Shown: positions 1 through 64,000 of the stretch, in pieces
Numbering within the stretch: position 1 is the stretch's first letter
Layout of the letters: every line of letters begins with the position of its first letter
NCBI RefSeq assembly: GCF_032884065.1
Contig: NC_088879.1
Span: forward strand, 15,536,647 to 15,600,646
Direction: 5' to 3'
DNA from: Artemia franciscana
Taxonomy: Eukaryota > Arthropoda > Branchiopoda > Anostraca > Artemiidae
DNA length: 64,000 nt
Notes under the pieces: model-generated
Database searches by the model: none
The model's input: the letters and a program-made list of their open reading frames with translations, nothing else
What the model was told of the DNA's origin: nothing
Position numbers and translations under genes: made by a program

Positions 1-452
1 TGAGTAGTTTTCATTTGCATACACAAAAAATTGTATTTAATAAATTAAAATTATTTCTATGTGCTCTAAGCTTTCGACAAAGTTTCGTCAGAAGAAATTA
101 AATGAAACAAAACCTTAGCGAAACTTGACACAAACAATAAGGGAATATATTTCGTGTTTGCCTTGATATATCCTTAGAATAATGATGTGCAAGGCCGTAT
201 CCATGGCGATGGGCTTTGACCTCCCCCCCACGAAATTTTTGTCCGACTTGTAAAAACAATAAAATTGTCTAAAACCACATTTTTGATACACTTCAAAGTT
301 TTTTCGTCCCCCTCCCCTCGAATAACAATCCTGGACAAGGCCTTGATTATCTATAAAAAAATTTTTTGGCGTTATATGAACTAGCATGGTTCAACTAAGG
401 ACAAAAGAAGTTGAAATAAATAAATAAAAGCAGTTGAAATAAATATATAAAC
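1..452. other. Left spacer of unit A, no gene recognised
   Basis: AT-rich sequence containing C-rich strings near 220-315, repeated at 17629-18075, 32589-33035 and 63583-64000. Frames open here are broken in at least one sister copy. I see no gene. Confidence 0.6.
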
Positions 453-461
453 TAGAGCTAA

Positions 462-640
462 GAGCTCATATGGCACTTGTGACGAGGTCGGAAGAGCCGA
501 GAGCTCATATGGTACGAGGTCGGAAGAGCCAAGAGCTCATTTGGACGAGGTCAGAAGAGCCGAGAGCTCATATGGTACGAGGTCGGAAGAGCCAAGAGCC
601 AAGAGCTCATTTGGCACTTGTGAGAAGGTCAGAACCTAAA
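462..640 (+). repeat. 31-39-bp tandem array at the element's left end
   Basis: Five units begin with GAGCTC at 462, 501, 533, 564 and 603, each followed by ATATGG or ATTTGG and a version of ACGAGGTCGGAAGAGCC. Unit length alternates between 31-32 and 39 bases through presence or absence of CACTTGTG. It forms the left end of the dispersed element. Confidence 0.85.
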
Positions 641-1199
641 GTTAAACTTTATAGCACAAGATCCTTCTAAATATCAAATTTCATTAAGATCTTGTCACCC
701 TTTCGTAAATTACAAATACCTCAATTTTCAAAATTACCTCCCCCCTCCCAATTCCACCAAAGAGAGCAGATCCGGTCCAGTTATGTCAGTCACGTATCTT
801 AGACAGGTTTCTGTTCTTCCCATCCAGTTTCATCCTGATCTCACCGCTTTAAGTATTTTCTAAGATTTCCGGTCCCCCCAACTGCCCCCCCCCCCAATTA
901 CGTTTCATCCGGTTGAGATTTAAAATAAGATATCAGAGTTACGAGGTCCTTCTAAATATGAAGTTTCATGAAGATCCGATCACTCCTTCGTAAGTTAAAA
1001 ATACGTTATTTTTCTTATTTTTCAGAATTACCCCCCCCCCCGCAATTGAGCGGATCCGTTCCAATTATGTAAATTACGTATGCAAGACTTTTGCTTATTT
1101 TTCCAACCAAGTTTCATCCCAATCCCTCCAATCTAAGCGTTTCCCATCATTTTAGGTCTCCCCACCCCAAACTTCCCCCAATGTCACCAGATCCGGTCA

Positions 1200-2335
1200 G
1201 GATTTAAAATAAGAGCTTTGAGCCACGATATCCTTCTAAAAATCAAATTTCATGGAGATCCAATCACCCGTTCGTAAGTTAAAAATACCTCATTTTTTCT
1301 AATTTTTCAGAATTAACCCCCCCCCCAACTACCCAAAAGAGAGCGGATCCGTTCCGTTTATGTCAATCATCTATCTAGGACTTGTGTTTATTTTTCCCAC
1401 CATGTTTCATCCCGATCCCTCCACTCTAAGTGTTTTCCAAGTTTTAGGTTCCTCCTCCCAACTCCCCGCCCCCATCACAAGATCTGGTCGGGATTTAAAA
1501 TAAGAGCTCTAAGACACGATATCCTTCTAAACATCAAATTTCATTGAGATCCGATCACCCGTTCGCAAGTTGAAAATACCTCATTTTTCTAATTTTTAAG
1601 ACTTACTCCCCCCCCCAACTACCCCAAAGAGAAAAAATAAGTTCCGATTATGTCAATCATGTATCTAGGACTTGCGCTTATTTTTCCCATCAAGTTTCAT
1701 CCCGATCCCTCTACTCTAAGTGTTTTCCAAGATTTTAGGTTTCCCCCCTCCAACTCCCCCCAATGTCATCAGACCCAGTCGGGATTTAAAATAAGAACTC
1801 TGAGACACAATATCATTCCAAACATCAAATTTCATTAAGATCCAATCACCCGCTCATAAGTTAAAAATACTTCATTTTTTCTATTTTTCCGAATTAACCG
1901 GCCCCTACTCCCCCCCAGATGGTCAAATCGGGAAAACGACTATTTCTAATTTAATCTGGTCCGGTCCCTGATACGCTTGCCAAATTTCATCGTCCTAGCT
2001 TACCTGGAAGTGCCTAAAGTAGCAAAACCGGGACTTTAGGTTTTCCCCCTCCGACTCCCCCCAATGTCATCAGATCCGGTCGGGATTTAAAATAAGAGCT
2101 CTAAGACACAATATCATTCCAAACATGAAATTTCATTAAGATCCAAATACCCGCTGATAAGTTAAAAATACTTCATTTTTTCTATTTTTTGCGAATTAAC
2201 CGGGCCCCCACTCCCCCCCAGATGGTCAAATCGGGAAAACGACTATTTCTAATTTAATCTGGTGCGGTCCCTGATACGCTTGCCAAATTTCATCGTCCTA
2301 GCTTACCTGGAAGTGCCTAAAGTAGCAAAACCGGG
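1200..2335 (+). repeat. ~295-bp degenerate tandem repeats
   Basis: The phrase 'ACRATATC after AAAATAAGAGCTCT' recurs near 1213, 1507, 1802 and 2101, giving a period of about 295 bp. Each unit contains a C-homopolymer run, GAGAGCGGATCCG-type text, CAAGTTTCATCCCGATCCC and CTAAGTGTTTTCCAAG. Older, more diverged units extend left to about 670. Confidence 0.8.
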
Positions 2336-2391
2336 ACAGACCGACAGACAGACAGACCGACAGACAGACCGACAGACAGACCGACAGAATT
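2334..2391 (+). repeat. GACAGACC microsatellite
   Basis: A run of GACAGACCGACAGACA-type units near the right end of the dispersed element. The minus-strand family member at 42518-44643 has a shorter GTCGGTCTGTCTGTCGG version at the matching place, so the array belongs to the element. Confidence 0.85.
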
Positions 2392-2432
2392 GGCGACTGC
2401 TATATGTCACTTGGTTAATACCAAGTTCCATA

Positions 2433-5400
2433 AAAATCTGTATTTTGGAATAAGCTCTTGGCTTAATTGTATCTTTATTTTGTTTGAAAACGTAACCCGA
2501 GCTTTCATTGGACTTAGAAATTCCATTTATTGTACAAGAATATTTAGATTGAGGATATGTTCCAGAAATCAATTAACATTAATTTTTATTCCTATACAAC
2601 ATATAACACAAAATTGCAGACAATTTGTGTTGCTATAAGTGCAGAGCAAGCTACACTATCAGCCCCCTTTATGTATTATGCGTGTTTTAGTGTATAAAAA
2701 TGTTGTTATATCCCATTGTAGGCCAAAGGTAATAACAAATAATTAATGATTGTTAATTATAATCGAGTTCAGGAACACATCCCAAGACTGAGATTAACCG
2801 CTCAATTTGCGTGGTGCTTCCGACACTTGACTTTATGGTAACATAAAATGTAAATACTGCCCTGTCAATATTAGTTCATTTAGTAGAAGTGTTTCGTTTG
2901 GGTTCTGGGAGCGGGTTTTTGCAATTTTATTTGACGCCACTAGAGTCAGATGTTTTTTTTTTATTTTTTTTTTATTTTTATTTTGGCTATATCTAAATAT
3001 CCTAATTCTTCTACATAAGAGTTGTTTTTTTTTGTCAAGCGAAAAGTGTTAGAAACTCTTAAAATCCATGGTCACCAGTATATGTCTCTGTAACCAAAGC
3101 TGTATATGGGGAAAGAGGGGAAGCATTTAGTGTAATCTGGAAAGTAAAAAGCGGTTGTGTACGCGTCACAGGGGTCGGAAATATGTGAAAGTGGTAAATT
3201 GAAAATAGGTTATTAAGATTCAAATATTTTTTCAGACCAACAGAAGAGTGGGGAAGGGGTAAAGTATGAAACAATCCGTTGATTAACATGAGAAATAGGT
3301 TTGGGGGTGTGATTACCCAGTCCCGCAGTCAGGGGCATCAATTGGGGCGGTGAAATCGTTGAGGTGAATTCACCCCCACCACCACCCTAGATGTTTTCCT
3401 GTTTTCCTCTTCCCAAATTTTGAAAAATCCTTGTTTTTGGAGTATTTTCATTGAAAAAAGCCATTTTGGTATTTCCATTCAAAAACAACAAAATTTTCAC
3501 CCCACCCTACATTTTTATGAATTGACTCCAATGCTTTAAGAAAAAAATAACTCAATTATAAAGAAATGATAACAGTACCTAACTGAATGTAATTTTTTTT
3601 AACGAATTCAATGACTTTGCATATAGAATTTTAATATTATACTATGATATGCTTAGAAGGAGATAAATAAATATATCCTATATTGTGATGATGATGGCAA
3701 AAAAACAACTGAGAATTTGGATAGGACCTTTATAGTCGAATAGAGATAACAATAACAAACTTACAAAAATTAAGCTCTCCTGTCTTATTAAGCTCGATCT
3801 TCGCCATACCCAACCTTAGAGGAAGTTTGCATTTTCTGAAAGCAAAATATAAGTTGGAAATATGTTGGCCTAGTTTCCGGAACACTGTAATTTTACTTAT
3901 TTGAAAAAAGAAGGAACTGTAAGATGAAGCTTAAAAACATAAAAGATTTGGTAATCCACGTATATTTGGCATACGAACATTTGTAGGGCGGGAATTCTTT
4001 TGGTTGTCTCAAGGTTTATTAGACCAAGCCGCAGCATGAATATTATAAAGTATGCAAAATTTGGCTAAGAAACGGGACACATCATTTTCCGCGGTTTGGG
4101 AACTTTCCCAAAGGGTTTAAGTAATAGCTCCAACAGGTTTTCTATATTCCAAATGTAATTCGCTAAATATTTGTAATTGCGCACGCGCGAAGGCGGAGTC
4201 ATGACGAAAAATGTGTAAGTGATGTGTCCTAAAAATCTTATTGATATTGGGAGTATAGGAATTTCAGCAAGCTGACTCTAGAATGCCAGTTGTGTGTCTT
4301 TCAGTGTGTTTCTGCGCAAACACCTCCTCTCTTTTCATTTGCTATTGTCTTTCATGCTATTTCTTTCATTCACTCTCAGTAGGTCGAAATAGACATATCG
4401 TGTATCTGAAACTTGACAAATAGACATGACGCAAGATGATTTTTATATTGTCGTTTAGTTTTAGTCTAGAGTGCTTTTATATTCGGAAAATAAATAGATC
4501 TCGTGTCTTGTTTTATATAAAATGTACTTTTTGTATTATACGGCGATCTCTGATTGACGAATTTTGTATTGTCTTGCCTTGAAAATAAACGCAGTTTTCA
4601 ATTTTCTTTCCTTCTTTTTATTGTGACAACTGTAGTTTTTGTCCCTTTTGAGCGGTTATCGTCTCACCAAAAAAAAATAAATGGCTTAACTCGCACTTTT
4701 CAAATATGGTTCAAAAGAGTGAAAAGAATTCTTCTACCGATTGCATTTGTTGACGCAAGTTCACTTCATAGGAGATGGAAACGGGAGGTCATAGCGTGGA
4801 CTAAAAAGTACTTCATAACCTTGAACCAAAATTTCAGCACAGTATACCAGAATGATGCCGAATTATTTAGCTACGTGGCATATTATTTTCTTATTCAAAT
4901 TCTGAGAAAAAAAAGTTTTTCTTCCAAAAGGCCTAAATTTGTTTCGCGCTCTCTTAATATCACGTTATGTCATCAATGGAAACAGAATTATTAAACTCTT
5001 CGACAATATTGACCAGAATGGCTATCTCAAAATTCTTATTTAATATCATAGGTGGTTACGGGGCGGGTGGCGAAAAAGTGCATGCGAAGACGGCTGATTG
5101 CCTTTCAATAACTTATAGCACTTGAAAGGGGCATTGAATTTCTAATTGATGACTTTCCTCAAGTTTCTACGGCCATCTCCAAACACTGGTGGCGGGAAAG
5201 AAAATAACTGAAAAGAACGCAATAAAGAGACATGACTCTTTACTATAGGCAACACAGGGAAGTTACAGAGACGTAAGAAAGAATTGCGGCAAAATCGTAG
5301 TTGATACCATAATTTCTTTTTCCAAGTCCAATCATTTTCTGAAGTAGTTCTGTGGGATCCTTGGTTTTCCCTAGAAGGTAAAAGCAATAAAACCAAAAAT

Positions 5401-5747
5401 ATGAAAAAACTATTAATAAGAAGATTTCTAGATATTGATGTATTTGGACTACTTTCTTGGTTATTCTTTAGAGAATTCAAAACACTCTTTTTGTTTGAAA
5501 AATTGAATGAAACATCATGACAGAAAAATTATGAGCCAGTTTCCAAATTTAGCGCCAAGTCATAGATTCAGATTCAGTTATTCAAAATTTCATATTCATC
5601 AAAATCTTCAACTTGCCCAAATGGAGAGACAAGCTCGACTACCGGACAAGACATATAAACGAAATTTAACAATCCTCATTGATACAGAACAAACAAAAAA
5701 TGAACCACTATTTCATCAATAAAAAAACAAAAAACAAAACAGTATCT
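2433..5747. other. Spacer of unit A, no gene recognised
   Basis: About 3.3 kb between the inserted element and the LINE ORF2 stop. It is repeated with high similarity at 18080-21383 and 33040-36344. It contains T- and A-homopolymers and a few short open frames. Frames at 4554-4994 (+) and 5142-5480 (-) do not behave like genes on comparison of the copies. Part of 5100-5747 may be LINE 3' untranslated sequence, because it lies directly downstream of the ORF2 stop on the minus strand. Confidence 0.6.
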
Positions 5748-8700
5748 TTAATCAGAGTATTTGATTTGGAGTAAGTGGAGTTGGGCCAAAATAAAATATA
5801 AAATAAAAAAATTGTACCAACCGTTCTTGCAAGCAGATTCCATTATATAACTTTTAAATCGTCTCTTGAAAGATCCTTTTGGTAACTCAACAAATTTATT
5901 TAATGAATTTTGTTGTCTATTGATGGGATCATATACCGGAGGTTGAAACGGGATCTTTCATTTTTCACCAGAGGTAGTTTGTACGGGTTGACACATCTAG
6001 TTATCAGTGAATTTTGATGTTTGGACAGTAAATTCTGGTCAAAAAAGAAATTATGTACATGTTGAATCTTAAAAAACCAAATAGATAATGGGAGATGAGA
6101 TTTCTGTGTAAGAGTCATTATGTCTAGAAACAGGTAAGAGGTACGTGTTTCAGAGTGGATATCTGTACTCCTCGGGTGTTGTAAAAACTTATCTAGAATT
6201 CGAATATCTTTGTTTTGCAGGGTTTAATATGTGATTTAAAAGTCAGCAAAAATACAGCTGAGCAATATTGGAGGTGTGCATCAATTAGGCAAAAATATAG
6301 GATTCTTAGAACCTTATATGAGAATAAAAATATTTTGCTGTGTATACTCTTTTGATTTCATGAATAGTATCAACGGTAATTTTATTCAGAGAAATATTTT
6401 TCAACTTTTGACTTGATCTTCCATAAATAATAAATTCTGTTTTAACAAAATTAGGGACAAGTTTGTTAATTTGGAACCAATTTGTGATGGATTTTGCAAC
6501 TTCAATCAGTTTTTCTTTCAGTGCATCTAATGTTGGTGCTTTAAAACTTGCTGCAGTATCATCCGCAAACGTAATTGTTAATGCATTTTCAGGAGTAGAT
6601 TTAGGGAGATCATTTATATATATTAAAAATAATAGAGGTCCTAAAATTGAACCTTGCGGTACACCGATATTATTATCCGATGTCTCAGATGAATATTCAC
6701 CATCAATATCTACCACAAACCTTCGATTGTGCAAATATGATTTGATTAATTTTAAAGGTGCTCCTCTTATTCCCGTATTTTCAAGTTTTTTAAATAGAAT
6801 TTCGTGATTTAAAGTGTCGAAAGCTTTCTTAATATCAAAAAACAGTGCAGCTGCTAAACAATCATCATCTAAAGCATCATTAATGAAAATATGTGTTGCG
6901 GTACGGCATCTTCTGTCGATCTATCTTTTAAAAAACCAAACTGGAACTTCAAAAAAAAATTATCTTTTCCAGAAATGATGCAAGTCTATACTTCATTATT
7001 TTTTCTATAACTTTAGCCAGTGGGGAAAGGAGTGCAATAGGACGGTAATTATTGGAATCTTGAGCCTCACCTTTTTTAAACATAGGGATTATTTTAGCCT
7101 TTTTCAGAAGATCAGGGAAGACACCATTTTTTATGCTCGTATTTATAACATGTGCAAGAGGTGCATATATTACTCCTGATATTTTCTTTAAAAGATTTGT
7201 CGATATATCATCTACTGAAGCCGAATTTCCACTCTTTAAATCACTAATAGCTTTTTGGAATTCATCAAATGATACTGGTAGCATATACAATGACCTATCT
7301 TCATTTTGGGGGAAAAATCGTGTATAATCTGATGACTCATCCAAAAGATCTCTAACCAATTCTTCACCAATTTCACTTAAATGCTTAGCAAATAATTCTG
7401 CGATATCCTTTTTTTCAGTTGTATCATTAGCGTCATTTCCGTTATTAAGAAAAGTCTGTATTGCTCTTGGTTTATTTTTATTTGATTTATCACACAAGAT
7501 TTCCCACATTTTCTGCTGGGACGCAGCTGAAGATATTTCCTTCTCATAATAATTTCTTTCACTTTCTCTCAAAGTTATAGTCAGAGTATTTTTGTACAAT
7601 TTGAATTTCTGGATGTTTTCATCAGACGGATAGTTGCATTTAATTTTGTATACTCTATTTTTTTCATTAATACATTTTAACAGTCTCGGGGATATCCATG
7701 CTTTTTGTGACATTGACTTGGGTGCTTTCCTTTTAACTTTCGAACATATATCATTATAAACATCATTAAATGATTTATAAAACATTTCCAATGCCTTATT
7801 TGCATCCTCAGTACTGACTACTTCTTCCGATCTATATCTCCTAGCTTAATAATTAAACGCGCAATTGATTCATCATTTATTATACGACCTGTTTTTTCAT
7901 TACGTTTATTTTTTTTAGATATGGCCAAATTAAATTCAGAAATTATCAAACCGTGATCTGAAATATCGTTTAATATGACAACAGTTGAAAAACAAGTACT
8001 ATTAGAAAAAATATTAAAATTAATGTTGCTCCATTACCATCTATTCGAGTTGGAATCAGACATGATGGGAGCAGTCCTTGACAAAGCATTAGTTCTAAAA
8101 ATTCTTTTATCTTCGAATCATTTTGCTTTGATTCAATTTTCATTAGGTCTAGGTTGAAATCACCAAAAATAAATATTTGCTTATTCATTTGTGATATTTT
8201 ATTTAATAGAATTTCAAATTGCATCAAAAGTTGATCTATGCTTCCGGAAGGTGGGCGATATAAAGATATCATAATTGTTGATTTTTTATTAACTTCACAT
8301 TCCAGAATACACGTTTCAAAAATCATTTCTATATTCCAAATCATTAGGTCTCGTCTTATTTTCGATTTTAACTCTTTTCTTATGATAAATCCCAATCCAC
8401 CATGCTGATGGTGTTTTCTACTCTCATCAACAAAATCATAATACAAAAAACATTACATCGTTAATATTCCTATCATTTAAGAAAGTTTCATTTACCGCTA
8501 AAGCTTTAATTTTATTTTTATTAATTATGTCATTTATGAGCTCAATGCTACTAAGTAAACATCTGCAGTTAAAACAAGAAAAACGTACATTACTGCATGT
8601 GGGGATAGAATCATCCATAAATGAATATTTGTTTTTGGGGCTATCTTCCAAAATTTCTGCTTCATCATCCTTCACATCCCTCATGCATTCCAGTATATCA

Positions 8701-8768
8701 AAAGGATTTTCCTCTAACTGTTTAGTTCTGCTTGCAAGATCAGGTAAATTATGTAAACTCAATATCAT
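5748..8768 (-). pseudogene. LINE ORF2 (endonuclease-reverse transcriptase), broken, copy A
   Basis: Read on the minus strand from ATG at 8768. The N-terminal part contains AP-endonuclease features: FSCFNCR, AVNETFLND, GDFNLDL. The reverse-transcriptase part shows NNYRPIALLSPLAKVIEKI, then GVPQGSILGPLLFLIYIND and the catalytic FADD at 6558-6569. The C-terminal tail (FNLRYMIPSI, then LPKGSFKRRFKSYIMES) runs to TAA at 5748-5750. The frame is disrupted several times: near 8440, near 7800-7970, near 6905-6950, and by a deletion of roughly 90 bp near 6340 that is absent in copies B and C. It should be unable to make active enzyme. Identification as LINE ORF2 is secure; the clade is tentative. Confidence 0.88.
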
Positions 8769-9162
8769 AAATCAACAAAAAGCCTAACTCCAGTTAATCA
8801 ACAATTTAACGAAAGATGACTCAAAAAAGAAAACTAATCTAAGCACATATAACAACCGCATACGTCGAAGAATTCCATTGTGTTTCGGTGGAAGTATGTT
8901 CATTCTTTCTCATTCGACAGAGAACACGCACATTTTGGCACCAATGTGCGCACCCCAACACATATTTGCGCATTTATATAATGACTATTATGAACAAATC
9001 CTAACAAATCACTAAAAATGACAAAAAAAAACAAATAAGAAAAATAACACAATTTATTCGACTGGTGGGACGTTATACCACTTCTTTTTTTGTTTCACTC
9101 CGTCTTGGTCTATGTAGCATAATGTGGGTGGTACCGTGGGTGGGATCCATGCAACAAAACCT

Positions 9163-9855
9163 TTATCCTTCCTTTCTTTCTTTTTTCTGATTCAGCGTAG
9201 CGCGAATTTCCCTGCAGGTTTTACTAACATCATCACTGAAGAAAACTCCATTGTAATCAAATTTTGTCGCTTTATCAAGGTCTTTTTTCCAGAGCTGGTC
9301 ACGTAAATGTTTATTCCCTTGAAGTACCGAGAATTTGTCATCCGAGTTCATGAGTCGTATTTTCACAAATTTATCATGTACTTCTTTAACTTCCAAATTA
9401 ATTTTTAGTTGTAAGAAGTTTTCCAGCAAATGTTCCATTTTCGTCGAGGCCTCCGGCACCGAGGCAGCCTTTAAATTCCAAGCAATAATGTTGTCTTTCT
9501 TTTCCAAATTCTCCAATATGAGGACCTTATCAGTGAGAGGGCCTAATCCATGGGTTTCTTTCTTTCGTATATCTTTTAATTCTGCCTGAATCTCTATTAT
9601 TGTATCCGAGTGGGTCGCAGTTATGATTTCAATATCATTCACTTTGGAGGTTAGACCACTAATGTCTGAACGGATTTCGGATAATTCAGATCTCAAACTT
9701 TGTATCTCTTCCAGCGTTGCTTTAACTGTTTCTAAAATGCGATGGACTGAACTGGTCAGCGTATCAATCAAATCACGTATTGTCCCTTGGGCTGTTGAAT
9801 CTTGCATAGATAATCGTGTGGATTCCATATCATTACGTCTCTTTTTCTTGGTCAT
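9163..9855 (-). pseudogene. LINE ORF1 (coiled-coil RNA-binding type), C-terminally frameshifted, copy A
   Basis: ATG at 9855, 230 codons. The N-terminus is basic (KKKRRND). About residues 25-105 are a heptad-rich coiled coil (RSELSEIRSDISGLTSKVND). The second half (NIIAWNLKAASVPEAS, then DKFVKIRLMNSDDKFSVL, then FFSDDVSKTCREIRATL) resembles the RRM-like plus C-terminal domains of L1-type ORF1 proteins, which bind element RNA. Copy B continues past this stop for about 50 codons (GFVAWIPPTLCYID), so the end of copy A is a frameshift after the RATLNQKK segment. It lies just upstream of ORF2 on the same strand. Confidence 0.8.
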
Positions 9856-10066
9856 AATAACTATTCACAGGTGTTCACAAGATTAGCATAAAATAAGTCA
9901 AAATGCGCGCTCTCCGATACTGAGATGTTAACTCGAGGAAAGTATTGAATGAACTGACGCATCAGATGGAAAATTCAAATTTGAGAAATTGAAAACTTGT
10001 TTCTCATTATAGTCACTAAATAGTCATAATCTTCCAAACAAAAAAGAAAATTAAACTGCCTGACCC

Positions 10067-10916
10067 CTACCGACAGCTTGATTTCACGTAATCTTCAGGA
10101 TCAACTCGATTTTGAGCCATCCTATTGTCTAGCCTCTCTTTATTGTGGTCTAAAAGGCCAGTGTGGTGGTAGAAACTTCGGTTTCATTGAATCAATAAAA
10201 TGCTTTCTCCAAAGTATTTCCAGGCTTAATAAACCCTCAGGTTTCTGTACATAGCAGCTTACAACTTTACGGTCACGCGGTTCTTTGCTAACCGATTGTG
10301 TTCCGATCTTTAAAGCTTCTTCAAGTACTTCGCTAGTCAACAAACTGACATTGTAATACTCAGTAATTATCGCTTCAAGTTCAGCAAGCCTGTCGAATGG
10401 AACTTTATCTTTAGCGGATTTGATGGTTCTTGCCGCTGATACAACTTTCTTCAATAAAGGATTGGTTGCTTTGACCTTGTCTATGGCCCCAATTGGAGCT
10501 CTACATTCCTCAGCTAGTCGTTTACGAAGCTCCTGATCGCAATTATTACTGATTTTATGACATGTGACACATAACGGAAGAACGTCGTGAGACTGATAGC
10601 TTTTCAGGGTATTACGATATTCTTTCGGGACAATATTTTTTCTCACGCAGGATTCTGTTTGACCACATACAACACAGCAGATTTTTTGAGGTGTCTGATA
10701 ATATTTATCACATACTCCAACAGGTCGCCAGTTTGGTTCTGACTTCAGTCGAATCGTAAAAGGGTCTTCCTTCACCTGTTCTGCAACGTCTTTACTAAGG
10801 TACCAGTCAGCATTTTTGCGACCAAGGGTGGGCAAAATTTCACCATCTGGTGCCACTAAGTAGCAAGTTGAATAATTTCTATCTTCCTTCATTTCTATCT
10901 TCCAATCAATCTTAAC
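10067..10916 (-). pseudogene. EXD2: EXD2-derived C-terminal fragment (HNH-like module), copy A
   Basis: About 280 codons on the minus strand match, from memory of the family, the C-terminal region of EXD2 (exonuclease 3'-5' domain-containing 2, a DNA-end-processing nuclease). Landmarks in order: CYLVAPDGEIL; WYLSKDVAEQV; CVVCGQTES (CxxC); VRKNIVPKEYR; SHDVLPLCVTCHKIS (HNH/zinc-type); ECRAPIGA; EEALKIGTQS; KHFIDSMKPKFLPP. The DEDDy exonuclease domain expected upstream is absent: the frame runs into the 295-bp-repeat element at about 10916. One extra T near 10153 shifts the frame after FLPPHW. Copy B keeps SLDHNKERLDNRMAQNR, and the corresponding stop is at 10067-10069. It is a retained gene fragment rather than a functional nuclease gene. 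Confidence 0.83.
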
Positions 10917-12240
10917 CTGGGGGGAAGGAGTGGGGGGGGCGGTTAATTCGGAAAAATAGAAAAAATGAAGTATTTTTAACATACGAACGGTTGATCAGAT
11001 CTTAATAAAATTTGATGTTTGGAAGTATATCGTGTCTCAGAGCTCTTGTTTTAAATCCCGACCCGATCTGGTTATATTGGGGGGGGGGAGTTGGGAGGGG
11101 GAAACCTAAAGTCTTGGAAAACACTTAGAGCGGAAGGATCGGGATGAAACTTGGTGGGAAAAATAAGCACAAATTCTAGATACATGATTGACATAAGCGG
11201 AACGGATCCGCTCTCTTTGGGGTAGTTGGGGGGTGAAGGGCTAATTCTGAAAAATTTGTAAAAATGAGGTATTTCTAACTTACAAACTGGTGATCGGATC
11301 TCAACGAAATTTAATATTTAGAAGGATATCATGTCTCAAAGCTCTTATGTCAAATCCTGACCAGATCTGGTGACATTGGGGGAGGTTGGAGGGGGGGGGG
11401 GAGACCTAAAATTATGGAAAACGCTTAGAGTGGAGGGATCGGGATGAAACTTGGTAGGATAAATAATCAGAAGTCTTAGATACGTGATTGAAATAATTGG
11501 AACGAATCCGCTTTATTTGGGGGAATTGGGGGGGGGATTAATTCTGAAAAATTAGAAAAAATGACGTATTTTTATCGTACGAAAGAGTGATCGGATCTTC
11601 ATGAAACTTCATATTTAGAAGTACCTCGTAACTCAGATCTCTTGTTTTTAATATCAACCGGATTCAGCGTCATTGGGGGGGGGGATCTTAGAAAATACTT
11701 AAAGCGGAGAGATCAGGATGAAACTGGATGGGAAGAATAAAACAAGTCTAAGATACATGACTGACATAACTGGACCGGATCCGCTCTATTTGGCGGAGTT
11801 GGGGGAGGGGGGGGGTAATTCGGAAAAATGAGGTATTTGTAACTTAGGAACGGGTGATCAGATCTTTATGAAATTTGATATTTAGAAGGATCTTGTGCTT
11901 TAAAGCTCTTATTTTAAATTCCGAGCAGATCCTATGACATTGGGGGGAGCTGAAGGGGGAAACCGGAATTCTTGGAAAACGTGAAAATTGGGGTATTTTT
12001 ATCTTACGAATAAGTGATCGGATCTTAATGAAACTTGATATATCGAACGATCTTATGTCTCAGATGCTCGATTTTTGACTCGAATTGGATCCGAAGACAT
12101 AGGGGAGGGAAACAAAAATCTTGGAAAACGCTTAGAGTGGAGAGATCGGGATGAAACTTGATGGGAAGATTAAGCACAAATTCTAGATACGTGATTGACA
12201 TAATTGGAACGGATCCGTTCTCTATGGATAAGGTCATCAA
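10917..12240 (-). mobile_element. 295-bp-repeat dispersed element, copy 2 (truncated)
   Basis: Minus-strand relative of 453-2432, with G-runs in place of C-runs and the same phrases in reverse complement (GGGATGAAACTTGG, GATCGGATCTTAATGAAA). It begins abruptly at the EXD2 fragment and lacks the GACAGACC end, so the right-hand end of the element is missing. The other end is lost beside the Helitron near 12240. Confidence 0.75.
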
Positions 12241-12394
12241 TGCCTACCAGATTTAAGTTAAAAAAACAAAGGTTCGTCGATATGTACTTCATAGTGACGC
12301 TGAAAAATAAAGAAGAAAAAGAAAACTGAACAAAGAAAAAAGATAAAAAACTAAAAAAAAACTAAAAAGAAAAAACACTCAAAGAGAAATTACA

Positions 12395-12770
12395 GACCGG
12401 GACACAAATGACGACCGAGACAGAGGGAATATAAGTGACGACCGGGAACCTCAAAGAGAAATTACAGACAGGGACAACCGGACACAAATCACGACCGGGA
12501 CACAGGGAATATAAATGACGACCGGGACACAGGGACACAACTACAACGGGGACGCCGGGGCACAGGCGGGATATATAAATGACGACCGGGACACAGGGAT
12601 TGTTCGAATAGAAATTACAGACCGGGACACAAATGACGACCGGGACACCGGGACACAGGGAATATAAATGACGACCGGGACACTCAAAGAGAAATTACAA
12701 ATTGGGACACCGGGACACAAATGACGAACGGGACACAGAGAATATAAATGACGACCGGGACACAGGGACA
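12395..12770 (+). repeat. GACGACCGGGACACAGGG minisatellite
   Basis: Irregular tandem copies of ATGACGACCGGGACACAGGGAATATAA-type units, interspersed with ACTCAAAGAGAAATTACAGA. The same minisatellite lies inside Helitron derivatives at about 56380-56540, 56660-56810, 57270-57610 and 58010-58240. Open frames on the minus strand here reflect the repeat composition. Confidence 0.85.
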
Positions 12771-13071
12771 CATCATTAGAATAATGAGGTATAGATCTGA
12801 ATACGGATTGTTTTTCCCATTGACAATTATATGTTGCATGTTCAAGAGTCAGTAAACCTGACAATCTATTTATATACACAGACAATGGGACAGCGAAGAA
12901 TGTTGTATATTCGCATGTTTTACGTAGTTAAAAACATATATTTATATCTATCTCTATTCACAGGTGGGACACAGGGACACAACTACAATGGCGCGTAACT
13001 AATATGGCGCGTAACGATTTACGCGCACGGAAGGGCTTCGGGGGGGGCACGAAGCGCCCCACCAACTAGGT

Positions 13072-13106
13072 GTTGGGGTGGCGCGAAGCGCCACCCCAAC
13101 AGCTAG
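13072..13106 (+). other. Helitron 3' hairpin and CTAG terminus, unit A
   Basis: Perfect 13-bp stem with GAA loop (13072-13100), then AG and CTAG. An imperfect upstream hairpin (GGGGGCACGAAGCGCCCC, about 13041-13060) precedes an internal CTAG at about 13066-13069, giving a doubled 3' signal like the one at 57115-57184. Confidence 0.9.
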
Positions 13107-13124
13107 TTTATATATATATATATA

Positions 13125-13268
13125 GATATCAATTCGATACGACAGTCTTGCACATATCGTCTAATGGATATACGCCAAAACAGCTGTTATATTCAGCTCC
13201 GAGAACGGTTAAATTTCGCTCTCGCTGTGTTAAAAGAATTTACGGAACTCGACGGAGAGAGACTCTAA
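13125..13268 (+). pseudogene. Unidentified 47-residue C-terminal-like peptide, copy A
   Basis: Open frame from GAT at 13125 to TAA at 13266-13268, containing YIQLRERLNFALAVLKEF and ending TELDGERL. The same frame and length occur at 58601-58744 with about five base changes near the start and none later in the peptide. There is no convincing start codon. The composition is ordinary protein-like, with an amphipathic helix pattern (LRERLNFALAVLKEFTEL). It could be a fragment of a host last exon or of an unrecognised element. I do not recognise the family. Confidence 0.35.
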
Positions 13269-14528
13269 GTGCCATCTAATTTTTAAGCAGCCCATGGCCT
13301 GGTGTATCAAAGATTATGTAAGGGTCAAATTTATTGCAAAGTCCCGTTTTTGGATAGGGACGAAGTGACCTGTTTGAGCTTAAAGATGTATAATTATTTT
13401 ACGTAATTTCTTCATTCTTAATTCACAATCATTTCGATCGAGGGTATAAATTTAAAAGTAAAGGCGGAAAAAGATCCGGTGTCCCAATTGAACATGTTTT
13501 CCCGCCATCAAATTTTGAGTTGGTGAAGTGTAAACTTTAAAATCGCGTGCTCAAAATCAGTGGTCTCGATTCATGAAAATTAGGGGAGAGGAATATTCTT
13601 TTTTTTCAAAAACCATGAGAATTTTCCCTATTTTTTCAATGAAAATTTGAAAACAAACGTTAAAAAAAAAAAAAAAAAATAACCAAGAAAATGTTCAAAA
13701 TCTAGGTGGAGAACACCCCCCCCCCCCGCAACTAACACCACAGCTTAAAAATGGCCATTTTTTTTATGTAATTAAAAATAAGGTTATGTACCTATTACGA
13801 GTAAGCTACCATTTCACTCACCACCAAAGGCGTATCGTGGATTTTTTTTGGGGGGAGGAGGGTAACACAAAAAACCTCAATAAGACGTATAAATTTTGTT
13901 TACATGCATTTATGTTACGTTTTTATGAGTTGGAGAAAAATTCAGGAAGGGGGGGTTCAAACTCCGGTACTCCTCCTTCCTTCCCTGGGTATGGCCTTGT
14001 CACCTATTATATTATTGGCGTTATTGTTATTATTAGTTGTTGATGAATAGGGCTGCCGGTAGATTGCTTACTAAAATTGTCTACTTTGGGGTAATTATAA
14101 GTTAGATGGTGATACTATTTTCATAAATGTCTACCTAGTTAGTGTACTTTAAAACTGTACATGCTTCTTGAACTTTAGTATAAGCAAAATTATCTTAATT
14201 ATTAAAAATAAAACTATATTTGTAGGGACTGGTAACTCGTACATTGCCTCCTTTTTTTATTTGAATTACGTTTAATGTCTCAGTGATTATTTTATTTCAA
14301 ATGCAATGAGAACTTAAACAATTACTACTAGTTGACAACAGTCTATTGATTTAACCTTTTACAGACTGTATATTAATCGTGCTTCCGTTTAATTGGGCTT
14401 AATTATGTCACTCGATTTTATAGTTTTTTTTTAATGTTGTTGTATATGCTTTATATGATGTTGTGATTTTGATACTTGTGTCTATTTACCAATATTGAGC
14501 GGCTTCGTTGCTTTATGGTTATCAATGT
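13269..14528. other. Spacer, no gene recognised
   Basis: AT-rich sequence with A- and C-homopolymers (13660-13730), matched at 58745-59999 and missing from unit B. The short open frames are not preserved between the two copies. Confidence 0.6.
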
Positions 14529-14857
14529 CTGGTAATTTTCAATCTTGATTCAACAGTTTTTTGTCTGGTAATTTTAAATCGTGATCCAACAGTCTTTTGT
14601 CTGGTAATATTAAATCGTGATCCAACAGTCTTTGGTCTGGTAATTTTAAATCGTGATCCAACAGTCTTTTGTCTGGTAATTTTAAATTATGATCCAACGG
14701 TCTTTTGTCTGGTAATTTTAAATTGTGATCCAACAGTCTTTTGTCTGGTAATTTTAAATCGTGATCCAACAGTCTTTTGTCTGATAATTTTAAATCGTGA
14801 TCCAAAAGTATTTTGTCTGGTAATTTTAAATCACAATCCAACAGTCTTTTACCTGGT
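14529..14857 (+). repeat. 36-bp minisatellite, unit A
   Basis: Nine to ten tandem copies of a 36-bp unit containing GGTAATTTTAAATCGTGATC and CAACAGTCTTTTGT. Because 36 is divisible by 3, both strands stay open and give artificial 12-residue repeats (VFCLVILNRDPT forward; LLDHDLKLPDKR reverse). Related arrays lie at 29667-29790 and 60000-60350 with different copy numbers. Confidence 0.93.
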
Positions 14858-14904
14858 AATTTTGGCTGGATAAAGTTCCAGTTGGGAATTAGTTGATTTT
14901 TATA

Positions 14905-15010
14905 ATTTGGGATCAAATTATTACCAAATTATAATTGGTAAATTATTACCAAATTATAATTAATTATTACCAAATTATTATCAAATTATAAATTGGGATC
15001 AGTTTGGGAT
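14905..15010. repeat. AT-rich TTACCAAATTATAAT repeats
   Basis: Short degenerate repeats of ATTACCAAATTATAATT, partly self-complementary, directly after the minisatellite. They recur at about 29836-29945 and 60415-60515. Confidence 0.75.
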
Positions 15011-16309
15011 AATTACCACTAAACTAGCTTCCATCGATCCATCAATAAGTGGCTGCACTACAAGAACAAATTATGTTAGAATCATTTGCTTAAAGTCGGA
15101 ACAGAACGAAGAGACCAAGTCAAATAAGTGGTCTGAAAAATCTTCACAGGAATTTGAATCAATGCCTTTTGATTTTGGATACCGCATAAGACTTGAAAAC
15201 GTTTATATTTGAAGGCAAAATTTCCTTAGCGGGTTTTAAGTTTTGCAAATACATCTCAGCAAAAATTATAAAAATTATTAAAATACAATTAATTTGTGTG
15301 ATTTTATGTTTTGTTTTTTTGTTTGCTGTAAACGCAACCTTTCATCAAGCTGCGGTATCACAATTATCACAATCCAAGATTTATTTGTGCCAAAAATTGG
15401 CTTTGTTAAAAGTAAAAATAATTCCGAAATGTAGATTCATTCTAAATTTCCCCAAAAATAGAAATATAAAGCTTTTCAAACATCGCATTTTGTCTTTCAA
15501 CTAAGGTTCATCAGTGCAAAAAAAAAATAGAATAAAAAAAAATCTGCTGCTATCAGATTTTTCTTTTTTTTTAACTGTACAGCAGTGAAAGAAGTGAAGA
15601 TAAAGGTTCTCCCTGTGCAAAACATGTTAACTAGGATTATCCTGCTCATTACATGGCGATTGGGTGTCCATTTACAAACAATTTTCAAGATTTAGAGAAT
15701 AGACACATATATTTAAGAATGTGATAGAAAAACCCAAAATAAAAGGAAAATAGTGAAGACAAAGGTTCTCCCCTAGGTTTAAACCGCGATAAGTTAAATA
15801 ATAATAAATCAATAATGAACAAGTAATCTATCGCGATAAAAACTTTATTTTCTGCTTTTTAAAATCTAAATTCTGAGACTGTTACTCAGAATCATTTGAT
15901 CTGAGGTTATCAGCTATTACGTTTCATACATTGTTCTTTGTGTGCATTGCTTATTTTTTGAAATGCAACAGTGACGGTTCTGGCCTCTTTTGCACCCGGG
16001 GCAAAATCTTGGTTAGCGTCCCCTCCTCCTGTCTCCCACAAAATTTTTGGGACAAACTCTAAAAAAATTTGCGTTTTTTAAAACAATTATTTTCAGTTTA
16101 TTGTTAACAAAAAATTTATTTTTAATTGTTTTATTATTAATAATTATTTTAATTATTACAATTTGATTACTTTTTAATTTATTTTTATTTTATTGATATA
16201 GTAATTATTTTTATTTATTAACGACACCCTCTACTTTAGTTTCAATAAAAATAAAATTACTAAAGAAATTACAAAATTTACAAAAATTTCTAAAGAAAAT
16301 CCAAACATA
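15011..16309. other. Spacer, no gene recognised
   Basis: AT-rich sequence shared with 29946-31250 and 60516-61760. A 103-codon frame at 15193-15504 is frameshifted in both sister copies, so it is not treated as a gene. Confidence 0.6.
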
Positions 16310-17367
16310 CGAGGGTTGTTTTTAAAGTAAGGTCCGTTTGAACAGAAGTACAGAACAAAAGATTATTTCAAAATAGTAAATTTATTTTCAGAGAGAGCAC
16401 ACTTCACTCTATTCAACAGCATGGTTGCCAGGTTTGTTCAGACACTTATCCTACCTCTCAACTAATTTTAAAGTAACCTCTGTTAAAAACTTGTTGTCAG
16501 CTCTGGTAATCCAAAATTCACTGCCATTTTTACGTCGACGTCATCATTGTAACGGTTGCCACTTAGGTGTTGCTTGAGGTCACAGCTAAGATACCAATAC
16601 AGTTGTTAAAACTCGATCTATTTTTGGGACACAGTGCGCAGTAGCGATGCTAGCGGCTGGAGACAAGAAACTGGCTGTCTGAATCTAAAAGTCGGAGCAA
16701 TTCACAGCTTAGATACCAATACAAAACAAAATTGCGTTCCCGCCTATGGTGTTATAGTACGATCTACTCGTCGGAGCACGGGCTTGGAGGAGGCGCCAAG
16801 TTCAGAGCTCTCTACCAACAGCTTCTCATGGGCAAGGTAGGAGTTTTCATAACTGTATTGGTATCTAAGCTGTGCTTGAGGTGTAGAAACGGATGGTAAT
16901 CGCTTGGCGCATGATCAGGACTGTTGGGTGAAGGGCCTAAAAATTCTCTGCCAAAACTGTCCAACGAATAGCAGGTTTAACCTGCAGCGTGAGGTCATGC
17001 ACTGTCATGAAGAAGGACAATTCCCTTTTTTCAGGATGCTACGTGTTTTCTATTCCATGTTCTGTTGCCTTGATTTGGGTGTGATATCTCCAGTTCAACC
17101 GGTTGCCACCTCAGTAAGAACCATTATGATGATGACGATGATGTAAAAACGGCAGTGAACCTATGGTTATCGGTGCTGGTGGTAAATTTTTATGAAAAGG
17201 TTACTTTAAATTAGTTGAGAAGAATAATAAGTGTTTGAACAAGCTTGTCAACTATGCCATTAAATAGGGTAAAGTATGTACTTTATTAAAATAAATTCAC
17301 TTTTTTAAAAATTATCTTTCGTTGTTTAGTTGTATTCAATCGGACCTTACTTTAAAAACACGCCTCG
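16310..17367 (-). mobile_element. Decayed mariner-like element, unit A
   Basis: The ends are inverted (CGAGGGTTGTTTTTAAAGTA at the left; reverse complement of TACTTTAAAAACACGCCTCG at the right) and flanked by TA at 16308-16309 and 17368-17369, the mariner/Tc1 target signature. On the minus strand, fragments of mariner transposase remain in different frames: LLHD-A-PHAAG near 16985-17015 and SPNSPDHAPSDYHPFLHLKHS near 16875-16945, corresponding to the HDNARPH and SPDLAPSDYHLF regions around the second and third catalytic aspartates. Stops and frameshifts make it inactive. Confidence 0.8.
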
Positions 17368-18079
17368 TATAAAAAATAAGCTTCTAAAATGGAGGCAATG
17401 GGCCTTTGACCCTCGATCTTGAAAGGTCCACCCAAGGTTGTATCTAGGAGGTGGCTCTGACTCTTAAAAACAAAATGAAAATGAATATAAAGGAAATTTC
17501 GATGCGTTTTTAAGTTTTTTTGCAAAAAACGAAAAAATACCCCTCCCTCGAACAAAAATTAGGGATGTGCCCTTGGATCCACCCCACAACACTTTAGGCT
17601 GTCAAAAAAACAAAGGTATTGCCTCAAATGAGTAGTTTTCATTTGCATACACAAAAAATTGTATTTAATAAATTAAAATTATTTCTATGTGCTCTAAGCT
17701 TTCGACAAAGTTTCGTCAGAAGAAATTAAATGAAACAAAACCTTAGCGAAACTTGACACAAACAATAAGGGAATATATTTCGTGTTTGCCTTGATATATC
17801 CTTAGAATTATGATGTGCAAGGCCATATCCAGGGGGATGGGCTTTGACCTTCCCCCCACGAAATTTTTGTCCGACTTGTAAAAACAATAAAATTGTCTAA
17901 AACCACATTTTTGATACACTTCAAAGTTTTTTCGTCCCCCTCCCCTCGAATAACAATCCTGGACAAGGCCTTGATTATCTATAAAAAAAATATTTTGGCG
18001 TTATATGAACTAGCAGGGTTCAACTAAGGACAAAAGAAGTTAAAATAAATAAATAAAAGCAGTTGAAATAAATATATAA
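17368..18079. other. Spacer across the A/B unit junction, no gene recognised
   Basis: AT-rich spacer from the mariner to the start of the next unit's main spacer. It holds the unit start at 17629. No gene, and no insertion equivalent to 453-2432. Confidence 0.55.
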
Positions 18080-21000
18080 AAAATCTGTATTTTGGAATAA
18101 GCCCTTGGCTTAATTGTATCTTTATTTTGTTTGAAAACGTAACCCGAGCTTTCATGGGGCTTTGAAATTCCATTTATTGTACAAGAATATTTAGATTGAG
18201 GATATGTTCCAGAAATCAATTAACATTAATTTTTATTCCTATACAACATATAACACAAAATTGCAGACAATTTGTGTTGCTATAAGTGCAGAGCAAGCTA
18301 CACTATCAGCCCCCTTTATGTATTATGCGTGTTTTAGTGTCTAAAATTGTTGTTATATCCCATTGTAGGCCAAAGGTAATAACAAATAATTAATGATTGT
18401 TAATTATAATCGAGTTCAGGAACACATCCCAAGACTGAGATTAACCGCTCAATTTGCGTGGTGCTTCCGACACTTGACTTTATGGTAACATAAAATGTAA
18501 ATACTGCCCTGTCAATATTAGTGCATTTAGTAGAAGTGTTTCGTTTGGGTTCTGGGAGCGGGTTTTCGCAATTTTATTTGACGGCACTAGAGTCAGATGT
18601 TTTTTTTTATTTTTTTTTTTTTTTTTTTTGGCTGTGTCTAAATATCCTGATTCTTCTACATAAGAGTTGTTTTTTTTTTTTCAAGGAAAAGTATTAGAAA
18701 CTCTTAAAATCCATGGTCGCCAGTATATGTCTCTCTAACCAAAGCAGTATAAGGGAAAAGAGGGGAAGTATTTAGTAAAATCTGGAAAGTAAAAAGCGGT
18801 TGTGTACGCGTATACAGGGGTCGGAAATATGTGAAAGTGGTAAATTGAAAATAGGTTATTAAGATTCAAATATTTTTTCAGACCAACAGAAGAGTGGGGA
18901 AGGGGTAAAGTATGAAACAATCCGTTGATTAACATGAGAAATAGGTTTGGGGGTGTGATTACCCAGTCCCGCAGTCAGGGGCATCAATTGGGGCGGTGAA
19001 ATCGTTGAGGTGAATTCACCCCCACCACCACCCTAGATGTTTTCCTGTTTTCCTCTTCCCAAATTTTGAAAAATCCTTGTTTTTGGAGTATTTTCATTGA
19101 AAAACGCCATTTTGGTATTTCCATTTAAAAGCAACAAAATTTTCACCCCACCCTACATTTTTATGAATTGACTCCAATGCTTTAAGAAAAAAATAACTCA
19201 ATTATAAAGAAATGATAACAGTACCTAACTGAGTGTAATCTTTTTAACGAATTCAGTGACTTTGCATATAGAATTTTAATATTATGCTATGATATACTTA
19301 GAAGGAGATAAATAAATATATTCTATATTGTGATGATGATGGCAAAAAAAACTGAGAATTTGGATAGGAACTTTATAGTCGAATAGAGATAACAATAACA
19401 AACTTACAAAAATTAAGCTCTCCTGTCTTATTGAGCTCGATCTTCGCCATAACTTACCTTAGAGGAAGTTTGCATTTTCTGAAAGCAATATATAAGTTGG
19501 AAATATGTTGGCCTAGTTTCCGGAACACTGTAATTTTACTTATTTGAAAAAAAAGGAACTGTAAGATGAAGCTTAAAAACATTTAAGATTTGGTAATCTA
19601 CATACAAACATTTGTAGGGCGGGAATTCTTTTGGTTGTCTCAAGGTTTATTAGACCAAGCCCAGCATGCAGCATGAATATTATAAAGTATTCAAAATTTG
19701 GCTAAGAAATGGGACACATCAATTTGCGCGGGTTGGGAAGTTTCCCAAAGCGTCTAAGTAATAGCTTCAACATGTTTTCTATATTCCAAATGTAATTCGC
19801 TAGAAATTTGTAATTGCGCACGCGCGAAGGCAGAATCATGACGAAAAATGTGTAAGTGATGTGTCCTAAAAATCTTATTGTTATCGAGAGTATAGGAATT
19901 TCAGCAAGCTGACTCTAGAATGCCAGTTCTGTGTCTTTCAGTGTGTTTCTGCGCAAACACCTCCTCTCTTTTTATTTGCTATTGTCTTTCATGCTATTTC
20001 TTTCATTCACTCTCAGTAGGTCGAAATAGACATATCGTGTATCTGAAACTTGACAAATAGACATGAAGCAAGATGATTTTTATATTGTCGTTGAGTTTTA
20101 GTCTAGAGTGCTTTTATATTCGGAAAATAATTAGATCTCGTGTCTTGTTTTATATAAAATGTACTTTTTGTATTATACGGCGATCTCTGATTGACGAATT
20201 TTGTATTGTCTTGCCTTGAAAATAAACGCAGTTTTCAATTTTCTTTCCTTCTTTTTATTGTGACAACTGTAGTTTTTGTCCCTTTTGAGCGGTTATCGTC
20301 TCACCAAAAAAATTAAATGGCTTAACTCGCACTTTTCAAATATGGTTCAAAAGAGTGAAAAGAAATCTTCTACCGATTGCATTTGTTGACGCAAGTTCAC
20401 TTCATAGGAGCTGGAAACGGGAGGTCATAGCGTGGACTAAAAAGCACTTCATAACCTTGAACCAAAATTTCAGCACAGTATACCAGAATGATGCCGTATT
20501 ATTTAGCTACGTGGCATATTATTTTCTTATTCAAATTCTCAAAAAAAAGTTTTTCTTCTGAAAGGCCTAAATTTTGTTTCACGCTCTCTTAATATCACAT
20601 TACGTCATCAATGGAAACAGAATTACTAAACTCTTCGACAATTTTGACCAAAATGGCTATCTCAAAATTCTTATTTAATATCATATGTGGTTACGGGGCG
20701 GGTGGCAAAAAAGCGCATGCGAGGACGGCTGATTGCCTTTCAATAACTTCTAGCACTTGAAAGAGGCATTGAATTTCTAATTGATGACTTTCCTCAAGTT
20801 TCTACGGCCATCTCCACACACTGGTGGCGGGAAAGAAAATAACTGAAAAGGACGCAATAAAGACACATGACTCTTTACTATAGGCAACACAGGGGCGTTA
20901 CAGAGACGTAAGAAAGAATTGCGGCAAAATCGTAGTTGATGCCATAATTTCTTTTTCCTAGTCCAATCATTTTCTGAAGTAGTTCTGTGGGATCCTTGGT

Positions 21001-21383
21001 TTTTCCTAGAAGGTAAAAGCAATAAAACCAAAAATATGACAAAACTATTAATAAGAACATTTCTAGATATTGATGTATTTGGACTTCTTTCTTGGTTATT
21101 CTTTAGAGAATTCAAAACGCTCTTTTGGTTTGAAAAATTGAATGAAACATCATGACAGAAAAATTATGAGCCTGTTTCCAAATTCAGCGCCAAGTCACAG
21201 ATTCAGCTTCATTTATTCAAAATTTCATATTCATCAAAATCTTCAACTTGCTCAAATGGAGAGACAAGCTCGACTACTGGACAAGACATATAAACAAAAT
21301 TTAACAATCCTCATTGATACAGAACAAACAAAAAATGAACCACTATTTCATCAATAAAAAAAAACAACAAAAAAACAGTATGT
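18080..21383. other. Spacer of unit B, no gene recognised
   Basis: Second copy of 2433-5747, differing by substitutions, small indels and homopolymer lengths. Nothing gene-like survives comparison with the other copies. Confidence 0.6.
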
Positions 21384-21699
21384 TTAATCAGAGTATTTGA
21401 GGTGGAGTAAGCGGAGTTGGGCCAAAATAAAATATAGAATAACAAAATTGTACCAACCGTTCTTGCAAGGAGATTCCATTATATAACTTTTAAATCGTCT
21501 CTTGAAAGATCCTTTTGGTAACTCAACAAATTTATTTAATGATTTTTGTTGTGTATTGATGGGATCATATACCGGAGGTTGAAACGGGATCTTTCATTTT
21601 TCACCAGAGGTAGTTTGTACGGGTTAACACATATAGTTATCAGTGAATTTTGATGTTTGGACAGTAAATTCTGGTTAAAAAAGAAATTATGTACATGTT

Positions 21700-22945
21700 C
21701 AAGGAGGCACACTCGTGCCTCTATAAAGAGGCGAACCACGACAATGTTAAGCGATCTTCGGTTCCAGTGGTCGCAGAGGGATGCATTTCGTAGCCCGAGC
21801 TCCAACTAAGAAACCTGCCAAATTTCATCCCCCTCCAACTTTTCCTTCATGGGGAAAATCTGGCCGAAAGTTTCGACCCGTCAACCCCAGCCCCCTTTAA
21901 CGTTGTCCGATCGGGCTGAAATTCACAAGTTAAGGTCCCCTAGGGCCCAGGAGCTTATCCGCGAAATTTCAGCTCGATCCGATAACTCCTTCCCTGTTTT
22001 CCAGAAACCACGCATAGCCACTTAAAGTTCATGTTCTTTTTTTTCCTCGACGCCTACAGGTCACAGCCGACATCGGATCTGGGTGTACGAAGACTCATTC
22101 GATGCGGAATTCTCCGAGTAAGTGCCCTTGAAAGTTTCGTAGGAAAATCTTAACCCCCCGAAAGTTTCGACCCCCCAACTCCATCCCACCCCTTTAACGT
22201 TGTCCGATCGGGCTGAAATTCACAAGCTTATCCGCGAAATTTCAGCTCGATCCTGTTTTCCAGAAACCACGCATTAGCTACTTAATTAACCCATTTCAAG
22301 GAGGCACACTCGTGCCTCTATAAAGAGGCGAACCACGACAATGTTAAGCGATCTTCGGTTCCAGTGGTCGCAGAGGGATGGGGAGGGATGCATTTCGTAG
22401 CCCGAGCTCCAACTAAGAAACCTGCAAAATTTCATCCCCCTCCAACGTTTTCTTCATGGGGAAAATCTGGCCGAAAGTTTCGACCTGTCAACCCAAGCCC
22501 CCCTTTAACGTTGTCCGATCGGGCTGAAATTCACAAGTTAAGGTCCCCTAGGGCCCAGGAGCTTATCCGCGAATTTTCAGCTTGATCCGATAACTCCTTC
22601 CCTGTTTTCCAGAAACCACGCATAGCCACTTAAAATTCATTTACTTTTTTTTCCTAGACGCCTACAGGTCACATCCGACATCGGATCTGGGTGTACGAAG
22701 ACTCATTCGATGCAGAATTCTCCGAGTAAGTGCCCATGAAAGTTTCGTAGGAAAATCTTAACCCCCCGAAAGTTTCGACCCTCCAACCCCCCCCCCCCCC
22801 CCCCCCACCCCTTTTAACGTTGTCCGATCGGGCTGAAATTCACAAGTTAAGGTCCCCTACGGCCCAGGAGCTTATCCGCGAAATTTCAGCTTGATCCGAT
22901 AACTCCTTCCCTGTTTTCCAGAAACCACCCATTAGCTATTTAATT
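21700..22945 (+). repeat. Two tandem copies of a ~0.6-kb repeat
   Basis: CAAGGAGGCACACTCGTGCC begins at 21700 and again at 22297. A hairpin GCCTCT-ATAA-AGAGGC follows each start. Both copies contain CCGATCGGGCTGAAATTCAC and end with CCAGAAACCACGCAT-type text. The second copy has an extra internal partial repeat with a C-homopolymer near 22787-22806. Confidence 0.85.
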
Positions 22946-23023
22946 AACGGATTTCTCTCCATAAGAGCCCATGTTAATTTGAAATTTTTAAAAGCTATTG
23001 AGAAGTTATATTTACACACATGC

Positions 23024-23096
23024 AAGTTATTAGCTCAGTTGGTAGAGCGTGAGACTTTTAATCCTCGGGTCAAGGGTTCAAGTCCCTTACGGGCGG
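23024..23096 (+). tRNA. tRNA-Lys(UUU)-like sequence 1, degenerate
   Basis: It has a clear A box (TAGCTCAGTTGG) and B box (GGTTCAAGTCC), anticodon loop CTTTTAA, a 4-bp D stem (GCTC/GAGC) and a 5-bp T stem (AAGGG/CCCTT), followed by eight Ts, a Pol III terminator. The 5' acceptor strand (AAGTTAT) does not pair with the 3' strand (ACGGGCG), and the anticodon stem is mismatched. It is more likely a tRNA pseudogene or SINE head than a working tRNA. Confidence 0.55.
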
Positions 23097-23269
23097 TTTT
23101 TTTTCACAACATCAAAAAAATTTTGATAAGACCTGGACAGCTTATCATTTGAGAGATAACAGAATATTAGCTTCTTATGAGCAAAAGAAACATTTCGGTC
23201 ATTCTATCTATTTTTTTCTATTTTATACAATGATTTAAAAGCGGGGGGGAGGGGGGGGGGGGTTCCTCT

Positions 23270-23318
23270 CCTAATTCCTGTACGAGGAGTACTCCTGTAC
23301 GAGGAGTACAGGAATTAT
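23270..23318. repeat. Palindromic GTACGAGGAGTAC hairpin
   Basis: AATTCCTGTAC and its complement GTACAGGAATT flank GAGGAGTACTCCT-type text. The equivalent at about 24163-24192 is the simpler 11-bp stem with loop GAGGA. It lies between the tRNA-like sequence and the foldback in each sub-unit. Confidence 0.75.
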
Positions 23319-23358
23319 TAAATTACATCCACCATGGATTGTAGAAAAACGTAGAGAA

Positions 23359-23827
23359 ATAATATGAAAAAAACTTCGTTTTCTTAAAGAGTTAAAGAGG
23401 CTGCGTCCCAAAGTCGAACCTTAAAACGTACAGGAATTAGAAGAGGCAGTTGGGGGGCTGCCGCCCCCCAAACCCCCAGCTTTTAAAGACTCTTTTGTAC
23501 AGGTTTTTTGTTTTTTTGCTAACCCCCCGCTCTTGGCTTCGGAAAGGCCCTCTTTTAATTAACAAAAAACTGAAATGAATGAATAATGGAATAACTTCGA
23601 AAAATGTTAAACACAAGAGGACAGGAGAACCATTGCGCCGAAACTAGTAATTAGTAACAATGAAGTCCCCCCACAAAAAAAACCTGTCCAAAAGAGTCTT
23701 TAAAAGCTGGGGGTTTGGGGGGCGGCAGCCCCCCAACTGCCTCTTCTAATTCCTGTACGTTTTAAGGTTCGACTTTGGGACGCAGCCTCTTTAACTCTTT
23801 AAGAAAACGAAGTTTTTTTCATATTAT
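23359..23827. mobile_element. Foldback element 1
   Basis: Starts ATAATATGAAAAAAACTTCG and ends with its exact complement. Arms of about 150 bp (23359-23512 and 23674-23827) are almost perfectly complementary; I see one internal mismatch near the inner end. Each arm contains GGGGGGCTGCCGCCCCCC, itself a hairpin. The roughly 160-bp centre has no frame. It resembles a foldback-type or MITE-like element without transposase. Confidence 0.8.
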
Positions 23828-23894
23828 CTCCATAAGAGCCCATGTTAATTTGAAATTTTTAAAACTTATTTAAAAGTTATATTTACACACATGC

Positions 23895-23967
23895 AAGTGG
23901 TTAGCTCAGTCGGTAGAGCGTGGGACTTTTAATCCTCGGGTCAAGGGTTCAAGTCCCTTACGGGCAG
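23895..23967 (+). tRNA. tRNA-Lys(UUU)-like sequence 2, degenerate
   Basis: Second copy, with TAGCTCAGTCGG (A box), GGTTCAAGTCC (B box) and CTTTTAA anticodon loop. The anticodon stem (TGGGA/TCCTC) pairs better than in copy 1. The acceptor stem again fails to pair (AAGTGGT against ACGGGCA). Eight Ts follow at 23968-23975. Confidence 0.55.
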
Positions 23968-24233
23968 TTTTTTTTCACAAGATCAAAATAAAAGTGTATA
24001 ATTTTGATAACACCTGGACAGCTTATCATTTGAGAGATAACAGAATATTAGCTTCTTATGAGCAAAAGAAACATTTCGGTCATTCTATCTATTTTTTTTT
24101 CTATTTTATACAATGATTTAAAAGCGGGGGGTTGGGGGGCGGCAGCCACCCAACTTCCTCTCCTAATTCCTGTACGAGGAGTACAGGAATTATTAAATTA
24201 CATCCACCATGGATTGTAGAAAAACGTACAGAA

Positions 24234-24730
24234 ATAATATGAAAAAAACTTCGTTTTCTTAAAGAGTTAAAGAGGCTGCGTCCCAAAGTCGAACCTTAAA
24301 ACGTACAGGAATTAGGAGAGGCAGTTGGGGGGCTGCCGCCCCCCAAACCACCCGCTTTTAAAGACTCTTTTGTACAGGTTTTTTGTTGTGGGGGGCTGCC
24401 GCCCCCCTAACCTTACCGAACCGAACCGAAGCTCTTTGCTTCGGAAAGGCCCTCTTTTAATTAACAAAAAATTGAAATGAATGAATAATGGAATAACTTC
24501 GAAAAATGTTAAACACAAGAGGATAGGAGAACCATTGCACCGAAACTAGTAATTAGTAACAATGAAGTACCCCCACAACAAAAAACCTGTACAAAAGAGT
24601 CTTTAAAAGCGGGGGGTTTAGGGGGCGGCAGCCCCGCAACTGCCTCTCCTAATTCCTGTACGTTTTAAGGTTCGACTTTGGGACGCAGCCTCTTTAACTC
24701 TTTAAGAAAACGAAGTTTTTTTCATATTAT
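24234..24730. mobile_element. Foldback element 2
   Basis: Second foldback with the same terminal sequences (ATAATATGAAAAAAACTTCG and complement, ending 24730). Its outer arm matches foldback 1; the inner part differs, with an extra GGGGGGCTGCCGCCCCCC and ACCGAACCGAACCGAAG. Its right end is the right end of the whole insertion. Confidence 0.8.
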
Positions 24731-27716
24731 GAATCTTAAAAAACCAACTAGATAATAGGAGATAAGATTTCTGTGTAAGAGTCATTACGTCTAAAAACAG
24801 GTAAGAAGTGCTTGTTTCAGAGTGGTTATCTGTACTCCTCGGGTGTTGTAAAAACTTATCTAGAATTCGAATAGCTTTGTTTTGCAGGGTTTAATATGTG
24901 ATTTAAAAGTCAACAAAAATATAGCTGAGCAATATTGGAGGTGTGCATCAATTAGGCAAAAATATAGGATTCTTAGAACCTTATATGAGAATAAAAATTT
25001 TAGTCGGTGGAGCAAACCTATATTTCTTGATGATTTTAGTCTCAACAACGAAATACGTGTTTTAAAATTCATGGTAGGGTCAAAAACGATACCTAAATAT
25101 TTTGCTGTGTATACTCTTTTGATTTCATGAATAATATGAATGGTAATTTTATTCAGAGAAATATTTTTCAACTTTTGCCTTGATCTTCCATAAATAATAA
25201 ATTCTGTTTTAAAAAAATTAGGGACAAGTTTTTTAATTTGGAACCAATTTTTGATGGATTTTGCAACTTCAATCAGTTTTTCTTTCAGTGCATCTAATGT
25301 TGGTGCTTTTAAACTTGCTGCAGTATCATCCGCAAACATAATTGTTAATGCATTTTCAGGAGTAGATTTAGGGAGATCATTTATATATATTAAAAATAAT
25401 AGAGGTCCTAAAATTGAACCTTGCGGTACACCGATATTATTATTCGATTTCTCAGATGAATATTCACCATCAACATCTACCACAAACCTTCGATTGTGCA
25501 AATATGATTTGATTAATTTTAAAGGTGCTCCTCTTATTCCCATATTTTCAAGTTTTTTAAATAGAATTTCGTGATTTAAAGTGTCGAAAGCTTTCTTAAT
25601 ATCAAAAAACAATGCAGCTGCTAAAAAATCATCATCTAAAGCATCATTAATGAAAATATGTGTTGCGGCGACGGCATCTTCTGTCGATCTATCTTTTAAA
25701 AAACCAAAATGGAACTTCGAAAAAAAATTTATCTTTTCCAGAAATGATGTAAGTCTATACTTCATTATTTTTTCAGACATTTTAGCTAGTGGCGAAAGGA
25801 GTGCAATAGGATAGTAATTATTGGGATCTTGAACCTCGCCTTTTTTAAATGTAAGGATTATCTTAGCCTTTTTCAGAAGATTAGGGAAGACACCATTTTT
25901 TATGCTCGTATTTATAACTTGTGCAAGAGGTTCATATATTACTCCTGATATTTTCTTTAAAAGATTTGTCGATATCATCTACTGAAGCCGAATTTCCTCT
26001 CTTTAAATCACTAATAGCTTTTTGGTATTCATCAAATGATACTGGTAGCATATACAGTGATCTATCTTCATTTTTGGGGCAAAAATCGTGTATAATCTGA
26101 TTACTCATCCAAAAGATCTCTAACCAATTCTTCGGCAATTTTACTGAAATGCTTAGCAAATAATTCTGCAATATCCTTTTTTTCAGTTGATTCATTAGCG
26201 TCATTTCCATTATTAAGAAAAGTCGGTATTGCTCTTTGTTTATTTTTATTTGATTTATCACACAAGATTTCCCACATTTTCTGCTGGGGCGCAGCTGAAG
26301 AGATTTCCTTCTCATAATAATTTCAGACGGAATGTTTTCATCAGACGGATAGTTGCATTTAATTTTGTATAGTCTATTTTTTTCATTAATACATTTTAAC
26401 AGTCTCGGGGATATCCATAGTTTTTGTGACATTGACTTGGGTGTTTTCCTTTTAACTTTCGGACATATATCATTATAAAAATCATTAAATGATTTATAAA
26501 ACATTTCCAATGCCTTATTTGCATCCTCAGTACTGACTACTTCCTTCCAATCTATATCTCCTAGCTTAATAATTAAACGCGCAATTGATTCATGATTTAT
26601 TATACGACCTGTTTTTTCATAACGTTTATTTTTTTAGATATGGCCAAATTAAATTCAGAAATTATCACACCGTGATCTGGAATATCTTTTGATATGACAA
26701 CAGTTGAAAAACAAGTACTATTAGAACAAATATTATCAATTAATGTTGCTCCATTATCATCTATTCGAGTTGGAATCAGACATGATGGGAGCAGTCCTTG
26801 ATAAAGCATTAGTTCTAAAAATTCTCTTATCTTCGAATTATTTTGCTTTGCTTGAATTTTCATTAGGTCTAGGTTGAAATCACCAAAAATAAATATTTAC
26901 TTATTCATTTGTGATACTTTATTTAATAGAATTTCAAATTGCATTAAAAGTTGATCTATGCTTCCGGAAGGTGGGCGATATAAAGATATCATAATTGTTG
27001 ATTTTTTAATAACTTCACATTGCAGAATACACGTTTCAAAAATCATTTCTATATTCCAAATCATTAGGTCTCGTCTTATTTTCGATTTTAATATTTTCTT
27101 ATGATAAATCCCAATCCACCATGCTGATGGTGTTTTCTACTCTCATCTACAAAATCATAATCAAAAAACATTACATCGTTAATATTCTTATCATTTAAGA
27201 AAGTTTGTTTTACCGCTAAAGCTTCAATTTTAATTTTATTAATTATGTCATTTATGAGCTCAATGCTACTAAGTAAACCTCTGCAGTTAAAACTAGAAAA
27301 ACGTACATTACTGCATGTGGGGATAGAATCATTCATAAATGAATATTTGTTTTTGGGGCTATCTTCCAAAATTTCTGCTTCATTATCCTTCACATCCCTC
27401 ATGCATTCCAGTATATCAAATGGATTTTCCTCTAACTGTTTAGTTCTGCTTGCAAGATCAGGTAAATTATGTAAACTCAACATCATAAATCAACAAAAAA
27501 GCCTCACTCCAGTTAATCAACAATTTAACGAAAGACTCAAAAAAGAAAACTAATCTAAGCACATATAACAACCGCATACGTCGGAGAATTCCATTTCGTT
27601 TCGGTGGAAGTATGTTCATTCTTTCTCATTCAACAGAGAACACGCACATTTTGGCACCAATGTGTGCACACCAACACATATTTGCGCATTTATATAATGA
27701 CTATTATGAACAAATC

Positions 27717-28556
27717 CTAACAAATCACTAAAAATGACAAAAAAAACAAATAAGAAAAATAACACAATTTATTCGACTGGTGGGATGTTATACAACTTTT
27801 TTTTTGTTTCACCCCGTCTTGGTCTATGTAGCATAATGTGGGTGGGATCCATGCAACAAAACCTTTATCCTTCATTTCTTTCTTTTTTTGATTCAGCGTA
27901 GCGCGAATCTCCCTGCAGGTCTTACTAACATCATCACTGAAGAAAACTCCTTTGTAATCAAATTTTGTCGCTTTATCAAGGTATTTTTTCCAAAGCTGGT
28001 CAGGTAAATGTTTATTCGCTTGAAGTACCGAGAATTGGTCATCCGAGTTCATGAGTCGTATTTTCACAAATTTATCATGTACTTCTTTAACTTCCAAATT
28101 AATTTTTAGTTGTAAGAAGTTTTCCAGCAAATGTTCCATTTTCGTCGAGGCCTCCGGCACCGAGGCAGCCTTTAAATTCCAAGCAATAATGTTGTCTTTC
28201 TTTTCCAAATTCTCCAATATGAGGACCTTATCAGTGAGAGGGCCTAATCCATGGGTTTCTTTCTTTCGTATATCTTTTAATTCTGCCTGAATCTCTATTA
28301 TTGTATCCGAGTGGGTCGCAGTTATGATTTCAATATCATTCACTTTGGAGGTTAGACCACTAATGTCTGAACGGATTTCGGATAATTCAGATCTCAAACT
28401 TTGTATCTCTTCCCGCGTTGCTTTAACTGTTTCTAAAATCTGATGGACTGAACTGGTCAGCGTATCAATCAAATCACGTATTGTCCCTTGGGCTGTTGAA
28501 TCTTGCATAGATAATCGTGTGGATTCCATATCATTACGTCTCTTTTTCCTGTTCAT
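27717..28556 (-). CDS. LINE ORF1, intact frame, copy B
   Basis: 279 codons without a stop, from ATG at 28556. It has a basic N-terminus (NRKKRRND), a coiled coil at about residues 25-105, an RRM-like segment (NIIAWNLKAASVPEAS, DKFVKIRLMNSDDQFSVLQ) and a C-terminal domain (FFSDDVSKTCREIRATL), then GFVAWIPPTLCYIDQDG and a hydrophobic LCYFSYLFFLSFLV tail. The last 20 or so residues may simply be read-through into untranslated sequence. It is the least damaged ORF1 of the three. The partner ORF2 is broken, so the copy is not autonomous. Expected role: RNA binding and ribonucleoprotein formation for retrotransposition. Confidence 0.75.
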   Translation of the reverse strand: MNRKKRRNDMESTRLSMQDSTAQGTIRDLIDTLTSSVHQILETVKATREEIQSLRSELSEIRSDISGLTSKVNDIEIITATHSDTIIEIQAELKDIRKKETHGLGPLTDKVLILENLEKKDNIIAWNLKAASVPEASTKMEHLLENFLQLKINLEVKEVHDKFVKIRLMNSDDQFSVLQANKHLPDQLWKKYLDKATKFDYKGVFFSDDVSKTCREIRATLNQKKKEMKDKGFVAWIPPTLCYIDQDGVKQKKSCITSHQSNKLCYFSYLFFLSFLVIC

Positions 28557-28767
28557 AATAACTATTCACAGGTGTTCACAAGATTAGCATAAAATAAGTC
28601 AAAATGCGCGCTCTCCGATACTGAGATGTTAACTCGAGGAGAGCATTGAATGAACTGACACATCAGAAGGAAAATTCAAATTTGAGAAACTGAAAACTTG
28701 TTTCTCATTATAGTCACTAAATAGTCATAATCTTCCAAACAAAAAAGAAAATTAAACTGCCTGACCC

Positions 28768-29665
28768 CTACCGACAGCTTGATTTCACGTAATCTTCAAG
28801 ATCAACTCGATTTTGAGCCATCCTATTGTCTAGCCTCTCTTTATTGTGGTCTAAAGACCAGTATGGCGGTAAAAACTCTGGTTTCATTGAATCAATAAAA
28901 TGCTTTCTCCAGCGGTTTTCCAGGCTTTATAAACCCCCAGGTTTCTGTACGTAGCAGCTTACAACTTTACGGCCATGGGGTTCTTTATTAACCGATTGTG
29001 TTCCAATCTTTAAAGCTTCTTCAAGTACTTCGCTAGTCAACAAACTGACATTGTAATACTCAATAATTATCGCTTCGAGTTCAGCAAGCCTGTCGAATGG
29101 AATTTTATCTTTGGCGGATTTGATGGTTCTTGCCGCTGATACAACTTTCTTCAACAAAGGATTGGTTGCTTTGACCTTGTCTATGGCCCCAATTGGAGCT
29201 CTACATTCCTGAGCTAGTCGTTTACGAAGCTCCTGATCGCAATTATTACTGATTTTATGACATGTGACACATAACAGAAGAACGTCGTGAGACGATCTTT
29301 TCAGGATATTACGATATTCTTTCGGGACAATATTTTTTCTCACGCAGGATTCTGTTTGACCACATACAACACAGCGGATTTCTTGAGTTGTCTGATAATA
29401 TTTATCACATACTCCAACAGGTCACCAGTTCGGTTCTGACTTCAGTCGAATCGTAAAAGGGTCTTCCTTCACCTGTTCTGCAAGGTCTTTACTAAGGTAC
29501 CAGTCAGCATTTTTGCGACCAAGGGTGCGCAAAATTTCACCATCTGGTGCCACTAAGTAACAAGTTGAATTGGATGGGTGTTTCTTTGATGAAGAATTAT
29601 TCCTATCTCCCTTGAGAGGAGGCACGAGTCGAACAGTAAAAGGGTTTTCCTTCACCTGTATTCCA
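28768..29665 (-). pseudogene. EXD2: EXD2-derived C-terminal fragment, copy B
   Basis: Same EXD2 region as 10067-10916. It keeps the normal C-terminal frame (FLPPYWSLDHNKERLDNRM, stop at 28768-28770) and about 12 extra codons near the start (SSSKKHPSNSTCYLVAPDG) that are missing in A and C. It is broken by an R-to-stop change (CGA to TGA) just after SEPNW and by a small frameshift near 28926 (around PGGL). Upstream it runs into the 36-bp minisatellite, with a second KENPFTVRL-like segment near 29640 resembling the KEDPFTIRL segment near 29460. Confidence 0.82.
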
Positions 29666-29666
29666 A

Positions 29667-29790
29667 AGCTTTTGTCTGGTAATTTTAAATCGTGATCCGA
29701 CAGTCTTTTGTCTGATAATTTTAAATCGTGATCCAACAGTATTTTGTCTGGTAATTTTAAATCACAATCCAACAGTCTTTTACCTGGTAA
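29667..29790 (+). repeat. 36-bp minisatellite, unit B (short)
   Basis: About three and a half units of the array seen at 14529-14857, joined directly to the EXD2 fragment. Copy number is much lower than in A or C. The missing units and neighbouring sequence fit one deletion ending inside the array. Confidence 0.9.
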
Positions 29791-29835
29791 TTTTGGCTGG
29801 ATAAAGTTCCAGTTGGGAATTAGTTGATTTTTATA

Positions 29836-29945
29836 ATTTGGGATCAAATTATTACCAAATTATAATTGGTAAATTATTACCAAATTATAATTAATTATTA
29901 CCAAATTATTATCAAATTATAAATTGGGATCAGTTTGGGATAATT
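29836..29945. repeat. AT-rich TTACCAAATTATAAT repeats, unit B
   Basis: Second copy of the repeat block at 14905-15010, nearly unchanged. Confidence 0.75.
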
Positions 29946-31250
29946 ACCTCTAAACTAGCTTCCATCAATCCATCAATAAGTAGTTGCACCACAAGAACAA
30001 ATTACGTTAGAATCATTTGCTTAAAGTCGGAACAGAACGAAGAGACCCAGTCAAATAAGTTGTCTGAAAAATCTTCACAGGATTTTGAATCAATGCCTTT
30101 TGATTTTGGATACCGCATAAGACTTGAAAACGTTTATATTTGATGGCAAAATTTCCTTAGCGGGTTTAAAGTTTTGCAAATACATCTCAGCAAAAATTAT
30201 AAAAATTATAAAATTACAATTAATTTTTGCGATTTTATGTTTTGTTTTGCGTTTTGCTGTAAACGCACCCTTTCATCAAGCTACGGTATTAAATTATCAC
30301 AATCCAAGATTTATTTGTGCCAAAAATTGGCTTTGTTAAAAGTAAAAATAATTCCGAAATGTAGATTCATTCTAAATTTCCCCAAAAATAGAAATATAAA
30401 GCTTTTCAAACATCGCATTTTGTCTTTCAACTAAGGTTCATCAGTGCAAAAAAATAAAAATAGAATAAAAAAAAATCTGCTAAGGATCAAAATCTGCTGC
30501 TATCAGATTTTTTTTTTTTTTTAACTGTACAACAGTGAAAGAAGTGAAGATAAAGGTTCTCCCTGTGCAAAACATGTTAACTAGGATTATCCTGCTTATT
30601 AGATGGCGATTGGGTGTCCATTTACAAACAATTTTCAAGATTTAGAGAATAGACACATATATTTAAGAATGTGATAGAAAAACCCAAAATAAAAGGAAAA
30701 TAGTGAAGACAAAGGTTCTCCCCTAGGTTTAAACCGCAATAAGTTAAATAATAATAAATCAATAATGAACAAGTAATCTATCGCGATAAAAACTTTATTT
30801 TCTGCTTTTTAAAATCTAAATTCTGAGACTGTTACTCAGAATCATTTGGTCTGAGATTATCAGCTATTACGTTTCATACATTGTTCTTTGTGTGCATTGC
30901 TTATTTTTTGAAATGCAACAGTGACGGTTCTGGCCTCTTTTGCACCCGGGGCAAAATCTTGGTTAGCGTCCCCTCCTCCTGTCTCCCACAAAATTTTTGG
31001 GACAAACTCTAAAAAAATTTGCGTTTTTTAAAACAATTATTTTCAGTTTATTGTTAGCAAAAAATTTATTTTTAATTGTTTTATTATTAATAATTATTTT
31101 AATTATTACAATTTGATTACTTTTTAATTTATTTTTATTTTATTGATATAGTAATTATTTTTATTTATTAACGACACCCTCTACTTTAGTTTCAATAAAA
31201 ATAAAATTACTAAAGAAATTACAAAATTTTCTAAAGAAAATCCAAACATA
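29946..31250. other. Spacer of unit B, no gene recognised
   Basis: Second copy of 15011-16309, with small indels that shift every longer open frame relative to unit A. Confidence 0.6.
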
Positions 31251-32323
31251 CGAGGATTGTTTTTAAAGTAAGGTCCGTTTGAACAGAAGTATAGAACAAA
31301 AGATTATTTCAAAATAGTAAATTTATTTTCAGAGAGAGCACACTTCACTATATTCAACACCATGGTTGCCAGGTTTGTTCAGACACTTATCCTACCTCTC
31401 AACTAATTTTAAAGTAACCTCTGTTAAAAACTTGTTGTCAGCTCTGGTAATCCAAAATTCACTGCCATTTTTACGTCGACGTCATCATTGTAACGGTTGC
31501 CACTTAGGTGTTGCTTGAGGTCACAGCTAAGATACCAATACAGTTGTTAAAACTCGATTTATTTTTGGGACACAGTGCGCAGTAGCGATGCTAGCGGCTG
31601 GAGACAGGAAACTGGCTGTCTGAATCTAAAAGTCGGAGCAATTCACAGCTTAGATACCAGTACAAAACAAAATTCCGTTCCCGCCTATGGTGTTATAGTA
31701 CGATCTACGCGTCGGAGCACGGGCTTGGAGGAGGCGCCAAGTTCAGAGCTCTCTACCAACAGCTTCGCATGGGCAAGGTAGGAGTTTTCATAACTGTATT
31801 GGTATCTAAGCTGTGCTTGAGGTGGAGAAACGGATGGTAATCGCTTGGCGCATGATCAGGACTGTTGGGTGAAGGGCCTAAAAATTCTCTGCCAAAACTG
31901 TCCAACGAATAGCAGGTTTAACCTGCAGCGTGAGGTCATGCACTGTTATGAAGAAGGACAATCCCTTTTTTCAGGATGCTATAAGTTTCTATTCCATGTT
32001 CTGTTGCCTTGATTTGGGTGTGATATGCGAAAAGTATGTTTCGTCCCCAGTTGAACCGGTTGCCACCTCAGTAAGAACCATTATGATGATGACGATGATG
32101 TAAAAACGGCAGTGAACCTATGGTTATCAGTGCTGGTGGTAAATTTTTATGAAAAGGTTACTTTAAATTAGTTGAGAAGAATAATAAGTGTTTGAACAAG
32201 CTTGTCAACTATGCCATTAAATAGGGTAAAGTATGTACTTTATTAAAATAAATTCACTTTTTAAAAATTATCTTTCGTTGTTTAGTTGTGTTCAATCGGG
32301 CCTTACTTTAAAAACACGCCTCG
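31251..32323 (-). mobile_element. Decayed mariner-like element, unit B
   Basis: Left end CGAGGATTGTTTTTAAAGTA preceded by TA; right end TACTTTAAAAACACGCCTCG followed by TA. Same degenerate minus-strand transposase as 16310-17367, with a short extra stretch near 32027-32045. It arose with the macro-unit, not by a new transposition, since its flanks match unit A. Confidence 0.8.
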
Positions 32324-35300
32324 TATAAAAAAAAAAAAAAGCTTCTAAAATGGAGGCAATGCTTTGACCCTAGATCTTGAAAGGTCCACCCAAGGTTGTA
32401 TCTAGGAGGTGGCTCTGACTCTTAAAAACGAAATGAAAATGAATATAAAGGAATTTTGATGCATTTTTAAGCTTTTTTGTAAAAAAAAAGAAAAAATACC
32501 CCTCCCTCGAACAAAAATTAGGAATATGCCCTTGGATCCACCCCACAACACTTTAAGCTGTCAAAACAAAGAAATGTATTGTCTCAAATGAGTAGTTTTC
32601 ATTTTTATGCACAGAAGATTATTTTTAATAAATTAAAATTATTTCTATGTGCTCTAAGCTTTCGACAAAGTTTCGTCACAAGAAATTAAATGAAACAAAA
32701 CCTTAGCGAAACTTGACACAAACAATAAGGGAATGTATTTCGTGTTTGCCTTGATATATCCTTAGAATAATGATGTGCAAGGCCATATCCAGGGGGATGG
32801 GCTTTGACCTCCCCCCCACGAAATTTTTGTCCGACTTGTAAAAACAATAAAATTGTCTAAAACCACATTTTTGATACACTTCAAAGTTTTTTCGTCCCCC
32901 TCCCCTCGAATAACAATCCTGGACAAGGCCTTGATTATCTATAAAAAAATTTTTTGGCGTTATATGAACTAGCAGGACTCAATTAAGGACAAAAGAAGTT
33001 GAAATAAATAAATAAAATCAGTTGAAATAAATATATAAAAAATCTGTATTTTGGAATAAGCTCTTGGCTTAATTGTATCTTTATTTTGTTTGAAAACGTA
33101 ACCCGAGCTTTCATTGGACTTAGAAATTCCATTTATTGTACAAGAATATTTAGATTGAGGATATGTTCCAGAAATCAATTATCATTAATTTTTGTTCCTA
33201 CACAACATATAACACAAAATTGCAGACAATTTGTGTTGCTATAAGTGCAGAGCAAGCTACACTATCAGCCCCCTTTATGTATTATGCGTGTTTTAGTGTC
33301 TAAAAATGTTGTTATATCCCATTGTAGGCCAAAGGTAATAACAAATAATTAATGATTGTTAATTATAATCGAGTTCAGGAAAACATCCCAAGACTGAGAT
33401 TAACCGCTCAATTTGCGTGGTACTTCCGACACTTGATTTTCTGGTAATAGAAAATGTAAATACTGCCCTGTCAATATTAGTTCATTTAGTAGAAGTGTTT
33501 CGTTTGGGTTCTGGGAGCGGGATTTTGCAATTTTATTTGACGGCACTAGAGTCAGATGTTTTTTTTTTATTTTTATTATTTTTTTTTGGCTATGTCTAGA
33601 TATCCTGATTCTTCTACATAAGAGTTTTTTTTTTTTGTCAAGGAAAAGTATTAGAAACTCTTAAAATCCATGGTCGCCAGTATATGTCTCTCTAACCAAA
33701 GCAGTATAAGGGAAAAGAGGGAAAGTATTTAGTGTAATCTGGAAAGTAAAAAGCGGTTGTGTACGCGTACACAGGGGTCGGAAATATGTGAAAGTGGTAA
33801 ATTGAAAATAGGTTATTAAGATTCAAATATTTTTTCAGACCAACAGAAGAGTGGGGAAGGGGTAAAGTATGAAACAATCCGTTGATTAACATGAGAAATA
33901 GGTTTGGGGGTGTGATTACCCAGTCCCGCAGTCAGGGGCATCAATTGGGGCGGTGAAATCGTTGATGTGAATTCACCCCCACCACCACCCTAGATGTTTT
34001 CCTGTTTTCCTCTTCCCAAATTTTGAAAAATCCTTGTTTTTGGAGTATTTTCATTGAAAAACGCCATTTTGGTATTTCCATTTAAAAACAACAGAATTTT
34101 CACCCCACCCTATATTTTTATGAATTGATTCCAGTGCTTTAAGGAAAAAATAACTCAATTATAAAGAAGTGATACAGAACCTAACTTAATGTAATTTTTT
34201 TTTTAACGAATTCAGTGACTTTGCATATAGAATTTTCATATTATACTATGATATACTTGGAAGGAGATAAATAAATATATCCTATATTGTGATGATGATG
34301 GCAAAAAAAACAACTGAGAATTTGGATAGGAACTTTATAGTCGAATAGAGATAACAATAACAAACTTGCAAAAATTAAGCTCTCCTGTCTTATTGAGCTC
34401 GATCTTCGCCATACCCAACCTTAGAGGAAGTTTGCATTTTCTGAAAGCAAAATATAAGTTAGAAATATGTTGGCCTAGTTTCCGGAACACTGTAATTTTA
34501 CTTATTTGAAAAAAAAGGAACTGTAAGATGAAGCTTAAAAACATATAAGATTTGGTAATCTACATACGAACATTTGTAGGGCGGGAATTCTTTTGGTTGT
34601 CTCAAGGTTTATTAGACCAAGCCCAGCATGCAGCATGAATATTATAAAGTATTCAAAATTTGGCTAAGAAATGGGACACATCAATTTGCGCGGGTTGGGA
34701 AGTTTCCCAAAGCGTCTAAGTAATAGCTTCAACATGTTTTCTATATTCCAAATGTAATTCGCTAGAAATTTGTAATTGCGCACGCGCGAAGGCAGAATCA
34801 TGACGAAAAATGTGTAAGTGATGTGTCCTAAAAATCTTATTGATATTGGGAGTATAGGAATTTCAGCAAGCTGACTCTAGAATGCCAGTTCTGTGTCTTT
34901 CAGTGTGTTTCTGCGCAAACACCTCCTCTCTTTTCATTTGCTATTGTCTTTCATGCTATTTCTTTCATTCACTCTCAGTAGGTCGAAATAGACATATCGT
35001 GTATCTGAAACTTGACAAATAGACATGACGCAAGATGATTTTTATATTGTCGTTGAGTTTTAGTCTAGAGTGCTTTTATATTCGGAAAATAATTAGATCT
35101 CGTGTCTTGTTTTATATAAAATGTACTTTTTGTATTATACGGCGATCTCTGATTGACGAATTTTGTATTGTCTTGCCTTGAAAATAAACGCAGTTTTCAA
35201 TTTTCTTTCCTTCTTTTTATTGTGACAATTGTAGTTTTTGTCTTTTTTGAGCGGTTATCGTCTCACCAAAAAAATTAAATGGCTTAACTCGCACTTTTCA

Positions 35301-36344
35301 AATATGGTTCAAAAGAGTGAAAAGAATTCTTCTACCGATTGCATTTGTTGACGCAAGTTCACTTCATAGGAGATGGAAACGGTAGGTCATAGCGTGGACT
35401 AAAAACTAATTCATAACCTTGAACCAAAATTTCAGCACAGTATACCAGAATGATGCCGTATTATTTAGCTACGTGGCGTATTATTTTCTTATTCAAATTC
35501 TCAAAAAAAAGTTTTTCTTCTGAAAGGCCTAAATTTTGTTTCACGCTCTCTTAATATCACATTACGTCATCAATGGAAACAGAATTACTAAACTCTTCGA
35601 CAATTTTGACCAAAATGGCTATCTCAAAATTCTTATTTAATATCATATGTGGTTACGGGGCGGGTGGCAAAAAAGCGCATGCGAGGACGGCTGATTGCCT
35701 TTCAATAACTTATAGCACTTGAAAGGGGCATTGAATTTCTAATTGATGACTTTCCTCAAGTTTCTACGGCCATCTCCACACACTGGTGGCGGGAAAGAAA
35801 ATAACTGAAAAGGACGCAATAAAGACACATGACTCTTTACTATAGGCAACACAGGGGCGTTACAGAGACGTAAGAAAGAATTGCGGCAAAATCGTAGTTG
35901 ATGCCATAATTTCTTTTTCCTAGTCCAATCATTTTCTGAAGTAGTTCTGTGGGATCCTTGGTTTTTCCTAGAAGGTAAAAGCAATAAAACCAAAAATATG
36001 ACAAAACTATTAATAAGAACATTTCTAGATATTGATGTATTTGGACTACTTTCTTGGTTATTCTTTAGAGAATTCAAAACGCTCTTTTGGTTTGAAAAAT
36101 TTAATGAAACATCATGACAGAAAAATTATGAGCCTGTTTCCAAATTCAGCGCCAAGTCACAGATTCAGATTCATTTATTCAAAATTTCATATTCATCAAA
36201 ATCTTCAACTTGCTCAAATGGAGAGACAAGCTCGACTACTGGACAAGACATATAAACAAAATTTAACAATCCTCATTGATACAGAACAAACAAAAAATGA
36301 ACCACTATTTCATCAATAAAAAAAAACAAAAAAAAACACTATCT
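32324..36344. other. Spacer across B/C junction and spacer of unit C, no gene recognised
   Basis: Third copy of the region from the mariner to the LINE ORF2 stop, with the unit start at 32589. Small substitutions and homopolymer changes only. Confidence 0.6.
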
Positions 36345-39300
36345 TTAATCAGAGTATTTGAGGTGGAGTAAGTGGAGTTGGGCCAAAATAAAATATAAAA
36401 TAAAAAAAATTGTACCAACCGTTCTTGCAAGCAGATTCCATTATGTAACTTTTAAATCGTCGCTTGAAAGATCCTTTTGGTAACTCAACAAATTTATTTA
36501 ATGAATTTTGTTGTCTAGTGATGGGATCATATACCGGAGGTTGAAACGGGATCTTTCATTCTTCACCAGAGGTAGTTTGTACGGGTTAACACATCTAGTT
36601 ATCAGTGAATTTTGATGTTTGGACAGTAAATTCTGGTCAAAAAAGAAATTATGTACATGTTGAATCTTAAAAAACCAACTAGATAATAGGAGATGAGATT
36701 TCTGTGTAAGAGTCATTACGTCTAAAAACAGGTAAGAAGTGCTTGTTTCAGAGTAGATATCTGTACTCCTCGGGTGTTGTAAAAACTTATCTAGAATTGG
36801 AATAGCTTCGTTTTGCAGGGTTTAATAAGTGATTTAAAAGTCAGCAAAAATATAGCTGAGTAATATTGGAGGTGTGCATCAATTAGGCAAAAATATAGGA
36901 TTCTTAGAACCTTATATGAGAATAAAAATTTTAGTCGGTGGAGCAAACCTATATTTCTTGATAATTTTAGTCTCAACAACGAAATATGTCTTAAAATTCA
37001 TGGTAGGGTCAAAAGCGAAACATAAATATTTTGCTGTGTATACTCTTTTGATTTCATGAATAGTATCAACGGTAATTTTATTCAGAGAAATATTTTTCAA
37101 CTTTTTACTCGATCTTCCCTAAATAATAAATTCTGTTTTAACAAATTTAGGGACAAGTTTGTTAATTTGGAACCAATTTTCGATGGATTTTGCAACTTCA
37201 ATCAGTTTTTCTTTCAGTGCATCTAATGTTGGTGCTTTTAAACTTGCTGCAGTATCATCCGCAAACGTAATTGTTAATGCATTTTCAGGAGTAGATTTAG
37301 GGAGATCATTTATATATATTAAAATAATAGAGGTCCTAAAATTGAACCTTGCGGTACACCGATATTACTATTCGATTTCTCAGATGAATATTCACCATCA
37401 ACATCTACCACAAACCTTCGATTGTGCAAATATGATTTGATTAATTTTAAAGGTGCTCCTCTTATTCCCGTATTTTCAAAGTTTTTAAATAGAATTTCGT
37501 GATTTAAAGTGTCGAAAGCTTCCTTAATATCAAAAAACAATGCAGCTGCTAAATAATTATCATCTAAAGCATCATTAATGAAAATATGTGTTGCGGCGAC
37601 GGCATCTTTTATCTTTTAAAAAACCAAACTGGAACTTCGAAAAAAAATTTATCCTTTCCAGAAATGATGTAAGTCTATACTTCATTATTTTTTCAAAAAC
37701 TTTAGCCAGTGGGGAAAGGAGTGCAATAGGACGGTAATTATTGGGATCTTGAGCCTCACCTTTTTTAAATATAGGGATTATTTTAGCCTTTTTCAGGAGA
37801 TCAAGGAAGACACCATTTTTTATGCTCGTATTTATAACATGTGCAAGAGGTTCATATATTACTCCTGATATTTTCTTCAAAAGATTAGTCGATATATCAT
37901 CTACGGAAGCCGAATTTCTTCTCTTTAAATCAACAATAGCTTTTTGGTATTCATCAAATGATACTGGTAGCATATACAATGATCTTTCTTCGTTTTAGGG
38001 CAAAAATCGTGTATAATCTGATGACTCATCCAAAAGATCTCTAACCAATTCTTCACCAATGTTACTGAAATTTTTAGCAAATAATTCCGCGATATCCTTT
38101 TTTTCAGTTGATTCAGTATTGTCATTTTCATTACTAAGAAAAGTCGGTATTGCTCTTGGTTTATTTTCATTTAATTTATCACGCAAGATTTTCCACATTT
38201 TCTGCTGGGAAGCAGCGGAAGATATTTCCTTCTCATAATAATTTCTTTCACTTTCTCTCAAAGTTCTAGTCAGAGTATTTTTGTAAAATTTGAATTTCTG
38301 GATGTTTTCATCTGACGGATAGTTGTATTTAATTTTGTATAGTCTATTTTTTTCATTAATACATTTTAACAGTCTCGGGGATATCCATGGTTTTTGTGAC
38401 ATTGACTTGGGTGTTTTCCTTTTAACTTTCGGACATATATCATTATAAACATCATTAAATGATATATAAAACATTTCCAACGCCTTATTTGCATCCTCAG
38501 TACTGACTACTTTCATCCAATCTATATCTCCTAGCTAAATAATTAAACAATTATACGACCTGTTTATTCATTACGTTTATTTTTTTTTAGATATGGCCAA
38601 ATTAAATTCAGAAATTATCACACCGTGATCTAAAATATCGTTTAATATGACAACAGTTGAAAAACAAGTACTATTAAAAAAAATATTATCAATTAATGTT
38701 GCTCCATTATCATTTATTCAAGTTGGAATCAGACATGATGGGAGCAGTCCTTGACAAAGCATTAATTCTAAAAATTCTCTTATCTTCGAATCATTTTGCT
38801 TTGCTTCAATTTTCATTAGGTCTAGATTGAAATCACCAAAAATAAATATTTGCTTATTCATTTGTGATATTTTATTTAATAGAATTTCAAATTGCATCAA
38901 AAGTTGATCTATTTTCCGGAAGGTGGGAGATATAAAGATATCATAATTGTTGATTTTTTATTAACTTCACATTCAGGAATACACGTTTCAAAAATCATTT
39001 CTATATTCCAAATCATTAGGTCTCGTCTTATTTTCGATTTTAACTCTTTTCTTATGATAAATCCCAATCCACCACGCTGATGGTGTTTTCTACTATCATC
39101 AACAAAATCATAATCAGAAAACATTACATCGTTATTATTCCTATCATTTAAGAAAGTTTCGTTTACCGCTAAAGCTTCAATTTTATTTTTGTTAATTATG
39201 TCGTTTATGAGCTCAATGCTACTAAGTAAACCTCTGCAGTTAAAACAAGAAAAACGTACATTACTGCATGTGGGGATAGAACCATCCATAAATGAATATT

Positions 39301-39438
39301 TGTTTTTGGGGCTATCTTCCAAAATTTTTGCTTCATCATCCTTCACATCCCTCATGCATTCCAGTATATTAAAAGGATTTTCCTTAACTGTTTAGTTCTG
39401 CTTGCAAGATCAGGTAAATTATGTAAACTCAACATCAT
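36345..39438 (-). pseudogene. LINE ORF2, broken, copy C
   Basis: ATG at 39438. A one-base deletion near 39385 shifts the frame within the first 20 codons. The rest of the endonuclease is well kept (SCFNCRGLLSSIELIND, GDFNLDLMKIEAKQND). The reverse transcriptase keeps NNYRPIALLSPLAKVFEKI and FADD (37254-37265), but is shifted near 37320 (one A lost) and damaged near 37610 and 37995. The C-terminal tail ends at TAA 36345-36347. It lacks the deletions seen in copies A (near 6340) and B (near 26330). Confidence 0.87.
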
Positions 39439-39668
39439 AAATCAACAAAAAAGCCTCACTCCAGTTAATCAACAATTTAACGAAAGACTCAAAAAAGAAA
39501 ACTAATCTAAGCACATATAACAACCGCATACGTCGGAGAATTCCATTTCGTTTCGGTGGAAGTATGTTCATTCTTTCTCATTCAACAGAGAACACGCACA
39601 TTTTGGCACCAATGTGTGCACACCAACACATATTTGCGCATTTATATAATGACTATTATGAACAAATC

Positions 39669-40508
39669 CTAACAAATCACTAAAAATGACAAAAAAAACA
39701 AATAAGAAAAATAACACAATTTATTCGACTGGTGGGATGTTATACAACTTTTTTTTTGTTTCACCCCGTCTTGGTCTATGTAGCATAATGTGGGTGGGAT
39801 CCATGCAACAAAACCTTTATCCTTTATTTCTTTCTTTTTTTGATTCAGCGTAGCGCGAATCTCCCTGCAGGTTTTACTAACATCATCACTGAAGAAAACT
39901 CCATTGTAATCAAATTTTGTCGCTTTATCAAGGTCTTTTTTCCAAAGCTGGTCACGTAATTATTTATTCGCTTGAAGTACCGAGAATTGGTCATCTGAGT
40001 TCATGAGTCGTATTTTCACAAATTTATCATGTGCTTCTTTAACTTCAAAATTAATTTTTAGTTGTAAGAAGTTTTCCAGCAAATGTTCCATTTTCGTCGA
40101 GGCCTCCGGCACTGAGGCAGCCTTTAAATTCCAAGAAATAATGTTGTCTTTCTTTTCCAAATTCTCCAATATGAGGACCTTATCAGTGAGAGGGCCTGAT
40201 CCATGGGTTTCTTTCTTTCGTATATCTTTTCATTCTGCCTGAATCTTTATTCTTGTATCCGAGTGGGTCGCAGTTATGATGTCAATATCATTCACTTTGG
40301 AGGTTAGACCACTAATGTCTGAACAGATTTCGGATAATTCAGATCTCAAACTTTGTATCTCTTCCAGCGTTGCTCTAACTGTTTCTAAAATGTGATGGAC
40401 TGAACTGGTCAGCGTATCAATCAAATCACGTATTGTCCCTTGGGCTGTTGAATCTTGCATAGATAATCGTGTGGATTCCATATCATTACGTCTCTTTTTC
40501 TTGGTCAT
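39669..40508 (-). pseudogene. LINE ORF1, broken, copy C
   Basis: Starts at 40508 with the same TKKKRRNDMESTRLS N-terminus and coiled coil. A TTA-to-TGA change gives a stop after the IKIQAE segment (near 40230). A second stop follows NK near 39960. The downstream frame otherwise parallels copy B to TAG at 39669-39671. Confidence 0.8.
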
Positions 40509-40530
40509 AATAACTATTCACCGGTGTTCA

Positions 40531-40765
40531 TTTATTTTTATTTTATTTTATTTAAGAATTAACGACGCTTCTTGACTACTAAGGTCCCTACGTCGGCCCT
40601 GCAGTGCATTCCTGCAGCGTGATTCGATCTCTGGGTCCCGTATTACCAAGCTAAGGTCAAATCCACTGCGCCACCACAGGACAGTAAAATTTCCTTACGA
40701 TGGTAAGATTTGAGCCCAAATATGGCACAAGGTCTAATCCATGTCACCATCACAAGGTAAGTCCG
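40531..40765 (-). mobile_element. tRNA-derived SINE (long form) with target duplication
   Basis: Flanked by TCACCGGTGTTCA (40518-40530) and TCACAGGTGTTCA (40766-40778), a 13-bp target duplication with one mismatch. On the minus strand it has a Pol III A box (TGGCGCAGTGG) and B box-like GATCGAATCAC and ends in an A-rich tail (AAATAAAATAAAATAAAAAT). The short form at 62158-62300 starts only at TGTCCTGTGGTGGC. This copy has about 100 more bases on the 5' side. Confidence 0.85.
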
Positions 40766-40967
40766 TCACAGGTGTTCACAAGATTAGCATAAAATAAGTC
40801 AAAATGCGCGCTCTCCGATACTGAGATGTTAACTCGAGGAAAGTATTGAATGAACTGACGCATCAGATGGAAAATTCAAATTTGAGAAATTGAAAACTTG
40901 TTTCTCATTATAGTCACTAAATAGTCATAATCTTCCAAACAAAAAAGAAAATTAAACTGCCTGACCC

Positions 40968-41814
40968 CTACCGACAGCTTGATTTCACGTAATCTTCAGG
41001 ATCAACTCGATTTTGAGCCATCCTATTGTCTAGCCTCTCTTTATTGTGGTCTAAAAGGCCAGTGTGGTGGTAGAAACTTCGGTTTCATTGAATCAATAAA
41101 ATGCTTTCTCCAGAGTATTTCCAGGCTTAATAAACCCTCAGGTTTCTGTACGTAGCAGCTTACAACTTTACGGCCATGCGGTTCTTTGTTAACCGATTGT
41201 GTTCCAATCTTTAAAGCTTCTTCAAGTACTTCGCTAGTCAACAAACTGACATTGTAATACTCAGTAATTATCGCTTCAAGTTCAGCAAGCCTGTCGAATG
41301 GAATTTTATCTTTAGCGGATTTGATGGCTTTTGCCGCTGATACAACTTTCTTCAACAAAGGATTGGTTGCTTTGACCTTGTCTATGGCCCCAATTGGAGC
41401 TCTACATTCCTGAGCTAGTCGTTTACGAAGCTCCTGATCGCAATTATTACTGATTTTATGACATGTGACACATAACAGAAGAACGTCGTGAGACGATCCT
41501 TTCGGGACAATACGATATTCTTTCGGGACAATATTTTTTCTCACGCAGGATTCTGTTTGACCACATACGACACAGCGGATTTTTTGAGGTGTCTGATAGT
41601 ATTTATCACATACTCGAACAGGTCGTCAATTTGGTTCTGACTTCAGTCGAATCGTAAAAGGGTCTTCCTTCACCTGTTCTGCAAGGTCTTTACTAAGGTA
41701 CCAGTCAGGATTTTTGCGAACAAGGGTGCACAAAATTTCACCATCTGGTGCCACTAAGTAACAAGTTGAATCATTTCTATCTCCCTTCATTTCTATCTTC
41801 CAATCAATCTTCAA
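40968..41814 (-). pseudogene. EXD2: EXD2-derived C-terminal fragment, copy C
   Basis: Third copy of the EXD2 C-terminal module: CYLVAPDGEIL, WYLSKDLAEQ, VRKNIVPKEYR, SHDVLLLCVTCHKIS, ECRAPIGAIDK, HFIDSMKPKFLPPHW. It is broken by a TGG-to-TGA change in the SEPNW segment, adjacent to but different from the stop in copy B. It shares with copy A the extra T after FLPPHW. The upstream limit is at about 41814, where it joins sequence unrelated to A or B. Confidence 0.82.
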
Positions 41815-42517
41815 TTCACACTAATATGATTCCCTTTAGGCGAGCAGTTTTATTCCAGATTTGACATCATTTTTAGATGTCAGTTAGATGACGTTAAAAT
41901 TAGGCTCTAATACTAATCCACTCTTGTGTCATAATTAACTAATCCCGAGATGACGTCATAATTAAAGTTGGTAATCTGATAATCTGGGATGCCGTCGTGA
42001 TTCGTTAGCACAACATGTTATCATAATAATAATGATTTCCAGCATTTTTCAATTATGTATTTAATAAATTCTTAACACAGAATTCATTAATTACCTTGGG
42101 TAGCCGTTCGGCCCGACAGTTATAGCTACGCAGGAGTTGGTGTTATCATCTGTATTGGAAAAATACATCGCCTGGTAGCGAGAGTGAAAGGTCTTTTTGA
42201 TAAACCAATACTGCCTAAAATTTATAATTCAAAGTTTGCACCTCATTTTTTTTCATCCTTCCATTTTTAAAGATTTTAAGTAAAAGGAATAAAAAGCGTA
42301 TCCGTGTATACATTTTCTGGTTTTGTAAATATTTTCTTGGAATCCAGCTATGATTCAGAAATAAGTGCATCATTGAACAGAAATTACAATAAATAATCGA
42401 GTCAAACTCAAAACGAGCAAACATTAGCATTAGTGAGGCTGACAACCCCCCTGCCTTCTCAAAACCAGAGCGTAACTTCCACTTTACTGAAAACAAAATA
42501 TATTTTAGATTTTTTCA
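41815..42517. other. Unrecognised 0.7-kb segment, no gene
   Basis: AT-rich sequence private to unit C between the EXD2 fragment and the dispersed element. A 93-codon minus-strand frame (42215-42496) has no recognisable motif. One TGACGTCA lies near 41983. Confidence 0.5.
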
Positions 42518-44643
42518 GTTTTTATGGCACTTGGTATTAGCCAAGCAAAATGTAGCAATCGCAAATTCTGTCGGTCTGTCTGTCGGTCCCGGTTTCGCTA
42601 CTTTAGGCACTTTCAGGTAAGCTAGGACGACGAAATTTGACAGGCGTATCAGTGACCGGACCAAATTAAATCAAAAATAGTCGTTTTCCCGATTTGAACC
42701 CTGGGGGGGGAGTGGGGGGCGGTTAATTCGGAAAAAATAGAAAAAATGAAGTATTTTTAACATACGAACGGTTGATCAGATCTTAATGAAATTTGATGTT
42801 TGGAAGGATATTGTGTCTCAGAGCTGTTATTTTAAATCCCGACCCGATCTGGTGATATTGGGGGAGGGAGTTGGGAGGGAGAAACCTAAAATCTTGGAAA
42901 ACACTTAGAGCGGAAGGATCGGGATGAAACATGGTGGGAAAAATAAGCACAAATTCTAGATACATGATTGACATCACCAGAACGGATCCGCTCTCTTTGG
43001 GGTAGTTGGGGGGTGGAGGGCTAATTCTGAAAAATTAGTAAAAATGAGGCATTTCTAACTTACAAACGGGTGATCGGATCTCAATGAAATTTATTATTTA
43101 GAAGGATATCATGGGTCAAAGCTCTTATGTTAAATCCTGACCAGATCTGGTGACATTGGGGGAGGCTGGAGGGGGGGAGACCTAAAATTATGGAAAACGC
43201 TTAGAGTGGAGGGATCGGGATGAAACTTGGTAGGATAAATAATCAGAATTCTTAGATACGTGATTGAAATAATTGGAACGAATCCGCTTTATTTGGAGGA
43301 ATTGGGGGGGGGATTAATTCTGAAAAATTAGAAAAAATGACGTATTTTTATCGTACGAAAGAGTGATCGGATCTTCATGAAACTCCATATTTAGAAGGAC
43401 CTCGTAACTCAGATCTCTTGTTTTTAATATCAATCGGATTCAGTGTCATTTGGGGGGGGGGGGGTAAATCTTAGAAAATACTTAAAGAGGAGAGATCAGG
43501 ATAAAACTGGATGGGAAGAATAAAACAAGTCTAAGATACATGACTGACATAACTGGACCGGATCCGCTCTATTTGGTGGAGTTGGGGGGGGGGTAATTCG
43601 GAAAAATAAGGTATTTGTAACTTAGGAACGGGTGATCAGATCTTTATGAAATTTGATATTTAGAAGGATCTTGTGCTTTAAAGCTCTTATTTTAAATCCC
43701 GAGCTGATCCTGTGACATTAGGGGGAGTTGGAGGGGGAAACCGGAATTCTTGGAAAAAACGAAAATTGGGGTATTTTTATCTTACGAATAAGTGATCGGA
43801 TCTTAATGAAACTTGATATATCGAAGGATCATATGTTTCAGATGCTCGATTTTTGACTCGAATTGGATCCGAAGACATAGGGGGTTAGAGGAGAGAAACA
43901 GAAATCTTGGAAAACGCTTAGTGTGGAGATATCGGGATCAATCTTGATGGGAAGATTAAGCACAAGTTCTAGATACGTGATTGACATAATTGGAACGGAT
44001 CAGTTCTCTATGGAGGAGCTGGCGGGTGTTAATTTGGAAAAATTAGAAAAATTGAGGTACAAAATTGAGCTCTTATTTCAAATCCTGACCAGATCTGTTA
44101 ACATTGGGGGGAGTTGGAAGGGATATCGGAAATTTTGAAAAACGCTGAGAGTGGAGGAATTGGGATGAAGCTTGGTGGATAGAATAAGCAAATATCATAG
44201 ATACGTGAATGATGTAACCGTACTGGATTCGCTGTCTTTGGGGGAGTTTGGGGGAGGGGCTCAGCGCTTTGGCGAGTTTGGTGCTTCTGGACGTGCTAGG
44301 ACGATGAAAATTGGTCGGCGTGTCAGGGAGCTGCACAAATTGACTTTATAAAGTTTTTTTCCAAGATTCGACCATCTGGGGGGCTAAAGGGAGAGAAAAA
44401 ATTTGAAAAAATGAGGTATTTATAACTTACGAGTGGGTGATCGATTCTTAATGAATTTTGGTATTTAGAAGGATATCGTGACTCAGAGCTCTTATTTTAA
44501 ATCCCGACCGGCATTAAGTCTCTGATTTTCCTTTTAAATAAATCTATTGATTCATAGAATTTTGTCAGAGCTCATACCATATGAGGTCTTGGCTCTTAGC
44601 TCTTTTGGCCCCGTCACAAGTGCCATATGAGCTCTTAGCTCTT
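42518..44643 (-). mobile_element. 295-bp-repeat dispersed element, copy 3 (most complete)
   Basis: Minus-strand member with both ends: TTTTTATGGCACTTGG and a GTCGGTCTGTCTGTCGG run at 42518-42600, and CCATATGAGCTCTTAGCTCT near 44625-44643. In between are several degenerate 295-bp units with G-runs. Inverted ATGGCACTTG/CAAGTGCCAT sequences lie near both ends. There is no coding frame. Confidence 0.72.
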
Positions 44644-45240
44644 GTTGACTTTAAGAAATAAAAAATTATTAATATTTTTTTTATTTTATAGAATATAAAA
44701 TTTATTTTTTTATTTTATAGAATATTTTTTTTATTAACTTTGTCTATAAATTCTTAAACCTTTTTATGACATTAACTGTATTATGAATACTATCCATTAT
44801 ATTATTCTTCAATAGATAAAGGAGAGCTTAAACCTTGTAGTCCTGGCAATTGGAGCAGACGCGCCTTGCTTCTTTGAGTATTATGATTGTGGCAATCAGA
44901 CCTAAACTGAAAAATGACTGAGAAACATAAACGTAAGTTATTATTATTATACTTGAACATAAATGACAAGTGATAAACAACGTCATTGCAGTACTGCAAT
45001 GATGCATAGGAAAATGACGTCACCGACATGAATCTTTTTTCCAAAATTAAGGCTCTTAACGAATTTTCTCAGACTTCTGACCTATCTAGATCGTTTTTTT
45101 TATGCGAGAAAATCTCAAGATACCGATTTTCCCGCAAAAACATAGAGCCGTTTCGAGAAACATAAATACACATATATGCATACAAATATTGCTCACTTAT
45201 AAAGATAGATTATATATATATATATAAATATATATATATA
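44644..45240. other. AT-rich spacer, no gene recognised
   Basis: Duplicated ATTTTATAGAATAT text near 44680-44720, one TGACGTCA near 45014, and a TA microsatellite at about 45210-45243. No gene. Confidence 0.5.
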
Positions 45241-45604
45241 TATCATGAAAAGAGAAATCACCAATGCTACAGCACAAACACACAAAAAAAAAAAAAAAAA
45301 AAAAAAAAAGGAGACAGAAGGAGAAAAGGAAGACTGTTTTCCTAAATTAGTGATTAATATAGACCAGCACTTGAATGAGGCCTTAACCCTACTCATCCAT
45401 ACAATCACATAGGTCAAACAGCATAGCCACACACAATCAACAATAAAGAATAATCCATGGACAGGCAGTCATGTCGTCAATAAGTATAAGTCGTCATTTA
45501 CCAAACCATAGAAAAAATAATATAGACAAATAATTCAGAGGCAACACCCAACATAAGGGCTCATCAGGAGAATACACTGGCCTATATAGGGTTTCGCCAC
45601 TCTA
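45241..45604 (+). repeat. Left inverted arm beside Penelope-like RT
   Basis: Inverted copy of 58256-58604: TATCATGAAAAGAGAAATCA here matches the complement of TGATTTCTCTTTTCATGATA there, with an A-run of different length inside. On the minus strand it contains GAAACCCTATATAGG (45582-45596) followed by CTGATGAGCCC (45557-45567). I read it as a terminal repeat of the Penelope-like element. Confidence 0.8.
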
Positions 45605-45957
45605 AATTCTCTACCCAGCACAGTGTTGTGGCTACCACAGAATATCCATGGCATCCCCGCGTCAGGTATCACCCCCAAAATACATGTCTATGAAAAAAAC
45701 AGCAAATGTAAAACAACCAAGTAAAACCAAAACAAGCTTATCCTGTTAATATATCCCTCCCTTTAGCAACAATAGGTAAACTAAATATTATAAATTTTAC
45801 CAAATCACAAATATTAACACATTGCAAAAAACCTGAATGAACTAAACAATTATATAATTCATCTTTACCATGTGGCTAATTTTTTAAAAATTCCGCTCAA
45901 ATAGAAACACAATTCAAAATAAATGGCGCTGTGACAACATTTCTCGAACCTCCGAAA

Positions 45958-47079
45958 TTAGTCAAAAATTTCTTTAAGTATTTCTAGATAATTCTTTTGA
46001 TATTTATTTAAAAGTTCGTTATAATGAAAACTAAATTTTTTAAATTGCCAAGTTAATTTATTTGCAGAAAAACCTCTTGATATCAATTTTTGGCTTAAGA
46101 TTTTACATCTATTTTTAAAATCAATATAATTACTACAAATCCTTGCATAACGAAGTAACTGTGAGAAAAACGCTGAATATGTGATATTTGAGTGTATATT
46201 ACTTTCAGGGAATGGGAAACTAATCACTTCAAAATCAAAATCATCCATTTTATTATACATTTTAAAACTTAATTTATTATTATCACAAATATTAATATTT
46301 AAATCTAAGAAATGATCTTCATGACCAGCGCCATGACTAGGCTCAAGAATAAGCTCTGATGGATATATATTTTTAGAAATATCAATGAAATCCTTACAAT
46401 TTAAGACCAAAATATCATCTAAATATCTTTTATTATTTGACAAAGCATGTTTTAAATTAATTGGATTATTCTTATCCATCATATATTTATATTCTAGTTG
46501 ACTTAAAAACAAGTCAGCTATAAATGGGCTGGCATTCCCCCCCATGGGAATTCCCATAATTTGCTTGTACAAATCACCCCCAAATTTTATATAAGTATTG
46601 TATAAAACAAATTCCAATAACTCAAAAATCATATCCAAGCTGTAACATCTCAAGTTAACTGTAGTATTAAAGCAGTTTGTCCATATGGCTTTTTTATTAT
46701 AACTGTCTATTTTTAAGAACCTTTTACTAGATAAGAGGAAAGATTTCCTTATAACAGTTTTTAAATTATCTAACACTAAATTGAGTGATAAATTAGTATA
46801 CATTGTCGCAAAATCGAAAGACTCAATTCTTTTAGCTGAAACCATTGTTAAAGAATCTATCACCTGCAGTGAATTATTAACACTCCAATATGGATTAAAA
46901 TTCGAAAATTTTTTAATACCAGAACAATAGGTTTTAAGTTTATTTACAATTTCCTTTAAAATTAAAGAGAGGTCAGTAGCAGCAATACGGGTTGGACATT
47001 TAGCTGCTCCAGCAATAAACCGTGGTTTAGGGGGATTCTTATGAAATTTTACAGTCCAATATAGGAAAGGGAACTTTTT
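45958..47079 (-). pseudogene. Penelope-like reverse transcriptase, 5'-truncated
   Basis: An open frame of about 370 codons on the minus strand with no stop until TAA at 45958. Motifs in order: FPFLYWTVKFHKNPPKPRF; AGAAKCPTRIAAT; SFDFATMYTNLSL (first catalytic aspartate); IMGIPMGGNASPFIADLFL; RYLDDILVL (catalytic pair, 46414-46425); EDHFLDLNINI; DFDFEVISFPFPESNIHS. This layout fits Penelope-like elements rather than LINE or LTR enzymes. The N-terminal end is lost in a TA microsatellite. No GIY-YIG endonuclease is visible downstream. There is no good start codon. Confidence 0.75.
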
Positions 47080-47097
47080 ATATATATATATATATAC

Positions 47098-47162
<65 letters not shown>

Positions 47163-47180
47163 CACATATATATATATTGG
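47076..47180. repeat. (TA)n microsatellite
   Basis: About 100 bp of nearly pure TA with occasional C and G, directly at the broken 5' edge of the reverse transcriptase. Confidence 0.95.
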
Positions 47181-47278
47181 ATGCAAGCTTGTCTGACTGT
47201 AATGTAAAGTTGATAAATCACATACTCAAGCAAAGCTGACTGCCTTTAAATGCATGCTATTATAGGGTAAATATAACG

Positions 47279-47372
47279 AATATATATATATATACACACA
47301 CATATATATACATATATATATACATATATATATATATATACATATATATATACACATATACATTGTATATAT
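47279..47372. repeat. (TA)n/(CATATA)n microsatellite
   Basis: A second TA-rich array with CACACACATATATATACATA variants. Confidence 0.93.
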
Positions 47373-48787
47373 AGTTTCTCATTTGGGCCTTTTGGAAAAC
47401 CGAGATCAATCCGTCATCAGTCAGGAGAGTGGGTGCTAAGTTTATGTTATCAAGGCATCTGATAGACGAAATAACCTTGACCGAACTTCGGGGAGGAGGA
47501 AAAGGAAGAAAATCTATATTCTGGATATGAGGACGCCAGCCGAGGGGGGTTACAAGATCTGAACATGTTGTTTCTTTCGTAAGAAAAAACATAGTTTTTA
47601 ATTTGCTCTTGATCAAATATTAAAAAAAAAATTAAAAAACGCCTCTGTTTCTAAATACGCTAAAAAGTAAAAAAAAAATCCTGCAGCATTAAAGGAAATA
47701 AAAAATTTTATAGCCAAAAATAAAAGTGTAAGGCTATAATAACACATATTTTTAACTATAAATGGACAATTTTCTTCTTGTCTTTTCTACGCTATAATGT
47801 TTGTTCTTAAAGCATTTCAATTTTTCCGGGCAGCAGGAAGTTTTTTTTAATGCGTTTTAGTTTATTTGAGATAAGAGCGATTTTAAAGAAAAAATTGTTT
47901 CGAGTTTTATTTACTCCTTTGAGTATTCGGTAAATCTTCTCCCCTTGAAATTGATGGAATAAATTTCAAGCTCAAACACTGAAATTTTCACAAATACATA
48001 AAAAAAACTCAAAAACTTATAAAGATTCTGGGTCTGCTTTAGGGAAAGACCCTACCTTTCATCAATGCAACCAGTGTAGTATCTTGTCTACATAATCATT
48101 TTAGGTATTACTTCCCTGTATCCAATCTGGATTGGATTTTTGCATTCATAAACAACCTGGTTTTAGACTGATTTAATAATCATCTTCTCTAAAAATCATC
48201 TTCTCTTCTTTTTTGTGTTTCTTCGATGTTTATCTTTTTATCAATTCAACTCTACAATCAATTTGAGCTCTGAAGGAGCTAAAATTTTACCACAAACATC
48301 AATCCACAGATGGTCGGCGGATTCTTTTGTTCTTAAATTTTTCCTTCTAGTAAGTAAAGATAAAATCTACAAAAATCGTTGCTGGCGCGGGAGTTGAACT
48401 CAGGAGTCCCTTGTGAATAGTCGAGGCCACCAACCAGGACACCTAACGATTTTCTATTAGCTTCATTCCACCGAATAACAATATATAATCCATCCTGTTA
48501 AATATCATTCCGAATTATTAAACTTTTTTTCTGGATTACAAAACAGCTAAGGAAGGATTTAAGAGCCAGTTCAGGCTGGACTAAAAATCAAGCACAAGTG
48601 TGCAGATATTTTGCCAAAAACGAGTCGTTAACCTCCAATCAATGTAAGGTTAAGATTGAAAAAAAAAGACTGAAATTAGAGAAGAGGTTACAGAAAAAAA
48701 GAAAAATAATATATCTAATAAACAACTCTAAATAAACTATTATTATCTAGGAGCTATCGACCGAGATCCGTTGATTTTTGAACGGAA
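47373..48787. other. Unrecognised segment between PLE and Helitron
   Basis: About 1.4 kb of AT-rich sequence. A minus-strand frame (47260-47616) reads LGWRPHIQNIDFLPFPPPRS and SIRCLDNINLAPTLLTDDG, protein-like but unassigned; it could be a piece of the Penelope-like element. A tRNA-like patch lies at 48381-48448. Confidence 0.45.
48381..48448 (-). other. Possible tRNA-derived SINE head
   Basis: On the minus strand, GGTTGGTGGCC-type text is followed 30 bases later by GAGTTCAACTCCCG, similar to a Pol III B box. Pairing of the acceptor ends is weak (GTT/AAC only). Could be chance. Confidence 0.3.
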
Positions 48788-51700
48788 GGTCTATGCCAAA
48801 ACACTTGCTGCTGATAGAGAAAGTCAGAAAAGAAAGCGTGCCGAGGAACTACCAGAGCAACGCGAAAGCAGACTTGCTGCTAAAAGAGAAAGTGAAAAAA
48901 GAAGGCGTGCCGAGGAATCAAAAGACCAGCAGGGAAACAGGCTTGAGGCTGATAGAGAAAGAAAGAACAGAAAGCATGCCGAGGAACTACCAGAGCAACG
49001 CAGAAGCAGACTTGCTGCTAAAAGAGAAAGTGAAAAAAGAAGGCGTGCCGAGGAATCAAAAGACCAGCAGGGAAACAGGCTTGAGGCTGATAGAGAAAGA
49101 AAGAACAGAAAGCATGCCGAGGAACTACCAGAGCAACGCAGAAGCAGAATTGCTGCTAAAAGAGAATGTGAAAAAAGAAGGCGTGCCGAGGAATTACAAG
49201 AACAGCAAGAAATCAGGCTTGCTGCTGATAGAGAAAGTAAGAAAAGAAAGCGTGCCGAGTAATTACAAGAACAGCAAGAAATCAGGCTTGCTGCTGATAG
49301 AGAAAGTAAGAAAAGAAAGCGTGCCGAGGAATCAGAGCAATCTGAAAGTTATCACCTGGCATTCAGGTACAACCCAGTCGATGATTATAGCTTGAGTAGA
49401 TGTGTTCAAATCGGGACAATGTCTAAAATTTGTCCCTATTGCAAGGCCTTGAAATTCAATGGTGAAACAATGGGAATGTGTTGCGCCTCAGGAAAAGTTA
49501 AACTTCCTCTATTGGCTGCACCACCAGAGCCATTGAAGACTTTCCTTACTGGAACTACGTCAGAATCTAAGCGTTTTTTGTCAAAAATCAGACAATACAA
49601 CTCATGTTTCCAAATGACGTCGTTTGGAGCCCAAATCGAAAATCCAGATCAATTTATGTCTACTTTCAAAGTAAAAGGGCAAATTTATCATAAAGCAGGG
49701 TCCCTTCTACCATTCTCAGGCGAGAATCATAAATTTTTACAATTGTACTTCATCAGTGATAGAAATTCTGAATTGAATGCACGTTGTGAAATTTCTCCCA
49801 ACGTTGAAAGGACAATCGTTTCCCAATTGCAACATCTTTTCCACGAAAATAATAATTTAGTGCGTCTGTTCAAAACAGCCATCGATTTGATGCCTACTGA
49901 TACTCATAAAATTGTTATTTCCACTGACAAAACGCCTCCTGGCCAACATGTGCGTAGATACAATGCTCCGACTATCGACAAAGTGGCAATCGTTATGGTC
50001 GGTGATCAGTTTTTACCTCGAGATATTATTCTTCATAAGCGAAACGCTCAGTTGTTAAGAATTGCTGAAACTCATCGATGCTTCGATGCCCTAAAATATC
50101 CTATTATTTTTTGGGATGGAGCCGACGGCTATCACTTTAATATTAAATTGATGAATCCAGCCACTAACAAAGAAATGAATAAGAAATGCAGTGCAATGCA
50201 TTATTATTCCTATAGACTAATGATTCGGCAGGATGAAGAAAATTATATTTTAAAATGCCGTGAATTGTTTTACCAATTCGTCGTGGATATGTATGCTAAA
50301 ATTGAATCAGGACGTTTGCTATATATCCGCCTGAATCAGACCAAGCTCCGCTCTGAACAATACATTCATTTGCGAGATGCAGTTATAAATGACGGTAATA
50401 CCACAAACGTTGGAAGATTAACAATTTTACCTTCGTCATATGCTGGCAGTGCCCGTCATATGCATGAATATGCTCAAGATGCTATTGCGTATGTTCGTCT
50501 CTATGGTCGTCCAGATTTATTTATTACATTTACATGTAATCAATCTTGGGACGAGATACTGCAGCTTTTACTTCAAGGACAATCGGCGGTTCATAGGCAT
50601 GACATTACGGCACGTGTCTTCCGGCAAAAGTTGAAATCACTGATAAACTACCTTGTAAAACATGAAGTGTTTGGGTCAGTGCGATGCTGGATGTACTCAG
50701 TGGAATGGCAAAAACGAGGTTTGCCACACGCACATATGCTAATCTGGCTACATAAAAAAATTACTTTGAACGAAATTGATGATGTGATTTCCGCTGAAAT
50801 ACCTGATAAAAATGTCGATAAGGGGTTACATGATATTATTGTAAAAAATATGATACATGGACCTTGCGGTGCACTGAACGAAAATTCACCATGCATGGCC
50901 AAAGGAAGGTGCACAAAGCAATATCCTCGACTTTTAGTACCCAAAACAATTACTGGCAATGATGGTTACCCACAATATAGAAGAAGATCTACTGAAGATG
51001 GTGGTAAAACAGCAATAATAAAGAAGCGTAACGGTAACACCATCGAAGTAGATAACCAGTGGGTTGTTCCATATTCCCCATTATTATCAAAAACATTTAA
51101 TGCACACATAAACGTTGAATACTGTAACTCCGTAAAGGCAATCAAATACATGTGTAAATACGTCAACAAAGGCAGTGACATGGCAGTTTTTGGCTTGCAG
51201 CCCGAAATCAAAGATTTCGATGAAATCGTAGAATATCAGGCTGGAAGATACATAAACAGTAATGAAGCTGTTTGGCGAATTCTTCCATTTCCGATACATG
51301 AACGTAGTCCAGCTGTTGTTCACTTAGCGGTACATTTACAGAATGGTCAACGTGTTTATTTCACGGAAACCAACGTGCAACAAAGAGTCCTGAATCCACC
51401 GGATACAACATTAACAGCTTTTTTTTCGCTTTACAAAAATGATTCTTTTGCAAAAAAACTGCTGTATACTGAAGTGCCTTCGTATTACACGTGGAATACT
51501 AAAAATAAAGTATTTGAACGTCGAAAACAGGGTAAGTCAGTCGACGGCCAACCTACCATCTTCAAAGATACCACGATAGGAAGACTCTACACCCTTCACC
51601 CCAATCAACATGAATGCTTCTTTCTACGCCTGCTTTTGGTGAATGTACCCGGTCCGACATCCTTTGAGTATTTGAGGACTGTAAATGGTACTATACATGA

Positions 51701-53471
51701 CACTTACCGTAGTGCATGCCAAGCTCTGAATTTATTGGAGAATGACCAACACTGGGATAACTGCATCAATGACGCGTGTGAAACGTCAACTCCAAGTCAA
51801 ATTCGTGCATTGTTTGGCATCATTTTAACAACTTGCTCTCCATCAGCTCCTACAGAGTTATGGGAAAAATATAAGTCAAAAATGTCCGAAGATATACTCC
51901 ATCGAAAACAGTTAGAGACGTCAGATATGACTTTTGATTTTACATCAGAAATTTATAACTACACTTTAGTTGTTATAGAAGATTTGTGCGTAAGTATGGC
52001 AAACAAACCTCTTCAGAATTTGGGAATGCCTTCACCTAACCGTATCGCTGCTGTTTCGACATGTGTAGAATTGGATCGTGAACAAAGTTACAGTACGAGT
52101 GATCTATTGTCGTATGTACAAAATAACATTTCCAAGTTAACGTCGGAACAAAAAGACATTTATGATACGATAATGCATTGTGTCGATAACAACGTTGGAG
52201 CAATTTTCTTTTTGGATGCGCCAGGAGGTACTGGTAAAACGTTTGTGATAAAACTGATTCTGGCATCAATTCGATCAAAAAATGATATCGCATTGGCAAT
52301 TGCGTCGTCCGGAATAGCCGCAACATTGCTGCCTGGTGGAAGAACTGCTCATTCCGCTTTGAAATTGCCTCTGAACTTGCATTCTACAGAAACTCCCATG
52401 TGCAATATTTCCAAATCATCTGGGATGGGTAAAGTATTGCAGCAATGCAAACTTATTATTTGGGATTAGTGCACAATGGCACACAAAAAATCGCTCGAGG
52501 CTCTGGATCAATGCTTGAAAGATTTGCGAGGGAAGTCGAAACCCTTTGGCAGCACCTTAATATTGCTTGCGGGAGATTTCAGGCAAACATTACCTATAAT
52601 ACCTAGATCAACTCCTGCAGACGAAATGAATGCTTGCCTGAAAAATTCTAATTTATGGGCACACGTAAAAACATTAAAATTAACTACAAATATGCGTGTC
52701 CGATTGCAAAACGATGACTCTGGTCAAACATTTTCAGATCAATTGCTGGCAATGGGAAACGGAAAGCTCCCAGTAGACTCATTTTCAGGACGTATCCAAA
52801 AATGAATTGATTGAAAAAGTATTTCCGAATATTCTAAAAAATTATAAAAATGATAAATGGCTAAGTGAAAGAGCGATTCTCGCACCCAAAAATATAGACG
52901 TTCACGAAATCAACAATATTGTTTTGACCAAGATTCGAGACCAGGCAGTCCTTTACAAGTCAGTCGACACAGTTTTGGAACCAAATGAAGCGGTTAATTA
53001 TCCATCTGAATTTTTAAATTCCATAGATCTTTCAGGGTTTCCACCACACGTGCTACAACTAAAAATAGGCGTACCAATAATACTTTTAAGAAATATAAAC
53101 CCACCAAAGCTTTGCAATGGCACTCGACTTGCCGTAAAAAAAACAATGGAAAACCTAATAGAGGCCACAATCTTGACAGGGCCTTTTGAGGGTGAGGCTG
53201 TTCTTATTCCTCGCATTCCCATGATTCCAACGATCTGCCTTTTCAATTTAAAAGATTGCAATTCCCAATTCGATTAGCATTTGCAATCACCATTAACAAA
53301 GCTCAAGGTCAATCATTAGAAAAATGTGGTATAGATCTTAATACTGATTGTTTTTCCCATGGACAATTGTATGTTGCATGTTCGAGGGTCGGTAAACCTG
53401 ACAATCTATTTATATGCAGCGACAATCGGATAGCGAAGAATGTTGTATATTCGCAAGTTTTACGCAGTTAA
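48788..53471 (+). pseudogene. Helitron RepHel (HUH Rep + Pif1-like helicase), lightly broken
   Basis: Nearly complete rolling-circle transposase. Order: basic 23-residue repeats (48809-49350); N-terminal zinc region (ICPYCKALKF, GMCCASGKV) from about 49425; Helitron-like N domain; Rep catalytic HUH motif PHAHMLIWL (His codons 50727 and 50733); Rep tyrosines in KYMCKYVNK (codons 51147 and 51159); Pif1-family helicase with Walker A APGGTGKT (52218-52241), LIIWD of motif II (about 52455), LAGDFRQTLPII, and the end QLYVACSRVGKPDNLF. Four lesions: TAA at 49260-49262 (GAA in the inverted copy); TAG at 52467-52469 where the acidic residue of the helicase DE box is expected; a frameshift near 52803; and a one-base loss near 53238. 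Normal stop at about 53469. The 5' start is truncated at about 48788. Confidence 0.92.
48809..49350 (+). repeat. 69-bp repeats encoding 23-residue charged repeats
   Basis: Seven units of 69 bp encode 23-residue segments such as RRRAEELQEQQEIRLAADRES and the AEESKDQQGNRLEADRERK type. They are rich in Arg, Lys and Glu with helical heptad-like spacing. The inverted copy (54276-55719) has eight units, so the array has changed in number since divergence. Because 69 is divisible by 3, other frames also stay open. Confidence 0.88.
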
Positions 53472-53477
53472 TTTGTA

Positions 53478-53982
53478 TTTTGGAACCAAATGAAGCGGTT
53501 AATTATCCATCTGAATTTTTAAATTCCATAGATCCTTCAGGGTTTCCACCACACGTGCTACAACTAAAAATAGGCGTACCAATAATACTTTTAAGAAATA
53601 TCAACCCACCAAAGCTTTGCAATGGCACGCGACTTGCCGTAAAAAAAACAATGGAAAACCTAATAGAGGCCACAATCTTGACAGGGCCTTATGAGGGTGA
53701 GGCTGTTCTTATTCCTCGCATTCCCATGATTCCAACGGATCTGCTTTTTCAGTTTAAAAGATTGCAATTCCCAATTCGATTAGCATTTGCAACCACCATC
53801 AACAAAGCTCAAGGGCAATCACTATAAAAATGCGGTATAGATCTTAATACAGATTTCTTTACCAATGTACAATTGTATGTTGCATCTTTGAGGGTCGGTA
53901 AACCTGACAATCTATTTATACGCACAGACAATGGGACAGCGAAGACTGTTGTATATTCACAAGTTTTACGTAGTTAATTTGT
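53478..53982 (+). pseudogene. Duplicated helicase C-terminal segment
   Basis: Repeats 52973-53477 at a constant offset of 505 bp, starting at TTTTGGAACCAAATG and ending with GTTAATTTGTATT. It keeps the G lost at about 53238 in the first copy (IPMIPTDLLFQFKRLQF) but has its own stop after KAQGQSL and other changes (TNVQLYVASLRVG). It is either a tandem duplication or the tail of another Helitron copy joined here. Confidence 0.88.
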
Positions 53983-54004
53983 ATTGTATCTATCTATCTA
54001 TCTA

Positions 54005-54275
54005 TCTATATAAAAACGAGTTGTGTGTATGCATGTTTGTTTGTTTGTAAAAAGAGCGTTTGCATATGACGTCATTATTAGTACATACGGCTTTGTATAT
54101 GGACAGACAATGGGAAAGCCAAGAATGTTGTATATTCGCAATTTTTACGTAGTTTGAAACACATATATAAATCTATCTATATTCACAGGTGGGACACAGG
54201 GACACAACTACAATGGCGCGTAACTAATATGGCACGTAACGACTTACGCGCGCGGGGGGGCTTGGGGGGGCGCGT
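54005..54275 (+). mobile_element. Short non-autonomous Helitron, 3' hairpin cut off
   Basis: Starts TCTATATAAAAACGAG, a Helitron-type 5' end, with TGACGTCA at 54067-54074. It continues into a relic of the helicase tail (GACAATGGGAAAGCCAAG, near 54105) and the family 3' region (TTCACAGGTGGGACACAGGG, ACTTACGCGCGCGGGG). The terminal hairpin and CTAG are missing because the sequence switches at about 54275 into the inverted RepHel copy. Confidence 0.75.
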
Positions 54276-55719
54276 CGGCTCCATCCCAAAAAATGATAGG
54301 ATATTGTAGGGCATCGTAGCATCGATGAGTTTCAGCAATTCTTATTAACTGAGCGTTTTGCTTATGAAGAATAATATCTCGAGGTAAAAACTGATCACCG
54401 ACCATAACGATTGCCACTTCGTCGATAGTCGGAGCATTGTATCTACGCACATGTTGGCCAGGAGGCGTTTTGTCAGCGGAAATAACAATTTTATGAGTAT
54501 CAGTAGGCATCAAATCGATGGCTGTTTTGAACAGACGCACTAAATTATTATTTTCGTGGAAAAGATGTTGCAATTGGGAAACGATTGTCCTTTCAACGTT
54601 GGGAGAAATTTCACAACGTGCATTCAATTCAGAATTTCTATCACTGATGAAGTACAATTGTAAAAATTTATGATTCTCGCCTGAGAATGGTAGAAGGGAC
54701 CCTGCTTTATGATAAATTTGCCCTTTTACTTTGAAAGTAGACATAAATTGATCTGGATTTTCGATTTGGGCTCCAAACGACGTCATTTGGAAACATGAGT
54801 TGTATTGTCTGATTTTTGACAAAAAACGCTTAGATTCTGACGTAGTTCCAGTAAGGAAAGTCTTCAATGGCTCTGGTGGTGCAGCCAATAGAGGAAGTTT
54901 AACTTTTCCTGAGGCGCAACACATTCCCATTGTTTCACCATTGAATTTCAAGGCCTTGCAATAGGGACAAATTTTAGACATTGTCCCGATTTGAACACAT
55001 CTACTCAAGCTATAATCATCGACTGGGTTGTACCTGAATGCCAGGCGATAACTTTCAGATTGCTCTGATTCCTCGGCACGCTTTCTTTTCTTACTTTCTC
55101 TATCAGCAGCAAGCCTGATTTCTTGCTGTTCTTGTAATTCCTCGGCACGCTTTCTTTTCTTACTTTCTCTATCAGCAGCAAGCCTGATTTCTTGCTGTTC
55201 TTGTGATTCCTCGGCACGCTTTCTTTTCTTACTTTCTCTATCAGCAGCAAGCCTGATTTCTTGCTGTTCTTGTAATTCCTCGGCACGCCTTCTTTTTTCA
55301 CATTCTCTTTTAGCAGCAAGTCTGCTTCTGCGTTGCTCTGGTAGTTCCTCGGCATGCTTTCTGTTCTTTCTTTCTCTATCAGCCTCAAGCCTGTTTCCCT
55401 GCTGGTCTTTTGATTCCTCGGTACGCCTTCTTTTTTCACTTTCTCTTTTAGCAACAAGTCTGCTTCTGCGTTGCTCTGGTAGTTCCTCGGCATGCTTTCT
55501 GTTCTTTCTTTCTCTATCAGCCTCAAGCCTGTTTCCCTGCTGGTCTTTTGATTCCTCGGCACGCCTTCTTTTTTCACTTTCTCTTTTAGCAGCAAGTCTG
55601 CTTTCGCGTTGCTCTGGTAGTTCCTCGGCACGCTTTATTTTCTGACTTTCTCTATCAGCAGCAAGTTTTTTGGCATAGACTCTTTGAGCATCTTCATCAG
55701 TCATTGTAAACTTAAACAT
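54276..55719 (-). pseudogene. Helitron RepHel N-terminal part, inverted and truncated
   Basis: ATG at 55719 (start MFKFTMTDEDAQRVYAKKLA), then eight 23-residue repeats, the zinc region (ICPYCKALKF, GMCCASGKV) and the Helitron-like N domain up to IIFWDGAD. There it stops against the 3'-end sequence of the neighbouring short Helitron (final residues APPQAPPRA are read-through). No stop interrupts it, so it shows the undamaged N-terminus that copy 48788-53471 lacks. The HUH motif and helicase are absent, so it is inactive. About 1.4 kb is an inverted repeat of 48788-50128. Confidence 0.9.
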
Positions 55720-55886
55720 TAATAGATTTCTATGCGAACATATGTCTTATATAACTTGAATGACGTCACCTTCAAAGCAAAAATGACGGCAACTAATTTC
55801 ATGACGTCAGCCGAAACATGACGTCACCTGATCCACAGATCCAAAGATCCACAGACAGACAGACAACTTATTTTTATATATATAGA
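55720..55886 (-). other. Helitron 5' leader of the inverted copy
   Basis: Leader between the element's 5' end (TC at 55885-55886, then TATATATATAAAAATAAG on the minus strand) and the ATG at 55719. It holds three TGACGTCA sites (55761, 55802 and 55819). Confidence 0.75.
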
Positions 55887-55981
55887 TATATCTATCTATA
55901 TATATAAAAATAAGTTGTCTGTGGATGGATGGATGGATGTGTCAGGTGACGTCACCTGAAAAACTGGATCAGGTGACGTCA
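55761..55981. promoter_or_regulatory. CRE-like TGACGTCA cluster
   Basis: Perfect 8-bp TGACGTCA at 55761, 55802, 55819, 55947 and 55974; the one at 55947 lies in an 18-bp perfect palindrome TCAGGTGACGTCACCTGA (55942-55959). Further sites in other Helitron leaders: 54067, 57231, 57389 and 57412. The sequence is the CREB/ATF consensus; regulatory use is inference. Confidence 0.35.
55860..55921. repeat. 62-bp palindrome of two head-to-head Helitron 5' ends
   Basis: Left half CAGACAACTTATTTTTATAT plus TATATAGATATA and right half TCTATCTATATATATAAAAA plus TAAGTTGTCTG are complementary apart from one base near the centre. The minus-strand element starts at 55886 and the plus-strand element at 55895, about 8 bp apart. 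Confidence 0.92.
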
Positions 55982-57184
55982 AAACTGAAAAAACTAAAAA
56001 AAGGCAAAAACTACAAAAAAAAACTAAAAACTAATAAAAAAAATAAAAAAGCTAAAAAACTAAAAAAACTATAAAGGTAAAAACCAATAAAAAACTAAAA
56101 AAAAAACTGAAAAAACTAAAAAAAGGCAAAAACTACAAAAAAAAACTAAAAACTAATAAAAAAAGCTAAAAAACTAAAAAAACTAAAAAAAATAAAAAAA
56201 GGTAAAAAACTAAAAAAAATAAAAAATAAAAAAAAATAAAAAAAAGGAAAAAACTGAAAAATAAGCTAAAATAAAGGTAAAAACCAATAAAAAACTAAAA
56301 AAAAAAAGGAAAAAACTAATAAATGACGACACTCAAAGAGAAAGCGACCAGGACAAAAGGAATGTTCGATTAGCAATCAACAAAGCACCGGGACACAGGG
56401 AGTATAAATGACGACCAGGACATAAGTTCGACCGGGACACAGGGAATATAAATAACGACCGGGACACAGGGACACAACTACAACGGGGACACCGGGGGAA
56501 ACAGGGGGATATAAATGACGACCGGGACAAAAAAACTAAAAAGAAAAAAAAACTAAAAACTAATAAAAAAAACTAAAAAATCTAAAAATCTAAATAAGCT
56601 AAAAAAGAAAAAAAAAGGAAAAAAATAAAGGAGAAAAACAAAACTAAAAAACGAATGTATATACAGACCGGGACACCGGGATACAAATGACGACCGGGAC
56701 CCGGGACACAGGGAATATAAATGACGACCGGGACACAGGGACACAACTACAACGGGGACACCGGGGGAAACAGGGGGATGTAAATGACGACCGGGACACC
56801 GGGACAGGGAATGGTCGATTAGCAATCACCATCAACAAAGCTCAAGGGCAATCATTAGAATCATGAGGTATAGATCTGAATACAGATTGTTTTCCCATGG
56901 ACCATTATATGTTGCATGTTCAAGAGTCGGTAAACCTGACAATCTATTTATATGCAAAGACAATGGGACAGCAAAGAATGTTGTATATTCGCAAGTTTTA
57001 CGTAGTTAAAACCATATATATATATCTATCTATATTCACAGGTGGGACATAGGGACACAACTACAATGGCGCGTAACTATTATGGCGCGTAACGACTTAC
57101 GCGCGCGGGGGGGCTTGGGGGGGGCGCGAAGCGCCCCCACCAACTAGGTGTTGGGGTGGCGCGAAGCGCCACCCCAACAGCTAG
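55895..57184 (+). mobile_element. Non-autonomous Helitron, both ends present
   Basis: 5' end TCTATATATATAAAAATAAG at 55895; 3' end hairpin plus CTAG at 57181-57184. The interior has AAACTAAAAAA-rich text, the GACCGGGACACAGGG minisatellite and a helicase-tail relic at about 56820-57010 (AATCACCATCAACAAAGCTC onward) ending just before the family 3' region. It has no transposase and would depend on RepHel supplied elsewhere. Confidence 0.88.
57115..57184 (+). other. Doubled Helitron 3' terminus
   Basis: First hairpin GGGGGCGC-GAA-GCGCCCCC followed by CCACCAACTAG; second hairpin at 57150-57178 with a 13-bp stem, followed by AG and CTAG at 57181-57184. Either CTAG could serve as a 3' end. Confidence 0.85.
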
Positions 57185-57336
57185 TATATATATATAAATA
57201 AGTTGTCGGTGTGTGTATGTTTCTGTCGAGTGACGTCATGTTTGTGTGTCGACTAACGTCATGTTTTCGACTGACGAAATTACAGACCGGGACATCGGGA
57301 CACAAATGACGACCGGGACACCGGCACAGCTATCTA
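57185..57336 (+). mobile_element. Helitron 5' fragment
   Basis: TATATATATATAAATAAG follows the preceding CTAG immediately, then GTGTGTGTATG, TGACGTCA (57231) and GACCGGGACATCGGGACAC. It looks like the first 150 bp of another Helitron, cut by the next one at 57337. Confidence 0.65.
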
Positions 57337-58255
57337 TCTATATATATAAAAATAATTTGTCTGTGTGTGTGTGTGTGTGTCTGTCGAGTGACGTCATGTT
57401 TGTGTGTCGACTGACGTCATGTTTTCGACTGACGAAATTACAGACCGGGACATCGGGACACAAATGACGACCGGCACACCGGGACATAGGGAATATAAAT
57501 GACGACCGGGACACTCAAAGAGAAAGCGACCGGGACACAAGGAATGTTCGATTAGCAATCACCATCAACAAAGCACCGGGACACAAATGACGACCGGGAC
57601 ACAGGGAGTATAAATGACGACCAGGACATAAGTAAAAAAAAACTAATAAAACTAAAAAAAAAAGGTAAAAACTACAAAAAAAAAGAAAAAACCCTAAAAA
57701 CTAATAAAAAATCTAAAAAACTAAAAAAAACTAAATAAGAAAAAAAAATAAAAAAGGAAAAAAAACTGAAAAATAAAGGAGAAAACCAACACTAAAAAAA
57801 AAACTAAAAAGGTAAAAACTACAAAAAAAATTAGAAAGAAAACAGAAAAAAAACTAAAAAAACTAAAAAATAGTAAAAACCAAAAATGACGACGGGGACA
57901 CAGGGAATGTTCGATTAGCAATCACCATCAACAAAGCTCAAGGGCAATCATTAGAATCGTGAGGTATAACTAAAAAAACAAAAACAAGACCAATTCAAAA
58001 ACGAATGTATATACAGACTGGGACACCGGGACACAAATGACGACCGGAACACAAGAAATATAAATGACGCCCGGGACACTCAAAGAGAAATCACAGAATG
58101 GGACACCGGGATACAAATGACGACCGGGACACATGGAATATAAATGACGACCGGGACACAGGGACACAACTACAACGGGGACGCCGGGGGGCACAGGGAG
58201 ATATATAAATGACGACGGCGACACAGGGAATGGTCGATTAGCAATCACCATCAAC
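57337..58255 (+). mobile_element. Non-autonomous Helitron, 3' truncated
   Basis: 5' end TCTATATATATAAAAATAAT at 57337, then a TG microsatellite, two TGACGTCA sites and the GACCGGGACAC minisatellite. Two short helicase-tail pieces (AATCACCATCAACAAAGC) lie near 57555 and 57918. It ends abruptly at the Penelope arm, with no hairpin. Confidence 0.75.
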
Positions 58256-58604
58256 TAAAGTGGCGAAACCCTATAGGCCAGTGTATTCTCCTGATGAGCC
58301 CTTTTGTTGGGTTGTTGCCTCTGAATTATTTGTCTTTATTATTTTTTCTATTGTTTGGTAATTGACGACTTATACTTATTGACGACATGACTGCTTGTCC
58401 ATGGATTATTCTTTATAGTTGATTGTGTTTGGCTATGCTGTTTGACCTATGTGATTATATGGATGAGTAGGGTTAAGGCCTCATTCAAGTGCTGGTCTAT
58501 ATCAATCACTAATTTAGGAAAACAGTCTTCCTTTTCTCCTTCTGTCTCTTTTTTTTTTTTTTTTTTTTTGTGCTGTTGCATTGGTGATTTCTCTTTTCAT
58601 GATA
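58256..58604 (-). repeat. Right inverted arm of the Penelope-like element
   Basis: Complement of 45241-45604. On the plus strand it reads GGCGAAACCCTATAGGCC (58262-58279), then CTGATGAGCCC (58291-58301), then TTTTGTTGGGT, a hammerhead-like arrangement. A T-run at about 58548-58569 corresponds to the A-run of the left arm. Confidence 0.8.
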
Positions 58605-58744
58605 TCAATTCGATACGACAGTATTCCACATATCGTCTAATCGACGTACGCCAAAACAGCTGTTATATTCAGCTCCGAGAACGGTTAAATTTCGCTCTCG
58701 CTGTGTTAAAAGAATTTACGGAACTCGACGGAGAGAGACTCTAA
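58601..58744 (+). pseudogene. Unidentified 47-residue C-terminal-like peptide, copy C
   Basis: Same frame and length as 13125-13268 (INSIRQYSTYRL, then YIQLRERLNFALAVLKEF, then TELDGERL and TAA). All differences from copy A lie near the start (SC to YS, M to I, I to V). The Penelope arm ends exactly where this frame begins. Family unknown. Confidence 0.35.
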
Positions 58745-59999
58745 GTGCCATCTAATTTTTAAGCAGCCCATGGCCTGGTGTATCAAAGATTATGTAAGGG
58801 TCAAATTTATTGCAAAGTCCCGTTTTTGGATAGGGACAAAGTGACCTGTTTGAGCTTAAAGATGTATAATTATTTTACGTAATATTTTCATTCTTAATTC
58901 CCAAAAATTTCGATCGAGGGTATAAATTTAAAAGCAAAGGCGGAAAAAGATCCGGTGTCCCACTTGAGCATCTTTTCCCGCCATCAAATTTTGAGTTGGT
59001 GAAGTGTAAACTTTAAAATCGCGTGCTCAAAATCAGTGGTCTCGATTCATGAAAATTAGGGGAGAGGAATATTCTTTTTTCTCAAAAATCCTAGAGAATT
59101 TTTCCAAATTTTTCAATGAAAATTTGAAAACAAAAGTTTTTCAAAAAAATAATAACGAACAAGAAAATATTCAAAATCTAGGTGGAGAACGCCCCCCCCC
59201 CCGCAACTAACGCCACGGCTTAAAAATGGCTATTTTTTATGTAATTAAAAATAGGTTATGTACCTGTTACGAGTAAGCTACCATTTCACTCACCACCAAA
59301 GGCGTATCCAGGATTTTTGTTTGGGGGAAGGAAGGTAACACAAAAAACCTCAATAAGACATATAAAAATTTGTTTACATGCATTTATGTTACGTTTTTAT
59401 GAGTTGGAGAAAAATTCAGTAAGGGGGGGTTCAAACTCCGGTACTCCTCCCCTGGGTATGGACTTGTCACCTACTATATTATTGGCGTTATTATTATTAT
59501 TAGTTGTTGTTGAATAGGGCTGCCGGTAGATTGCTTACTAAAATTGTCTACTTTGGGGTAATTATAAATTAGATGGTGATATTATTTTTATAGATTGCTG
59601 CCTAGTTAGTGTACTTTAAAACAGTACATACTTCTTGAACTTTAGTACAAGCAAAATTATCTTAATTATTAAAATTAAAACTATATTTGTAGAGACTGGT
59701 AAGTGGTACATCACCTCCTTTTTTTATTTGATTTACGTTTAATGTCTCAGTGATTATTTTATTTCAAATGCAATGAGAACTTAAACAATTACTACTAGTT
59801 GACAACAGTCTATTGATTTACCCTTTTACAGACTGTATATTAATCATGCTTCCGTGTAATTGGGCTTAATTATGTCACTCGATTTTATAGTTGTTTTTTT
59901 TAATGTTGTTGTATATGCTTTATATGTTGTTGTGATTTTGATACTTGTGTCTATTACCAATATTGAGCGGCTTCGTTGCTTTATGGTTATCAATGTCTG
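58745..59999. other. Spacer of unit C, no gene recognised
   Basis: Second copy of 13269-14528 with small indels. No conserved frame. Confidence 0.6.
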
Positions 60000-60350
60000 G
60001 TAATTTTAAATCCTGATTCAACAGTTTTTTGTCAGGTAATTTTAAATCGTGATCCAACAGTCTTTTGTCTGGTAATTTTAAATCCTGATTCAACAGTTTT
60101 TTGTCAGGTAATTTTAAATCGTGATCCAACAGTCTTTTGTGTGGTAATTTTAAATTATGATCCAACAGTCTTTTATCTGGTAATTTTAAATCGTGATCCA
60201 ACAGTCTTTTGTCTGGTAATTTTAAATCGTGATCCAACAGTCTTTTGTCTGGTAATTTTAAATCGTGATCCAACAGTTTTTGTCTGGTAATTTTAAATCG
60301 TGATCCAACAGTATTTTGTCTGGTAATTTTAAATCACAATCCAACAGTCT
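60000..60350 (+). repeat. 36-bp minisatellite, unit C
   Basis: About ten units of the same array as 14529-14857. A two-unit block (CCTGATTCAACAGTTTTTTG type plus the standard type) is itself repeated, and one unit near 60270 has lost a base, which closes the long frames. Confidence 0.92.
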
Positions 60351-60414
60351 TTTACCTGGTAATTTTGGCTGGATAAAGTTCCAGTTTGGAATTAGTTGAT
60401 TTTTATAATTTGGG

Positions 60415-60515
60415 ATCAAATTATTACCAAATTATAATTGGTAAATTATTACCAAATTATAATTAATTATTACCAAATTATTATCAAATTATAAATTGGG
60501 ATCAATTTGGGATAA
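60415..60515. repeat. AT-rich TTACCAAATTATAAT repeats, unit C
   Basis: Third copy of the block at 14905-15010. Confidence 0.75.
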
Positions 60516-62107
60516 TTACCACTAAACTAGCTTCCATCGATCCATCAATAAGTAGTTGCAGCACAAGAACAAATTATGTTAGAATCATTTGCTTAAAGTC
60601 GGAACAGAACGAAGAGACCAAGTCAAATAAGTGGTCTGAAAAATCTTCACAGGAATTTGAATCAATGCCTTTTGATTTTGGATACCGCATAAGACTTGAA
60701 AACGTTTATATTTGAAGGCAAAATTTCCTCAGCGGGTTTTAAGTTTTGCAAATACATCTCAGCAAAAATTATAAAAATTATTAAAATACAATTAATTTGT
60801 GTGATTTTATGTTTTGTTTTTTTGTTTGCTGTAAACGCAACCTTTCATCAAGCTGCGGTATCACAATTATCACAATCCAATTACCACAATATAAATTATC
60901 ACAATCCAAGATTTCTTTGTGCCAAAAATTGGCTTTGTTAAAAGTAGAATAATTTGGAAATGTTGATTCATTCTAAAATTCCCCAAAAATAGAAATATAA
61001 AGCTTTTCAAACATCACATTTTGTCTTTCAACTAAGGTTCATCAGTGCAAAAAAATAAAATAGAATAAAAAAAAATCTGCTAAGGATCAAAATCTGCTGC
61101 CTTCAGATTTTTTTTTTTTTTTTAACTATACAACAGTGAAAGAAGTGAAGATAAAGGTTCTCCCTGTGCAAAACATGTTAACTAGGATTATCCTGCTTAT
61201 TAGATGGCGATTGGGTGTCCATTTACAAACAATTTTCAAGATTTAGAGAATAGACACATGTATTTAAGAATGTGATAGAAAAACCCAATAATGGGTTTTT
61301 CAAATCAATAATGAACAAGTAATCTATCGTGATAAAAACTTTATTTTCTGCTTTTTAAAATCTAAATTCTGAGACTGTTACTCAGAAACATTTGATCTGA
61401 GATTATCAGCTATTACGTTTCATACATTGTTCCTTGTGTGCATTGCTTATTTTTTGAAATGCAACAGTGACGGTTCTGGCCTCTTTTGCACCCGGGGCAA
61501 AATCTTAGTTAGCGTCCCCTCCTCCTGTCTCCCACAAAATTTTTGGGGCAAACACTAAAAAAATTTGCGTTTGTTAAAACAATTATTTTCAGTTTATTGT
61601 TAACAAAAAATTTATTTTTAATTGTTTTATTATTAACAATTATTTTTAATTATTATAATTTGATTATTTTTTAATTTATTTTTATTTTATTGATATAGTA
61701 ATTATTTTTATTTATTAACGACACCCTCTACTTTAGTTTTAATAAAAATAAAATTACAAAAGGATTATAACAGTAAAGATAACTGATTTGAAACTTCGTA
61801 ACCCTGAAATTTTTGCGTCTGAGGCAAATGCCCTGTCTTTTCCACCCCTCAAACAGCCTCTGAAATAAAAAAAAAACTGTATTTATCGTTGTTTTTGTAT
61901 ATCACTAAAGGTCTTTGAAGAAACCAATTTTTAAAACAAATTCGCTTGAATCCTAATCCCTTCAACCTAAATTTGTTTTCTTATCAATAGATGGTTCATT
62001 ACTGTTCGTCGTTTTTCATTTGAAAATTCTCTGAGAAATTCTCAATAGAAAAGTGCAAAAAAAGGTCTCAGGTGGACCAAAATTTCTAAAAAAAAAATCC
62101 TGACAAA
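60516..62107. other. Spacer of unit C, no gene recognised
   Basis: Matches 15011-16260, except for a small rearrangement near 61290 and about 350 bp at 61760-62107 found only here. No gene. Confidence 0.6.
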
Positions 62108-63316
62108 CGAGGCGTGTTTTTAAAGCAAGGTCCGTTTGAACATATCTACGCAACGAATGTCCTGTGGTGGCTCAGTGGATTTGACCTTAGCTTGGTAATA
62201 CGGGACCCAGAGTTCGAATCACGCTGCAGGAATGCACTGCAGGGCCGACGCAGGGACCTTAGTAGTCAAGAAGTGTCGTTAATTCTTAAATAAATAATAA
62301 ATCTACGCAACGAAAGATTATTTCAAAATAGTAAATTTATTTTCAGAGAGAGCACACTTTACTCTATTTAACAGCATAGTTGCCAGGTTTGTTCAGACAC
62401 TTATCCTACCTCTCAACTAATTTTAAAGTAACCTCTGTATAAAACTTGCTGTCAGCTTCGGTAATCCAAAATTCACTGACATTTTTACGTCGACGTCATC
62501 ATTGTCACGGTTGCCACTTAGGTATTGCTTGAGATCACAGCTAAGATACCAATGCAGTTATTAAAACTCCATTTATTTTTGGGACACAGTGCGCGGTAGC
62601 GATGCTAGTGGCTGGAGACTGGCAGTCTGAATCTAAAAGTCGGAGTAATTCACAGCTTAGATACCAATACAAAACAAAATTGCGTTCCCACCTATGGTGT
62701 TATAGTACGATCTACGCGTCGGAGCGCGGGCTTGGAGGAAGCGCCAAGTTCAGAGCTCTGTACTAAAAGCTTCTCATGGGCAAGATAGGAGTTTTCATAC
62801 CTGTATTGATATCTAAGCTATGCTTGAGGTGGAGAAACGGGTGGTAAACGCTCGGCGCATGATCAGAACTGTTGGGTGAATGGCCTAAAAATTCCCTGGG
62901 CAAAACTGTCCAACGAATTACAGGTCTAACCTGCAGCATGAGGTCATGCACTGTCATGAAGAAGGACAATTCCCTTTTTTCAGGATGCTACGTGTTTTCT
63001 ATTCCATGTTCTGTTGCCTTGATTTGGGTGTGATATCTCCAGTTCAACCGGTTGCCACCTCAGTAAGAACCATTATGATGATGGCGATGATGTAAAAACG
63101 GCAGTGAACCTATGGTTATCGGTGCTGGTGGTAAATTTCTATGAAAAGGTTACTTTAAAATTAGTTGAGAAGAATAATAAGTGTTTGAACAAGCTTGTCA
63201 ACTATGCCATTAAATAGGGTAAAGTATGTACTTTATGAAAATAAATTCACTTTTTTAAAATTATCTTTCGTTGTTTAGTTGTGTTCAATCGGTCCTTACT
63301 TTAAAAACACGCCTTG
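62108..63316 (-). mobile_element. Decayed mariner-like element, unit C
   Basis: Left end CGAGGCGTGTTTTTAAAGCA (not preceded by TA here); right end TACTTTAAAAACACGCCTTG followed by TA. A 68-codon minus-strand frame (62763-62969) preserves FMTVHDLMLQ and SPNSSDHAPSVYHPFLHLKH, the best surviving piece of the mariner catalytic region among the three copies. A SINE is inserted at 62158-62300. Confidence 0.8.
62158..62300 (+). mobile_element. tRNA-derived SINE (short form) inside mariner
   Basis: Flanked by a perfect 14-bp target duplication ATCTACGCAACGAA (62144-62157 and 62301-62314). A box TGGCTCAGTGG, B box GTTCGAATCAC, body TGCACTGCAGGGCCGACG and an AAATAAATAATAA tail. Same family as 40531-40765 but without the 5' extension. 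Perfect duplication implies a fairly recent insertion. Confidence 0.93.
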
Positions 63317-63582
63317 TATAAAAAAATAAGCTTCTAAAATGGAGGCAATGGGCCTTTGACCCTCGATCCTGAAGGGTCCACCCAAGGTTGTATCTAGGAG
63401 GTGGTTCTGACTCGTAAAAACAAAATGAAAATGAATATAAAGGAAATTTCAATGCGTTTTTAAGTTTTTTGCAAAAAAAAACGAAAAAATACCCCTCCCT
63501 CGAACGAAAATTAGGGATGTGCCCTTGGATCCACCCCACAACACTTTAGGCTGTCAAAAAAAAACAAAGGTATTGCGTCAAA
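63317..63582. other. Spacer to the C/D unit junction
   Basis: Matches 17368-17628. No gene. Confidence 0.55.
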
Positions 63583-64000
63583 TGAGTAGTTTTCATTTGT
63601 ATACACAAAGAATTATATTTAATAAATTAAAATTATTTCTATGTGCTCTAAGCTTTCGACAAAGTTTCGTCACAAGAAATTAAATGAAACAAGAACCTTA
63701 GCGAAATTTGAAACAAACAATAAGGGAATATATTTCGTGTTTGCCTTGATATATCTTTAGAATAATGATGTGCAAGGCCGTATCCATGGGGATGGGCTTT
63801 ACCCCACCCCCCATGAAATGTTTGTCCGACTTGTGAAAATAATAAAATTGTCTAAAAACACATTTTTGATACACTTCAAAGCTTTTTCGTCCCCCTTCCT
63901 TGAGAATATAGCTCCACAATCCTGGAGACGGCCTTGATTATCTATAAAAAAATATTTTTGCGTTATATGAACTACTAGCAGGGTTCAACTAAGGACAAAA
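63583..64000. repeat. Tandem macro-unit, start of copy D
   Basis: The last 418 bases repeat the beginning of the macro-unit with scattered substitutions, so the array continues beyond the right edge. No gene is seen in them. Confidence 0.85.

Follow-up and report, generated by a model that had tools for sequence, protein, structure and literature searches.

EXD2-derived segments in the window

The window analysed here is a 64 kb stretch of contig C17 (C17:15536647-15600646) in a genome of 1.27 Gb and 6,468 contigs, and contains three minus-strand, intron-less segments corresponding to the C-terminal half of EXD2. Their coordinates were set by aligning the window to the spliced EXD2 gene of contig C10 described below. 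Tail copy A (10053-10874, C10 CDS 922-1756) has a frameshift near the C-terminus, which is also that of tail copy C (40954-41771, CDS 923-1756), where an in-frame TGA is found as well; tail copy B (28754-29620, CDS 873-1756) is interrupted by an in-frame TGA and a TAA.

The three segments had been identified as EXD2 C-terminal regions in a first-pass annotation of the sequence, and both the alignment to the C10 gene and the translated search proposed there show that they are real. With a human EXD2 sequence as the tblastn query, three strong matches were obtained over residues approximately 348-615, namely 29592-28810 (copy B, E = 5.6e-61), 41763-41059 (copy C, E = 5.0e-55) and 10874-10158 (copy A, E = 5.3e-54), with scores of 191-212 bits against 26.2 bits for the best of 20 shuffled queries. 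The assignment does not depend on this human query alone, since the full-length EXD2 encoded on contig C7 of the same genome has matches to the human EXD2 exonuclease structure 6k17, to the Pfam family PF01612 and to the tails; the identity of its C-terminal half to A, B and C is 60, 61 and 62%, respectively. The exonuclease domain, reported as missing from the fragments, is indeed so: the next-best place in the window scores 23.9 bits in tblastn, no match to this domain stands out in the 64 kb, and the DEDDy 3'-5' exonuclease domain (PF01612) found in the C7 protein is absent from the window tails. As to the HNH-like zinc fold of the C-terminal half, no Pfam family was matched by the three tails, a PDB search with the tail alone as query gave nothing below E 0.8, and the AlphaFold model of the tail protein encoded near 15973 kb of C17 had a mean pLDDT of 35, too low for use. 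A search for a relative in viral contigs returned 11 pattern matches, 0 of which were confirmed.

The motifs quoted in the first-pass annotation are present in the tails, with SHDVLPLCVTCHKIS in copy A at the position where B and C have SHDVLLLCVTCHKIS. The stretch between the similar GATAGAAAT/GATAGGAAT words sets A and C apart from B, and the 5' end of B is also unlike that of A and C; these differences are read as later local changes. A 36-bp minisatellite (29592-29794, minus strand) adjoins the 5' end of copy B, in frame with the tail and translated as 12-residue repeats, and further arrays of it are found at 14526-14863 and 59994-60366 (9.4 and 10.4 copies).

Tandem segmental duplication

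Comparison of the window with itself revealed units of approximately 15 kb, in which the tail, a LINE and their flanks form colinear blocks that are mostly 94-97% identical. Unit A lies upstream of unit B and extends to about 10916, unit B spans 14729-29570, unit C spans 29662-41811, and the start of the next unit is found at 60233-64000, its tail being outside the window at C17:15607 kb. Units B and C are offset by 14,933 bp, as illustrated by the block 14729-21699 aligned with 29662-36661 (7,024 columns, 96.5% identity). The series extends past the window (about 15602-15608 and 15624-15634 kb), so that at least five units lie in a row on C17, in addition to an inverted pair close to the near-full-length copies discussed below. 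These long colinear repeats of high identity, non-coding flanks included, identify the arrangement as tandem segmental duplication. The later insertions differ from unit to unit, which argues against an assembly artefact.

Other repeats and elements were noted in the window. A repeat of approximately 295 bp with C-runs (661-2337, 10931-12228 and 42713-44014) extends up to the 5' boundary of copy A and is found again close to other units. A region judged by eye to be Helitron-like (48732-53277, plus strand, and 54244-55746, minus strand) begins with 69-bp/138-bp coding repeats, and comprises a 1068-codon frame, a frame with a Pif1 2B domain (PF21530) and an inverted partial second copy. A 419-codon frame at 45958-47217 (minus strand) resembles, by eye, a Penelope-type reverse transcriptase, is accompanied by a TA repeat and has no Pfam match.

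The parent gene and the missing introns

The EXD2 gene of C10 (about C10:33103115-33147786) has nine coding exons, all eight internal donors being GT and all eight acceptors AG, and its spliced frame is open until a stop at codon 597, for a product of 596 amino acids. The window tails start inside exon 5, and the C10 gene divides the tail region among five exons. In copies A, B and C no intron interrupts any of the junctions crossed (CDS 992, 1195, 1338 and 1514), the net difference in length being −13 to −17 nt for each copy, and the copies are thus not genomic pieces of this gene. The exon-boundary comparison with a parental gene, suggested with the initial identification, therefore excludes that the segments are exons of a single normal EXD2 gene, which had been named as one of the findings that would overturn it. 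It also divides the proposal that a piece of a host gene had been amplified: the derivation from EXD2 stands, while the source was an intron-less retrocopy rather than a genomic piece of the gene. Precise absence of the parental introns, with the intron-bearing parent elsewhere in the genome, is a feature of processed pseudogenes.

Intron-less EXD2 copies elsewhere in the genome

At E ≤ 0.001, 24 genome matches were obtained with copy A as the query and 57 with C7 EXD2, scores being given to the best candidates only. About 0.4 Mb from the window, C17 contains two near-full-length intron-less copies with stops, at 15992-15994 kb and 15997-16000 kb, which retain the exonuclease domain and cross seven of the eight C10 junctions and 6+2 of the eight, respectively, without introns. 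The presence of these relatives and the intron-less state of the tails indicate that the latter are truncated offspring of a retrocopy.

The fragments are repeated, as had been noticed, and beyond the window as well: there are seven tail-only copies on C17, namely A, B, C and those at 15607, 15634, 15973 (plus strand) and 15976 kb (minus strand). Stops or frameshifts are found in A, B, C, 15607 and 15634. The 15973 and 15976 copies form an inverted pair with one coding difference in the tail; their frames are unbroken over 370 and 365 codons (355 counted from the first Met to the stop), and contain an additional upstream copy of the segment preceding the zinc-type region.

On C7, a full-length intron-less frame of 588 unbroken codons (C7:51369078-51370838, minus strand) encodes an EXD2 whose exonuclease domain matches 6k17 with E 1.8e-33 and PF01612 with E 5.3e-21. 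The unbroken frame suggests a putative living retrogene. A second partial copy lies nearby (C7:51372268-51372582). On C20 (27456-27462 kb), the unit of a 911-bp tandem satellite contains an intron-less fragment of the exonuclease domain (CDS 124-610), and closely similar fragments are found at C20:27.81 Mb, C20:27.97 Mb and C6:2.33 Mb. The C6 fragment (C6:2331 kb) is placed between TA repeats, near what appears by eye to be the end of a Helitron/Pif1-type helicase-like frame and near a 27-bp minisatellite resembling those found at 12.4 and 58 kb of the window; a DNA element may have captured a piece of EXD2 at this locus.

In the tree of the exonuclease part, the C7 pair and the C20/C6/C21 group each stand apart (support 100 for both) and the two C17 copies are placed together (support 66). 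At least two EXD2 retropositions are likely, with the count blurred by later DNA duplications. In the tail tree all tail-only copies group with the 15992 copy, apart from that at 15997-16000 kb (support 100); a tree restricted to the initial part of the tail, which carries no support values, instead places the latter copy (15999) with B and C. The 15997-16000 kb copy is thus a mosaic, the first and second parts of its tail yielding different trees, and the conflict implies that the C17 copies were mixed by gene conversion or recombination. In the literature searched, no paper on EXD2 retrogenes or retrocopies was found, and among the matches listed for broader queries none concerned EXD2 copies, judging by its entry.

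Selection and decay

Coding constraint was evaluated against a null model in which base changes of the observed types are redistributed randomly over the codons concerned. Changes are counted singly, each in the context of the majority codon, so that stop counts are approximate. For A, B and C, 39 of 59 changes are nonsynonymous (42.4 expected, P = 0.19) and four are stop-making (2.3 expected); adding 15634 gives 48 of 74 (53.1 expected, P = 0.11) and five (2.9 expected). For the six tails A, B, C, 15634, 15607 and 15973 the values are 71 of 102 (74.4 ± 4.4 expected, P = 0.25) and four stop-making changes (3.6 expected). No constraint on the tail-only copies is therefore detected by this substitution-matched test, and loss of coding constraint is a further property of processed pseudogenes. 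Of the 21 tail-only pairs, 18 have a dN/dS of 0.27-0.83 and two, based on 8-9 changes, have one of 1.9-2.2; for the remaining pair the ratio is undefined. Values below 1 count against decay, but the substitution-matched test does not separate them from neutrality, and the constraint hinted at by an earlier pairwise estimate (0.42-0.66) was not upheld.

The exonuclease halves of the near-full-length C17 copies show one stop-making change where 5.0 are expected (P = 0.036) and 78 nonsynonymous changes of 116 (85.2 expected, P = 0.07); the retrocopy may therefore have been functional for some time, which does not fit a simple account in which it was dead from the outset. Between C7 and C10, 85 of 151 changes in the exonuclease half are nonsynonymous (109.8 expected; 0 of 5000 permutations as low), with no stop-making change (5.8 expected), and 84 of 133 in the tail (98.0 expected, P = 0.004). 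This comparison shows constraint in both halves, as a property of the pair that is not divisible between the two lineages here.

These results bear on the proposal that the tails are the last exons of working, tandem-duplicated EXD2 genes. The order of the EXD2 segments is retained, and copy A can be read without a stop through 284 codons before its late frameshift. The 64 kb, however, lack an exonuclease-domain match, five of the seven tail-only copies are broken by stops or frameshifts with constraint undetected, and the C10 gene spreads the tail region over five exons. Functional tandem EXD2 genes are rejected on account of the absent exonuclease match, the broken frames and the undetected constraint, and the proposal retains a very low probability.

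A different status has to be considered for the inverted pair at 15973 and 15976 kb. Its unbroken 355-codon frames count against an explanation by decay of a retrocopy, and, together with the duplicated segment that precedes the zinc-type region, would fit a young working EXD2-like gene without exonuclease, the window copies being its dead relatives. The two frames, however, are one coding change apart in the tail and so count as one observation. In the set formed by 15973, 15634 and 15992, two stop-making changes are found (2.9 expected) and 51 of 74 changes are nonsynonymous (53.8 expected); with counts so near expectation an intact frame by chance is unsurprising, and the young-gene interpretation is considered improbable. 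In its more elaborate form, retroposition, partial internal duplication and recombination would have built at 15973/15976 a gene for a 355-residue exonuclease-less EXD2-like protein that may act as partner or antagonist of EXD2, with the intact C7 EXD2 keeping the full enzyme, a scenario to which we also assign a low probability.

The LINE beside the tails

In unit A a non-LTR element (5565-9957, minus strand) is inserted in the EXD2 3'UTR. Its first frame (9163-9864) is considered ORF1 by position only, and is followed by an endonuclease-domain frame (7970-8452) and a reverse-transcriptase region (6306-7845). Pfam matches were found to PF14529 (endonuclease) downstream of copy A and to PF00078 (reverse transcriptase) downstream of copy B; the 6952-7845 frame of unit A and the ORF1 frame of unit B had no Pfam match, and the ORF1 frame of unit A had one, under the cut-off. 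The same insertion is present in unit B (21200-28658, minus strand), where it is split by an insertion of approximately 3 kb (about 21694-24730), and in unit C (36162-40858, minus strand), with an insertion of approximately 236 bp at about 40530-40766. The 3 kb insertion of unit B contains two tRNA-like matches to Rfam RF00005 (23030-23089 and 23900-23961, plus strand), not called by ARAGORN and located in direct repeats spaced by about 870 bp.

On the 5' side of the LINE in unit A, a remnant of the EXD2 3'UTR (9958-10052, minus strand) is recognized by the match of 10053-9993 to C10:33147784-33147845. Beyond the LINE the 3'UTR resumes (5134-5564, minus strand, homologous to C10:33147910-33148118 and to C17:15996573-15996976), the former match being that of window positions 5534-5334. 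A gap of 65 bp separates the two 3'UTR blocks in C10; in the window the LINE lies between them. The 5' junction of the LINE is shared by all seven tail-only copies, with up to two mismatches allowed. TGTG precedes it on the 5' side in five of the seven (B, 15607, 15634, 15973 and 15976; TGCG in A and C) and is found 3' of it at five of the six junctions found (TATG in A). In the 15992 kb copy the two 3'UTR sides that flank the LINE are joined directly, with a single TGTG, and this is the empty site. The 4-bp target-site duplication and the empty site of the relative indicate that the LINE landed in the 3'UTR of the retrocopy. A complication is that internal pieces of the same LINE lie further downstream of the 15992 copy, so that this neighbourhood has been rearranged.

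Acquisition of the EXD2 tail by the LINE through 5' transduction, followed by its spread, would account for the adjacency of tail and LINE in seven of seven tail-only copies. With window 10140-9700 as the query, 42 matches were obtained with the best 40 of 77 candidates scored, and eight fell in the C17 cluster; all 34 listed outside it start at query positions 179-188, the LINE 5' end corresponding to query 184 (window 9957), and none of these 34 includes the EXD2 part. Together with the resumption of the 3'UTR past the LINE, the target-site duplication and the empty site, this speaks against transduction, which is rejected on the strength of the empty site and of the LINE copies listed elsewhere; hardly any likelihood is left to it. 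The amplification of the fragment with mobile DNA, as first proposed, is not borne out either: the LINE, a dispersed element in its own right, has inserted in the 3'UTR, and the copies were multiplied as tandem units of approximately 15 kb.

Proposed history of the locus

The window tails are thus very likely leftovers of a dead intron-less retrocopy, multiplied by DNA duplication, with the LINE inserted beside them and not acting as their carrier. An EXD2 mRNA would have been reverse-transcribed and inserted on C17, producing an intron-less copy that was duplicated there. The intron-less C17 relatives and the intron-bearing C10 gene are observed, and from there we infer the reverse-transcription step and its direction. 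A shortened derivative, of which the surviving sequence shows the C-terminal half and the 3'UTR only, would then have received a common LINE in the 3'UTR, as the target-site duplication and the empty site demonstrate, and the resulting block would have been multiplied by tandem DNA duplications of approximately 15 kb, which are evident from the shared sequence, the order of the events being presumptive. The window copies most likely do nothing and are decaying, without detectable selection.

A gene fragment beside a LINE can pass for cargo of the LINE. Here the empty site and the target-site duplication, along with the copies of the LINE found elsewhere, settle the question. In this non-model genome a nuclease gene has been copied intron-less repeatedly, one copy being apparently alive (C7) and one fragment having been absorbed into a satellite array (C20).

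Comparison with known systems

Intron-less copies of other genes exist in this genome, as deduced from control searches with three families. PGK gave three single-frame matches covering 1-379 of 379 positions with no stop or intron (C16:11810237-11811427, C157:91726-92916 and C19:8583016-8584206), Cpn60/TCP1 gave one match, which has two stops (1-292 of 490), and PGI matches covered at most 136 of 486 positions. EXD2 is therefore not alone in having been retrocopied, three control families being too few to rank it.

With respect to EXD2 itself, the tails share homology over the C-terminal half with the EXD2 of this genome and with human EXD2, but the window tails lack the exonuclease domain and their frames are broken. 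The contiguity of host-gene sequence and LINE recalls LINE 5' transduction or LINE-mRNA chimeras; in contrast with these, the target-site duplication of the LINE sits inside the host-derived 3'UTR, and the LINE copies listed elsewhere lack the host sequence. The likeness to processed pseudogenes and retrogenes, which arise by LINE-mediated retrocopying of mRNA, lies in the loss of introns from copies placed on contigs other than that of the intron-bearing gene, most of these copies being broken and one full-length and intact (C7). Differences are that neither a poly(A) tract nor a target-site duplication attributable to the EXD2 retroposition was recognized in the 3' stretches inspected, and that the copies in the window arose secondarily, by DNA duplication of a retrocopy, rather than as separate retropositions.
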